Shown here piece after piece: positions 1-64,000 of a DNA stretch of 64,000 nucleotides; the first letter of the stretch is position 1, and the number at the start of each line of letters is the position of its first letter. The position numbers were made by a program, and so were the translations under genes. Origin of the DNA: Bolinopsis microptera (lineage: Eukaryota > Ctenophora > Tentaculata > Lobata > Bolinopsidae); contig NC_087080.1 of assembly GCF_026151205.1 (NCBI RefSeq), positions 12,905,337 to 12,969,336 of the forward strand, read 5' to 3'. Under the pieces are notes generated by a model. That model worked only from the letters and a program-made list of their open reading frames with translations, was not told the DNA's origin and made no database searches.

Positions 1-1020
1 ATCACGTGACATGACGTCACATCACGTGGCCCCCACACTGTAAGTAAAGTTGTGTCAGATTACATTGGCTGTGTAAAACAGAGAGCCCTGCTGTGACTAC
101 AGGTGGTTTACTACAGGATCACACAACATCTGTTGCAGCTCGTTATTGTAGCTGGCACGTTGTACTTTATTACATAAACAAGGTGACTAACACAGTAACA
201 CTACAGTCCCAATGGGTTATATACTTATATCTAATATCCATGAGGCTGTTTTACAATGCTACCTCATGACTAGCTACAACAGTGTGTTTACTGTCCGGTG
301 AAGACCTAATCTAGCAACTGGTTTTATCTTCGAACCAGGACTTGTACACTGTACAGTTCTTTTGTATTTCCGGTTCTTATTTCAACAAAGCGTCTGTTTC
401 TCAGCGATGGCACGGTTATTACTTCTTGTAATTGACAGTACTTGACAGTACTTGATCGGAGAAGTAGAACGGTAACTATGACATTATCTACAATTCAAAT
501 TTAAATGAAAATGTAAAACATAAGTTTTAGCTCAACTAGAATAAATAACAAACATAGAAGAAACAGTTGCTATGAGCCATGAAAATAAAGTTTACGTGTG
601 CAGTAGCAATACGCACAAATTCAGTGCTTGCGCAACGACATCAGGCATCTAAAAGCAAATAAAACCACTTTTAGCGTAGCTTGGTGAGAGATCCATTACC
701 GTACAGACCATGCCATATATGGGCATTACATCCATTACTTAGCGGTAAGCTTTGTAAATGTTACTAATTTAATTGAGCTCTCGCACCGTGTTGAGGCAGC
801 TAAGCTGTTGTTAACCCTCTGAAAGTGTACTGAACAACCCGCTATCTTTAAACCAGGATTATAGTCTAAATGCGGCTGTGTTTTTACCAAAAGTTATGTA
901 ATTATCTTAAAATGTAAAATTGTTCATTAGTTCCTGAAATTGGTGGTGAGAATTGGTTTATTTTCCGATGAGAATCTTGAACTGATACGTAATTAGATTA
1001 ATTTAACCCAAGACAACACA
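1..1020. other. Non-coding sequence, no gene seen
   Basis: No open frame of note, RNA gene or recognisable repeat family was found on either strand. The first 30 bases carry several CACGTG/TGACGTCA-like palindromes, which resemble E-box and CRE-type binding sites, but nothing nearby shows they act as a promoter. Confidence 0.5.
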
Positions 1021-1392
1021 GCATGGTATGTAAACAGTATGGTATGTAAACAGTATGGTATGTAAACAGTATGGTATGTAAACAGTATGGTATTTAAACA
1101 GTATGGTATGTAAACAGTATGGTATGTAAACAGTATGGTATGTAAACAGTATGGTATGTAAACAGTATGGTATGTAAACAGTATGGTATGTAAACAGAAT
1201 GGTATGTAAACAGAATGGTATGTAAACAGTATGGTATGTAAACAGTATGGTATGTAAACAGTATGGTATGTAAAAAGTATGGTATGTAAGCAGTATGGTA
1301 TGTAAAAAGTATGGTATGTAAACAGTATGGTATGTAAACAGTATGGTATGTAAACAGTATGGTATGTAAACAGTGTGGTATCATGGTATGTA
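1021..1392. repeat. 16-bp minisatellite, about 23 copies
   Basis: The unit is ATGGTATGTAAACAGT, repeated head to tail with few substitutions (for example AACAGA or AAAAGT variants). Because 16 is not a multiple of three, the array reads open in three successive frames. This produces a 104-residue minus-strand frame of repeated HTILFTYHTVYIPYC peptides that is an artefact, not a gene. The high similarity between units suggests recent expansion. Confidence 0.95.
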
Positions 1393-2373
1393 ATACGTGA
1401 TACTTCATTTAGGTGAACACCTTGGATGACAGGAAGAATTACAACAAGGTTATTATAATATTATGAATTAAAGCATTTTTAACACGAAAATTTACAATCT
1501 ATCTTTCAATTATAGCTGTAAAATTAAATATCTTTCCTGGCGAAGAGTTTCAGTTGAATCCGTTCAAGTGTTCCTTGGAAAGTGATCAAATCGTAGTTCA
1601 TAACCCCGCACATGAAACATCCTGAACACAAAATTCGTTGAAATGTGGTAACTCTAACTTTATTTCCTCCAGTTTTTATTTATGTAAATCATGAATTTGA
1701 AATTTGAATGAACAAGAAAATTGTTTGCCAAGTACAACGTTATATTAAAAAAGTTCATGATAAAGATCAAAGACGCAGTAAAGACGCAGAGTTGAGGAAA
1801 CATCAGCATTGTATAATTTAAATAGTTGATTTGTATTCTGGTTTAATAAACGACTTCACTTTTCTCAGAAAACATATGACAATTATTTTAAAATTGATGC
1901 AAACTATACTCATCTTGTTTGCACCAAAACGTTGACTTCGCTCTCGTCGCCAACAAAAAAAACTGAGACGTGATTTAACGTGAAATTTACTGACTAACAA
2001 AAAACATGAACAAGTTTTTCGAAATAGATCGTCTCTCGAATTAAAAAGGTTCAGTGTCAGGGTTCAATTGGACAAACTTTTACAAGTAACTGAGCTATCA
2101 CTTATGGATAATAACCGAATTAAGAAGCTCAGTATTTACTTTTTCAATTTTTAGATCGAAGATTATCATTTCGTAAATCAATAGTCATTTATACTTACTA
2201 CTCAGGTAAGAAAGTTTATTTCCTACAAGAAGTTAGACAAAATTAGTTTAGTGCCTAGATCTTTTCTTCTTAATTGCTCACCAAATATTACTATATTAAT
2301 CGATCTCAACTAATACAACATGATATGAAAAATGTCATCTAAAACCATTACCATGAAAAATAATTAAATTAGT
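1393..2373. other. Downstream flank of NXF1, no gene seen
   Basis: AT-rich sequence lying 3' of the minus-strand NXF1 gene. It should contain that gene's 3' UTR, but no clear AATAAA hexamer in the right orientation stands out immediately after the stop. No repeat family was recognised. Confidence 0.4.
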
Positions 2374-4125
2374 TTAACTGATGAATGCTTCCGGAGGTAT
2401 GGAAGCTCTCATTTCACTGAATATTGTCATAGCTCTCTGAACGTCCCATTCCGCAGCTTCCAAACACTGCACACAAAACTGGTCCGTCATCTTGGTGACC
2501 TCCTGGAGTTGTCTTACTAGCACCGCTTGGTTATTAACCCCAGAGGACGATGGAGCTGGAGCTGTTGCGAAACTTTGGGACTCTACCTTTTCAACTGTGT
2601 CAGGCAAGCTCCTTATGATCGACATCTGATCGTTGAGGATGAGAAAAGAACCATTGGCTGGATTAACTGCAAGAACGAAGGTCCTACTAAATGTCCTGTA
2701 ACTACCTGGAGAATCAATGATACCTGACAAGACAGCAGTGACGTGGTTGTTGATCAGACTTGATGAGTCGATGTTCAGTGTCTGCAGCATGTGTTTGGTA
2801 TCACCTAACTCACACAGCTCTTTCACAACATTTTCACGTCCAATAAACAGACGAGATTCTCTCTGTTCAGCTTTGTAGCAGTGTTTGAAGTTTCTGTTCC
2901 TTCTTGTCAGTTCTGCAGGCATGTTAGCCGGAAACTTGTCCTTAGTGTCTTTGTTTGCTCTCCAGGAAAGGGCAGTGGAAAATATGGCAGTCTCGTCATA
3001 GGCAGGAGCAAGTTGGTTTCGAGCTGAACTTCCAGTGTCATGCAATTTTACAAACTGCAGGAAGAAACCTTCAAGTGCGCTCTTTGGCCCAGGGTCTAGT
3101 AGGATAGCAAACTTCTGGGTTGGAAGTAAGGCATTTTGATCCTCAGATTCAAATTTAATCTTCTCAGGCAATGGAACTCCATCTAGCTCAATGAGTTTGG
3201 GGAACATCCTCCTCAAATCACTTATATACTGAGCATCATCCATAAGATTCTTGACAGGATTGTTGAGGAGTGAAATATGGGTTATTCCAGTAGCATTCTT
3301 CTCGACAGTTTTTATATCTAACAAGGTGTTGATACGGTTGTTGTCCAACTTCACTCTTGTTACAACCTTACAAGCAGTTAAAATCCCTCTGAGACAGCCA
3401 GCATGCTTTAAATTGTTATTAGAGAAGTCAATCTCTACAACTAGATCTGCACATTTTTCAGCTATTAACTCTCCTAAGATTCCGGAAATTTCAAACAATT
3501 TTCTCTTCATTCCAGACATGTCAGGATCTTGATGAAATTCGGCGAGGTTTAATTTTTTTTCGTTGCCATCATAGCGTTTGACAAGAGCACTACATACCTT
3601 CACTTTTTGCTCATCTTTTGACAATTGTATTTCTGGACCTTCACTGGGAACAGTGAAAAGAGTGATAGTATGATCTTTAAGTGTCAGTTTTCCAGATTGG
3701 CTGTAAATTGCTTCTTTTGCTCTAGAATTTTTGATCCAGAAAACAAGCTTGTTCCTTTCAATTCTAGTATTTTGAGGATCAATGCTTTCATTGGTGGTAT
3801 TGTCCAACATCTTGAAGAAATGGTCCCTATCGAACTTATCAGCATCATGGACAACAATTTTCCACCATCCTGATGCATGAGCACGTTGTCCATTTTTATT
3901 AACACGTGCTCTTCCATACCCAGGATTGTACCTGTTCTTGTGTCTTGCACGATTTCCACTACTATATGAACTGCCACTATTCATCTCAGTATCACCATCT
4001 CTATCCAAGAATGCAGAGCTTCCAGTTCGGCGCTGATGTTTAGGATTCATTCTTGGCCATGATTTGCGGTTAGAATTACCCCGATGTGAACTTGGCTGCT
4101 GATTTTGCTTTTTGTCTGCATACAT
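2374..4125 (-). CDS. NXF1: Nuclear RNA export factor 1 (TAP/NXF1)
   Basis: A 583-residue protein with the full NXF1 architecture (human is about 619 residues). Residues 1-85 are Arg/Asn-rich like the cargo-binding tail. An RRM-like domain spans about 85-160. A leucine-rich-repeat domain spans about 190-330 and opens with LNLAEFHQDPD; it closes with FPKLIELDGVPLP. An NTF2-like domain follows at about 350-510. A C-terminal UBA/TAP-C domain ends the protein (EAAEWDVQRAMTIFSEM). In other animals NXF1 pairs with NXT1 and carries mRNP through the nuclear pore by contacting FG-nucleoporins. The gene is one exon, whereas vertebrate NXF1 has many introns, so this may be a retrocopy or a lineage that lost introns. 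A CAG acceptor-like site ends 5 nt before the ATG (position 4131), compatible with a spliced or trans-spliced 5' UTR. No stops or frameshifts are seen. Confidence 0.95.
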   Translation of the reverse strand: MYADKKQNQQPSSHRGNSNRKSWPRMNPKHQRRTGSSAFLDRDGDTEMNSGSSYSSGNRARHKNRYNPGYGRARVNKNGQRAHASGWWKIVVHDADKFDRDHFFKMLDNTTNESIDPQNTRIERNKLVFWIKNSRAKEAIYSQSGKLTLKDHTITLFTVPSEGPEIQLSKDEQKVKVCSALVKRYDGNEKKLNLAEFHQDPDMSGMKRKLFEISGILGELIAEKCADLVVEIDFSNNNLKHAGCLRGILTACKVVTRVKLDNNRINTLLDIKTVEKNATGITHISLLNNPVKNLMDDAQYISDLRRMFPKLIELDGVPLPEKIKFESEDQNALLPTQKFAILLDPGPKSALEGFFLQFVKLHDTGSSARNQLAPAYDETAIFSTALSWRANKDTKDKFPANMPAELTRRNRNFKHCYKAEQRESRLFIGRENVVKELCELGDTKHMLQTLNIDSSSLINNHVTAVLSGIIDSPGSYRTFSRTFVLAVNPANGSFLILNDQMSIIRSLPDTVEKVESQSFATAPAPSSSGVNNQAVLVRQLQEVTKMTDQFCVQCLEAAEWDVQRAMTIFSEMRASIPPEAFIS

Positions 4126-4130
4126 GACTC

Positions 4131-4133
4131 CTG
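4131..4133 (-). promoter_or_regulatory. Candidate 3' splice acceptor before NXF1 start
   Basis: On the minus strand the sequence reads ATTATATTCCCAG then GAGTC and the start codon, so a YAG acceptor lies five bases from the ATG of an otherwise intronless gene. It could receive a 5' UTR exon or a trans-spliced leader. This is inference from position and motif only. Confidence 0.4.
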
Positions 4134-4365
4134 GGAATATAATCTAGTGTTGATTTAGATTTTTTAAATTACCCAATCTAACCTCATCTTAAATTCAATT
4201 CAGTAAAACAAAAAAGATCAGTTTTTATGCCAATTTTATACATCTGGGGAATGTTATGGATTGGAAATCTTTGATAAGCAGTCATTCAAAAATTACATAG
4301 TCAGCCGAGGGGAGGGGGTGGGGGCAGCGGGGTGGGTGTTCCAAATGATAACAGTTGCTTATGTT

Positions 4366-4560
4366 GGGGGGGGGGGGGGGGGGGGGGGGGACGGGAGGTT
4401 TGGCTGTTGATTAGGTTATCAAAACTTTCATTTTTAACCCCATAGAATAATATCAATGCAACAAATTTCAATTCAAATTCCACACAATTTCACTCTCATT
4501 AGTGATAAAATTAATGTATTACGTATTACTACTGTCAAGGGGGGGGGGGGGGGGGGGGGG
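4366..4560. repeat. Two long poly-G tracts
   Basis: Runs of 25 G (4366-4390) and 22 G (4539-4560) lie 150 bp apart just upstream of NXF1 on the opposite strand. Such runs can form G-quadruplexes and are prone to length error in assemblies. Confidence 0.9.
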
Positions 4561-4790
4561 TTTGGTCTTGATTTAATTGATTACGTAACATGTGGATTGT
4601 GCGGCACCAAATGGTAACCTTATGGTAACGTTATGACTGTCTTGCTCTTTAAATAATTATCGCCTTTAATTTTACCTATCATCTCATCAGATACTTTCCA
4701 ATGATGATGATCACAACAAATTCCTTTTAGAATGCAATTCTTATCAAATAACGGAGTAGTTCGCTGTTTATTAGTCTCATGATTGAAATA

Positions 4791-5060
4791 CTGATATCTG
4801 GATATTATCCGGTTGGAAGAGACAAGGACAAGTGAAACAAGGAAGTTAGGAGTAAGGGCAAATTTTCGGCGTCAACGCCATCTTCAGGCTCAAATTATTT
4901 GTTATATAGTAGTGTTGAAAGTATTAAAACTTTCAACACTACTATATAACAAATAATTTGAGCCTGAAGATGGCGTTGACGCCGAAAATTTGCCCTTACT
5001 CCTAACTTCCTTGTTTCACTTGTCCTTGTCTCTTCCAACCGGATAATATCCAGATATCAG
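4791..5060. repeat. 270-bp palindrome centred on the shared 41-nt leader
   Basis: Left and right arms of about 130 bp are near-perfect reverse complements. The left arm contains the complete 41-nt leader in reverse (4889-4929); the right arm repeats its last 34 nt forward (4929-4962). The centre reads GAAAGT, six bases ATTAAA, ACTTTC. Beyond the leader each arm carries about 98 nt of a sequence not seen elsewhere in the window (CCTGAAGATGGCGTTGACGC onward). A direct 12-bp repeat AATGCAATTCTT occurs just outside (about 4731-4742 and 5063-5074) and could be a target-site duplication. The arrangement fits a cDNA that reached the 5' end of a leader-bearing transcript and primed back on itself. 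Confidence 0.85.
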
Positions 5061-5355
5061 TAATGCAATTCTTCTTAAAATGTTATATAGATTTATCTTA
5101 GAATTAACATCCACATTACATGGTAATATAAGGAATAACTCTCTCTGGAAGAAACGCTTTACTAGGGTTCCTTAATTTATAACTTTTGATATTAGGGAAA
5201 ACAAAATGTAGGGAAAAAATTTAGGGAAAACAAAATTTAAATTTGATTGCCATTACAATGACTATTAATATATTAATCAATATCAATATTGCACTTTATC
5301 GTGGAAACAATATTCATATCATATCTATATCTACTGATATCATATAATATATATA

Positions 5356-6013
5356 CAGGGTGGGCCAAAAGTCAGTGGGCATACGTTGGCCTTAATAGCT
5401 CAGTCACTGAGTGCCCAATTGAAATAATTCTTTCTGGTATAACTTACTACTACCACTGGTTCGAGGAATTTGTCAAATCGAAAAATATTAGAGTTCATTT
5501 TTTTCAAATGAAGGTTCATTTTTCCATTTATTTGATAGTGTGGATAGTCGGATTGAGCTAAATTTTATTGAATTGTGTTTGGCCATTCGAATTACGTTTG
5601 TCCTGAAAAAATTAGAACTGTAGCTTCTCAGATGACCGAGATCAGATATGAAGCAGAACGAGTTTATTCATTACGTGTGATCAGGTGATTGGTTTAAACC
5701 TAATCACGTGATAAGGTGACCCTGTTAACCGCCCCGTTAAACATTATGGGAATTGTTAAGGGTGCCCAATTAAGGTGTCGTGTCACGGTGTCACATAATC
5801 ACCCAGTCAATTTTGTTAACGAGATACAGAAAATGCTTGATAACTTTGTCATTTCTAATCCGTTTTGCCTCAAGTTTTCAGATCATATGCAACATTGAAT
5901 AATCTACCGTCTCTGAAAAATTTAGGCATTCAGCATTTTCAGAGAAAACAATATAGGTGTTTTAATATTGAATGGGCGTGGTCTAAAATATTCGAATTTT
6001 CAAATTTTGACGA
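5356..6013 (+). mobile_element. Mariner-like non-autonomous element, truncated copy
   Basis: Begins CAGGGTGGGCCAAAAGTCAG after a TA dinucleotide, a terminus of mariner/Tc1-type elements. It matches, in the reverse direction, the complete element at 39640-40394 over about 650 bp. Similarity stops at about 6013 (after CAAATTTTGACGA), so the second inverted repeat is missing. No transposase frame is present; small open frames inside it are not genes. Confidence 0.85.
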
Positions 6014-6343
6014 AGCAAAATTCGGAATTTCCAACTTTTTCCTGTATAGCAGTGTGCCATCACCCTCGATTAACGGGGTGCATGAAACGACCTTGGACTG
6101 CTTCCAACTCAAGGATGAGGGATGATTCGCCAATTACCTGGGAACAGAAGTATCATACAACCTCATCCCTGCTCATATGATGGAGTTGATCATGTGTTTT
6201 GAAAATTGTGTGCATATTTTTGATTGATTAATGTTAAGAAATATTGGTAGCAATGGACCATTCCCGTTACCTAAATGTATTGTGCTCTGCCAATTGTAAC
6301 ACTTGATTTGATTGTGCTATGATCTGCCAATGCATCACTTGAT

Positions 6344-6994
6344 TTAAGGGGATTTAAGGAGGCATGGAAATTTTCTCAAAATCGATTTTTTTAGTTGTTT
6401 CTAATAGAGGGGAGTGATGTCTATCAGATGCTTTTAATCCCACAGAAAAATATTGTTCCTAGCCGAAATTATTGCCGGTCAAAGGTCAGCACTTGTGTGT
6501 AATTGTATTGCGCAAGGGATTTTTGATCGCGCGTCCTGAACATCGACTCTAAAAATTTATCTTCTCCTACATTTTTTGAGCAATCACTCTGGAACTTTCA
6601 GGATATGTTCTAGAGACCATTTAGAAGAGATAAGCCGGATGGAATTTTGAGATAGGCCTTTAAAAATTTTGTATTCGATTTTGAAAATCTTGGACCTCGT
6701 TTTTTGATGATTCTAAATGGTCCCTAGAACATATCCTGAAAGTTTCATAGTGATTGCTCAAAAAATGTAGGAGAAGATAGATTTTTAGAGTCGATTTTCA
6801 GGACGCGCGATCAAAAATCCCTTGCACAATACAATTACACACAAGCACTGACCTTTGACCGGCAATAATTTCGGCTAGGAACAATATTTTTCTATGGGAT
6901 TAAAAGCATCTGATAGACGTCACTCCCCTCTATTAGAAACAACTAAAAAATTGATTTTGAGAAAATTTCCATGAGTACCCCCCTGCCCCCTTAA
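6344..6994. mobile_element. TTAA-flanked foldback element, copy 1
   Basis: Two arms of roughly 300 bp are inverted repeats of each other: CATGGAAATTTTCTCAAAAT near 6363 returns as its complement near 6953-6972, and the whole interior mirrors. TTAA stands at both ends (6344-6347 or 6354-6357, and 6991-6994). A better preserved second copy is at 41945-42653. It codes for nothing and presumably depends on a piggyBac- or Kolobok-type transposase, since both families use TTAA targets. Confidence 0.85.
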
Positions 6995-7057
6995 TTGACT
7001 GTACATTTTGTTAGTAAAGTAAGTAAAGTAGTAATTATATACTAGTAAGATATGGCG

Positions 7058-7945
7058 CAGGAGGTGACCAGGATTCCCGGTACCGGGAATCCCGGTACCG
7101 GGATTGGCAATTTTGAGCTATCCCGGTCCCGGTCCCGGTCCCGGTTAATTCAGGATTCTTGGTGCCGGTCCCGGTCCTGGTCCCGGTCAATCACTCAAAT
7201 TTGCCGGGATTTTGACCGGGATCTTTTACATAATTTCATTCACTGTGATTTTAAGCTTTTACTTTCATTCATTGTGAATTTCATCTTTAAACAACCTCTG
7301 AGCCAAATAAAACAATGTTTAAAATTGCTAAACAAGTTTAGGTAACTAATATCGTTACATAACTCATAAGTGCAAAGTAACATCAAGTTTTCAACTCGGG
7401 CTACGCCCAATTGTCAATTGGAATTGGAGAATGAAACTGTTGAATAATTTGAGGGATCATTGATTGAGGAATGAGGAATGAGGGTGAACTTGAGTAATCA
7501 GTACATGAACATTATTGGTGTAGTACATTAGGCCCATGCCCCATATTGATGGGTTTTTTTCTAGTTTTTTCTAATTTAATATTCTAGTTATTACTTATTC
7601 AAATTGTTCAATTATAATGTAAATGAAAGTTGCAGCTTTCAATATGAGAATACCAGTTTTGGTCCCGGTCATCCAGGTCATTCCGGTCAAATCCCGGTCT
7701 TCCCGGTCATCCCGGTCAAATCCCGGTCATCCCGGTCATCCCGGTAAAATTGGATCGTTGGTCCCGGTCCCAGTCCCGGTCCCGGTAAGATAGAAATCCC
7801 AGAAATTATTGGTCCCGGTCCCGGTTCCGGTCACGGTAAATTGATAATCTCAGTCCCGGTCCCGGTCCCAGTCCCGGTCAAGTCACATTTTGTATCCCGG
7901 TCCCGGTCCCAGTCAGGCCTAAAATCATGTCCCGGTCACCTCCTG
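7058..7945. mobile_element. hAT-like MITE filled with degenerate CCCGGT repeats
   Basis: Terminal inverted repeats CAGGAGGTGACC and GGTCACCTCCTG are flanked by a perfect 8-bp target duplication ATATGGCG (7050-7057 and 7946-7953), the hallmark of hAT transposons. The 888-bp element has no transposase. Both halves carry many copies of a six-base motif (TCCCGG/CCCGGT) separated by AT-rich sequence, making it far more GC-rich in patches than its surroundings. The 97-residue Ser/Arg-rich open frame at 7052 is a by-product of the hexamer. Confidence 0.92.
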
Positions 7946-7953
7946 ATATGGCG

Positions 7954-8313
7954 GAATGATAGGCTGTGCGCCACCCAGTAATATGACATCAGGCATACTA
8001 TCAAACATATTATGTATGTTTAACAACACCCATAATCAAATGAAAGTCTGGTGTGAAGTGATTTATCACTGACTTCTAATGATTATCAGTAGTTTCATCC
8101 CTACGTAGCAAAGAAGAAGTTTATTAACCTGAACTAGGCTGTTAAGGTATAATTTAAATTATCAAGATATTTTTATGAATATTTGTGATGATCTTATGTA
8201 TCATTATGTTTCGATTTGATTTGATTATCATCATCCAGGTCAGGGCCAGGAACACGCGGCTGGTAAGTTTTTTAATTGGACAACCGGACATAATTTTTTA
8301 ACCGGACATAAAT
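7954..8313. other. Spacer upstream of LINE A, no gene seen
   Basis: AT-rich sequence with no convincing coding frame. The leader of LINE A begins at its right end. Confidence 0.4.
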
Positions 8314-8354
8314 TTTTAATACTTTCAACACTACTATATAACAAATAATTTGAG
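8314..8354 (+). promoter_or_regulatory. Shared 41-nt leader at the 5' end of LINE A
   Basis: Begins TTTTAATACTTTCAAC and ends AACAAATAATTTGAG, identical to the leaders at 20111-20151 (minus) and 27469-27509. The next bases (GACCCCGAAAC) are specific to this element. It is read here as a spliced leader captured when a trans-spliced LINE mRNA was reverse transcribed to its 5' end. Confidence 0.75.
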
Positions 8355-8419
8355 GACCCCGAAACTTCTGAGTTATACATCATAAAAGATTTTATATCTG
8401 TCTCCATCCTCCCAAAAGA

Positions 8420-9837
8420 ATGGTAGATCCCGATCAAAACTCAGAGGGGCTGGACTCCTCAAATCATGTCTTACAGGGGCAACATGACAATGGTAATGAT
8501 AATGACAATGATGATAGTGCCAGCCCCCCTTGTTTTGTTGTGAACGATCCACGTATGTTAGCTGCTGATGGAATCTGCAGAAACTGCTCGTTCGATTCTA
8601 AAGGAGAAGTGGTATGTTGTTATGAATGTAAGAGCAATTTTCACGCTACTTGTTATGAAATAAAGGACGGTAAACGTGTTAACTTTCCTGATAATGTATG
8701 CTTCCCGTCCTTACTGAAATCTTTCAATGCTAACACTGAATCAAAACAGAAAGGTAAACGTTTTGGAAGTTTCCTCTTCCATTGTGACTCTTGTGTTACA
8801 TATAAGCAAACCTGAGAAACGCTGCTGATTTGAAAACCCATGTACACACCCTTGAAACAAAAATGTCAAAACTAGATGCTGACATAGACACCATTAAAAA
8901 TCTCTTGTTAAATCCTGCCACTCTTCATGGATTAAGTTTGACCGCAGGAAACTGTTCCATATCACCAACCCTTTCACCAGTTAATAATAACCATGAAACT
9001 GGTGGCTCTAATGGTGTTGTCGAAAATCCCTGGCGTGACAGCAGCAGAGTAGAAAAACTGAGGCATCCAGCTTCAGTAATAGTCTCTGAAGGGGGAGAAA
9101 AAGTTCCATTATCTGACCTTAAAACTATTATCACAGAAAATAACATTTTTGTAGATAATACCTTCGAAAACAAGAAAGGTGAGACAGTTATCACCACATC
9201 TAGTCAAGCTGATCGAACAAAGCTAGTTCAATCTATCTCCAAATAATTTCCCAAATCTGATCTCAAGCAACCTATAACCAAATTGCCTACAATATCCATT
9301 TCCGGGATTAGAGATGAAATCACACCCGATGATCTCTTTGAAACCATTATGAAATTTTACCCTGACATCAAGTCCCTCATTGATTCTGGTGAAACATTCT
9401 CTGTACTCTCAGTCCGCAAACAACGAAATTATCAAACAGAAAAACCACTGTTTCAAGCTTCTGTTAGAGTGAGCAATGCCATAAGGAAGCTAATCGAAAA
9501 TCGTGACAATTTCCTATCGATAGGTTTGTACCGCTGCAAGGTGTATGATCACTTTTACATCAAACGATGTAATAAATGCCAAAAGTTTGGTCATTACTCA
9601 GCCCAGTGCCAAGCATCTAACCATGTCTGTGCTCATTGCATTGAAGATCATGAAACTAACTCATGTACAAATAAAGACACACATTCCTTTCAACCCTCCT
9701 GTGCTAACTGTAAAAATTCTAAGAGAACTGATGAACAGTACCCACACTCAGCCACAGATAGATCATGCCCAGCCTATATCTCTGAACAGCACAAGCTTAA
9801 GCATTCAATCTCATATTACACCCAAAAAAACTGGTGA
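8420..9837 (+). pseudogene. LINE A ORF1 (PHD-like plus CCHC knuckles), frameshifted
   Basis: Three consecutive open segments (8420-8815, 8830-9246, 9283-9837) together make a non-LTR retrotransposon ORF1. The first has an acidic Asn/Asp-rich N-terminus and a PHD/RING-like cysteine cluster (CRNC, CCYEC, HATC, CDSC). The second is charged and linker-like. The third has a fold resembling an RNA-recognition domain followed by CCHC-type knuckles (CNKCQKFGHYSAQC and CAHC). Such proteins bind the element RNA. Stops or a frameshift between the segments show decay. Confidence 0.85.
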
Positions 9838-10107
9838 AGAACAAGACTGGAGTTAAGAGCCTTAGTATGAAATGTGCAAGCTGGAATGTTCGCTCTCTAA
9901 ACAACAAAGTTGACCATGTTATGAACTTTTTAGAAGATAACAACATATCTATTTTCTTTGTTACAGAAACATGGCTAACTGATGAGAACAACAACACCAC
10001 TGCAACAATAAAAAACTATGGCTATAAACTTTACCAATAATCTACAAATCATGTGTTCGTCTAATCAAAGTTTTTGCCAACAATGACGGATCATTTGAGG
10101 CAATTAA
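9834..10107 (+). pseudogene. LINE A ORF2, start of endonuclease (interrupted)
   Basis: Encodes CASWNVRSLNNKVDHVMNFL and VTETWLTDE, the N-terminal motifs of the AP-type endonuclease of LINEs. After a stop near 10038 the homology continues to GSFEAI at 10107. There a TTAA-flanked transposon interrupts it, and the same reading resumes at 21358. One of three parts of a single LINE. Confidence 0.85.
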
Positions 10108-10324
10108 AGGACCAGTTAACTGAAAAAAAAGTTATCCTCATATTTTGACAGATTGTGACAAATAGCAAACTAAGCAACGAGTCGAAATTCCTAAATCTCT
10201 AACTGCTCTCTAACGCGTGTAAATAGCGTTTGTATTATTTTGGCGATGACGTCACGAAGTCCCTTGCGCGCGCAGAGGAGCCCGTGAGACTGTATTTTAC
10301 AGGTAGAAAATGGACATAATACAA

Positions 10325-10790
10325 TGTTTTTCCCCGAATAACTCGAAAAGTAAGTAATTTAGGGTACATGTTGCTTCATAAGTTGTATATAAACATGGCC
10401 ATTCTGCACAATTTGCACACATTTAAAAACCTTTAGGGCCTTCATAGCTCAATTTACCAGATACCCATAGTTTTGCATGATTTCTGGAACCGAAAATCAG
10501 TTTTTCGCCAATAACTGAAAAAGTAAGCACTTTAAGGCTTATGTTTGTTCGTAAGTCATATGTTAATATGCTAATTGCGGTTCTTTTGCACCCTGTCTAA
10601 AGACTCTATCACAATCCTATCGAAAATGGGCTCAGCACCACGCCCAAAATGGTTTTTGGCGAATTTCTCGAAAAGTATGGATTTTAGGCCATGTGTTGCT
10701 CAATAACTCCTATATAAACATGCATATGTGGCTTCGTTTAAGCCTATTTTGAAGTCTCTACGACCTTCAGAAGCAAGGGGTCGGTTACGT
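10325..10790 (+). repeat. Three degenerate ~160-bp tandem units in the TTAA element
   Basis: Each unit opens with a TTTTTC/GC..AATAACTCGAAAAGTA motif (near 10328, 10501 and 10654), then AT-rich sequence with TATAAACATG-like words and a purine-rich end. The units are 150-175 bp apart and have diverged considerably. Confidence 0.65.
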
Positions 10791-11254
10791 TATTGGGTCA
10801 ATATGGGCGTGGCCCTCCTGGGTTTTCTCCACTGTCAAAAAAATGTCTCCAAACGAAAATCGTTTATTCATACCTTCGGGAAGGTCTGTGCAAAGTTTCG
10901 TTAGTATCTGAACATTTGCAGGTTCATTTCCATAAATGTCCAAAAATGACTGGACTGCACAACTTTAGAGTTAACTTTAGAGAAACTCATAAGTCATTTA
11001 TCTCAAATTAAGCTGTTAGTGTCCATGATCAACCTGTGGCGACAATGTTTTACGTGAAATGTAAAAATCAGGAGTAATATAAAAAGTGTATTTTTAGATT
11101 AAAGTGCTAGCTCATAGTTTTAGAATTGTATAGATTAGCGTTGGTCGTTTAACTTTAACCATCTAACAATCGATCGTGCCGTAATATATGGCCAAAGAAT
11201 AATAGGGTCTTGGAAGTTCTATAGTTGTTCAGTGGGTCGATCGACTGAACACGG
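10791..11254. other. Interior of TTAA element, no gene seen
   Basis: Remainder of the left part of the transposon up to the point where LINE B homology becomes clear. The exact 5' junction of LINE B could not be placed, but lies between about 11100 and 11290. Confidence 0.4.
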
Positions 11255-13867
11255 TTGCACTTGGTATTTAAACTTATCATCCCACTTATATCACTGGCAA
11301 CGCACCATAAACCAGGCTGTGTCCCATCGCTTATTGTCAATATTCTGACAAACTCCACTGACAATATTGTGTCAGCTGGACTACTGGATACCAGGGTTTC
11401 GCATCACTCTCCAATTTTCTGTATTCTCGAATGTAGCATGCCTGAAGAACCAGAACTTGACCCTTGTAAACCAAAATACGACTACTGTGAATCTAATATG
11501 ACCAAGTTCTTAGAAGATATTCAAACAAATTTTTGTGGGCAGGTGTGCTACAACGTAGAAAACTTTGAAATTTTTGCAAATAAGATAAAACTTTTGATCG
11601 AAGAAAACTTTTTAATTGAATCTGAATCGTTCAAAAAGTCAAAAAGAAATATGATTGCAAACCCTTGGATCACACCAGGGATCATTGCATCAGTGAAAAA
11701 GAAAGAATATCTTTACAAGCAGTGGAAGAGTACAATTAAGGAACCCAACCCTCTTGGAGACTCTGATCTATACTTAACCTATAGTAAATTCCGTCGACAG
11801 TTAAAATACATTATCAGATCTGCCAAGAAATTGTACTATTGCAGAAAATTCTCAAAAGTCTCAGGTAATATGAAGCAAACATGGGCACTGATCAATGAAC
11901 TGAGGGGAAAAACAAAAACTGGAATAAAGGCCTCGTTCAAAATAGATGGTAGTTTAGTAAAAGACAAGCGTGTCATATCGAATGGCTTTAACATGTTCTT
12001 CTCTTCCATTGCAGGTAAACTTAATGCGAAGCTCTGCTCCTCCAAACCAATAAGTCGTGACACAGCTTGCCAGAGGCCCCTTAATTATAAGAACTACTTT
12101 AACAAAAGAGTTACCAACAGTATGTTCTTAAACCCCTGTGATTCTGAGGAAATCGAAAAAATTGTTAAAACCTTCCAGGGTGACAAGGCTAGTGACATAT
12201 CAATAGCTGTTCTTAAGAAATGTTGCACTACAATCTCTAAACACCTAGCTGGTTTCCTAAACTCATTCATGAAGCTGGGTCTATTTCCAAATATTCTAAA
12301 AATAGGTAAGGTCACCCCCGTATTTAAGAAAGGAGACCCACAGCTGTTTGATAACTACAGGCCTATATCCATTCTACCTATCTTTGGTAAGATATTTGAA
12401 AAAGTAATTTACTGCCGACTATATAGCTTCTTTACTTCACATATGGTCATATACGATAAACAGTTTGGATTCAGATCCAACCACTCAACGGCACATGCCA
12501 TCAATTACTCCATTGACCACATTCTTAAAAACCTAGAAAGTAAGAATCATGTAATTGGCATATTCATTGACTTAAGCAAAGCGTTTGACACAATCGACCA
12601 CAGAAAATTACTTGTCAAACTTGAACACTATGGCATAAGAGGGCCCTGTCTTGACCTAATTGAAAGCTATTTGTGTAACCGACAGCAGTATGTTGATTTC
12701 CAAAATACACACTCTGATCACTGCAAAATTGAATATGGGGTACCACAGGGATCAGTTCTAGGCCCTCTCCTCTTCTTACTCTACATTAATGACATTACCA
12801 ACTCTAGCAAACTTGGACACTTCATACTGTTTGCAGATGACACGAACATATTTGTTGCTGGAAAAACTGAACAAGAAGCCTATTTGAATGCTAATAAAGT
12901 ACTTGAATCTGTAAATGACTATATGGAATCTAACTTGCTGCACATTAACCAAAGCAAATCGGTCTACATGTTATTCAGACCTGGCCGGTACTCGTCCTGT
13001 GCACGTGCTCGTGAATATGGCTCTGAGAACTCACTCACGTTATCAGGCAACACGCTTACACGAGTAGATAAAGTGAGATTCCTTGGTGTTATCATAGACC
13101 ATGAACTATCCTGGGAACCCCAACTAGATAACATAAAAAGTAAACTAACTACAAGTATAGCTATAATTAAACGTATTATGAAGTTTATTCCAGAAACAGA
13201 GTACCATAAGCTGTATGACTCCTTATTCAAGTCTCATATGAGCTACTGTATCAGTAGCTGGGGTGGTGTCACACCTTATAGACTATCTAAACTGTTCTCC
13301 ATCCAAAAAAGATGTGTACGCCTTCTATTTGGAAGCAAACCAAGCTTTGACCGGGCAGAGTATTATGAAACATGTGCACGTGCAAGACCATACAGTGAAC
13401 ACATCGCAAAAAGGAGCTTTGCTTTGGAAAACACTAAGCCAATATTCAATACCGAGAAAATCATGTCAATCCACAACCTGTACACCCAACATATATCCAC
13501 TGAACTGTTTAAAATCTTGAAACTGCATCAACCTATCTCTCTGACAAGTTTATTCCAAACAAGTTCCAGAGCATGTAGCCAAACTATGCGGGTCCCCCGA
13601 CACAAACTTGAAATTTCTAAACACAATTTTGTCTTCAAAGGTACGACTATATGGAACAGTTTGGTTGATAAAATATTCGACAAATGCACTCCTAATGAAA
13701 ACAATGTCATGGTCCCTGGCTCTAGTAAATTTTCCGACCTTTCCTCCCCCATCTCAATTATCAAGAGCCGTATCAAAAAGCTCTTACTTGAAACCCAGCA
13801 ATTGACAACACCTGGGCGTGAAATTGAGTGGCTCCCCCTAAATAGCTGGGGCATTGAACCAGCTTAG
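11255..13867 (+). CDS. LINE B endonuclease/reverse transcriptase, 5'-truncated but open
   Basis: An 870-codon open frame covering the end of the AP-type endonuclease (HHKPGCVPSLI, RVSHHSPIF), a linker, and a complete CR1/jockey-type reverse transcriptase. RT signatures include NYRPISILPIFGKIFEK, FIDLSKAFDTIDH, GVPQGSVLGPLLF and the catalytic FADDT. The thumb and C-terminal region follow. The annotated ATG is not a native start: ORF1 and most of the endonuclease are missing, as expected for 5' truncation during target-primed reverse transcription. A second truncated copy of the same family is at 22881-24968. No internal stop, so the insertion is fairly young. Confidence 0.9.
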   Translation: MHLVFKLIIPLISLATHHKPGCVPSLIVNILTNSTDNIVSAGLLDTRVSHHSPIFCILECSMPEEPELDPCKPKYDYCESNMTKFLEDIQTNFCGQVCYNVENFEIFANKIKLLIEENFLIESESFKKSKRNMIANPWITPGIIASVKKKEYLYKQWKSTIKEPNPLGDSDLYLTYSKFRRQLKYIIRSAKKLYYCRKFSKVSGNMKQTWALINELRGKTKTGIKASFKIDGSLVKDKRVISNGFNMFFSSIAGKLNAKLCSSKPISRDTACQRPLNYKNYFNKRVTNSMFLNPCDSEEIEKIVKTFQGDKASDISIAVLKKCCTTISKHLAGFLNSFMKLGLFPNILKIGKVTPVFKKGDPQLFDNYRPISILPIFGKIFEKVIYCRLYSFFTSHMVIYDKQFGFRSNHSTAHAINYSIDHILKNLESKNHVIGIFIDLSKAFDTIDHRKLLVKLEHYGIRGPCLDLIESYLCNRQQYVDFQNTHSDHCKIEYGVPQGSVLGPLLFLLYINDITNSSKLGHFILFADDTNIFVAGKTEQEAYLNANKVLESVNDYMESNLLHINQSKSVYMLFRPGRYSSCARAREYGSENSLTLSGNTLTRVDKVRFLGVIIDHELSWEPQLDNIKSKLTTSIAIIKRIMKFIPETEYHKLYDSLFKSHMSYCISSWGGVTPYRLSKLFSIQKRCVRLLFGSKPSFDRAEYYETCARARPYSEHIAKRSFALENTKPIFNTEKIMSIHNLYTQHISTELFKILKLHQPISLTSLFQTSSRACSQTMRVPRHKLEISKHNFVFKGTTIWNSLVDKIFDKCTPNENNVMVPGSSKFSDLSSPISIIKSRIKKLLLETQQLTTPGREIEWLPLNSWGIEPA

Positions 13868-14827
13868 TCAATCAGCATCCCATCCCTTGCATACAACTAA
13901 TTACAAAAGCGCTAATTATACCTGTTTCAAAAGCATCCTGTCTGGAAGTTCCCTGACTGCCGTGTGAATCTTTGGATCTATTTTTGGATCTATTTTTATA
14001 TTGATATGATTTTTATATACCTATATATTCCTCGCATAATTTCCATGTCCGCCTGAACAAACCTGGCACCATCAAATCTTACTCTAGAAACCCCAGAACT
14101 CATCAAGCCTAGTCTGAATTCAAAACTAGTTGACCAGCTACGTACAGTTTTTTTTGATTGAAATAAATTTTCGTGCACTGTATACAGAATGAATGGTTAA
14201 TAATTTAATATATATGTAGACCAAGGTCTGTGCACGGGATGCTTCCTGGAAGAATCCAGTTCTTTTAGCGGGGCACCCTACCTAAAGCCAAATTGAGATA
14301 TAATAATCATATTCCTAAGAAATAATCAGAAATCGAATACCAATCAAATAATATGATATATATGAGTAGTAACCATATTTACTATGCAAAATGCCCCAAC
14401 CACATAGTGTAAATTTATATAGAATTCAAATTCCATATCATCATTAAACCTCAATACCTAGTCAATATAACAGCCCAAGCAAAATTAAATAACTTCTTAT
14501 ATACCTTACTGTCATACTACAAATTAATTAAACATTTGAAATCTGTTGACCAGAGAATAAATTTCTAAGCCTAATGCAAGTGAAATAATTTAGATGCAAT
14601 ATATAATAATGAATGCCTAATGTGAGTATCATTTGTCAATGTCCTTGTAAAAAAGTCTGTACAAGAGATATGAGTAACTAATATAGAAGAAAAAACAGGA
14701 AGTTGTCGTCTGTTGTAAAATAAATAAAATATCTAGAATATAAATTAGAATATAAAATAACATTCAGTCAATGTGTCGTCAAAAAACTGTACAATTATCA
14801 AATGTTAAAACTGGGTGATACAGTCAC
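13868..14827 (+). other. LINE B 3' region and junction with LINE C, no gene seen
   Basis: AT-rich sequence following the LINE B stop; its start is presumably LINE B 3' UTR. No coding frame. The junctions with the residual TTAA element and with the LINE C 3' end could not be fixed. Confidence 0.4.
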
Positions 14828-15071
14828 CAAAAAAAAAAATACTAAGTATGATAAGTTAATAAATTAAATGTGGTCTATAAAACTACCACTAAGTATAATA
14901 GGTCAATAAATTAAAAGTGGTTTATAAAACTACCACTGTGGGAACCCCTTCTCCAGTTAAAACATGTCAGTCATGTGCAAAATCAATCAGAATGGTAAGG
15001 TGGTAAAAAAGGGAATATCTTTTCGATACATCAATTATATATGCCTCAGATTTAAAAGAATTAGAAGTTAC

Positions 15072-18047
15072 TTAGTTATCGTCGACTATGATTGCAGTGT
15101 AAAATTTTTCATATGAATTGTCGGCGGTATAATTAGGGTCTGTTGTTATAGATGATAGTAGCTGTTTCTTATACGAATCACTAAAGCTTTTAACATCGGG
15201 CAGATTTCGTAGATCTGTTGGAACATTATTCCAACATTTTGCCCCCAAGTATTGAAAGTTTTTATGTGATGTTGATCTATTGACATAAAGGTTGCAGCTT
15301 TCGCCGCTCCTACTACCTCCTGATATGTAACTAAATTTGTTCATAAAGTTTGTAGGACAATTGTCATGGATGATTCTAAACATATAATTTGACAGATGGA
15401 GTTGTCGTCTAAGATGGAGTGGTAACCATTTCATGTCTCTATAAACATTAAGGCTGCTCTCTGTTTTTGGAACGTTGAGAGCTATTTTGGCTACCTTTTT
15501 GTACAGAGTGTCAAGTTCAGCAAGTTTTGTCTTGCCAGCTCTACAATAGATCGTGTCTAAATAATCGAATTGTGGCAACATGAGTGCATTGGCAAACATT
15601 TTCCTATATTTAATGGGTAGCAGTGCTTTACTTCTATACATGGCACCAATTCTCTTCATGACCTTCCTAATAATATAATCTACATGGCTTTTGAAGTTTA
15701 ATTTACTATCTAGAATGAGGCCAAGATATTTTGTCTCTTTGCACTCCTTGATTGTGAAAGTTACCTCATTACAATCAATGGTTATTTCATCATGTTGGTC
15801 AACAGAATCAAACAATAGGAATTCAGTCTTCTTTTCATTGAGTGATAATTTATTAACACTGAGCCATTTAAAGATTGTCATAAGTTCTATTTTCATGTTT
15901 ATAAATGTGCTTCTGCAGGTTTGATCAAAGAATAGTGCACCATCATCTGCAAATAGAAAGGGCTTAGATAGGTTACAGGCATAAATGATGTCATTTATGA
16001 AGATACTAAATAATATAGGCCCAATGATGCTTCCTTGTGGTACACCACTCAGAACTTCTAAAAATGAGCTTAGATTGCCATTGATCCTAGTGCATTGATA
16101 TCTACAAGATAAGAAGTTCTTAAACCAGGTTAAAGCAATGCCACCAATTCCATAATATGCCAATTTTTGAAGCAATATTTCATGATTCACTGTGTCAAAG
16201 GCCTTCTTAAGATCAAGAAAGATGATTCCTGGTTTATAAGACTTAGATTTACTCATATATATTTCGTCCATCAGATCGTACATCAGATAAGTTGTGGAGT
16301 GATTTTTCCGAAAGCCATATTGATGCCCGATGAAAAGTTTGTTCTCTTCCATGTAATCAGTGAGTTGCTTGCCGACAAAGTATTCTATAAGTTTTCCTAC
16401 AAGTGGAAGGATGGATATTGGCCTGTAATTATTAGGATCATCTTTCATTCCTGCCTTATGGATGGGAGTTACTCTAGCTTTTTTACAAAGGGTTGGTACA
16501 ACACCTGTATTAAGGCTCAGATTGACAATGTGGGTCAGTGGCTCAACTATGTGTGGTACAGCTTGCTTAAGTAAAAATAGAGGCACATTGTCATATGAGG
16601 CCTTGTCATTCTTGAGCGTTTCGACATACATTAGGATATCAGTTTCATTTATTTCTTGGAATCTATCAAATGAGATATTAGAAGTTCTAGGAGGTAAAAA
16701 ATCAGTAAAACTAACTCTTTCAATATTGGGGGCCTGATTTTGTAATCTTGATCCAACATTTGCAAAATGAAAGTTAAATAGCTCAGGATCATTCTCATTG
16801 ATAGTTTGACAATTAGTTGTACCAGGGGTCATATTTGATGCCAGTTTGATAGTTTTCCATATCCCTTTAAGATCATTCTTGGCACTTTTAACTTGTAGAT
16901 CATCGATTACATTAGCCTTTTTGCAGGTTTTAGCTAATTTATTTCTAATATTTCTCTGAATCTTGTAGCAATCCCAGGCCTCATTACACTTTATACATTT
17001 GCTACATGTACCACATTTATTGCAATTTCCATTGTCTCTCTTATCCTTCTTTTTACGGAATTTCTTTAGAAGAAAATGTGTATGATTAATGGCATTTAAA
17101 AGTTCAGTAGAAGGTTTATGTATGAACTTTTCATGCCTTTCTATGGTCTTGCAAGGGAAGAAGGTTGCATATGCCTGTTCAATATGGTGACAAAGGCCAG
17201 CAGTGATAGCTTCAACATCTGTACTTTCCAATAGTGGACTGTAATCAGAACAGGTATCTAGATAGTCTAAGAATTGTTTAACATTACGTTTACAATGATT
17301 TCTAATTTCAACCTTCTCAAATTTAGGAGCTATAGGTACTTTACAATCTATCTCACACATAATAGCTTGATGATCTCCAATACGTTCATCAAGAACAGAA
17401 GATTGGACAAAATCTGCATAACAGTTAGTGAATATTACATCAATAGTAGTCTGGGTAAAATTGTCTCCACGTTTAGCAACTCTAGTTATCCCTTGAATGG
17501 TTTGAACTAGATTGTAACATCTCAAGGTCATATCTAATTTTTTGTACTGGGTGGATGAGATATCATTCTGGTCAATGTTTATATCCCCAATCCAGATAAC
17601 CTTTTTCCCATTCAATTTTTTCATGCAAAAATGAATGTATTCAATAAAGTTATCAACACTGCAATAATTTCCAGAGCGATAGAAGCAGCAAACATTGATC
17701 TTGCTATTCTTAAGCTTCACCCATAATGCTTCAATGTTATCAAGCTTACTATCCATAACTAATTCTGTGTAAGCTAGTTTTTTGTTTATCATTAAGCCAC
17801 AACCACCCCTAGAACTGTTTGGCCTGTCGCATCGCATAAGGTTGAAGGAGGAAGGAATATTTATGGTGTCTGTGTCAATAGTATCATTAAGATTCATCTC
17901 ATTTAGGGAAAGTATGTCTAATTTATGATCTCTAATAAGTTGGGAAAGTTCATTACTTTTAGCTAAATTGAGAAGCCCTCCTTGAATGTTACAATGACCA
18001 ATGCAGAGGTTGTGAAACCTATCAGCTGCATTATTAAAATTTGTCAT
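15072..18047 (-). CDS. LINE C ORF2: endonuclease and reverse transcriptase
   Basis: A 991-residue intact protein. The AP-endonuclease domain fills about residues 10-230 (GHCNIQGGL, LSLNEMNLND, GGCGLMINK, WIGDINIDQND, GDHQAIMCEI). A cysteine cluster CNKCGTCSKCIKC sits in the linker at about 340. The reverse transcriptase follows, with NYRPISILPLVGKLIEY, IIFLDLKKAFDTVNHE, GVPQGSIIGPILF and catalytic FADDG. The C-terminal thumb ends in the usual LINE motif W.NVPTDLRNL. It would nick target DNA and prime cDNA synthesis from it. The frame starts 155 nt after ORF1 with its own ATG. Confidence 0.93.
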   Translation of the reverse strand: MTNFNNAADRFHNLCIGHCNIQGGLLNLAKSNELSQLIRDHKLDILSLNEMNLNDTIDTDTINIPSSFNLMRCDRPNSSRGGCGLMINKKLAYTELVMDSKLDNIEALWVKLKNSKINVCCFYRSGNYCSVDNFIEYIHFCMKKLNGKKVIWIGDINIDQNDISSTQYKKLDMTLRCYNLVQTIQGITRVAKRGDNFTQTTIDVIFTNCYADFVQSSVLDERIGDHQAIMCEIDCKVPIAPKFEKVEIRNHCKRNVKQFLDYLDTCSDYSPLLESTDVEAITAGLCHHIEQAYATFFPCKTIERHEKFIHKPSTELLNAINHTHFLLKKFRKKKDKRDNGNCNKCGTCSKCIKCNEAWDCYKIQRNIRNKLAKTCKKANVIDDLQVKSAKNDLKGIWKTIKLASNMTPGTTNCQTINENDPELFNFHFANVGSRLQNQAPNIERVSFTDFLPPRTSNISFDRFQEINETDILMYVETLKNDKASYDNVPLFLLKQAVPHIVEPLTHIVNLSLNTGVVPTLCKKARVTPIHKAGMKDDPNNYRPISILPLVGKLIEYFVGKQLTDYMEENKLFIGHQYGFRKNHSTTYLMYDLMDEIYMSKSKSYKPGIIFLDLKKAFDTVNHEILLQKLAYYGIGGIALTWFKNFLSCRYQCTRINGNLSSFLEVLSGVPQGSIIGPILFSIFINDIIYACNLSKPFLFADDGALFFDQTCRSTFINMKIELMTIFKWLSVNKLSLNEKKTEFLLFDSVDQHDEITIDCNEVTFTIKECKETKYLGLILDSKLNFKSHVDYIIRKVMKRIGAMYRSKALLPIKYRKMFANALMLPQFDYLDTIYCRAGKTKLAELDTLYKKVAKIALNVPKTESSLNVYRDMKWLPLHLRRQLHLSNYMFRIIHDNCPTNFMNKFSYISGGSRSGESCNLYVNRSTSHKNFQYLGAKCWNNVPTDLRNLPDVKSFSDSYKKQLLSSITTDPNYTADNSYEKFYTAIIVDDN

Positions 18048-18202
18048 CTTGTGAATCTTATTAATTCACAATGGAATGAATAAAAGTTGTAAAGTTGTGT
18101 TTAAACTAAAAAACAGAATAAAAGCAGGTTGTATTTGTCTGGATGTCGTACTGTAAAAATAAAACTGATGGTATGAGTGTTATGTCAGTATTCAGCAGTA
18201 TT

Positions 18203-19855
18203 CTAATGGTGTGCATGATACTTCAAGTGCCTTGCTAATTTAATTATGCCATAATCATTGAGATGGACATTATCCTCTCCATAACTACTAAAAAATGACG
18301 ATTTTCTAAAGCCTTTCTTATCACTAAACAAGAAACGATTTGTCTCGGTTGAGAGCAGTTTTACATAGGTGTATTTTCTTTGCAGATTTGATATACACTC
18401 ATTGATATCAGTTATAACCTTGTTTCTGGAGAAACTCTCCCGAGGTAATAAGTTAACAATTTTAATATCAGCTCCAGGTGCCCACTTGTGAAGGAAAAGT
18501 ACAAGTTTTTCAATACAATTGTTTGTAAAGTCAAGAGCTCTAGCATCACCAGAAAAACTATCAGGGCACAGAAGTTTAGTCCTCATGTTGCGAGGGCTGT
18601 TCAGGATAGAGTCCACGTCATTTGTACCACACATAAGTACAATGCTTTTCACATTATTGGTATTAAGAGTGTCTTTTCTTACATCTGATTGAAACCGTTC
18701 ATTGATTGCATTGGCTGTGGCACCAGGGTAGCTGAATACATGTGCCTCATGATGTTTGGACGATAGCTTTTCTCCCTCTAATTTGGAGAACATACTAGAG
18801 CTAATGTAGACACACAAAGATTTACCAGAATGTTCTATTGATCTAGTCTTAGGGGCCGAGGGTTCAGTGTTCTTAACTTGACTGGAAACATCAGACAGAG
18901 TAGATAGGGTTGCGCTGCCATCAATTAGGCGCAGAGTAATGCTTATTCTCATGGTTTCAGACTTGTCCTGGATGAGGCTGTGTTCAAAGCTGGTCTGGGA
19001 TTGTCTGGTCATATTCATTATGTCACCATGGGAGAGGGTGAGGTCAGCAATATGAGCTCTAAGTTTGGATCTGAAGCTTAGGACTCTAGTAGCCCCTAAA
19101 GAGATGGTGGAGATCATGGAGCCTGGTGAAATTGACCTCTCGTCATCCGAGTGAAAGGGAATTCCTTGCTGACCATTTCTATACTTGGTAATCATAGCAC
19201 TATTGAATTTCAACTTTGGGAACTGTGAGCGTAAGTGTTCTAAAATAGACTTTAGGTATGGATTGTCTGCTACTGGCCTTGTGTTATGAAAGCCTCCATT
19301 GTAAGCGTAGGGAAAGTCCCCGTAATATGCAACTGCCCTATTCTCAAACTTATGAGTATAGTGGGTTTCTATATCTAACTTGGCAGTGTCAACAAACTGA
19401 AAAACTCCTCGACTCAAATCTTGGTATGGATTGATAGAGTTGGTCACATCATTGTCACCATTTACAGAGTGTTTGGGATTTTCCAAATTGATAATTTCTG
19501 CTGAATGTTCACTGTCTTCTGCTAATTTGGATAGCTCTTGGGTTAACTCAGAAACAAGATGCGAGGATGACCTATTACTGAGGGGAACATTGATAGAATG
19601 TTCACAGTGATCAGGTACCTGGGGCAACACAGGGATAAGTGAACCATCGCTGAGGGGAACTTTGAGTGCACTGTCACTTTCTGATAGTTGTTTATAGAGA
19701 AAAGAAATTTGCCGACGAAGACTATCATTCTCTCTTAATAGAGTTAAACAATTTGAACATTTATCAGTAGGACAAGAGCCGTTGCTGGGGAATTTAACAG
19801 AATTCCCTCGATATCTCAGATTGTAATGTCTTGAGCCAACTGGTATTCTAGACAT
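18203..19855 (-). CDS. LINE C ORF1: AlkB-type dioxygenase fused to SGNH hydrolase domain
   Basis: A 550-residue protein. Residues about 28-60 have CPTDKCSNC followed by Leu-rich heptads, probably a small zinc/coiled-coil multimerisation region. Residues about 165-312 form an AlkB-like 2-oxoglutarate/Fe(II) dioxygenase: H235-x-D237 in GIPFHSDDE, ISLGATRVLSFR, distal H292 and R303-x-S-x-T-x-R309, the complete iron- and cosubstrate-binding signature, closest in style to ALKBH2/3. Residues about 345-548 look like an SGNH/GDSL hydrolase: a Ser-rich block I at 352-354, GTND at 410-413 and D528/H531 in EDNVHLNDYG. SGNH domains occur in some CR1/L2 ORF1 proteins; an AlkB partner is unexpected. By family analogy the first domain could demethylate alkylated RNA or cDNA of the element. 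Confidence 0.9.
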   Translation of the reverse strand: MSRIPVGSRHYNLRYRGNSVKFPSNGSCPTDKCSNCLTLLRENDSLRRQISFLYKQLSESDSALKVPLSDGSLIPVLPQVPDHCEHSINVPLSNRSSSHLVSELTQELSKLAEDSEHSAEIINLENPKHSVNGDNDVTNSINPYQDLSRGVFQFVDTAKLDIETHYTHKFENRAVAYYGDFPYAYNGGFHNTRPVADNPYLKSILEHLRSQFPKLKFNSAMITKYRNGQQGIPFHSDDERSISPGSMISTISLGATRVLSFRSKLRAHIADLTLSHGDIMNMTRQSQTSFEHSLIQDKSETMRISITLRLIDGSATLSTLSDVSSQVKNTEPSAPKTRSIEHSGKSLCVYISSSMFSKLEGEKLSSKHHEAHVFSYPGATANAINERFQSDVRKDTLNTNNVKSIVLMCGTNDVDSILNSPRNMRTKLLCPDSFSGDARALDFTNNCIEKLVLFLHKWAPGADIKIVNLLPRESFSRNKVITDINECISNLQRKYTYVKLLSTETNRFLFSDKKGFRKSSFFSSYGEDNVHLNDYGIIKLARHLKYHAHH

Positions 19856-20110
19856 AGTTTATCACAAAAAGATGCTACTGTTCGAAATTTAGTTAATGAT
19901 TACAGTACCTTTGTAGCACTCCGGAGGATAAGGATAAGTGATGTCTGATAATCTTTAGGTGATAGATGGGAGTAAACTGCTTTAAAAACCGATGTCTGAT
20001 AGTCCTTAGGATGTCTTTAAGATAACTTTATCGTGCAACAACCATTTACATTGACATACAACCTGTAATGGTCGTTACATTTACCGAGGCATTAGTTCCC
20101 ACTGGGGGTC

Positions 20111-20151
20111 CTCAAATTATTTGTTATATAGTAGTGTTGAAAGTATTAAAA
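20111..20151 (-). promoter_or_regulatory. Shared 41-nt leader at the 5' end of LINE C
   Basis: Exact reverse complement of the leader at 8314-8354. On the element strand it is followed by GACCCCCAGTGGG, which differs from the sequences after the leader in LINE D and in the palindrome. Marks the 5' end of LINE C. Confidence 0.75.
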
Positions 20152-21184
20152 CTCCTGGACAGCTGGAACCTTTTGGGCCATGCACAAGCCAATAGCATGT
20201 ATGGTCCTGCAGTGGGGTCTCCTTGTCCTTGGATCTGTGTTTTGATCCGTCTTTTCTTAAAATTTTCCATTTGTGTCACTTAGAATCACCTTTTAAAATG
20301 TTAATCGACACCACTGGTCCTAGTTAAATTTAGCCATGGCACGATTACTCGAACGTAACAGTTAAATAGGTGTGACATACTATTATATTCTTATAATTAT
20401 ATCATATGAATTGATTGCACTGCTAATAAATAAAATACTTTGTTTTACTAAAAAATACTTTGTTTTACTTACCAGTAGTTTATTTATGTTATGTACCGAT
20501 GATAATGCAATTAGGATAACAACTAGGTAAGCCGCAAGTCTAATTCAAAACACACCGCACACCGTACACTCGAACTCCAATCTGTATTACTATTTGGTAG
20601 ACCGGGTATTTTGGCGGGAATTCTGTTCCCACGGCACTGTTCTGATAGAAGCTACTTCTACTGATGGTCCCAACTCCCAGAGGAACGGCCGTAAAGTAGC
20701 CAGACTTCTTGTCTCCTGTACTGGCTGACACATGCGGATTAAAATTAGAAATTTCGCTATGCTATAAATATAATTGCTCTCGGAATTGAACAAACTCCTA
20801 CTTATCTAGATCCTTTCTAAATTCGTTAGAGTTTCATGGACTGGGGAAAAATAATCGGTACAGTCTCCCTGCTGGCTGCTTGTGTAATTAAGCAATGAAA
20901 ACAATCCGAAATTATCACATATGACATAAGAACTGTAATAGCAGAAACTTTCTAACCGTACATTCACCCGCCACTGTTCAAGAACCTATATCACTGTTTA
21001 AAATCATGACGTGAGCACTGTATATCCAATCAGCTATTCCTTTAGTTAGGATGATAGCCAAAACTATAAGGATTTGGGAGAACTAGGGTAATAGTCATAA
21101 TTCTAAAATTTGAGTGAGTTACATGTGTTTTAATGACAACGATAAACATTTGCAACGTATTAGTATTACGCTATATGCCAGCGC
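20152..21184. other. Right interior of the TTAA element, no gene seen
   Basis: Non-coding remainder of the DNA transposon between the LINE C 5' end and the right subterminal repeat. Short open frames of 60-70 codons show no similarity to known families by eye. Confidence 0.45.
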
Positions 21185-21357
21185 GCACTGAGGGACTTCG
21201 TGACGTCACGAGGCCACAGCTTATTATTGCAATAACACGCGTTACACGTACGCTAGAGAGTTGGTTCTTTCGGCGATACGATTCTTTACCAGTTTGTCAC
21301 AGCTGATTTAAATCTTAGCCAAATTGGAGACTACAAATTTTTCAGTTAACTGGTCCT

Positions 21358-22880
21358 TTAACGCAAAACTGAAACTCGTTGATGGGTCTGTCGTCTTCTG
21401 CTCCTGTATCTACCGTCCACCTGGGTCCTTGGGAAATTCCCTCTCTGATTTTGAAGATTTCCTGGCGGATGCATTCTCAAAATACAAGCATTTCTTGCTA
21501 TGCGGAGATGTTAATATGCACCTAGACAGAATCTCTGCCCATGTGAGCGAGTGGAGCACCATACTATCATCTTTTGGGCTTCATCAACTTGTCTACTCAC
21601 CAACACATAAAAAAGGTCACATCCTTGATCCTGTTATTTCTTCGCACAAAGTAGTAGATCAAACTTCTGTTGAGGTAATGCAAAACATGGCCAAAAGCTT
21701 CCCATCCTGTGACCACTATCCCATTATATTTCAGCTTCATAAGCCTCCTGACATCGACAAATGTGAGAAAGTCATACGCTTTAGAAAGATCAGAGACATA
21801 GATCAGGAACAATTTAAAGGTGATTTATCTGTTGCTCTATCTGAGTTGGTTTTTGAAGAAAAGAGCTTCTCTGATGTTGTGAATCAATTTAACAATGGGT
21901 GTCAACATATACTAAATGTACATGCTCCAGAATATACCAAAACCATCAAAGACATTCCCACTGCTCCCTGGTTTGATGGCGAATACAAAGTTGCAAGAGC
22001 CGACAGAAGAAAGGCTGAGAAAGCCTGGAAAAAGTCAAGTCTCGAAATTGATCATTCTATCTTTGTTCATTTGCCAGAGCACTGTTCAGAGCTGACTCTC
22101 AAAAAGAAAAAACTGTTTTTCTCTAATACTTTCCAAAAATACAAACACTCACAAAAGAGCCTTTACAAATTTGTAGACACTTTCCTGGATAAAGAAAAGA
22201 ACCTCACTTTACCATCTTCAGAAAATCTTCAGGAAACTGTAAATGCCTTTAACCAGTATTTTACTGAAAACTCTTGTCAGAGCACCTTGAGCTAATCCTT
22301 CCTACCCTTTGTGATATTATCAACGTTTCTCTTTCAACCGGAAGTATGGAGGGAATCAAGTTAGCACATCTCACTCCCCTGATCAAAGGAGATTCCCTAG
22401 ACACTGAGAACTTAAAGTATTATAGACCCATCTCTAATCTTACATTCATCGGTAAACTCATTGAGCGCTTTGTATTAAAATGCCTCAATGAACATCTAGC
22501 CAAGAATAATCTCAACATCGACCACCAGTCTGGTTACAAAAAGCATCAAAGCACAGAAACACTCCTCATTACCATAGTCAATGACCTCCTCATAGCCACT
22601 AATGAAAACACAGCAACAGTTGTAATGCTTTTAGACCTGAGTGCTGCATTCGACACAGTTGACCATATCAAACTGATCAATATATTGAAGTGTGAGATTG
22701 GGATTGCGGGAACAGCCTTGAAATGGTTCACCAGCTTCATCCGTGGTCGTTGTCAAAAAGTCAAGATAGGTGACCTAGAATCTGAAGAAATTGTAATAAA
22801 GTTTGGTGTCCCACAGGGCTCTGTCCTTGGCCCTGTGTTGTTCAATATCTACATCCGCTCAATTTACTCTTCTGTAAAAT
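21358..22880 (+). pseudogene. LINE A ORF2, middle part (endonuclease end and RT)
   Basis: Continues the frame broken at 10107: AKLKLVDGSVVFCSCIYRPP and LLCGDVNMHLD are endonuclease motifs. A frame change with an apparent deletion of RT finger sequence occurs near 22270-22290. RT motifs YYRPISNLTFIGKLIERF, LLDLSAAFDTVDH and GVPQGSVLGPVLF follow. The reading stops at 22880, where a LINE B copy is inserted; it resumes at 24969. Confidence 0.9.
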
Positions 22881-24968
22881 CAAAGCAATTTCTGATCCTG
22901 ATATACTTAAGACTGGCAGAATCACACCTGTCTTCAAAAAAGGTAATCCAGAAGAAATAGAAAACTACCGTCCTATATCCACCTTGTCCATATTTGGCAA
23001 GATATTTGAGAAAATCATATATTCTAGGATTTATTCGTTTGTCAGCTCTCAGGGAATAATATCTAAGACTCAGTTTGGTTTCAGGCAATCGCACTCAACC
23101 TCCCATGCAGTAAACTACTCTGTTGACCTCATATCTAAGCACATCAAATTGAAGCACCATGTGTTAGGCATATTCATCGACCTCAGCAAAGCTTTCGATA
23201 CTATAGATCACTCAACATTACTTACCAAACTAGAAAGGTATGGCATCCGTGGCGTGGCAAACGATCTGATCAAGAGCTACCTAACTAATCGATTTCAGTA
23301 CACTGATGTTGTAGGAGAAAAGTCCGACCTACTTCCAATAAAATTTGGGGTTCCCCAGGGGTCAATTCTCGGACCCCTTCTATTCCTACTTTACATAAAT
23401 GATATCTCTAATAGCTCTAGCTTGGGATCGTTTGTCACCTTTGCGGATGACACCAACATATTTGTTGTTGGTAAAACTGCACAAGAAGCATATGAACGCA
23501 GCAACGCCCTACTTTCAAACCTTCAAACATACATGCGGGCTAACAAGCTTCACATAAACATGTCAAAATGCTGCTACATTCACTTTAGACCTAAGTCACG
23601 TACTGAAGCAAACGTTGAAGAAGAATTCATAATGAATATAGACAACTACCCCATCAAAAGAGTAACGTCAGCTAGATTTTTAGGAGTCGTCATTGACGAA
23701 AATCTAACATGGGAAGAACATATAATAGCCCTAAAACGAAAGCTTAACCATGCCACCTCAACTCTGTGTCGTCTACGCTGCTCCCTCCCAGAATTTCTCC
23801 ACAGACAGTTATACTACACTCTTTTTGAATCCCATCTGTCGTACTGCATATCAGCATGGGGTGGGGCAGCTAAAAATCGTATAAGCTCAATATTCACTGC
23901 ACAGAAGTACTGTCTGAGGGTCTTGTTTGGTGATAGAGCAGCCTACCTGGATAAATTCAAAACGTGTGTTCGAACCAGACCATTTACTGACCAGAAACTT
24001 GATAGTAAATTCTATAAAAAGGAGCACACTAAACCTCTGTTTAAAAACAACGAGATACTCACAGTACAAAATCTTTATACTTACCATAGCTACATAGAAT
24101 TATTCAAGATCATGAAGTTTTCTACTCCTATGTCTATGTACGAAGAGTATTCTCGTTCTTCCAGGAAACCAATGCTTATTATCAATAAACCGGATCCCCC
24201 AGACAACCATAACACGAGGTCAACGAAAATATGGAATATAATAACCCCTAACCTTAAAATCCTTGATTGTTCTGTTAGTATTTCTTGCCTGAAATCCAAA
24301 CTGAAATCTTCACTACTTTCCAACCAGCATTGTCATGCCGTGTATGACTGGACAAATAAAGACTTTGATATTTGTAACCTTAAATTTTCGTAGGCTCCTG
24401 CAGGGATTCCACCTGACCTCCAAAATTTCATGACCAAATCGACATACTCTGCCAGCGTATTCCTCTGTCAAGTTAAATGTGATGTGTGAGTGAGTAAGTG
24501 TAGTGTAAAGAGATCCTATTTTTATATCCAATTTGAATTCTAATAAAGACCCTAAGCATTATGATCAAATTTTTAGTACAATAGTTATATCAGGGTTGAC
24601 ATCTATGATTAATATTATAACCCAATATTCATTTCTTTTTCTCCCTTAAATTTAAACCCCCGGCCCCCATTGAACACCCAAAATACCTACCGTCCTTAAT
24701 AATCGTAAAGACCATTTGTTACAAAATAGCTGCTAGAATAATGCATGCCAAATATAATTCCCTCCAACACCCACAAATTATAATGCCTTCCTATCAACGC
24801 CTCTAATTTGGTCATTAATCAACCAGACTAGCGTTTTGGTGTGTACAAAAGCTACCAGCCAGTACATTCCTTGCCCCGCTAGTTGATTGTCAAAAAATCA
24901 TACAGCTCAGAACAAACGGCCATTTACCACTAAGAGCATTATATGTTTTCATTTGTTTAAATTTTATG
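22881..24968 (+). mobile_element. LINE B, second 5'-truncated copy inserted in LINE A
   Basis: A 2.09-kb insertion flanked by a 9-bp target duplication CTGTAAAAT (22872-22880 and 24969-24977), interrupting LINE A just before its RT catalytic YADD. It carries a continuous frame from about 22882 to 24393 and about 575 bp of 3' UTR. Confidence 0.88.
22882..24393 (+). CDS. LINE B reverse transcriptase fragment
   Basis: Open from the insertion junction with no native start. It begins in the RT finger region (TGRITPVFKKGNP, ENYRPISTLSIFGKIFEK) and includes GIFIDLSKAFDTIDH, GVPQGSILGPLLF and catalytic FADDT. It continues through the thumb to a C-terminal KIWNIITPNL region. It is clearly homologous to the frame at 11255-13867, sharing for example the AFDTIDH and FADDTNIFV blocks, but diverged, so the two are separate insertions of one family. 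Confidence 0.9.
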   Translation, partial: KAISDPDILKTGRITPVFKKGNPEEIENYRPISTLSIFGKIFEKIIYSRIYSFVSSQGIISKTQFGFRQSHSTSHAVNYSVDLISKHIKLKHHVLGIFIDLSKAFDTIDHSTLLTKLERYGIRGVANDLIKSYLTNRFQYTDVVGEKSDLLPIKFGVPQGSILGPLLFLLYINDISNSSSLGSFVTFADDTNIFVVGKTAQEAYERSNALLSNLQTYMRANKLHINMSKCCYIHFRPKSRTEANVEEEFIMNIDNYPIKRVTSARFLGVVIDENLTWEEHIIALKRKLNHATSTLCRLRCSLPEFLHRQLYYTLFESHLSYCISAWGGAAKNRISSIFTAQKYCLRVLFGDRAAYLDKFKTCVRTRPFTDQKLDSKFYKKEHTKPLFKNNEILTVQNLYTYHSYIELFKIMKFSTPMSMYEEYSRSSRKPMLIINKPDPPDNHNTRSTKIWNIITPNLKILDCSVSISCLKSKLKSSLLSNQHCHAVYDWTNKDFDICNLKFS

Positions 24969-26665
24969 CTGTAAAATGTGCTAAAACTTTGATTATTTGT
25001 TTAATTGAAAAATTGATCCATGGCTATGCTGATGATCACCAGATCTACAAGTCATTTTCATCCGCTACAGAATATCAAGTCCTCAGCGAAGACCTGCCCT
25101 CCTGTTTTAGAGAAATCGAGACCTGGATGACGAATCACTTCCTTCTTCTGAATCCAACTAAAACTGAAATTATAGTTTTTGGTTCAAAACGTTTATTGTC
25201 AGAATTAGAAATTGGTGGTGTCTTCCTAAAATCTTCTGTCTGTATAAGACTTGTTAACGTTACCAAAAACCTTGGCTTTACATTGGATTCCTCTCTGACT
25301 CTAAATCCTCAGATAAAGAAGCTTAAAGCTGCAAACAGCCACAAGATGCGGAATATTGCAAAGATGAAACCATTCCTCTCTGAAGATCAAATGCAAATCA
25401 TCGTACAATCTCTTGTTATTAGTTCCCTTGACTACTGCAATGCACTTTACTATGGTACTAATCATTTTGTTTTGAAACAGCTACAATCTCTGCAAAACAG
25501 AGCATGTCGCTTAGTTAAAGGTCTAAAGAGGAGAGAAGAAGTTGAGCCCTACATAAAAGAACTTCATTGGCTCAAGGTACAAGAACGTATTGAATTTAAA
25601 ATACTCCTGCTAACTTTCAAACTGCTCCATGGACTAGCACCTCCATACCTGTCAAACCTTGTCAAGTACAATCCCAGTGGTGGCAGAGATGTGTCTCTTC
25701 ATTGCCCTATAAACAGTCCACCAAGAGCCTTCTCTTCATCTGCTCCAAGATTATGGAACAACCTTCCTCAAGAAATCAGGAAATGTGTAAACATCAATGA
25801 CTTTAAGGGAAAACTAAAAGCTCATCTGTTTAGAAAGTCCTTTGATATGTACTGAGTAAATAATACATTATCAGAAGATTTTTAAAATCATCATCCTATA
25901 GCAGGTCAATTTTACGCTTTAAATTAAATTATTTTAGGCTACTAATTTTTCAGGATTTTCGGGCAACATTCGAGATATTGTTATTTTCCGTGTTTCACTG
26001 TGTCTGCCAACAAAATTGTAGTGTAGGTCAGAAAAGGAGGCTCTATCCCGGGACACCAACATTTTTTAGGTTGGCACCCAGGAGAAAGCTGCCTTATTCT
26101 TTGTATTTTGTCTCTAGTATTTTAGCATCTTCAACCACTCTGTTTATTACACCGTCTCTAGACTTGTATGTTGCCCAGATAATTTGACATGACTGTATTG
26201 GATTTTCTGTAACATCAGTTACTGTTCTGCAGTAAGCTTTTTTAATAATTTTGTATTGTATATTGAAGTATTCAGATTGTTTGTATATTTGGAGTTCTAT
26301 AGATTCTTACAGAAATTTTAATATTTTATGATTTTTCATCTTTATTATCTTGTATATCTTTTTGTTAGTCTCATGAGTCTCATACATAGATTTCTTGTGG
26401 TCATCATCTATTTTTCATATGTTTTGTTAGAAAACCTGCTAACCTTTCTTGGATATCTTCTTGTTAAAGGTGTTTCTGCCTTATTTAGTCAGGATTTAAC
26501 TTGCAGCTATAAACTTCCGTTTTTACTCCAGTCCAAGGCGAGATGCACGATCTCTACTGTCATTTAGGTATCATTTACAGCTGAGCATAAGGGTTAAATT
26601 TAAATTATTTAACCTTTTGGTGCTGTATCAAAATAACATTAATTTATTATTATTATTATTATTAA
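24969..26665 (+). pseudogene. LINE A ORF2, C-terminal part and 3' UTR
   Basis: Resumes with VKCAKTLIICLIEKLIHGYADDHQIYK, wherein YADD is the RT active site. Thumb and C-terminal motifs follow (LGFTLDSSL, LDYCNALYYG, LQSLQNRACRL, LHWLKVQERIEFK, APRLWNNLPQEIRK), ending at the stop at 25855. About 800 bp of 3' UTR end in an (ATT)n tail at 26641-26665, typical of CR1/L2-group elements. With the two insertions removed, LINE A runs from 8314 to here. Confidence 0.85.
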
Positions 26666-26809
26666 TGATGGATGATGTTTTCATTACAGTGTCTCCTTCA
26701 ACCTGATACCTGAGGAGAAGAGCTTCGAGGGATTAAATCACTTGATTTAATTCAACTTACATGAGTACTTCTGTGCCCTGCTCGTATGCCTTCTAAATGG
26801 CTTCTTTCA

Positions 26810-26929
26810 TAGATCTATGCTGAAATGGAATAGTCTACCAGTATATATCCGACAGTCAGAGCGGATTTATACTTTTAAGGCCAAACTGATCAAGTACCTT
26901 TGGACTGCCGATACAGTCTGGTCAGATTA
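26810..26929 (+). pseudogene. LINE C-terminal fragment (family H)
   Basis: Reads MLKWNSLPVYIRQSERI then YTFKAKLIKYLW and a stop, the standard last motif of a LINE ORF2. Nothing of the RT is left upstream. The sequence to about 27461 may be its 3' UTR, since its end recurs inverted at 31650-31673. Confidence 0.65.
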
Positions 26930-27468
26930 GCTCATCAGTCTTCTCATATGATTCCCAGAAATGTGTTTTTCGTTGGTTATAATTCTGTCCGTCCGATTTC
27001 CTGTCTGCTAGTCTCCCTATTTTTCTTGTTCTCAGTTGTGACAGAATTGTAATGATCAAAATACTTATAATTATTAATGATATGTTTGATTTCTTGTTAT
27101 TGTTTGTCATGCAAATTTGGTAAACGGCCCAACGTTAATGTGGCTCTTGCTATGTATGGTTCAGCCGAATTAATTATTATGTAATCAAGTTTATTTTTCT
27201 TGTTTAGTTAATTGTCATTCAGCCACACATTAAGCAACTTATATTGCAGTACAATTTATCAATTAGTAAATCGAAATTTAACGGGTGATACTCGTAAAAT
27301 ATTTGTTCGACGAGTCCAACTCGGCGCGCGTCCTGGTAGGTTATAAACCTACAAATCAAAATATATCATTGTAAATTTGCATGGCTGAAATGTAACGCTT
27401 GATTTGAATATATAAAAATTAATTGAATAAATTGCATAAATGTCAAACAGTATATAATTAATTTTTTT
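26930..27468. other. Spacer before LINE D, no gene seen
   Basis: AT-rich. Its last part (27438-27461) is a 24-bp exact inverted repeat of 31650-31673 on the other side of LINE D, followed by a T-run that abuts the LINE D leader. Confidence 0.5.
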
Positions 27469-27509
27469 TTTTAATACTTTCAACACTACTATATAACAAA
27501 TAATTTGAG
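27469..27509 (+). promoter_or_regulatory. Shared 41-nt leader at the 5' end of LINE D
   Basis: Identical to the leaders of LINEs A and C. It ends TTTGAG and is followed directly by GG and the ORF1 ATG at 27512, so virtually the whole 5' UTR of this element is the shared leader. Confidence 0.78.
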
Positions 27510-27511
27510 GG

Positions 27512-28441
27512 ATGGCAAGTAACAATGTACCCGAGAGGGTGTCGATACGAAAAAAACGTGGAGTCAAGACGAGTCCCCCTAAGGATTCATCTTCTGATAA
27601 TGTCCCAGTGCCAGAGGAAAAATACTGCCAATGTGATGTTTACATGTCAGAAGAACTATCAGTTGAATGTGAAGCTTGCCAATTATTTTGGCACCTGAGT
27701 TGTGTTGGTTTATCTGGCCTTAAAAACGAGATGTTACTGAATCTAACAAACTGGAAGTGCCCATACTGTTTTGTGGCGCCTCATACCTCAGCTGACACTA
27801 AGGAAAACGGGGCTGTCAGGGCTATTATTAAAGAGGAACTCCAACATTTGACCCCAGCCCTGACTAACTCGATTAAGGAAGCTATTAAAGGAAGCACAGA
27901 TAAAACTGTCAACAAAGCTGTGCAACTTTACTCAGAAATTACAGCAAAATCTCAGAGGACAGTAATAGAAGATCTGAGCAACTCCCAGTCATCAGAAAAT
28001 GTTATTGCTAAAGTGCAGTCCAAGATGCACACTGATGCATTTGAAAGGAACAGAAGGAAACATAACTTATGTGTTCTGAAGGTTCCTGAGAGTAAGGAGA
28101 AGAACCCTAAGCAGCGTCAGAAGGATGATGTCTCTTTCTGCGTAGAAACACTCAAGATGAAGAAAGACGACATTGTTAGCTGCCATCGTGCTGGAAAAGT
28201 TGATCCAAACAACCATGACTACTGTCGACCTCTCATCATACAGACAGTCGGCGAAGAGTCAGTAAATTTTTACTCTGACTTTGGTAAAGGCTGGAAGGAA
28301 TCGTCCTACTGGATCAATCAAGACCAGTGTAGATCAGACCGCGAGATTCATTTTTTAGCCAGAAAGGAGAGGAAGAAGAGACAGTTGGAAGCAGAGAAGA
28401 ACAGGTTGGAAAAGACGAAAGGAGAATCAGTAAAGGCTTAA
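27512..28441 (+). CDS. LINE D ORF1: PHD finger, coiled coil and RRM-like protein
   Basis: 309 residues. Residues about 37-87 form a PHD finger (YCQCDVY, CEACQLFWHLSCVGL, WKCPYC). A helical, charged region at about 100-170 probably trimerises. KHNLCVLKVPES begins an RNA-recognition-like domain as in transposase-22-type ORF1 proteins. The C-terminus is a Lys/Arg/Glu helix. Expected to bind the element RNA and, by its PHD finger, possibly histone tails. Its last 108 nt overlap the ORF2 frame. Confidence 0.88.
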   Translation: MASNNVPERVSIRKKRGVKTSPPKDSSSDNVPVPEEKYCQCDVYMSEELSVECEACQLFWHLSCVGLSGLKNEMLLNLTNWKCPYCFVAPHTSADTKENGAVRAIIKEELQHLTPALTNSIKEAIKGSTDKTVNKAVQLYSEITAKSQRTVIEDLSNSQSSENVIAKVQSKMHTDAFERNRRKHNLCVLKVPESKEKNPKQRQKDDVSFCVETLKMKKDDIVSCHRAGKVDPNNHDYCRPLIIQTVGEESVNFYSDFGKGWKESSYWINQDQCRSDREIHFLARKERKKRQLEAEKNRLEKTKGESVKA

Positions 28442-31400
28442 ATATATTTTACACCAATGCTAATGGACTTTTTAATAAAATTGATGAACTTAAATGTATT
28501 TTACCAGTATATAAATCTATTGATGTGATTTGCATAACAGAAACTCATTTTAGTAGTGACATATTAGATGCTGAAATTTTTATTGAAGGTTTTACTATGT
28601 TTAGAAAGGATAGAGATTTTAAGATTGACAATTCAACCAATATTATAAGTGGGGGTGGTGGTTCTATCATTTATATCAAGAACAGTTGTAATGCTTCTTT
28701 AGTAAGCTCTTTTTTAAGTGCACCAGACTCTTTAGCTGTTAGTATTAACACATCTGGTGGATTGATTACTATTTGTTGTATTTATAGATCAACTTCTTTA
28801 AATTTAAAACAGAACAATAAATTACTATCTTGTATCAAGGGTATATGTAGTGAAAAGAACAATTCTGAAGCAATCCTTATAGGAGATTTTAATTTACCTA
28901 CTGTATCATGGGTAAATGGAAGTGTAAATAATAATATCTTTAGTAGAAATCAATTTTTAACTATTCAACAGAAGTATATGGATATTTTTAATGACAGTGG
29001 TTTAACATGGTACTTTACCAACGAAACAACCAGAAGACGGCTTGTGAAAGATACTCTCCAGGAGAGCCTCCTTGATCAGGTTTTGTATACAAATGATGCT
29101 CTTGTCAACGGTTGTAAGATTGTTTCACCGCTTGGTAAGAGTGATCACGTTGGGATACTTGTCGAACTGGTTGTTTCGCCGAATACTGATAAGAGTCCTA
29201 AAGAGAAAACTGTAAAACCTATCTGGGGTAAGATTTCGTCTGATGAATTATTGAAGTTTAGTATGGATAACATTGACTGGGATTATAGTTCTACAAATTA
29301 TAATGTTCAAGAAATGTGGACTGAACTACATGGTAAACTGGAGGCTGTTGCCACAGCTGTCCCAGCTGCTTCTGTTTATCTCGACAACAGGCCTGTCAAG
29401 TTGCCATGGAGTACAACTTCACTTAAAAGAATGAGGAAGAACAAGGACAGAGCATGGGCTGAATTTGATATTAATCCTTCGGCTATTAACTTTAGCTGTG
29501 CAAATAGCAAGCAGCGTATTTTTGAGGTGGCAGAAATTAAAGCTAAAGTAAATTATGAAAAGAAGATTACATCTAATTTAAAACAGAATTGTAAATCTTT
29601 TTACTCGTATTTGCGTAATAAACGTCAAGTTAAGTCAAGTGTTGTTTCTTTAGATAGAGGAGATGGTACACGCACAGATAGTTCTGCTGAGTCTGCTGAA
29701 GTACTTGCAAGTGCCTTCAGCTCAGTGTTTGTGTGTGAGCCACCTGGCCCTCTTCCTAAAAATGACACTTTGGATTATGATAAAGATGTTATTAGTGATT
29801 TGCAAGTTAGCAGTGCTGATATTAAGAAGCAACTTTTAAAGCTTAATATTTTTAAGAGTTCAGGTCCGGATGGTGTTCATCCAAAGTTATTAAAATCGTT
29901 AGCTTATGATGACAACTTTGTAGAAGCAGTCACTAAATTATTTAAAATGTGTTCAGAAACGGGATCGCTTCCTGAGGTGTGGAAGTCAGCATCCGTTGTA
30001 GCATTGTTTAAAAAGGGTGTTAAATCAGATCCTTTAAACTATAGACCAGTTTCCTTAACTTGTATTTTGTGCAAAGTGTACGAAAAGTTGGTGAGGGCAC
30101 ATTTATTGGATTTTTTAGAAGAACGAATATCAAAGCATCAGCATGGATTTGTTAAGGGCAAATCTTGCTTATCTAATCTTTTAGAGACATTTGATAATAT
30201 TCTTGATATTTTAGATGAAGGTGATCCTGTTGATCTACTGTATTTTGATTTTAGTAAGGCCTTTGACACTGTCCCCCACTTTAGACTTTTATCTAAATTG
30301 GAGGGGTTTGGGGTCAAAGGAAAAGTTTTAGATGTTATTAAAGATTTTCTTACAGACAGAACCATGAGGGTTTGTGTAGAAGGACAATGGTCTGAGGTGA
30401 AACACGTGTTATCTGGTGTTCCCCAGGGGTCAGTATTGGGTCCTTTGCTATTTATTCTGTATATTAATGATTTACCTGATATAGTCAAGAATAAGATTAA
30501 ATTATTTGCAGATGACCTCAAGTTGATTGGTAATGCAGCTAACCACAGCAGTGTTGCTGAAGATATTGTAGAACTGGAAGTCTGGGAGAGTATTTGGCTT
30601 TTGAAGTTTAATCCTGCTAAATGTAAAGTTGTTCATATTAATCTTAATAGCAACCCTAACTTAAATTATTTAGTAAATGGCGTAGAACTTGAAGTATCTG
30701 ATCAGGAAAAAGATTTGGGGGTTATTACCCATAGTTCCCTGCTTTGGAATGAACAGATAAAAGCATGTATTTCCAAGGCAAATCGAATGATTTGCTGGAT
30801 TGTAAGGAATTTGATAATTAGAGAAAAATGTGTAATGATAGCCATCTATAAAGCTTTGATAAGACCTCATCTAGAGTATTGTGTCCAATTGTGGAATCCA
30901 GTTGCGGCTCATGGAAGTTGGGGGACTGTTTTGGAGCTGGAGAGCGTCCAGAGGCGGTTTACCCGTCTGATTGATGAGGTGGGTACTCTTCCTTATAGCC
31001 GTAGACTGGAAATCCTTAATTTGACAACGCTGGCAGAGCGGCGAATACGTGGGGACCTTATTGAAGCTTTTAAGGTTATTAATGGCTTGACTGATTATGG
31101 TTCAGACTTGTTCAGACCAAGCAGATCAGGTCTTAATCTGGTTTCATCCAATAGATGTAGTAAGAGTGTGACAAAGGTCAAGAATCTTCAGTGTTCTTTT
31201 CTTCCAGAGCGGGTTGTTCCTTATTGGAACAAACTCCCTTCGGAGGTGAAGAACTGCTTGACAGTTTTGAGTTTTAAAATTGGATTGGAAAGTTTTAAAA
31301 AGAATATGATTTCTAAATGTATTGTAAATGACTTTCATTTTTGGAATGTTTCGAAAGAAGTTTTAACAAGAATTGAAGGTACCAGTTATATCAGTAATAA

Positions 31401-31488
31401 GGAAAAACACAATGATTATCTGTGGTTCCATCCTTATGTAGCAAAGAAACGTTTTATAAATCTTTACTCCACTGGGAAGTATGAATAA
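28333..31488 (+). CDS. LINE D ORF2: endonuclease and reverse transcriptase
   Basis: The frame is open from 28333; the first ATG is only at 28525, after the conserved endonuclease opening NIFYTNANGLFNKIDELK, so translation most likely enters by frameshift from ORF1. Endonuclease motifs: ICITETHF, GGGGSIIYI, LIGDFNLPTVSW, SDHVGILVEL. RT motifs: NYRPVSLTCILCKVYEK, LYFDFSKAFDTVPH, GVPQGSVLGPLLF and catalytic FADDL. The C-terminal part has LEYCVQLWNP, LESVQRRFTRLI and VPYWNKLPSEVKN. CR1/L2-like layout, about 1050 residues from the shift point. Confidence 0.9.
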   Translation: MRPRDSFFSQKGEEEETVGSREEQVGKDERRISKGLNIFYTNANGLFNKIDELKCILPVYKSIDVICITETHFSSDILDAEIFIEGFTMFRKDRDFKIDNSTNIISGGGGSIIYIKNSCNASLVSSFLSAPDSLAVSINTSGGLITICCIYRSTSLNLKQNNKLLSCIKGICSEKNNSEAILIGDFNLPTVSWVNGSVNNNIFSRNQFLTIQQKYMDIFNDSGLTWYFTNETTRRRLVKDTLQESLLDQVLYTNDALVNGCKIVSPLGKSDHVGILVELVVSPNTDKSPKEKTVKPIWGKISSDELLKFSMDNIDWDYSSTNYNVQEMWTELHGKLEAVATAVPAASVYLDNRPVKLPWSTTSLKRMRKNKDRAWAEFDINPSAINFSCANSKQRIFEVAEIKAKVNYEKKITSNLKQNCKSFYSYLRNKRQVKSSVVSLDRGDGTRTDSSAESAEVLASAFSSVFVCEPPGPLPKNDTLDYDKDVISDLQVSSADIKKQLLKLNIFKSSGPDGVHPKLLKSLAYDDNFVEAVTKLFKMCSETGSLPEVWKSASVVALFKKGVKSDPLNYRPVSLTCILCKVYEKLVRAHLLDFLEERISKHQHGFVKGKSCLSNLLETFDNILDILDEGDPVDLLYFDFSKAFDTVPHFRLLSKLEGFGVKGKVLDVIKDFLTDRTMRVCVEGQWSEVKHVLSGVPQGSVLGPLLFILYINDLPDIVKNKIKLFADDLKLIGNAANHSSVAEDIVELEVWESIWLLKFNPAKCKVVHINLNSNPNLNYLVNGVELEVSDQEKDLGVITHSSLLWNEQIKACISKANRMICWIVRNLIIREKCVMIAIYKALIRPHLEYCVQLWNPVAAHGSWGTVLELESVQRRFTRLIDEVGTLPYSRRLEILNLTTLAERRIRGDLIEAFKVINGLTDYGSDLFRPSRSGLNLVSSNRCSKSVTKVKNLQCSFLPERVVPYWNKLPSEVKNCLTVLSFKIGLESFKKNMISKCIVNDFHFWNVSKEVLTRIEGTSYISNKEKHNDYLWFHPYVAKKRFINLYSTGKYE
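28351..28357 (+). promoter_or_regulatory. Candidate -1 ribosomal frameshift site (U_UUU_UUA)
   Basis: In the ORF1 frame the sequence CAT TTT TTA places T TTT TTA as a canonical X_XXY_YYZ heptamer. A -1 shift here enters the ORF2 frame, which is open from 28333 (after a TAG at 28330) to 31488. No downstream pseudoknot was established by eye. Confidence 0.65.
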
Positions 31489-31811
31489 ATTAAATTTTGT
31501 AATGTTGTTTTTATTCATGATTAATATTGGATAAATTATTACCTTTAAATTTGATGGAGAAATAGTTATTTTTCCATGTAGTGTGATGATACTTTGTAGA
31601 CATTAGTGATGATGTTATGTCATAATTTTTACTTTACTTTACTTTTACTTTAATTATATACTGTTTGACATTTTCTCAATTTTTCCATTACTAACAACTA
31701 AACATAACAGTAGTAGTAGTAGTAAATCTTTCAGAGTACGAAATATCTCTTTAAAAGAGCATCCTAGGCACCTTATAGATATCAAAACGCATAAAAAAGA
31801 AAACAAAAACA
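31489..31811. other. LINE D 3' end abutting the LINE F1 3' end
   Basis: LINE D 3' UTR to about 31650, then a minus-oriented 3' UTR with a short (AGT)n microsatellite at 31711-31724. The 24-bp inverted copy of the LINE D left flank is at 31650-31673. Confidence 0.55.
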
Positions 31812-32547
31812 TCAACCATCTTCTAACTTCTTCCACTCCTCCCTATCTAAAGCTAAAAATCTAAGGTCTTCGAAATCAGTCAAATTCTTAAGTCTAATAT
31901 CAAGATTTCTACTAGTCAAGTCTTTTCTAATGACATCTAATAAGTTTAAACATGGTCTACCCCGTCTCCCTTCCATAAAAATATCACAATTTATAGCAAA
32001 TAACATTGATTGACGATGTCAATCCGTCGAGATCGTTGCTCTGCGAAGCGATCGTCGATGCGAAGCAAGAATGCTAGTTTGCGCGGCGCGTCGAAGCGGC
32101 GAAGTCCTCCAACAAATAACATAGAGGTGTATGCTGGTGAGTCTTCCTGTCCTCTTAAGATATGTCCTAACATTCTCCATCGAAACTTAGAGACTCTCAC
32201 AGACAAGGGAGTGACATAACAACGAGCATAGAGTGCCTCATTAGAAATAACCCCAGTAGGCCATCTGTCCATCTGATGTTGAGGATTCTTCGGAGGTGTT
32301 TGCGATGAGCAATATCAAGTTCATTCAACGAAGCTAGTGTTGTAGCCCAGGAGTTGCAGTTGTAGAGTAAAATAGAGACTGCTTGTGCCTCGTAGATTTT
32401 GATCTTCCTTTGGACTGAAATCTTGCTCTTCATCCAAACTTTCTGAAATTTACTAAAGGCAACATTACCAAGGAATATTCGATTCTTGATATCCTTAACA
32501 GTGCACATCAACGATCCTAAAGTTTTGTTAGAGCGCCACTCTAACAT
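31812..32547 (-). pseudogene. RTE-like LINE F1, C-terminal fragment
   Basis: Minus-strand pieces encode the region after the RT: NKTLGSLMCTVKDIKNRIFL, SILLYNCNSWATT, LDIAHRKHLRRILNIRW, RWRMLGHILRG and MEGRRGRPCLNLL, typical of RTE-type LINEs. The frame is broken by a 106-bp insertion at 32007-32112 and by its 5' truncation. Related to LINE F2 and LINE E. Confidence 0.8.
32007..32112. mobile_element. 106-bp GC-rich insertion with 10-bp target duplication
   Basis: Flanked by CAAATAACAT on both sides (31997-32006 and 32113-32122) and interrupting a LINE reading frame that resumes exactly after it. Begins TGATTGACGATGTCAAT; the 14-mer TTGACGATGTCAAT recurs inverted at about 33152-33165. A 9-10-bp duplication suits Mutator-like elements. 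Confidence 0.7.
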
Positions 32548-33164
32548 ACTCTAAACATAACAGTAGAAACCAAAAATTATTGATTGATAGTCTAATACTC
32601 GATTCTCTCAATACACTAGCTGATATACAATTATAGGTGAAAAACAAAACACAAAAGCGAATGAGCCATAGATCAGCAATTAGCTGGGTATATCTTTTAC
32701 AAACAATAGTTATATATTCAAACAATATACACATAATATAGCAATGACCTTATATAAAAATTCAATATAAAAATTCAATATAAAAATTCGATATAAAAAT
32801 TCAATATAAAAATTCAATATAAAAATTCAATATAAAAATTCAAAATAAAAATTTTATAAATAAATCTTAATAAATTTTATAAAAACCCTCTAAGCTCTAG
32901 ACCTAAGTAGTAAAAGAAGCCAATTCACTTTGCTGCATATATGATATAGGTGCTCAGTGTAAAAACCCATTTTGTCAATAACAAATATTAATAGTTTTAT
33001 ACCCTTAGCAGTTGTAACGCGATGCGTTACTGTGCCGCGCCGCGCACTCAATGAGGCTTCTCACAGCGACAGTAACGGGAATTTCAGTTTTCCAACTCGC
33101 TAGATCGCGCGGCGAGATGCGCTACTGTGCCTCACCGTGCTGCGATGAATTGACATCGTCAAAG
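32548..33164. other. AT-rich spacer with a 13-bp microsatellite
   Basis: Holds about eight tandem copies of AAAAATTCAATAT at 32751-32855. It is followed by a GC-rich stretch (33010-33165) with GCGCGCCGC-like words related to the 106-bp insertion. No gene. Confidence 0.7.
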
Positions 33165-34368
33165 TAAAGTAAAGTAAAATTTATGACATCACATCATCAC
33201 ATATGTTTACAAAATATCATCGCACTATGTGAAAAAATATATAATAAGTATTTCCCCACCAACATTAATTATTTATCAAATTATTATCATTATAAAACAG
33301 GATCTTACTGACAAAAATGATTCTTAAAAATATCTTAATGCGGTAAACTGTACCCTTGAAAAAGATTTTCCCAACATCTGTTGCATGCAGCTTATCTCTA
33401 ATTTCGTTCAATTCATGCAAGTTGTCCATTTGCAAATTTCTACTACTTAAATCACTTCTTAAAACCGATCACAAGTTCATTCTAGGTCTCCCCAATCTAC
33501 CAATGAATAAATTATCTGATTCAATTGCAAAAGAGAGAGCCGTTTGGACTGGAGTGTTCTCCATACTCCTGAGAATGTGTCCAAACATCTTCCACCGCTG
33601 GTGTTCAATACGCTTGGATAACTTTTCAACGTTGTACCGTTCATACAATGCATTGTTGCTTATCATACCTTTAGGCCATTTGATGTTTAAAATGGACCTG
33701 AGGTGTCTACGATGGAGTGTGTCCATTTTCTCCATGGTTGCTTTCTTAGGACTCCAACTATTTGAGTTGTAAATCAATACAGATACAACTTGAGCATCGT
33801 ATAACCTCAGCTTTCTTTCAAGGGAAATTTTCTTACCGGACAACCATACTTTTCCAAAGTTCTTAAAAACAATCTCAGCTAGGATTATCCTTCTTTGAAT
33901 GTCCTTCTCAGTGCAGAGTAAGGAACCTAGTGACTTGTTACTTCGCCATGGTTCGTTATTAGCTAATGGCTGACTGTTTGTGTCTTTATCAGATTTTTTC
34001 GCCAGGTAGAAGGTACTGAATTCAGTTTTACTTTCATTTACTTGGAGGTCCCAGTCTTTGAGAATCTCCTTCACTGTAGGAAGGAAAATTCTCAGTTTCT
34101 CGATGTCCTCGTCAGCAAAGTCACAATCGTCTGAATATTCCCTCTCAGTTGGAAAACCTAGTTCTGATACTGGTGGGTTTGGTCTCCCGGATACAGCTCT
34201 GAGGTGGTGTAAGGCTGCTGCAAGAATAAGTGTGAATAGCTTTCCAGATAAACTGTCACCTTGAAAGGCTCCGAGTAAACTTTCAAACTCTTCTGACAGT
34301 GAGGAGTTAACACGAACTCTAAGGAGAGTATTCGATAGATGGTATTTTCTAAGATTATCAAGTACCAC
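33165..34368 (-). pseudogene. RTE-like LINE F2, RT and C-terminal part
   Basis: A 299-codon minus-strand frame (34368-33469) with GAFQGDSLSGKLFT (RT motif 4), catalytic EYSDDCDF, LQVNESKTEFSTFY, YNSNSWSPKKA, RRHLRSILNIKW, RWKMFGHILRS and LGRPRMNL. The 3' UTR ends at about 33165 in a TTTAC-type tail. The upstream part of the same LINE is at 35199-35515 (SRAFDTVKRDTIINVLKDAG), separated by 830 bp of later insertions. Confidence 0.82.
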
Positions 34369-34399
34369 TGCCCATACTCCCTTTATGAGGCTATCAACA

Positions 34400-34488
34400 T
34401 TTCAAACCGTGCAACGAGTCTCATGGTTATTCTCCTAAATAAATCAAATACCTTTTTGTTTAATGCAGCCAAGCTTTGGAACGCTGTT

Positions 34489-34525
<37 letters not shown>

Positions 34526-34650
34526 CTTCAAGCAATTGCTTAGAAACGTCCATTAGCTTGATAAAACTGAGAACAAAAGCACTATTAATACAAGCACAGG
34601 CAGCTGACTTAAAAGATACTTGGACTCCAAACAATTTTAAATTGCAGTAA
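34400..34650 (+). pseudogene. LINE C-terminal fragment with an expanded A-run
   Basis: Encodes TFLFNAAKLWNAV, then a run of about 28 A (34491-34519), then SLIKLRTKALLIQAQAADL and PNNFKLQ before a stop, the usual ending of a LINE ORF2. The A-run reads as polylysine and is probably slippage expansion. Confidence 0.6.
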
Positions 34651-34932
34651 TCAAGTCTAATTGCAGCGGCGCACACTTACTATTACTATCATGATTGTAC
34701 TATAGACAGAAAATCTTTCAAATCGATTTTGGGCGCTTTTTAACCATTTGTTGTAATGTTTTTAGATACTAAATATCTAAATTTATAAAATTTTTTATCG
34801 GAATAAATTAATTGATTGATATTTAATAATTTATTCGGTAGGTTTATCTGGTATTGATATTGATTATATTGATATTGTTATTATTGAACGAAGCTAACTC
34901 TAGACATAGTTAATACTACTTCTTTTAAGAAA
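34651..34932. other. Spacer, no gene seen
   Basis: AT-rich, non-coding on both strands. Confidence 0.4.
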
Positions 34933-35116
34933 GGGACTTGGAGTATAAACGACCAAGTTTGCATAAATTTCTATCCAACCAAGAACTCAGGAGGCAAAGG
35001 TGGGTGCGTAAACTTTTGGTCTGCACTCTCCGATCCTGTATCACCCTGGATTCTTCTCGACGTATCTTTGTAAAAGGTATATACCTTCTAGTCAATCTCT
35101 TGCTACTCCAAGTCCC
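34933..35116. mobile_element. 184-bp MITE
   Basis: Ends are 13-bp inverted repeats GGGACTTGGAGTA (34933-34945) and TACTCCAAGTCCC (35104-35116). The short interior is non-coding; the 60-codon open frame inside is incidental. Target duplication not clear. Confidence 0.7.
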
Positions 35117-35198
35117 CTAAGATATCTGATCTAAAGTTCGTGCTAGTTATATATATAGAAAATATATTTTTGTCTGCTTTAATTGATACTAAATAAAA

Positions 35199-35515
35199 TT
35201 GTTGTTTTCTTGAAATTGTTGTTTTCTTGATTGAACTAAGCGAATGTTGTCCTCCGAACAACCAGCATCCTTCAAAACATTGATGATAGTATCCCTTTTT
35301 ACGGTATCAAAAGCTCTACTCATATCAATACCCATTTTGCTAAATGTCCATTTCTTCCTCATCACAACAGATATGAGCATTCTCTAAGCCCACACAATGT
35401 CAGAGCAGCTCCTACCTCTCTTGTAAGCACTCTGCCATGGCATGGTGTAGTTGTCAATTCTACTCTCAACCCGTTTTAAGGCAATTTGAGTGAGCGCGAG
35501 CATTTATCAAATACA
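35199..35515 (-). pseudogene. RTE-like LINE F2, upstream RT fragment
   Basis: Encodes GIDMSRAFDTVKRDTIINVL (RT motif with catalytic Asp) and DAGCSEDNIRLV on the minus strand, in the position expected just before the F2 fragment at 34368. The two were one element before the intervening insertions. Confidence 0.7.
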
Positions 35516-35569
35516 ATATTTAAAAACAATTTTATCAAAAACATTATCCTATTTTAAAAACTTTCCAGT

Positions 35570-36192
35570 GGAATAAAGATTTATAAAACGCTTCTTTGCC
35601 ACATAAGGATGGAACCAAAGATAATTGTTATGTTTCTCTTTATTGGTAATCTTGTTTTGCTCTTATGAGTGGGTCAATCATTTATTTTTAATTCTCTTTA
35701 TTACTGACATAATTGGCTCCCTCAATTCTTATTAAAACTTCATTAGAAACATTCCAAAAAAAGCAATCATTTGTAATACTTATAGAAATCATATCTATCT
35801 TATATCCTTCTAATTTAATTTTAAAACCCAAAACTGTCACAGAGTTCTTGACATCCGGAGGGAGTTTGTTCCAATATGGAATAACTCGCTCCGGGAGAAA
35901 GGACTTCTGGATATTCTTGACCTTTGTCACACTTTTACTACATATATTGGATGAAACCAGATTAAGAAATGATCTGCTTAGTCTGAACAAGTCTGAACCA
36001 TAATCAGTCATACCATTAATTACCTTAAAAGCTTCAATAAGGTCCCCACGTATTCGCCGCTCTGCCAGCGTTGTCAAATTGAGGATATCCAGTCTACGGC
36101 TGTAAGGAAGAGTACCCACCTCATCAATCAGACAGGTAAACCGCCTCTGGACGCTCTCCAGCTCCAAAACAGTCCCCCAACTTCCATCAGCC
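35570..36192 (-). pseudogene. LINE D, 5'-truncated copy
   Basis: Matches the last 180 codons of LINE D ORF2: LESVQRRFTCLIDEVGTLPY, VIPYWNKLPPDVKN, FFWNVSNEVLIRIEG. After an internal ~50-bp duplication and frame change it gives YLWFHPYVAKKRF. The 5' truncation is at about 36192. Confidence 0.9.
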
Positions 36193-36610
36193 GCAGGTGG
36201 ATTTCAAGTTAAAATTGTCCTTTTCAGACTTTTTTTAACCAAAAAGTCAGTCATGGAAGATCAGATTGATTTGATGCTTGACATGAAATTGTTCTTTGAA
36301 TTCTGGCGCAGTTTTTGATGCCCTAAAAAATGTTTTTACTCATTTATCTTCAGATCTATTTGACCTCAAAGCCAAACAACAAATTTAGGCACTTTTTTCG
36401 TTTTTCATATTTACTGATTTTTCTAAAATTTTGATAGGAATGTGCTAGTGACTTTTTGAAGGGCGCAAAATAACCGCAACTAGCACATTTATATATGAGT
36501 TATGAACAACAAAACACCCTAAAATACTTCCCTTTGAAGTTATGGGAGAAAATGTGATTTTTTGGCTTTGCAGATAAAAAATAACCGACAAGAAATCTGA
36601 AGAAATCTAA
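36193..36610. other. Spacer, no gene seen
   Basis: Non-coding, AT-rich. Confidence 0.4.
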
Positions 36611-36835
36611 ATGTACAGCGTACCACACATGGTACATCACACCTGACAGAAGCAAGGAGGAGAGAGCAGCTTATCAGAAACTTGTAAAGGAAATGATCAC
36701 TGCTCAGCCAACAAAGTATCATTATATTAGAGACGGCAAGATTTTCAGTGTAGATAAGGTTAAGGTGTCAAATTCAGTGTTTTTGCTATCTATATTTAAT
36801 TACTTTGATTTAAATGTATGGCTGATGCATGTATT
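36611..36835 (+). pseudogene. LINE ORF1 C-terminal fragment
   Basis: One frame reads WYITPDRSKEERAAYQKL then ITAQPTKYHYIRDGKIF, resembling the C-terminal domain of LINE ORF1 proteins (R/K-rich helix followed by YxIRDGKI). No start and no upstream domain. Alternatively a chance frame; the motif is the main support. Confidence 0.5.
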
Positions 36836-37238
36836 TGTTGATTTCGGCCGATAACGAGGAACGTTTAATTGTGAGTTATAAACTGCAACCGTGATTGTAA
36901 CTCAAGTATGTGGTGACTTGTGGAGCACACATCGCTGAATAGCAATCGCGAAGCAGGTCTCATCAAGGCTAGGTATATCTAGGGTTTTATTTTTCTGAGG
37001 ACGCTTTGCCAGTAGTTTTACTTTTTATGTTTTGTGCTACGGTACAGTGTTTCAATTTTTGGATATAGTGCTATGTTCTATTACAGATATCCATATCTAT
37101 CTAATTCTAATGTAATATTTCAATATTATAGTAAACATTAACCATTGCACGAAAAGCTGGTCCCCAAACAAACATACTACCATATAAATTGACATGAATG
37201 TAAATACCTAGCCTATCAAACAGATTTAAATAGGCATT
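36836..37238. promoter_or_regulatory. Upstream region of the peroxiredoxin gene
   Basis: No TATA box can be assigned. An acceptor-like CAG ends at 37223, sixteen bases before the start codon, so a non-coding first exon or leader may be joined here. Confidence 0.35.
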
Positions 37239-38819
37239 ATGGCCAAAGCATTTGTCACCAAGCCTGCTCCTGAATTCGATGTGGCTGCCCTTCTTCCCTC
37301 TGAAGAATTTGAGAACGTGAAGCTATCTGAATACAAAGGTTAGTAACTTGAAGACTGCAATTTTATTCCCTATAAACTTTGTACCTGTATTGAAGACATT
37401 TCACAATGATTATTGATTGAAGTTGTAAAAAACGTTTTTCTCAGGCAAATATGTGGTCTTATTCTTCTACCCAATGGACTTGTGAGTAAAATGTTTCAAA
37501 AGATCATGAGTAGATAATGGTATTTTCATTTCCCTGTTTATGTCAGGTAGAATTAAGAATATTGGAAATTCCGTTGGATAATGACATTTGTATGGACAAA
37601 ATCGTGATAGATATTATAAATTGTACAGATTTTTACATTTTTACATTATTCATGGATAACAATTATGCCTCTCAACAGTACGTTCGTTTGCCCCACGGAG
37701 ATTATAGCATTTAGTGACCGTATTGAAGAGTTCAAGAAGTTGGATTGTGCAGTCTTGGCTGCCAGCTGTGACTCTGTATATAGCCACTATGCTTGGTTAG
37801 TGAATTTATTTCGTGTGCTACTTCTAACTTTCAATTCAAACTATTCGTCAGTGTTTGCATGTTTGTCCAAAGAACAATAGGCATGTATATTATTTTGATA
37901 CATAACATAAGTGTTGATGATTAATGAGATATTTACTAGAATTGTGTCTCCAGGTGTTGTTACAACCTATTCACTACCTATATATTATAACAGGTGTGAC
38001 CAGTCCCGCAAAGCTGGGGGACTAGGTAAGATGAACATTCCCCTGCTTGCTGATGTGACACACTCGCTCAGCAAGGACTACGGGGTCTACTTGGAGGGTG
38101 AGGGATGCTCTCTCAGGTCAGCTTATTATATGAAACTGACTTGATAACATGCAATGTAGTTCAAGAGTTGTAGTTCGAATGTATTATACCGGATCCAAAC
38201 ATAGAAAGTCAACTTGTTGCTACTGTTGTTTAATATTTATTATCCTGTTCCACTGCGCTCTAGTTTAGAACCAAGGGTTTCTACCCCTGCTGAACCATAC
38301 ATACCATGACAATGTACATATTCAGTTGCTTAAACATAGCACATACAAGCCCACCCTTGGCAAGGCCACCCTTGGCTTTTAATGGACAAATAAATACGAG
38401 TTTTATTGACCCAATCCTCGCCGTCCATTAACAATCTAATTATACGCTATAAGGTAGTCCACACATTTACATTAAGGTACCAGCATCTTGGTTTGTGGTG
38501 TTTATTGTGCACTACAGTACCCAACATTCAGCCTCTTACAATGTCCGCTATTTTCTGCCGTGGCAAATTATCGTCTTCATAGAATACAGTCAGAGTACGC
38601 ACAGTTCGGCCAGCTAAAAAACAGTTCATTATTTAATAAAATGCCGTCTTGAAATTAACTCCTTCTATTAATTCAGGGGTCTGTTTATCATCGACGGTAA
38701 TGGTATCCTGAGACAGTCCACTATTAACGATTTGCCAGTAGGACGATCTGTTGATGAGACTCTGCGATTGGTTCAAGCCTTCCAGTTCACTGACAAATAC
38801 GGGGAAGTGTGTCCTGCAG
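37239..38819 (+). CDS. Typical 2-Cys peroxiredoxin, exons 1-5
   Basis: Exons 37239-37338, 37445-37481, 37679-37795, 37994-38116 and 38677-38819, each bounded by GT/AG; with exon 6 (51977-52053) they total 597 nt, exactly 198 codons plus stop, the length of PRDX2. Exon 1 gives [15 protein letters not shown]. Exons 2-3 give [18 protein letters not shown] with the peroxidatic Cys in FVCP. Exon 4 has [13 protein letters not shown]. Exon 5 has [33 protein letters not shown] and the resolving Cys in GEVCPAG. The GGLG and C-terminal YF motifs of hyperoxidation-sensitive eukaryotic enzymes are both present. The enzyme reduces hydrogen peroxide with thioredoxin, as an obligate homodimer, probably cytosolic since no targeting sequence is seen. 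Introns 1-4 are 106-560 bp; intron 5 is 13,157 bp and holds another gene. Confidence 0.95.
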
Positions 38820-39639
38820 GTACGTGGAACTTATAACAGCTCAATTGGGTTAATTACTTAAATAAATAAAGTTACCCTTAAAAATATAGTTACTTAAATA
38901 AATATAGTTACCTATATAAATATATGTATACTCCTTCTGTAACAGCCAGACAACCTCCGTGAAATAAATAGATCATTAGTGGTGTAATTAGTTTATATTA
39001 TCTATTACCGACTGAGAAGTAGTCGTAGTTGTCATTAAAGAGATTAAGTAACATCTTAACTTGATGAACTATTGTCACCTGGCCAACCGGCATTCGGCAA
39101 CCCCCCTAACATGAACAGTTAACATTACACAAGCCATGTTAGGGAAAGATAACACCGACTTCCGTAACAGTTAACTTTAAAGATATGTACAATAATGTAA
39201 TTTATCGCGCCAGCGTGATACGTTAAAGATACCAGCACCTCAGTACGCCCCCTAATGACATTAGTTATCCTCAATGTGACCACGTACTCCGAATCAGACC
39301 ACATCACATGAGCTGATTTCGTTTGCTCGTCATGCTGGGTCATTTTATGAAGTGGGTGTACCACTATCTGATTACATGGCGAGGAGAGCTAGAGAGAGAG
39401 AAGGAGTATCAAGTAATTGTTAAGTTAGCTGACACAGAACAATCAGTACTCAGTATCCCGCACAACACATTACTGGGCGTGAGAGGTTCAGCCGCATTTG
39501 CTGCTCAACGAAATGCGGCAAAATGCGGCAGATCCCCTCCCGTGCTTGCACCAAAGCTTCTTGCTCACAGCCACAGAACAATACTAGCATGTTTTAGAGG
39601 AAATTAGTCTACTAATATTATTAAAATATTATTAAAATA
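38820..39639 (+). other. Peroxiredoxin intron 5, first part
   Basis: Begins GTACGT. No coding features; minor AT-rich repeats (ATAAATATAGTTAC near 38867-38927). Confidence 0.6.
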
Positions 39640-40394
39640 CAGGGTGGGCCAAAAGTCAGTGTGCAAACGTTGGGTCTTATACCTCCGCCGTGTTTTATAT
39701 TTGAGAGCTGTTGCTTTGCAAATGGCATACTGTACTTACTGGTTCGAGGATTCCGTCGTCAAAATTTGAAAATTCGAATATTTTAGACCACGCCCATTCA
39801 ATATTAAAACACCTATATTGTTTTCTCTGAACATGCTGAACGCCTAATATTTTCAGAGACGGTAGATTATCAAATGTTGCATATGATCTGAAAACATGAG
39901 GCAAAACAAATTAGAAATGACGAAGTTATCAAGCATTTTGTGTATCTCGTTAACAAAATTGACTGGGTGATTATGTGACACCGTGACACGACACCTTAAT
40001 TGGGCACCCTTAACAATTCCCATAATGTTTAACGGGGTAGTTAACGGGGTCACCTTATCACGTGATTAGGTAAACCAATCACCTGATCACACGTAATGAA
40101 TAAACTCGTTATGCTTCATATCTCGGTCATCTGAGAAGCTCTTTCAGGACAAACGTAATTCGAATGGCCAAACACAATTCAATAACATTTAGCTTGATCC
40201 GACTATCCAAACCATCAAATAAATGTGAAAATGAACCTCCATTTGAAAAAAATGAACGCGAATATTTTTCGAGTTGACAAATTCCTCGAACCAGTGGTGG
40301 TACTAAGTCATACCAGAAGGAAGTATTTCAATTGGGCACTCAGTGACTGAGCTATTAAGGCCAACGTTTGCACACTGACTTTTGGCCCACCCTG
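39640..40394. mobile_element. Mariner-like non-autonomous element, complete copy
   Basis: Termini CAGGGTGGGCCAAAAGTCAG and its reverse complement, flanked by TA on both sides (39638-39639, 40395-40396). 755 bp, no transposase. The related truncated copy is at 5356-6013, which matches it in reverse. It sits inside peroxiredoxin intron 5. Confidence 0.93.
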
Positions 40395-41462
40395 TATTAT
40401 TATATATACAATATGTTATCCATAGTCAATGAGGGATATCCTGCCTCCTGGAGCCATGCTCACTATCACTAATCACAGTTACATTATATATCTAGACGGT
40501 TATTATGATTATGTTATGGTAATAATTATATTATAATTAGGTTATAATGACCTTATAAGGCTTACTCAACAACCAGTTCTCAGTGAAGACTGTCACCACA
40601 TTTCTCCTTCTAGCCCGTGACCTGTGTACCCAAGTTATTTGTAGATATAATAATGTATAACTGAACAATGATCCTGATAATTATGTGTGATTAATAATTA
40701 TGTGTACAGTCTCACAAGATGTCTAGAGAGTTGTCTCGCCAGGGTGCAGTATTAATTATATCCCACCAGTCTTGTTACATCTGGAGTTGTAGGTGATTAC
40801 ACGGTGAAATGGAGTATCTGATAATAACGAGGAACCCTATCCTCAATTTACAAGGCTTCTCCAGGGAATGCAAAACGGTGCGGTAAACCCTGATATCCGC
40901 TTAGTCGAGAGGTGCTGTTTCGTGTTCGCATAATATTTAGTTCACATTTAAAACTATGACTTGTGGAAATACAGACTGTCTGACAAATAGGGCAGACTAA
41001 AGTTTGACTACACACTGCACAGTGTATACTGAATACTGATTACTGTAAACTTGTTTGTGCGGATTATTGGCTAGATGTTGTGTACAATATGTCTACACGA
41101 ATGATCTGTACTCTGTAGTCCGTGCTAATTTACATCGGTCTTGTCTGGCGATTCAGTGTGGCTCCAACATGCGGTGGGGAGTGTGAGAATTACTGAGGTG
41201 TGATTACTGAGGTGTGATTATAGGAGGTGTGATAAAGGCTGTATTGTAGGTGTGATTTGGACTGTATTGTTTGTATGTGCCTTGTGAACATATAACTTAA
41301 AGGATTTCTATCAAATATTATCTTTCAAATATTCTGTATTTTAAATATCGTAATATAATGAATGCTGAATAGTTGTTAAGATTTTATTAAAGATAAGGCA
41401 AATTGTTGTATTCTAGGAGAGCTCGAAAGGTCGCTTTCAGAATGGTTAGGAAATATTTAAAC
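40395..41462. other. Intron 5 spacer, no gene seen
   Basis: Non-coding; short direct repeats such as GAGGTGTGATTA near 41192-41233. Confidence 0.45.
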
Positions 41463-41830
41463 GGCCAGGTAGCGCAGTTGGTTAGAACGCCTGTCTTACA
41501 ATCGTTAGGTTGCGAGTTCGAAACCCACTGACTGCCTGGTCGTGGGGTGAGCGTCGTCGACGTTCAGCTAAGGATCATGAGTGGTCTATGCAGCCCCCCG
41601 GTCTACTCAGCCGAATACTCGAGAAATCGGGTGTGAGGGTTAAATGAGGAGCTGCACATTGCAGCAAAGTCTCGGACGAAGAAAGTATGGTACACACTAC
41701 CTTAACCGTCACTGGCCAAAAAGATCCTTCGGCTTCCTGTAATTGGCTGGTTGCACTTGTGTAACATTGTGGCTGTTGGAATACACCGAAGTAAAATAAG
41801 TGTCTAGATAAAAAAAAAAAAAAAAATTTA
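41463..41830 (+). mobile_element. tRNA-derived SINE
   Basis: The first 79 bases (41463-41541) resemble a tRNA. Acceptor strands GGCCAGG and CCTGGTC pair, an A box TAGCGCAGTTGG and a B box GAGTTCGAAACC drive RNA polymerase III, and the anticodon position reads TAC (Val-like). The T arm pairs poorly, so it is not a working tRNA. A unique body of about 270 bp and a poly-A tail (to about 41827) follow, and ATTTAAA flanks both sides as a probable target duplication. Confidence 0.88.
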
Positions 41831-41944
41831 AAACCTTTTTAAACCCTAGATACATATTTCAATCTCATCAAATCACTCCGATAGTCGATACACTATTCAC
41901 ATTGTGTATTCACATTACGTTAGACGAAAATAAACCAATATTAA

Positions 41945-42653
41945 GGGGGCAGGGGGGGGGGGGGTCTTCATGGAAATTTTCTCAAAATCGACTTTTTAGT
42001 TGTTTCTGATAGATGGAAGTGATATCTATCAGATGCTTTTAATCCGATAGAAAAATATTGCTCCTATCAGAAATTATCGCCGGTAGAAGGTCAGCGCTTG
42101 TGTGTAGTTGTATTGCGCGAGCGATTTTTGATCGCGTGCCCTGGAAATCGAGTCTAAAAATCTATCTCCTCCTACATTTTTTGAGCAATCACCCTCAAAC
42201 TTTCAGGATATGTTCTAGGGATCATTTAGAAGAGATTGTCCGGGCAAAATTTTGAGATAGGCCTTTAAACATTTTTTATTCGATTTTGAAAATCTTGGAC
42301 CTGGTTTTTTGACGATTTTTCGAGGTCCAAGATTTTTAAAATCGAATAAAAAATGTTTAAAGGCCTATCTCTTCTAAATGATCCCTAGAACATATCCTGA
42401 AAGTTTGAGGGTGATTGCTAAAAAAATGTAGGAGAAGATAGATTTTTAGACTCGATTTTCAGGGCACGCGATCAAAAATCGCTCGCGCAATACAATTACA
42501 CACAAGCGCTGACCTTTTACCGGCGATAATTTCGGCTAGGAACAATATTTTTCTATCGGATTAAAAGCATCTGATAGATATCACTCCCCTCTATCAGAAA
42601 CAACTAAAAAACCGATTTTGAGAAAATTTCCATGAAGACCCCCCCCTGCCCCC
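41945..42653. mobile_element. TTAA-flanked foldback element, copy 2
   Basis: Bounded by TTAA (41941-41944, 42654-42657) with termini GGGGGCAGGGGGG and CCCCCCCTGCCCCC. The two arms of about 340 bp are almost perfect inverted repeats, meeting near 42310. Same family as 6344-6994. Non-coding. Confidence 0.93.
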
Positions 42654-42657
42654 TTAA

Positions 42658-43300
42658 CCAGATTCCATTAAATCAATATTAACACAGCGCCTTCATGGCA
42701 GAGATGGAATGCGAGCTTTACTTACACATCAAGATGACGTGAGGATGCTAAATTCACTTATTGTATCATATTATTAGTGCTGAACTTATAACTATACATT
42801 ATTAGTTCTACTCGGTAAAATTATGGTGTTGCACTTCTCAGACCTAACGTGGCGAAAATCTACACAAAATCTACACAAATTTATGGCGAAAATTTGGTAG
42901 CTTTTCTCCTACATCCCATCCTGAGTGAATTGTAATCCAATATTCACGATATATCTCCAAATTAGATCATATCCTGATTTCATTAGTAAAACTAGGTTAT
43001 CCACACAAACCCGTTATAATGCGTTGAACGTATATTCTGATTGGTGTAAGTGAAGACGTATGATGTGTTGCTAGGTGACTCTACTTCTCTAACGTGATCA
43101 GAACAGTGGATTATTACGTGAAACATTCTAGAATAACCTGGAGGGAGATTATTTATTCTATTCTAGAACAAGGTGTTCTTCTATTGGGAGTCCTCTAAGA
43201 AGAGTTGATTAACTGCGGGATTAGAATGGGACTGTGGAATTGTGGTTACCGACCAAATTGGTTCTGCTGAAGATATCACTGGCTTAGCCGCCATTTTATT
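42658..43300. other. Intron 5 spacer, no gene seen
   Basis: Non-coding on both strands. Confidence 0.45.
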
Positions 43301-43977
43301 GCTATAGCACAGTACTCTAGCACTATAGCACAGTACTCTAGCACTATAGCACAGTACTATAGCACTATAGCACAGTACTCTAGCACTATAGCACAGTACT
43401 CTAGCACTATAGCACAGTACTCTAGCACTATAGCACAGTACTCTAGCACTATAGCACAGTACTCTAGCACTATAGCACAGTACTCTAGCACTATAGCACA
43501 GTACTCTAGCACTATAGCACAGTACTCTAGCACTATAGCACAGTACTCTAGCACTATAGCACAGTACTCTAGCACTATAGCACAGTACTCTAGCACTATA
43601 GCACAGTACTCTAGCACTATAGCACATCACTATAGCACTATAGCACAGTACTCTAGCACTATAGCACAGTACTCTAGCACTATAGCACAGTACTCTAGCA
43701 CTATAGCACAGTACTCTAGCACTATAGCACAGTACTCTAGCACTATAGCACAGTACTCTAGCACTATTATAGCACAGTACTCTAGCACTATAGCACAGTA
43801 CTCTAGCACTATAGCACAGTACTCTAGCACTATAGCACAGTACTCTAGCACTATAGCACAGTACTCTAGCACTATAGCACATCACTATAGCACTATAGCA
43901 CAGTATTCTAGCACTATAGCACAGTACTCTAGCACTATAGCACAGTACTCTAGCACTATAGCACATCACTATAGCAC
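43301..43977. repeat. 21-bp minisatellite, about 32 copies
   Basis: Unit AGCACTATAGCACAGTACTCT, nearly invariant, with a few marker variants (ATCACTATAGCAC at about 43625, 43883 and 43963; an ATT insertion near 43765). Being a multiple of three, it keeps all frames open on the minus strand, giving a 280-residue ARVLCYS repeat frame that is an artefact. Inverted short copies continue inside the element to the right. Confidence 0.95.
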
Positions 43978-45078
43978 AAATGAGCCGACGCGGACGGTCT
44001 CTGAAAGGGACTATTAACCGCATTTAAAGGCGTCTATAGTGCTATAGTACTGTGCTATAGTGCTAGAGTACTGTGCTATAGTGCTATAGTGCTAGAGTAC
44101 TGTGCTGGGGGTGATGCAACGTCAATTAATGTCAGTATTCCATAAAAACCCCAAACTGACATTGACATTAATTGACATTAATTGACATAAATTGACATTA
44201 ATTGACATTAATTGACATTAATTGACATTAATTGACATTAATTTGTCTTGAAATTTGAGATTATCATTATTTGATAAATATTCAAGATATTCACGTCTAT
44301 GTAAGTTAGACCGGTTTAAAAAAACAAAATGTCCTTGAATAATTATGAGTATGTTCTTATCTGTTGATCCTTAGGTTCAAAGACCACCAAAAAAAATTTC
44401 AGCTTCCAACTTTTCCATCTTCGGTCCCCACCGGCCACGCCCATATTTTATTGGTTTCTTATACAGGTAAAATATCTAGAATCGGCTTTTTTAGTATGAA
44501 GGAGTACTGTTAGCTGTTTAAGATTCGTTATTCAAATATAAATGTCATGAAGGCATTTCGTTTAATGTGGGTTTTAAGTTCTGATGATGTTGAGAACCAC
44601 GCCCTTGGATGGCCACGCCCATTTAAGAAAATTAAATTTCGGAAAACCGTATTATTTTAGTTTTATTGTTTAATGATCTTAATTTTTTCACATTTCACAT
44701 TTCCATATGTGATAGTAGTGAATAAATTGATAATATAAACGTTCTTAAGTGCTAAAAATATGGTAGAACTACATAATCTTTGGTCGAAAAATATCGTGTC
44801 AATTAATGTCAGTATTCCAAAATTTTGCAAAACTGACATTGACATTAATTGACATTAATTGACATTAATTGACATTAATTGACATTAATTGACATTAATT
44901 GGCATTAATTGACATTAATTGACATTAATTGACATTAATTGACGTTGCATCACCCCCAGCACAGTACTCTAGCACTATAGCACAGTACTCTAGCACTATA
45001 GCACAGTACTATAGCACTATAGACGCCTTTAAATGCGGTTAATAGTCCCTTTCAGAGACCGTCCGCGTCGGCTCATTT
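43978..45078. mobile_element. Element with ~155-bp inverted repeats and inner minisatellites
   Basis: The ends AAATGAGCCGACGCGGACGG (43978 on) and its reverse complement (to 45078) begin inverted repeats of about 155 bp that include 21-bp minisatellite units and then GGGGGTGATGCAACG. The core 44107-44957 starts and ends with GGGGGTGATGCAACG/CGTTGCATCACCCCC. It has two arrays of a 10-bp unit TTGACATTAA in the same direction, each preceded by a hairpin AATGTCAG...CTGACATT. A related element is at 53168-54750. No protein is encoded. Confidence 0.85.
44107..44957. mobile_element. Core minisatellite-bearing TIR element, family 1
   Basis: 851 bp. Left end: TIR, ACGTCAATTAATGTCAGTA, hairpin, about 8 units of TTGACATTAA. 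Middle: unique AT-rich sequence. Right end: the same hairpin module, about 11 units, TIR. The arrays are direct with respect to each other although the termini are inverted. No target duplication was seen at its borders. Confidence 0.82.
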
Positions 45079-45881
45079 GACTTCAGCGCTACATCTGCAT
45101 TATACCGCCCAAAAACTCTGGGCTGCATAATATTACACTGGTTTACACTGGCCGCTCTGTTACACTAGCCTAAATGTTAGACAGATTGACCTGTAATTTC
45201 ATGAACATTTATCCTTGAAACTCTGACACATCTTAATGGCTCGCTAATAGATCTTCGTATGTTACATTGCTGCTATATGACCGGTTTTTCTTGACCAGAC
45301 AAATTGGTCGTTTAAATATCACAAAGTTGTAGATTAATAAAATGTCCTGTGGCAGACCACGAGTGAGCTAACGTAGTGTACTTGCTGATTAAATTCTTGT
45401 GAAGTCCACCAGCTTGACTTACATTATAATTTACCATATGGTGGAATATTTAGACAATGAAATGGTGTTCGTGTGATTGGCAGACTTCAAACAATATTTG
45501 ATTAAAAGATTGGTTTGTTTGAACTTTTTAATGTCTAGTGGGAGTCGTGTACTTATTGCTGTTTTTGATTCCTAAGTAGTAAATTGCAAAGACTTCAAGT
45601 TTTCAGAAAGTTAAAAAGTAACGAGTAACTTGAGTAGGTTTTTTGAAAATTTTGTTTCAAGTTCATAATATTATGATGAAACGATAAAGAAGTACATAGT
45701 TACATTTAACAATTTAACAAATCAAATTCACATTTCACTTCAATTATATCAACGTTCCTGAACAACTTCTAATTACGTAAACTGTGGCGTGAAGAAATAT
45801 GCAATCAGTCACAATTAGGTGAGGTGTCTGGGAAGTATGAGCAAGTTTGTAACTGTATATAACAATCTAACAAGTAACATT
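45079..45881. other. Downstream flank of creatine kinase, no gene seen
   Basis: Should contain the creatine kinase 3' UTR on the minus strand. No coding frame. Confidence 0.4.
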
Positions 45882-47045
45882 CTAGAACATATTGTGTTTC
45901 TTCTGCAACACCAAGTCCTCCAAGAAGAGTCTGTTAACTCCATCTATCATACATTGTACAAGTTCAACCTCGCTGTATCCTAGCCTGTGCTTGTTGGAGA
46001 TATCGTAGGTAATCCCCGTTTGTCCACCGCTCTCTCCGCGGGTACCTCTGGGTTGCAGGTTCAGCTGCTCACACCGTGCCTCCAACTTACCTGGGCCCTC
46101 TTTCGTCCAGCCTGGTAAGTCCACGTGCACAGATGCGCGCATGCCTGTACCAAGATTTGTGGGACAAGAATGCATGTAGCCATATTTGGGGTCGATCAGA
46201 AATTCCTTGCCCGATGCATCTTTTACAGACTTGCCGACAGCTTCGATTCCGCTAGCAAGTCTGGAGAATACCTCTTTAACATCGCCTCCCTTCTGCATTG
46301 AGATGATTCTTGTCTGGTCCTCCTCGTTTACCCACACCAGGAAAGTCTTGTCCTTGTTATGATAGATACCCCGACCCTCCGGCCAGTCCCTCTCCATCCC
46401 CGCTGCTATCAGGTTCCTATCTCCTGAAACAAACAGGAAGTGGTCATCCACCAGCTGCTGTCTCACTGCCTCGTCCATACCTAGCAAAGGGAAGTAGTTA
46501 CCACTCAGTTCTCCGTCAAGTGCCTCCAGTGCGTTCTTCAGCAGTCCCTCTAGCTCCAACCTCTGTTCTCTGGTGATCCCGGGAGACAGACCAAACCCGT
46601 TGAAAGAGCGTCCTACCCTGATTCTAGTGGAGTGAACTGGAGCGGCTGGGTTGATGGTGCCTCTGATCTTTGACACGTCCATGTCGGAGGTATGAGTAGC
46701 ATCAGGTCCGATACCGTGGTATTCCTGGATCAGGGGGTCGAACACCAGAGCAAAGTCCTTGTAGGAGTCAGCATCTCCCGCGTAGATCCCGCAATGCTGG
46801 TTATCAAACTGAACCGCGCACGCGATGGCCTGATCAAGAGTGAACCCTGAGGTTTCTGTCTTGATGTTACTGAGCTTGTTCCATTTGTCCAGAGTCACAT
46901 GTTTAGCTACGAGAGAGTGTTTAGATTTGATGTCAGGGAAGGGTTTGACTGGGGGACTGGTGTCTCTGCCCACCAAGTAGACTAGTCCTAGTGTTCCTGC
47001 TGCTGCTGCTGTACCGTACACTACCTTGCTGTACTTGCCAAACAT
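45882..47045 (-). CDS. Mitochondrial-type creatine kinase
   Basis: A 387-residue complete phosphagen kinase in one exon. Residues 1-40 are hydrophobic/basic (GTAAAAGTLGLVYLVGR), a plausible mitochondrial targeting segment. N-terminal domain: GFTLDQAIA, CGIYAGDADSY. Catalytic domain: VHSTRIRVGRSFNGFGLSP (ATP-binding arginines), GNYFPLLGM, DDHFLFVSGDRN, RDWPEGRGIYHNKDKTFLVW, NEED at 240-243, and the reactive Cys294 in SCPTNLGTGMR. RGTRGE and YDISNKHRLGYSEVELVQ close the fold. It transfers phosphate between ATP and creatine in the intermembrane space. HTSDMDVSKIRG resembles creatine rather than arginine kinases, though arginine kinase cannot be excluded by eye. The gene lies antisense within peroxiredoxin intron 5. 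Confidence 0.93.
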   Translation of the reverse strand: MFGKYSKVVYGTAAAAGTLGLVYLVGRDTSPPVKPFPDIKSKHSLVAKHVTLDKWNKLSNIKTETSGFTLDQAIACAVQFDNQHCGIYAGDADSYKDFALVFDPLIQEYHGIGPDATHTSDMDVSKIRGTINPAAPVHSTRIRVGRSFNGFGLSPGITREQRLELEGLLKNALEALDGELSGNYFPLLGMDEAVRQQLVDDHFLFVSGDRNLIAAGMERDWPEGRGIYHNKDKTFLVWVNEEDQTRIISMQKGGDVKEVFSRLASGIEAVGKSVKDASGKEFLIDPKYGYMHSCPTNLGTGMRASVHVDLPGWTKEGPGKLEARCEQLNLQPRGTRGESGGQTGITYDISNKHRLGYSEVELVQCMIDGVNRLFLEDLVLQKKHNMF

Positions 47046-47226
47046 CCTGTGCAGTGCAGCTTGTTAGTTATTTTAGTTATTTATGAGTTAGCTTGTTCTT
47101 TAGTTAGTTACATGTTACATTTTATTGATTATATTTTTTACTGATAACATGTTATTGATTATATGTTATTGATGGATTTGACTAATTTCTTCTGTTCTTT
47201 TTACTGGAAAACTTGTTGTATTGTCA

Positions 47227-47985
47227 AGGCACAACATATAACTAAACCGTGCTACATTAATTGCAAAACAGACACTGCACTGTACAATGTATATATACAC
47301 ACTGTGTACAGTTACATGTTCTCACATCACACTCGGGTATATGTGCACATTTTCACTGAAACTCACCCTCCCATACAAGTGTTAGTTTTATGTTTTTTGC
47401 AGAAAGTATCGCTGTAATGGCCTCTGTATAGTCTCCTATAATATGTACCCTATCCTTATTATACAATTGTTATATTACAACTGTTATATAACTGCAGTTT
47501 AATTTAATCTCAATTGGTTTACAAGTGTAACATTTTGATACAATTAGGACTTCATACGCAAATGAGTTCCCATAAACTTCCACTGGCAAAGTATTTCATG
47601 GTGTGACCGGTGTGACCGCTTAATTCTTATTTGTTGGTAATCTTTTTTTAATTTAATTAATTGGGCACTGATACAAATTAATCCAACTGCCTCGCGGAAT
47701 GGTCATAAAATCGTAAAGTACAGTCATAATATGTACAGTATTTTTACCTTTAACTGCCAACTTATCTCCTATAATATGATATAATAACAGATCTCAGTTA
47801 AAGTTTTGAAAAAAACATGAGGTTAAATAATTATTTAACTTTGTCCCACCATTTCAACAGAACAGGCTATACTAACACTATCGAAAATACAAAAACTGAA
47901 CTGAAGAAAAGAACAACTCACCATTAGAAATAACATCTCTTGTATCTATAACAGTGCTTATCAATTGTGCTTGTTAATGATGTTT
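47227..47985. repeat. Inverted duplication, copy 1 (creatine kinase upstream region)
   Basis: This 759-bp segment upstream of the creatine kinase start matches, in reverse, the segment 57036-61533. Shared words include GGCACAACATATAACTAAAC, CTCACATCACACTCGGGTAT and ACAGAACAGGCTATACTAAC. Copy 1 lacks the LINE, the GC-rich array and the TIR element found in copy 2, and so represents the older state for those sites. Confidence 0.88.
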
Positions 47986-50149
47986 TAAAAATCTAGCAAT
48001 CGGCACTAGTATTTTGTTCGTGCACTAGCTTCGCCGTGCTTAACAACGACCACTCCACGAAAATTCCAGAATAATCAAAATTACTTTGATTGTACAGCCA
48101 TCCTGTCAGAACAAGTAAAGTTTAAATCTGAAATCATTCAATTATTACTGATTAATTATGATTGAATTTTCTGAAATTTCTTACCATGGTGGAGGGAGTT
48201 CATAAATCAGTCAACTAAATTCACACCTTCTGAGCTTCTCCCTGATGATAATATATAAGGAAGCACTCACTGAGCCCTGCTCTCACTCTGTCTACTGTCA
48301 GTTATCTTTAATTATTCAATTATATCATTAATTAATTAATTAATTGTCACTAATTAATTATTCAATTATCACTAATTAATCATGTAAAATAGTGGAGCAC
48401 AGACCGGCTGTATGGCTGATAATTGTTTCCTTACGCTAATTATTTGCTGTTCATTTCTCTCGTTTGCATATTTTGAAGTCATCAACTTGGTTACTTGTTC
48501 CTTAGTCTTAAGTTATATATACTAGCAGAAACCCGTCTAACCCTAAAGTGGTGTCAAGATAAAATAATATTTATTTATGTTGTGATTTTACACCATTTGG
48601 AGGTCCAAATTTCCAAACTTTAAACCTAAAGTTCTTATTCCTTGGCCAATTTTGTATTTCTTCATACTGGTCAAAAGGCAATAAAAACATTCAACCCAAC
48701 CAAAAAAGTTTCGATGGTATATCTCTCACGGTTTTCGCGAAAAGTTGTGTTAAAGTTGATGTCGTGGTGTCAGTAAAATGGTAACAGATTATATACATAT
48801 ATAATACAGTCCCATAACTCTTACCGTTTTCTTGATTAAACCGCACACAAACACACATTCTGGGATTATTAGTATTGACAATGGAACCCTCTTATAGAGC
48901 CTAGAGGGTTCCTTGTTTCGCAACTTATATTACCATCACACTTATTAGTCAGTTCATTAAAATTTGGATCATGATCCAATTAATTCGCTGGAAGTTAAAT
49001 TCAACATTACTCTACTATCAAATTTCACATTGCCCAACTACTCAAAGTGATGCATCACATGGAATTCAAGTTCGGCACATTTGCAAACAGCCCACGAATT
49101 TAATTTTTCACATTAATCAGTTACGATTATTACAGAGCAGAGACGAATAACCATTAATTGTAAACGTATACCTGTTAATTGTGTTCGTTAGACACATAAA
49201 ATATATTTGTTCATAATTTATGTAATTATGTCTCAAATATTTATGTGTCCATTGTCTCATTCCAAGATAAGGGCATTAGTACCCTAACTACCTTTTTACT
49301 ATTACCGTGTTAGATAATAACCCCCTCTGATTGGACAGCCGTGAAATGCTGTGTCCTGATTGGTTGAACCAGTCTTTTATTGTCCTCCTTTGTGTGTAGT
49401 TTAGCGTGTTGAAGTCCCTATGAATGGTGGTGTTAAATGAGAAAAGTTTTGTTAAAATGAGAAAAAGTTAAATACTAATATACATACGGCCGGGACTTCA
49501 CTATCGCAATTGAATTGCAAAAGCATAAACAGTGCAAAAGTTAAAGCTTGTTCAGTCGAAACCGACCGCATTAGAGTAAATTCAATTATGAGCGCCCATC
49601 ACGTAATACGCATCAAATATATAGTAATACTTAATAGGCTCCACTGCCAAATTACCTAATTATGTACAAAGCAGTAATTAGGGGAGCTGTAAATGGGGAG
49701 AATGTGTGAGAGAGGGACAAAAAGTGAGTCACTTTAATATCACATTTGCAGTACAAAACCATCAATTAAACCACTTACCACCGGCCGATTTCAAAAACCT
49801 TAATCATTTGGCTTTTTCGGCACTATATCGAAAAAACCAGCCCCATAACTCTTACCGTTTTCTTGATTAAGCCGTTCGGAAATTACCCACAGACAGACAG
49901 AAAAACACATGTACACAGATTTACTGGGATTATTAGTTTTGATAGTATAGTAGTAGAGGGCGGGGTAAAAGCTACCCTTTCTATTCTAGTGACTGATATC
50001 CGGGTTGTACCTAAGAGTGTGACATTCCTTTTGGTTCTGTAGATTATGATGGTAAATTTAATCTTGGATATCAAGCCATTATTGAGCAATCATTATGCCG
50101 TTGCGTTGGGCGGTTTTGTGTCTGCTGTTACTACATGTTTGATACAAGA
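47986..50149. other. Intron 5 spacer with two copies of a 36-bp repeat motif
   Basis: Contains CCCATAACTCTTACCGTTTT and following CTTGATTAA at 48812-48842 and 49841-49871. Each is followed by CACA/ACAGACAG-rich sequence and GGGATTATTAGT, so these are two members of a dispersed repeat. Also an (ATTA)n stretch near 48328-48345. No gene. Confidence 0.65.
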
Positions 50150-50560
50150 TAAGCGCCGCTCTAGGATGCTAGGCGGTTCTTTTGTAGCTTAAGTAATTAC
50201 AGGAATTACAGAAAATTATAAGATAAAGCCCTAGAAACCATTAACGAAAATTCTCCCACCACTTTGACTTGGCCGATTAAGACAAAATTGGGTTTTAGCC
50301 TACAGTTGCTTAAAATGCATACAAGTCGCAAACAAGGAAGATAAACGCAACCTTAGGACGCTAGGAGGAGGATTAAGACTCCTCGAATTTATATTAGTCC
50401 AATTTTGTGTTTTAGCTAAAGAAATTACAGGAAATACAGAAAATTAAAAAGTAAAGCCGTAGAAACCAAAAATAGAAACTTTTCTCAGCATTTTGACTTG
50501 GCCGATTAAGACAAATCGGGTCGTAGCCTACATATATGTATTAAAAATTAATAGAAAGCG
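50150..50560 (+). repeat. Diverged tandem duplication, ~228-bp unit
   Basis: TTACAGGAATTACAGAAAATT at 50197 recurs as TTACAGGAAATACAGAAAAT at 50425. CTTGACTTGGCCGATTAAGA-like words (TTTGACTTGGCCGATTAAGA) appear in both halves, as does a GGANGCTAGGNGG motif (50162, 50355). Non-coding. Confidence 0.75.
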
Positions 50561-51976
50561 TGAACCTTATTCGCTGAACAAGGAAGTTTCAAGTTTCCCT
50601 AAGAATTCTTGTAAAAACTTGTGCCACCCCCTCCCCCTCTCTGGTTCACTGTATATTATAACTAGTCAGAGTATGTAGGAATATAGGGCTGCTGGAATGT
50701 GGAGTGTAAGCTGTGCTAACCCCCTGTTACCCCCACTGACAAACATGCTTCATCAAAGTCACATACCGCAAACACACATGTTTCATTAATCATACACAAA
50801 GGTATAATATCTTAACATAGCTGTGTGGCAGCTTTACATCTAGCAATGTGATATGGCTGATAATGTAGAAATTACTGATAAATGATAATCTCCTGCTGCA
50901 TATCAGTATTTTTCTTATTTAGAATTTATCGTTTCAAGATTTATATTCTTCACATTATTGTGTAATGCAACAGTAGTTTTATAGTTACTACTTTTATTTT
51001 TGCACATCCGTAATGTTAAACACACGCTTGTTAAACTGATAACTAACTTGTAACTGTTAGTATAGAGCGAGAAAATTAAAGGAAAAATTAAAATACAAGA
51101 AATAAAGCGTAATATTTATAATACTAGTGTTTTTGAAACTATAAAAAATATAAAATATTACCTTCTTATATTGCTTCATTCACGTTAGTTGTTTAATGTT
51201 CACTAAAGGTCACTGTTAAGAATATATAATATTATACAGTACAGGAAAGCTTTCAAGCTTCACTTCTTAACTGTTGACAAGATATGGTTTGTTTTATAAG
51301 ATCATACGTCTCTTTTTTATTATAAACTCAATTTTCCGATAATATAATTATTGTTCCTACTTTTTTTATAATATAATATTATAATACTAAAACGGAAGTC
51401 ACATACTAAGTCCCATACTAACGTGTGACTTTAGCTTGTACCCTGGAACTCTGATATAATGTATTTTTAAACCGACAGTGTACGTTGTTAGAGATAAGCT
51501 GAGTATTCAGGGAATCTAAACCTCAGACATTATGTAAATAATATGTAACCTAGCACCTCACACACACTACACAAGCCTGTAGATATATCCCCGAAATATG
51601 TAGAAGTTACAGTTATTGGAATTCGGAAGGGATAATATATGGAGGGTAGCCAAATAAGAGGTTGTGAAGTCATATCATAACAATGAGCTACTGCTCACAA
51701 TCACAATACTCTGTCCCATTATTGTTCATCTCGTACGGTTACACTGAACTAGGTTACGGTAACAGCGTAATAATAGGGCGCTATTCCTTGAGATTACAAT
51801 TCTTTTAGATTTCCTAACACTGGATTTTTAGAATTCCTACGCGTACGATAGCAACCAAATAGTCCTGATCATGTCACGTTTTTCTGCAGTATCAAATTCG
51901 AATTTCTGAGTAATCCCAATAGTTACCAGAATTTCAGTTAATGATTCGAGGAATTCTAAACATGTTATTTTTGCAG
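50561..51976 (+). other. Peroxiredoxin intron 5, last part
   Basis: Non-coding AT-rich sequence leading to the exon 6 acceptor ATTTTTGCAG. The 80-codon minus-strand frame at 51837-52079 is a shadow of exon 6. Confidence 0.55.
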
Positions 51977-52053
51977 GCTGGAATCCAGGAAGTGACACAA
52001 TCAAACCCGACGTACAGGGATCCAAAGAATACTTCGAAAGCAGCGAAAAGTAA
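51977..52053 (+). CDS. Peroxiredoxin exon 6 (C-terminal exon)
   Basis: After the acceptor TTTTTGCAG it reads GWNPGSDTIKPDVQGSKEYF then ESSEK and TAA. Phase matches exon 5 (GCA G / GC TGG). This is the conserved C-terminal tail of PRDX1/2 with the YF motif. It lies 13.2 kb from exon 5, so it is easily missed or assigned to no gene. Confidence 0.95.
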
Positions 52054-53167
52054 TGAACTTTACAGTTTACACCCACCATTGATGACTGGACAATGTTGAT
52101 AAAATCATTATATATACTTAACCAAATCGTTAAATTAACTAGCTCCTAATTGTTGTTAATGTTTTAGGAGTTTCTTGTTGTTTAGGAATAGCAGTTTCCA
52201 TATATCCACGTGACCACCAACGAAAACACTAAACAGTAAACAGTGACCAACGTCCTTGTTAATTTATTGCTAGATGTCATGAAGTTGAATCTTGTAGAAT
52301 TTCGTTACATATTATTTTGTTGATATTTTATGTAATGAACTGTTTTACTTGTTGGAAACGTCAGCGTTTGTCTCCTCGGTCGCTCGAAAATGTGAAAAGT
52401 CTGGGCTAATCCAATCATACATTGTATTGTAAATGGCTTCTAAACGAGTGAAACACATTACAAACGATTTAAAATTCTTTTCATAAGGCAATTCGAAGAA
52501 TCTTTCGATCGACCGATTGCGGTAGCATTAGGGATAATCATTCACATTTTACGTAAGTCAAGCTAGGGGGTCTGGAAAAGATTACGTTGGTGTAATTTCT
52601 ACACGCCAGCTATGTTTAACGTGGTTTACAGAGAGGGATCTAAAGTAGGCTAACTTAATATGTGAACGATCCTTTTTAATCCTGTACCTGGCAACACGGT
52701 ACAGGATTATTTTAAAATGACACCGATACATTCAGTAAATTGAAACAAATTCCCCTATCCAGAAAACAGGTCAGCAAAGGTTACCCTCCTGCTAAAAGAA
52801 ACAGAATGGAATGAAGATCGCGGAAACTTGACGACTGTATCGAACATTTCAGAATTTTTTCACGTATATTAATTTATTATTTTTGTTTAAATTTGAAGTA
52901 TGATTATTCCAATCTAAAATGTTCAGTACTGGACGTTATTTTTAATCAAATTAATTTTTTCTTTATATTAATTTTTAGTTTATCACAAAAATTATAACTT
53001 ATAATTAAATATATTTTAATATCAACAGCATTTCAGCAATCCAGTTATTTTAACTGCTCATCATTAGAAAAAGATTTCCTGGATTCAAGTCGTACGTGAT
53101 GGAATTTGTAGAATGTAGGCGCTGGTTTTTCCTCTGGGAGCCTGCTGCCTGGTCACATACATATATA
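52054..53167. other. Downstream of peroxiredoxin, no gene seen
   Basis: Holds the peroxiredoxin 3' UTR. A short palindromic AATCCTGTACC...GGTACAGGATT pair lies at 52678-52710. No other feature recognised. Confidence 0.45.
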
Positions 53168-54750
53168 GGGGGGGGGATGCAACGACCATTAATGTCAGTA
53201 GATCGAATTTTGTCAAAACTGACATTGTCATTAATGGTCATTAATGGTCATTAATGGTCATTAATGGTCATTAATGGTCATTAATGGTCAGTAATGGTCA
53301 TTAATGGTCATTAAATAATTGAAATTCTGAACTATCTTGGAAAATGTCCAAGAAATTTACAATTATGATCACTTTGTATCACTTCTATAAAGTTTCTCAC
53401 AGCCCCCTACATCGATTGCCAGAGTCTCGTTTGAGAAAACGAATTAATATTCGCCTAATAGAGGCTCGGACCTCGGTTTCGGAATGAGTGCCAAGCACCA
53501 TTCTGTTATACGTTGATATAAGAACGGGCGGGGGGATCATACACTTAGTACCGGACATGACGTTGGTGGGTGGGTCATTTTTTCTCCCAAAAACACAGTT
53601 AGTACATGGTACTAACTGGTGGGTCTACTGCCCATTTTCCAGAAAAACAGTTAGTACATGGTACTAACTGGTGGGTCTACTGCCCATTTTCCAGAAAAAC
53701 AGTTAGTACATGGTACTAAGGGGTTCATTTTTTGGGTGTCCAACCCCAAAAAAAACCATTTTACCTCAAATTTCAATTTTGGGAATGGGTTTTGAGTTTT
53801 TTTTGGGTTTTTTGTAAATTTTTTGTGTAACTTTTTATCTAATTCGACTACATTGAAAACAAAACCCCTACTAAATAGTGGGTATAATTTTCCCATTTCC
53901 AATGTTTAATGAGCTGTTTAAAGCAATTTATGGGTGGGTATCTTATTCTATATACCAAAAAACAGTTAGTACCACGATTTTTCGACAGTTAGTACCGCAA
54001 AATGCGGCAAAAGTGGTGGGTGTCTTACGTATTATCCAAAAAAACAGTTAGTACCGCAAAGGGGGTGGGTGGGTCTAGTGAAAAATATCCAAAACTACAC
54101 TTAGTCGACGTGATGTCCGGCACTTGGTACCTGATCCCCCCCCCCCCCCCCCCCCCCCCGGAACGGGAACGAAGTATTTAATTTTAATACCCGTGTTATT
54201 ATTATTTTATTATTGATTGTTATTTTACTATTGATACGATCTGATACTCCTAAATTGCCCTTTGAATTATTATTATTGATAACTATAAGTCACCAACTGT
54301 TATCTGGTTTAAATCCCGTGGCCGCAAAATTTGTTCTTCATTACATTCGAACTTAATAAATGTAATCCCTAACTCACTCTGGAATCCACTCAAGTGATAT
54401 TCTGGAAGGTCTGCCTAACCACGGAAGATTCTATTCTAAGTTTTCTCTTTCGAATCTCTAATTGTAAATGTAAAATAATAACATATACTTGTAGTCAGTT
54501 AACTTAAGGTAGGGTCTAAGTGATGCAGGCGTCCGTCCTTTTCGCTCTAAGAAGTGCCGGAAAAAACATGACCATTAATGTCAGTAGATGAAATTTTGAC
54601 AAAACTGACATTGTCATTAATGGTCATTAATGGTCATTAATGGTCATTAATGGTCATTAATGGTCATTAATGGTCATTAATGGTCATTAATGGTCATTAA
54701 TGGTCATTAATGGTCATTAATGGTCATTAATGGTCGTTGCATACCCCCCC
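53168..54750. mobile_element. Minisatellite-bearing TIR element, family 2
   Basis: Same layout as 44107-44957. Terminal GGGGGGGATGCAACGACC and CGTTGCATACCCCCCC. Then a hairpin module AATGTCAGTAGAT...AACTGACATT at each end and direct arrays of the 10-bp unit TGGTCATTAA (about 8 copies left, about 14 right). Flanks are ATATATA on both sides. The middle contains a separate nested element (53529-54160) plus non-coding sequence. Confidence 0.85.
53529..54160. mobile_element. Nested TIR element with 7-bp target duplication
   Basis: 632 bp, termini CGGGGGGATCA and TGATCC(C)nG, flanked by GAACGGG on both sides (53522-53528, 54161-54167). Subterminal inverted repeats carry TTAGTACCGGACATGACGT-like sequence. 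Inside, a 59-bp unit (ACAGTTAGTACATGGTACTA onward) is repeated two and a half times at 53595-53722, with palindromic AGTACATGGTACT words. A run of about 24 C closes the right end. Confidence 0.85.
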
Positions 54751-55247
54751 ATATATATAATATATAATAATATAGGAGATAATTCAGTTATTTTTAAATG
54801 GAATTATTGATACGAAAATTAGTGTTTAGACTGGTGACTGCATACTGCATAGTGCATACCTACCCGTGCAATCCGTGAAATCTCCGGCGTGACCCTGGAT
54901 GCTAGAAGTTAGTCTTCCAGAGAACTTTCGCGAAGAACCTGAAAATGAATCTGATTGGAGCACGCGAAAAGAATCATGCAGATACCATGCCGCCAAAATA
55001 ACGTGGGAAGTTAATTCGCGCGCAGCGCACATGCTTTTCAGCTGCGCTTGTGGCTTGGAGATTGGAGATGCCGCTGCCCCACGCATTCTGAACGGTTAAT
55101 TGTGGGATCTTTTGATACGTACCGACCCATTACATTATCGATTGAAAAGGATGATGATTAATCACTCTACACTCGACTGTCACGTGACTTTTTCAACCCG
55201 TTCTCTAGCTGGTCCTGAACGACTATTCGACCAACCATAACCCTAAT
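54751..55247. other. Spacer, no gene seen
   Basis: Opposite-strand frames of 66 and 86 codons overlap at 54826-55099 and mirror each other without recognisable domains; neither is convincing. Somewhat richer in GC than the surroundings. Confidence 0.4.
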
Positions 55248-55884
55248 AGTCAGTGTAATAAGCGCCAAGTAAAGCGCGAGCACATAACTTTTTTTCTCCG
55301 ATTTCGATAAATTTGGTACCAAATGTTGTCTAAAAATGTGAATAAAATAAATCCACCGTGTAGCAATTAATTTCGCTAAAAACGTTACACGGCGCTTGCA
55401 GCTTGTAATTCGCCGCGCGTGCTTTTTTCGCGCAAATTTTTAGTTTTTGGCCTAGGCCTATAACTTTCACATTTTCAGTTATTATCACGTAATTATTATG
55501 GCATCGTAATAAGCTCATCGAGACGAAACTTTTGGTACTAATATTTTAAGATTTAAAGAAAAATTATTATTGAAAATTTTTGTGCTTCAAATATTATAAT
55601 TTTGGTACTAAAAGTTGCGTCTGACTAAGCTCATTACGATCCTGTATGAATTATTTCAAAATGTTCAATATGTTAGGGTTTACAGGCATTTTAAGCAATC
55701 AATTACCCATTTTTCGTCCTTTTTACACTCTTGCGATGCACAAAAGGCCCACATACAGCTCGACGTTATCGTGCTACACGGTGAATTTTCATTATTCACA
55801 CTTAGAGGCAACCTTTGGTACCAAATTTATCAAAATCAGAGACAAAAAATTCTGTGCCAACTCATGGTGCTTATTACATAGACT
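55248..55884. mobile_element. Foldback element with ~310-bp arms
   Basis: Left arm words TTGATAAATTTGGTACCAAA-like (55306-55323), CACCGTGTAGCA (55354-55365) and GTAATAAGCTCATCGAGACG (55507) return in reverse in the right arm (55815-55832, 55774-55785, 55620-55645). The arms meet near 55560. Diverged by many substitutions, hence older than the TTAA foldbacks. Non-coding. Confidence 0.82.
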
Positions 55885-56303
55885 AACCGAATCCTTAGCA
55901 AAAGCATATGCTGAAACCCTAACCCTAACGAGAAATTAGACTAACTTCCTTATACGGTCATATCACGTGATCAAGACAGTTTTTCGCCAATATCTCGTCA
56001 GGGGAGAATTTTACCCCTATGTCATGGTGATTCGGAATCGGCGTCCGAAAATACATCGATTGAAGTTGGTTTCAACTGTCGGGGGCCCTTTTAGAACAAT
56101 CTCGAAGATCGACTGTAGAGTGATTTAGCACACTATGACAATGGCAACCCCTCCATTATGTGTTCCGTAGCGCCCCAAGAATTATGAATAAAGAACCATT
56201 CTCTAGCATGATCAGTATGTAACTGTCAATAATGTAAAAGTTGTTATCTTACTCTTAAGTTTACGCTAATATAATGCATTAAATAGGGGTGCAATAACTG
56301 GGA

Positions 56304-56390
56304 GGGAGATAACTATTGTTATCTCCCTGGTACTACATTTAGGCTGTGATTAACAGGTAAATAGGAGGGAGATAACTATTGTTGTCTCCC
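56304..56390. repeat. Two GGGAGATAAC hairpins
   Basis: GGGAGATAAC, four bases, GTTATCTCCC at 56304-56327, and a near copy with one change at 56367-56390. They are 63 bp apart and could form 10-bp stems. Confidence 0.85.
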
Positions 56391-56758
56391 TGGTCCATCC
56401 TTATCTCTTAAAATGGTTACAGGTCGCTGAGATGTTGCTAATTATTTTAAATTGGTCAAATAAGCTCACACTCACACAAAACTTACTACAAATGTTTGAC
56501 TACTTGTTATTGACATTCAGTAAAATTTTGAAGCAAAAATTCTATCAGAACATAAGTTATGCCACTTTCTGTTTTAAAAATAATTCGCAACATCTCAGTG
56601 ACTTGTAACAATTTTAAAAGATAAGGATGTGTCGTCTAGAAAGTTTGACTCTGGAATGTTATATTGTATATGTAGTAATATTATCGGTCGTTAATTTCCG
56701 ATGTAAAACTAAATACTGCATTCGCTAGCATCATTTCGTAGATCATCAGAGAATGCAT

Positions 56759-56934
56759 TTACATCACTGCTTATGATATTATAACATGAGCCCAACATGA
56801 GTTACACACCTCGGTCAAACTCAAACCTCGGTATGTAACTCGTTTTATCCAACTCGTCAAACTCGTTGGATAAAACTATTTTCACAACTCAAAGTTGTGA
56901 AAATAATGTTATCACATTATAAGCAGTGATGTAA
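56759..56934. mobile_element. 176-bp MITE
   Basis: 27-bp inverted termini starting TTACATCACTGCTTAT (56759 and, reversed, 56934). Two further inner palindromes, TTTTATCCAAC...GTTGGATAAAA and TTTTCACAAC...GTTGTGAAAA, make it almost entirely foldable. Non-coding. Confidence 0.8.
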
Positions 56935-57180
56935 CTGCTTATTATTTAATATTTTGACCAACATGAAACTATCGTTCATTGTAACTTTAAATTAAAAAAA
57001 AAGCATGGCGTCCGCTAACCGGCGCAATTCTTGTTAAAACATCATCAACAAGCACAATTGATAAGCACTGTTAATTATAGATACAAGAGCTGTTCTTTCT
57101 AATGGTGAGTTGTTCTTTTCCTCAGTTCAGTTTTTGTACTTTCGATAGTGTTAGTATAGCCTGTTCTGTTGAAGTGGTGG

Positions 57181-57388
57181 GACCTCCGACCGACCTCCGA
57201 CCGACCGACCTCCGACCGACCTCCGACCGACCTCCGACCGACACCCGACCGGCGCTCGACCGGCGCCCGACCGGCACCCGATCGACCTCCGACCAACCTC
57301 CGACCAACCTCCGACTGACCTCCGACCGGCGTTCACCTACCGCCGACCGGCGCCCGACCGACCTCCGACCGACCAGCCTTGTCTGTTC
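57181..57388. repeat. GC-rich CGACCTCC array
   Basis: Degenerate tandem copies of CCTCCGACCGA and CCGACCGGCG, open in several frames on both strands and giving Arg/Gly/Val- or Pro/Thr-rich frames that are not genes. Absent from copy 1 of the duplication. Confidence 0.88.
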
Positions 57389-57545
57389 TATGACCAAAAA
57401 TACTGTAAATATTATGACTGCACTTTACGATTTTAAGACCATTCCGCGAGGATATACCATGAATGATTAAATATCTTCAAGCCTTCTTAATTGAAACCTT
57501 TAAGAAGGCAGTTGGATTAATTTGTATCAATGCCCAATTATAAAC

Positions 57546-60500
57546 AAAAGCTCTAAGAAACAGAAAGTAAACAAAGTAAACATTTCTGTCCCCTAATCTT
57601 TCTCAAATCAAAAGTCATGCAATTTGCATACTTCTCCATTTAACTCTATTCTGAGCACTTAACGTTAAATAGTTCAAATCACATAAATTATTCAACGATA
57701 ATTTTCGAACACTAAGGTCTTGTAGAAATAGAATCAGTGAGAAAAGGTTTGACTGCGGTCTTCCACGCCGCCCTTGAAGCTGTAAGGTGTTATTGTTAAC
57801 AGGAAAAACAAGCGACGAATAGGCTGGACCATCTGTAGGCCCACGCAGTACATGTCCGAGCATCCTCCACCGACTACGAGCCACTTTAGCTGACAATGGT
57901 TCGCTATTGCAGCGTTTATACAAATTCTTGTTGGAAATTATGTGAGGGTATTTGTAATTCAAAATTGATCGCAGATTACGTCTGTGAGCAATATCTAGTT
58001 TTTCCAACACTGATTTTGGGGCAGCCCAGCAAGATGAATTGTACATTAAAACGGATACTACCAAAGCCTCATACAACAGTAGCCTCTTGCTCAGAGGGAT
58101 CTTATGGTTCCAAGCTTTCTTGTATTTGTTGAACGCGGCATATCCCAGACATATTCTTCTAGAGATGTCCTCCTTACTACAAAGCATGGAGCCAAGCGTG
58201 ATACTCTTTCTCCAGAGCTCGTTCCCTGCAATTGGCTTACCCTGATCGTCTTTAGCTCCCTTTTCAGCTAAGTACACATGAGTGAAATCAGTTTTGTCTT
58301 CGTTAACGAAGAGATTCCAATTTTTAAGGACTTCTGTTGCAATAGCTCCCTCAAATTGTCCTTATCTTTATCATTGAAGTCGATATCATCAGCATACTTA
58401 CTGTCAAGTGGAAGACCGATATCGGTGATAGGTGGGTTAGGCCTATTCATTGCAGTTTCAAGCCTGTTACGGAGGTCACGCAAGGCACCCGCTAAGACAA
58501 GTGTGAACAAGCATCCAGACAGACAGTCACCTTGGAATGCACCGAGAAAACTCTGGAATTCAGCAGAGTGCAGATAGTGTACCGTTGACATTGACTTTGA
58601 GCTTGGTGTTGGAAAGCAAAATTCTTACCAAACGGACTTCGTCATCATCACAGCCACACTCAACAAGAAGATCGAGAATGGTAGATCGTCGTATAGTGTC
58701 AAAGGATCCCCATACGATGGTATTCCCACCTCTTCCTCTGGACAACTGATAACATCACACGCTGGCACCATACAATGTCAGCACATGATCATCTACCCTG
58801 CTTGTAAGCACATTGCCATGGACCAGTGAAGGCATTGACTTTATTCTCAATTCTCTTCAAGGTTGCCATTGAAGGAATTTTTCTAACAGCATTTGAGAGA
58901 GTGAGGGGTCGTAGATTCTTCACTTGACCAATGGGCTTATTTGGCTTCTGTAAGGGGGTAATGTTTGCCTGTCCAATGGGGTCAAGGTAGGAATTGGTCT
59001 CGAAGCTTCTATTGATAATGTCTGCAAAACGTCTGTGTACTGATCCAGTAGAATACTTGAGAAGCTCGTTAGGAATCCCATCTGGGCCGTTAGCTCGACC
59101 ATTTTTGAGACTTCTGGCAGCTGATCCGATTTCTTCACTAGTGAATGGCTTAACTAGTGGGCGAGGAGGTCCTGCAAAAGGTTCTAAAGGTGCTTCATCA
59201 CGAGTAAGTTGTTGCTCAAGGTACTTAGTAACTACGGCAGCTTTACCAGTGTCTGTTGCAATATGGCACCCTTGCTCATCATGAACACCAATACTAGAAG
59301 GGGCTTTAGGTAAGTTCAGGGTTCGAATAGCTTCAAAAATTTTCTTACTATCTGTTGTTGAACTGATAGTGTTACAGATAGCATCAGCAGCAGCTGATCG
59401 TATGTTAGAAAGTCGCTGCTTGAGCCTTGATCTGATTGGTGAGGCGGTTAATAGATGCTTTAAGTGAGGTTCTGTCTAAAGACTGGTTATTATAAAGCTG
59501 CTGTCTCAACAAGTAACGCTGGCTAGATAAGTTTTTTACTTCATCATCGTCGCTGCGATTACGTTTCCTGTGTCTGATGACACCAATTGACGATTCTGCA
59601 GCATTCTTTATGGACTCAAGTAAGCCATTCAAGTCTGAATTTGGATCCAGAGCAGGAACAGTGTTACTTAAGTTATCATCTAAGGATTGACGATATTTCA
59701 CCTGAATGGTGGGGTTCGAGGTGAGTTCAGAGGTGTTGAACTTTAAGGATGACTTGGAGTGGCGTTTATAGCAAGGACAGATGTCCTTAAAGTCTACTCT
59801 AGTGACAAAAAAATTTTTGATCAGAGTATGTCAAGGTGCCTGCATAGTGCATAAGATCTAGAATCTTGTAGCATTGGCTTCGACCTACTCCGACACAGGA
59901 TGAAATCGATCTGAGAATAGACCGGGATCGTATTTTTACTTTTTCGCCCGGCACTCCAGTCCTTCCTCCAGCCAGTGTAGGTGGTCGTATGTCGAGCAGG
60001 ATGATAAAAACCAATGTTGGAGGCAAAGAGGTCATATTCTGATAAGAAGTCTAACAATTTTTCTCCCATATCGTTGCGCAAACCCATACCATGTTTTCTC
60101 ATGAAACAACCAAAACCAAAGTCCTTATCTGAAGCAGTCATTTTTCCCAACTTTGAATTAAAATCCCCCAAAACAAATATCTCAACATTAGTAGGGACGT
60201 TTAGAGCGTCCCTAGCTTGGCCGTAAAAATTAATCGACAGTTGTTGATAATTTTCTGCAAGTTATTTGTGTGGCCCATATACATTGACCACCCTACATTT
60301 GATAAATTTTCCAGATTTTGTAGGGAGTTCTAGGTCCAAAAAGCTTACTCGATCACTGATACTGTTCCAGCATACCACATAGTCAATAAATCGGGGACTG
60401 ATAACAAAACCGAGTCCATAGTGCCGGCAATTTTTCTGCTAAAAAAATAAAAGTTTGTATCCGTTGCTAACACTGCAAGAATCCGGTTTTACAACCTTAG

Positions 60501-60732
60501 TCTCCTGAATAGCGCAGATATCTATGCCGTACCGTAGACAATCGGTACCCAGTTGCTCCCGTTTGCTGTGGATGTCGTCTGGATCATCACAAGAACCGAG
60601 GCCACGTATGTTAAAGGTGGCGAAGCTGATGAGGAGTGTAGAAAACAGGGATCGTCCTGCAGATGAGGTAAACATAACGGAGGGCGATGCGGTCGTCTCT
60701 CCGCCGCTGGCGTTACCCATACGGTCCATGTA
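57546..60732 (-). pseudogene. RTE-like LINE E, near full length, frameshifted
   Basis: Reads right to left. 60729-60439 opens with MDRMGNASGGETTASPSVMF then FATFNIRGLGS and DICAIQETKV (AP endonuclease). 60171-59821 gives MGDFNSKLGKM and QIDFILCRSRSK. 59701-59405 is linker. 58591-58268 gives GAFQGDCLSGCLFTLVLAGA and catalytic KYADDIDF. 58277-57615 gives ITLGSMLCSKEDISRR, YNSSCWAAPKS, LDIAHRRNLRSILN, RWRMLGHVLRG and GRRGRPQSNL. Several frame changes show it is dead. Comparison with the empty site (copy 1) shows almost no target duplication (TA at most). Same group as LINEs F1 and F2. Confidence 0.88.
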
Positions 60733-60918
60733 ATTAAATTAAAAAACGATTACCAACAAATAAGAATTAAGCGGCCACACCATGAAATACTTTGCCAGCG
60801 GAAGTTTACCGTTACGCGAACCCGGAACTCATTTGCGTATGAAGTAATAATTGTATCGAAATGTTACGCTTGTTAACCAATTGAGATTAATTTTAAATCA
60901 AACTGCTGTTATCCTAGT

Positions 60919-61282
60919 TACCTTACTCGGGAGTATTATAGCGGGTTAATTTATGACTGGAAAAAATTAATGACCGGGAAAAATATGGCGGAATTTTCCA
61001 AAACCCACCAAGCATCAAACTGTATTACTATTAGTTTACCTTACTCGGGAATCTTATAGCGGGTTAATTTATGACTGGGAAAATAAATGACCGGGAAAAA
61101 TATGGCGGAATTTTCCAAAACCCACCAAGCATCAAACTGTATTACTATTAGTTTACCTTACTCGGGAATCTTATAGCGGGTTAATTTATGACTGGGAAAA
61201 TGAATGACCGGGAAAAATATGGCGGAATTTTCCAAAACCCACCATGCACTTTATCCCAGTTATAATATTCCCGAGTAAGGTA
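60919..61282. mobile_element. TIR element made of three ~118-bp tandem units
   Basis: Outer ends TACCTTACTCGGGA and TCCCGAGTAAGGTA with further inverted TATTATA/TATAATA. Each internal unit again begins TACCTTACTCGGGAATCTTA and contains GGGTTAATTTATGACTGG and ATATGGCGGAATTTTCCAAA. So the left terminus itself is the tandemly repeated module. Missing from copy 1 of the duplication. Confidence 0.85.
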
Positions 61283-61553
61283 TATAACAGTTGTATAATA
61301 AGGCTAGGGTACATTTTATAGGAGACTATACAGAGCTAGGCCATTACAGCGATACTTTCTGCAAAAAACAAAACTAACACTTGTATGGGACGGTGAGTTT
61401 CAGTGAAAATGTGCACATATACCCGAGTGTGATGTGAGAACATGTAACTCAAACTGTACACAGTGTATATATGTACAGTGCAGTGTCTGTTTTGCAATTA
61501 ATGTAGTACGGTTTAGTTATATGTTGTGCCTATAACATTGAAACTTTTAAAAA

Positions 61554-61642
61554 CCGTATAAAGGCCATGTAAAATATCTTTTAAGTGGCCGTATAAAGGC
61601 CGTATAAAGGCCGTATAGTGGCCGTATAGAGGCCGTATAGTG
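61554..61642. repeat. 11-bp CCGTATAAAGG array
   Basis: About seven degenerate copies of GTATAAAGGCC/GTATAGTGGCC just beyond copy 2 of the duplication. Confidence 0.85.
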
Positions 61643-62326
61643 GTCAGTACCCACGCTAGTCAGTAGTCACTAACCAGTAACCACGCACGTGTTGCGGGAA
61701 GCACATGTTTTGGCAATATTCCAACATACAAACTTTGTATGTATGATACAAAGCCCACTTTCTATTCGTGAAATTGAAAATTTTGATGTGGGCACGCGAT
61801 TAGATTTTTTTAAATGCGGCAATTTTGATCAGAAAAAAAATACTATGCGAATTTAATTCGAATAATACGTCTATATTTTTTTTATAGTGCGAATTTAACA
61901 GCATTGCGTGGTTTCCAGCATTGACCAATCAAAACCAAGGACAATTGTCACGTGTCAAAACAAATTCGGTTCATGCACCTCCACACCACTATCCAGATCT
62001 ATAGCGCAAAATTAAGGTTCAGGCGTTCGGGACGAATGACGCTTTCCCCTGCAACATTCATACCCACTTAGTGCCTCCCTTTCCCGAGATTATTCCGTCT
62101 GATTTATTTTCCTTGGAAAGCTCCACTCTCCTTGATAAGCCTAAGGGTGGGGAACAGTTTGCTAAGATCCAAAGACTCCTAGATAGGGGAGATTTTTACT
62201 TTTAATGATAAAAGACATTTAGCCGATTTTCCGCCACGATGAGGTGATCCTTATGGCTATATCATTATCATGATATTGATACAGAGGACATAATTTCTTA
62301 CCGTTTTAGAATGGAGAAATTCTGAA
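61643..62326. promoter_or_regulatory. Upstream region of the signal-peptide exon
   Basis: Non-coding. A pyrimidine-rich acceptor-like TTTCTTACCGTTTTAG ends at 62309, seventeen bases before the start codon. No TATA box assigned. Confidence 0.35.
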
Positions 62327-62396
62327 ATGAAGAAAAGTTTGACGTGTTTGGTCGTTATCTTAGCTTTCTCGCTTAAGATGTGTCACGGCAGTCCAG
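62327..62396 (+). CDS. Signal-peptide first exon of an unidentified secreted protein
   Basis: Reads MKKSLTCLVVILAFSLKMCH then GSP, ending in a donor CCAG|GTAAAAG in phase 1. Two lysines, a hydrophobic core of about 12 residues and a polar end with a probable cleavage site after CHG make a classic signal peptide. No compatible downstream plus-strand exon was found before the window ends, so the product is unknown. Confidence 0.6.
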
Positions 62397-63436
62397 GTAA
62401 AAGTAATGTTAAATAACTTTTTACATCTATTATCTATATTAAAATTCAAAGAATTCTTTTTTATGTACGACCGCCCACGTGCACATAAGATGAGAAATAG
62501 GAAGTTACATAGTAATTAGTATTAGTAACCATGGTAACGAGGGTTATTACACGCACGTGCACGTGCAAGGATTCGAGAAGGGCATTTTGATCGTATTTTG
62601 TTGTTATTACTTATTAGGTGGTGTTCAGTGGAGCTATATTAAATATTTCAATTGGCTGTATCTTCGGTTGTGATGGATATTTATTATTTGTTGATGCTAT
62701 AAAATCTGACTACCAAAGAATACTATTAGCTTTCTCTCTGTGACCAAGGGTTTTCGCTTTTCTAGTAAACTTATAAAGCATGGTCACAGTGAAAATGACA
62801 TCATTAGTTCATTCCTCTGCATGTTATTGTTATTAAAAATATCATGTTAAAAATAAAACTAACCTTTTTAATCTCAGCGATAAGATGATAAAGCTTAGAC
62901 TATAGGTCCCTTATTACCATGACAACTACTGCGTCACAAACTGAGCTAGACTAAGACAAGTTATAAGTAGTTAACTTGCTAAAATATTAAGCTAATTAGT
63001 AATTAAAGAACTATTGGTTGTGTCGTTCATGCCAGAGTTGCCTGTCTTCAATGATAATTTTAGAGGGATTAGGGTTGTACATAGCCAGATTGCCGGATTG
63101 AAATTTAATTTTATGATGAAATGTACAGCATGGCAGGGTCACAAAATCCTCTCCGAACCTCCATGTGGTGTGACCTGGTTGGCACTAACGGGTGGTGTGC
63201 TCTCTTGTTGAGTACAAAGGTTGGGACTTGCCAACTCAAAGTTCCCATAGGAACCAGGAAGTCATCATTAACAGCTACCAAGCACCAGGAAATTTCTCTT
63301 TCAGATATCAGGTTACAAGATAGTACACACACAAATGACGAAACGTTAGACACAGATACCTAGCTCTAAGAGCTATTAAATCACCAGAAAATTCTCTTTC
63401 AGCTTTCAGGTCCCATCGAAGTCACCCACCACAGAG
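62397..63436. other. Probable intron and spacer, no gene seen
   Basis: Non-coding by eye; opposite-strand 80-codon frames at 63111-63363 mirror each other and have no recognisable domain. Confidence 0.4.
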
Positions 63437-63690
63437 CTAGGGATTCCAATTCGCTCATCCTGACAACAAGGACAGTGGACACACTGATAATGAGTAGTCT
63501 TGGCACTTCTCCCTCCAGTAACCACTTTTCGGGTCTTTTCAGTTAAGACAGCTAATGCGTAAGGGCTGACACACGCTAGACACAGGCTCGTGATAAGACA
63601 GAATTAGGGATTTCAACTCTGACTACGAGGACACACTGATAGCGAGAATTCCTGGCACTTCTTCCTCCAGTAACCACTTTTCAGGGGACC
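63437..63690 (+). repeat. Diverged tandem duplication, ~167-bp unit
   Basis: AGGGATTYCAA, GGACACACTGATA, TGGCACTTCTYCCTCCAGTA and ACCACTTTTC occur in order in both 63437-63530 and 63604-63682. Non-coding. Confidence 0.75.
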
Positions 63691-63785
63691 GGGTTAGCTT
63701 TGCCACACTCTTTATTGAAGTGTGACTGACGCTCTACAATCATCTAGTAGCAGCAGAGTTTGACTGACATCCTTACTGGTTCTAT

Positions 63786-63949
63786 TCAGTTTCTACAGCG
63801 GAAGTTCTCAACACTCGAAAACAGTTCATCTCGGAAATCCTGCAGAGATGCTTTATCACAGCCTGCCCCATTACACGGGGAACCCTTAGATCTACAGTAC
63901 CCTGGTGGACAGCATAGCTCACCAAAGCATAGTGGACCTCTTTTATAGT
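63786..63949 (-). CDS. Possible cysteine-rich terminal exon
   Basis: After an acceptor-like TTTGCGTCTCAG on the minus strand the frame reads NYKRGPLCFGELCCPPGYC and then CNGAGC before a stop 29 codons further on. Six cysteines lie within 25 residues, spaced C-x4-CC-x4-C-x6-C-x4-C, as in many small secreted disulfide-rich domains. The upstream part would lie beyond the window. No family is assigned and a chance frame is possible. Confidence 0.3.
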
Positions 63950-64000
63950 TCTGAGACGCAAAGCTAACCGGACCAGGAATAAACATCAATGCAATGCTTA

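Follow-up and report, generated by a model that had tools for sequence, protein, structure and literature searches.

Spliced-leader exons at the 5' ends of unrelated ctenophore LINEs point to repeated trans-splicing before reverse transcription

Three LINEs beginning with one sequence

Why do three LINEs with unrelated proteins begin with the same 41 nucleotides? The question arises from a stretch of 64,000 nucleotides of Bolinopsis microptera (NC_087080.1, positions 12,905,337 to 12,969,336; hereafter the window), in which the 41-mer occurred exactly at the 5' ends of LINE A (8314-8354, +), LINE C (20111-20151, -) and LINE D (27469-27509, +). No match was found in 100 dinucleotide-preserving shuffles. 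The identical starts noticed in a first-pass annotation are thus real, and the three elements are as unrelated as it supposed, their ORF2 proteins being 27-28% identical pairwise in the aligned parts. Identity extended to 47 nt between LINE A and LINE C (the leader plus GACCCC) and to 43 nt between LINE A and LINE D. An AG preceding the 41-mer was kept in LINE C and missing from the window copies of LINE A and LINE D. The length of 41 nt holds for what all three LINEs share, but the corresponding exon, in the genes read (see below), measures 43 nt and starts with this AG.

LINE A was found in three pieces when compared with a copy on contig C1 (C1:7201749). Its 5' piece (8314-10107, +; 97% identity to that copy) comprises the leader, ORF1 and the start of ORF2; the middle piece (21358-22898, +; 99% identity, in two aligned pieces) carries the endonuclease and reverse transcriptase of ORF2; and the 3' piece (25014-26662, +), delimited by the same comparison, displays a (TTA)n end. 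Positions 10108-21357 are a nested insertion; its ends are inverted (GGACCAGTTAACTGAAAA), TTAA lies close to either edge, and it contains LINE C and a reverse transcriptase ORF at 11255-13867. This ORF had been a candidate for the LINE A reverse transcriptase; given the three-piece structure, it belongs to a different, nested element and the assignment was rejected.

Endonuclease and reverse transcriptase domains were recognized by Pfam in ORF2 of LINE A, LINE C (15072-18047, -; PF03372 and PF00078) and LINE D (28525-31488, +; PF14529 and PF00078). The ORF1 products differ. That of LINE A gave no Pfam match. That of LINE C (18203-19855, -) displayed an AlkB-like 2OG-Fe(II) oxygenase domain (PF13532, 7.3e-19) and a weak match to GDSL/SGNH hydrolases that lies below the Pfam cut-off (PF13472, 2.3e-4). 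The Cys-rich N-terminus of the LINE D ORF1 (27512-28441, +) resembles a PHD domain by eye; Pfam returned no PHD match, and its sole match was weak and below cut-off. Only two bases separate the LINE D leader from the ORF1 ATG, and an ORF likewise started 2 nt past the leader in two other families.

No target-site duplication was detected for LINE A in the three copies compared, and the flanks of LINE D are inverted. Direct duplications of 12-14 bp were observed at three short leader-bearing elements (L055, L056 and L068). Two head-to-head copies of a short element with a leader also lie in the window (4782-5069), forming a palindrome of 288 bp (98% self-inverted repeat) with two central leaders at 4889-4929 (-) and 4922-4962 (+, 2 mismatches).

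Spliced-leader RNA genes and dispersed leader copies

The first-pass annotation had proposed that LINE mRNAs are trans-spliced to a cellular spliced leader (SL) and then reverse transcribed, an explanation that a genome devoid of SL-RNA genes would have contradicted. The search that it suggested, for a leader with a GT donor and an Sm-binding site behind it, uncovered such genes in tandem. Genome-wide, the 3' end of the leader, here named SL1, was followed by GTAAGATTAAG (GTAAG donor) at 77 exact sites. All but two of these fall into clusters, located on C3, C5 and C13, and most of the units lie in arrays. In the complete units read, the exon precedes 84 nt (83 in SL3) that can form two stem-loops with an Sm-like site, T(C/A)TTTTGG, between them. 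5S rRNA genes were present within the C5 and C13 units read, and none was seen in the C3 units read. The 41-mer, exactly as it stands in LINE A, is identical to this gene exon and represents the exon of a host spliced-leader RNA.

A second SL gene, SL3, forms a 434-bp array on C1 in which the exon is again followed by a GT donor; this array accounted for 82 of the first 100 of 176 matches, and three of its units were read. A gene for the third leader, SL2, was not found among the first 100 of 176 matches when a GTR donor was required. Covariation lent the SL-RNA stems weak support, with a single two-sided change and equally good results in 75 of 500 shuffles, and the folding of the three SL RNAs was little better than that of shuffles in two cases (z of -0.53 and -1.44), the third reaching -2.12. 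Rfam assigned no family at gathering threshold in the C3 units, and on further loci returned weak SmY matches only, with no known SL family. Neither the 33-nt leader core nor two of its parts were encountered in the literature searched.

This 33-nt core occurred in 1,095 exact copies genome-wide (949 + 146), against none for a reversed-pattern control, and about 1,000 exact leader copies are dispersed outside the SL genes. Those sampled stood at the start of LINE-like or short repeated elements or, in some cases, before sequence of no recognized kind. The exon boundary was well respected: 472 of the 554 copies of the leader 5' part were intact through TTTGAG, and six of the other 82 were read, all six keeping the boundary with one substitution. 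Part of the dispersed leaders lie in tandem repeats, and a retrocopy origin is not proven for all of them. A hammerhead-like motif (CTGAAGA...GAAA) had been noticed by eye past the leader of short elements; it was discarded, Rfam recognizing no hammerhead in six loci.

Leader swaps, joints and competing explanations

LINE copies were located by body sequence alone, the leader being left out of the query. A leader, whole or damaged, was present on all 81 copies read with the body from position 1, 64 of which were at least 96% identical in the body over up to 200 bases. Two pairs among the 81 (L133/L142 and L095/L096) share a flank and are therefore probably duplications rather than independent insertions. 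One more LINE C copy, with the body from position 3, displayed a decayed leader.

The leader itself varied. The 30 LINE C copies read carried SL1 (12), SL3 (15), SL2 (2) or a decayed leader (1), a count based on 40 of 65 candidates scored and leaving aside seven of eight relatives matching positions 1-155 and three places starting at body position 23 or 47; among the 27 with at least 96% body identity, the figures were 11 SL1, 14 SL3 and 2 SL2. LINE A displayed SL1 on 16 and SL3 on one of its 17 copies with the body from position 1, and LINE D with its relatives SL1 on 31, SL2 on three and SL3 on one (n = 35). Two more families behaved likewise (SL1 on L018/L037 and SL2 on L164; SL1 on L011 and SL3 on L160), which brings to five the families with leader swaps: LINE A, LINE C, LINE D, L018/L164 and L011/L160.

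The joints varied as well. In LINE D, SL1 was joined directly to GGATGG in eight copies, plus one with a shortened leader, and 5 nt away to TTCAG-GGATGG in 20, plus one reading TTCAA; SL2 was found at both joints. LINE A displayed a variant joint, SL1 followed by AG-GACCCC, once. Among eight LINE D relatives with 68-69% body identity, seven carried an SL1 whose final 31-41 bases were exact, and the eighth had an exact SL3. Judged from these copies, the leader does not age with the LINE body. Since near-identical copies differ in leader and joint, it seems to be added anew at each copying and not inherited. The SL genes, leader swaps and joints all favor LINE mRNAs being trans-spliced to a cellular leader and then reverse transcribed, and we consider it very probable that this happened repeatedly and not as one ancient capture.

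The nearest competitor is a one-time event, in which an ancestral LINE obtained its leader by trans-splicing or recombination and has since transmitted it as an ordinary 5' UTR. The predominance of SL1 in LINE A and LINE D would fit. Yet swaps occurred in five families, near-identical bodies bear SL1, SL2 or SL3, LINE D has two joints 5 nt apart and SL1 stayed undiverged on bodies only 68-69% identical, so that such an event appears highly unlikely. Of the leader capture originally put forward, the spliced-leader origin stands, and capture gives way to repeated replacement.

The first-pass annotation had also considered a promoter or 5' UTR module shared among LINEs and exchanged between them; the exchange could proceed through recombination or reverse transcriptase template switching between LINE RNAs. 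Such a module would account for a sequence common to unrelated LINEs, and a jump is conceivable at the last 5 nt (TTGAG) that the leaders have in common. This alternative is nevertheless contradicted, since near-identical LINE bodies bear three leaders and LINE D displays at least two joints. Moreover, the module ends coincide exactly with the SL exon ends, SL1 and SL3 have genes of their own, the alternative TTCAG/GGATGG joints resemble splice-site choice and not homology jumps, and no mixed SL1/SL3 leader was seen among the copies displayed. We hold it for even less probable than a single capture.

U6-L1 chimeras provide a precedent for reverse transcriptase template switching, and a switch from LINE RNA to SL RNA during insertion could add SL sequence at many insertions. 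It should, however, often bring along the 84-nt intron part, which was absent from all 81 copies whose joint could be read; the boundary is that of the splice junction, and we see very little room for this explanation. Finally, SL-gene-specific LINEs are known elsewhere (SLACS/CZAR, NeSL), but the idea that the present leaders are target DNA of LINEs inserted into SL-RNA genes deserves almost no credit, as the sequences upstream of the 81 copies are not alike (the two flank-sharing pairs excepted) and by eye lack what lies upstream of SL genes, and the copies are located on many contigs.

A putative self-renewing leader and its relatives in other organisms

Genomic sequence directly displays the SL genes, the exact exon boundary, the leader swaps and the alternative joints. 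A cycle built on repeated trans-splicing would run as follows. A genomic LINE copy would be transcribed from upstream of the leader or at it, and the host spliceosome would trans-splice a fresh SL exon to the LINE pre-mRNA. Target-primed reverse transcription by the LINE's own enzyme would then proceed to the 5' end of this mRNA, leader included, so that the new genomic copy would start with the leader. As every leader has TTGAG at its end, an AG usable as the 3' splice site of the next round comes with each inserted copy. Use of this AG would replace the old leader and regenerate the joint; alternatively, use of a nearby AG, e.g. that of TTCAG, would shift it. In the one exact form searched, no direct SL1-SL1 tandem was found; this agrees with the leader reusing its own AG, although the independent mark known from dinoflagellate retrogenes is then absent.

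Whether SL trans-splicing is a regular step of the LINE life cycle, with a disposable, self-renewing leader that forms almost the entire 5' UTR of some families and brings its own 3' splice site, is a question on which our opinion is evenly divided. If true, a LINE copy could do without its own promoter, being revived by any upstream transcript, and the genome's LINEs would come to share a small set of 5' ends. Repeated trans-splicing would make LINE insertions a fossil record of which leader and which splice site had been chosen. The question is also raised of how a LINE left with hardly any 5' UTR of its own comes to be transcribed.

SL-bearing transposons have been suggested before, and the new part here would be leader swapping together with the putative acceptor reuse. 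In a flatworm study (Mol Biol Evol 2025, PMC12582326), 597 discarded leader-sequence loci were tied to mobile elements, for the most part LTR and LINE; the relevant passages treat partial leaders only, as a suggestion, and describe neither swapping nor alternative joints. In Schistosoma mansoni, the genomic sequence of six transposable elements includes an SL exon, and these elements were proposed to be trans-spliced and retro-transcribed, chimeric assembly being left possible by the authors in their discussion of these six cases (Sci Rep 2018, PMC5832876). The LINEs described here turn these suggestions into a case with internal controls, one LINE body bearing different leaders and joints.

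In dinoflagellates, a genomic SL remnant marks retrogenes derived from reverse-transcribed trans-spliced mRNA, and the SL is re-added in later rounds (PMC12014239, PMC6050394). The likeness lies in a leader that marks the 5' limit of the insert, seen here in 81 of 81 copies read with the body from position 1; as those accounts present it, the dinoflagellate case concerns host genes with tandem relic leaders, in contrast to LINEs with mostly complete leaders and no SL1-SL1 tandem in the form searched. In Hydra, an SL was found at the 5' end of about 30% of transposable element Iso-Seq reads (Genome Biol 2025, PMC12220107). This is the RNA side, and the passages concerned do not report a genomic leader at element 5' ends. 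The Pr77 sequence of trypanosomatids is a short 5' sequence common to LINE, SINE-like and other retroelements (PMC8190864, PMC4748587); as described there, it activates transcription and its transcripts are unspliced, so it is not an SL exon, unlike the leader here.

Published chaetognath leaders were unlike SL1 by eye. Among ctenophores, a related leader was present on 56% of Iso-Seq reads of Hormiphora californensis, and 718 genomic leader copies were counted in this species and 491 in Mnemiopsis (G3 2021, PMC8527503). The pertinent section of that paper does not tie these genomic copies to LINEs; LINE-borne leaders may account for the hundreds of scattered copies in these genomes. The Hormiphora leader could be aligned to SL1 with 39 of 46 columns identical.

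One leader before three LINEs, and its genes

The 41-mer occurred in the window at exactly the three positions reported in the first-pass annotation (8314-8354, 20111-20151 on the minus strand, and 27469-27509) and never in shuffles; a further head-to-head pair lies at 4889-4962. That three different LINEs stand behind one leader was confirmed, since the ORF2 proteins of LINE A, LINE C and LINE D were pairwise 27-28% identical and their ORF1 proteins were unlike in Pfam matches. LINE A does begin with the leader, but nested insertions split it into three pieces (8314-10107, 21358-22898 and 25014-26662). An element that carries other LINEs is inserted in it at 10108-21357; its ends are inverted, and TTAA lies close to each edge.

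The same annotation had read the 41-mer as a cellular spliced leader joined to LINE mRNAs before reverse transcription. Genes fitting such a leader were indeed found: in the genome (264.65 Mb, 232 contigs), GTAAGATTAAG directly followed the leader 3' end at 77 sites, distributed over contigs C3 (36), C5 (12), C13 (two clusters of 19 and 8), C1 (1) and C2 (1). Complete units read displayed an SL1 exon of 43 nt (AG plus the 41-mer), after which come 84 nt that hold two stem-loops separated by T(C/A)TTTTGG; one C13 unit, cut by the end of the stretch fetched, had a one-base exon variant. Units on C3 measured about 591 bp each and no 5S rRNA genes were found in them; such genes were present in the C5 and C13 units read. 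SL1 and the Hormiphora californensis leader, as given in PMC8527503, were identical in 39 of 46 alignment columns, which makes a ctenophore the most likely source of the DNA. For SL3, a related leader, there is a separate array on C1 (82/100 among the matches listed; three units read), and a third, SL2, was observed in this analysis solely at element 5' ends.

Leader exchange on near-identical bodies

The genome was queried with LINE bodies devoid of their leader, and 5' ends were then read; copy counts are lower bounds because each search scored only a restricted set of candidate sites. All 17 places with the LINE A body from position 1 (one a match of 30 bases only) bear a leader, namely SL1 (15), SL1 with AG (1) or SL3 (1), and one copy truncated within the body was without one. 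The 30 LINE C copies read, window included, displayed SL1 (12), SL3 (15, one damaged), SL2 (2) or a decayed leader (1), and the 35 copies of LINE D and its relatives displayed SL1 (31), SL2 (3) or SL3 (1). Two copy pairs with common flank, probably duplications, are counted among these. Of the 81 copies that start at body position 1 and have a recognised leader, 64 match the query body at 96-100% identity across as many as 200 bases, and leader differences therefore cannot come from mutation. Eight LINE D relatives had bodies only 68-69% identical, and SL1 was found in seven of them with its last 31-41 bases exact. At the level of genomic sequence, repeated addition of LINE leaders by trans-splicing is thus supported.

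LINE D copies displayed two main joints, and SL1 and SL2 were each found at both. SL1 stood immediately 5' of GGATGG in eight copies, plus one with a shortened leader, or was separated from it by TTCAG in 20, plus one with TTCAA; one older copy had TTCAGGCATTGCAG between leader and body. TTCAG has the typical look of a 3' splice site. Only a leader (whole, shortened or mutated) preceded the body in 35/35 copies, so that exchanging SL1+TTCAG for SL2+TTCAG, or the reverse, would require splicing precisely at the end of the previous leader, ...TTGAG, whose own AG is thus the putative 3' splice acceptor. Direct SL1-SL1 tandems, searched in one exact form, were not found, which would follow from loss of the previous leader in each round.

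Genomic leaders left by trans-spliced retrotransposon RNAs were put forward as an idea for flatworms (PMC12582326) and likewise Schistosoma (PMC5832876); SL-bearing TE transcripts were reported in Hydra (PMC12220107) and retrogenes with SL relics in dinoflagellates (PMC12014239, PMC6050394). The portions of non-subscription literature searched yielded no report that near-identical copies of a LINE differ by leader swapping, and none that ctenophore LINEs have leaders at their 5' ends.

Dispersed leaders and the elements behind them

The 33-nt leader core had 949 + 146 = 1,095 exact genomic copies, versus 77 SL-gene sites. In a non-random sample of 66 distinct leader loci (from exact-leader searches of C1 and C2, LINE A matches and the window), which includes two SL genes, 54 grouped with at least one other locus by post-leader sequence. 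Many leader copies extend to or near the presumed SL transcript start, because G directly preceded TTTTAATA in 32/49 (two being SL genes) against a window background of 0.19 (P ~1e-12 assuming independent copies). Pfam assigned the 18 post-leader proteins of this sample to AlkB-like (3), PHD (2, one below cut-off), endonuclease, GDSL, DDE transposase and glycine-rich (weak) domains (1 each), or to none (9); remaining leaders belonged to short elements of ~140 nt or preceded sequence of no assigned kind.

The AlkB-like 2OG-Fe(II) oxygenase domain occurred in LINE C ORF1 (18203-19855, minus strand) and in the post-leader ORF of three other leader-capped families (loci L011, L018 and L020), where it may act as an RNA demethylase. 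A literature search, judged by titles and abstract openings, turned up an AlkB-like domain for plant Ty3/Gypsy elements and for no LINE.

Unusual 5' ends and tandem arrays

The sequences on either side of LINE D form a 23-bp inverted repeat (27425-27470 and 31650-31700), and the short element at locus L057 is likewise enclosed by one of 29 bp, which suggests fold-back synthesis as the 5' end was joined. Head-to-head palindromes with two central leaders, separated by short fillers or overlapping, were seen in the window (4782-5069) and at L030, L053 and L064; they possibly arose from twin priming or snap-back of cDNA. At L004, L023, L144, L147 and L156, the leader 5' part is partially duplicated in direct orientation just 5' of the complete leader, resembling templated insertions at end joining. 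Finally, L166, L167, L168 and L169 are tandem repeats of ~100-200 bp, in which every unit contains a leader and, 3' of it, TCAGGGAAGCGG or a slightly different sequence.
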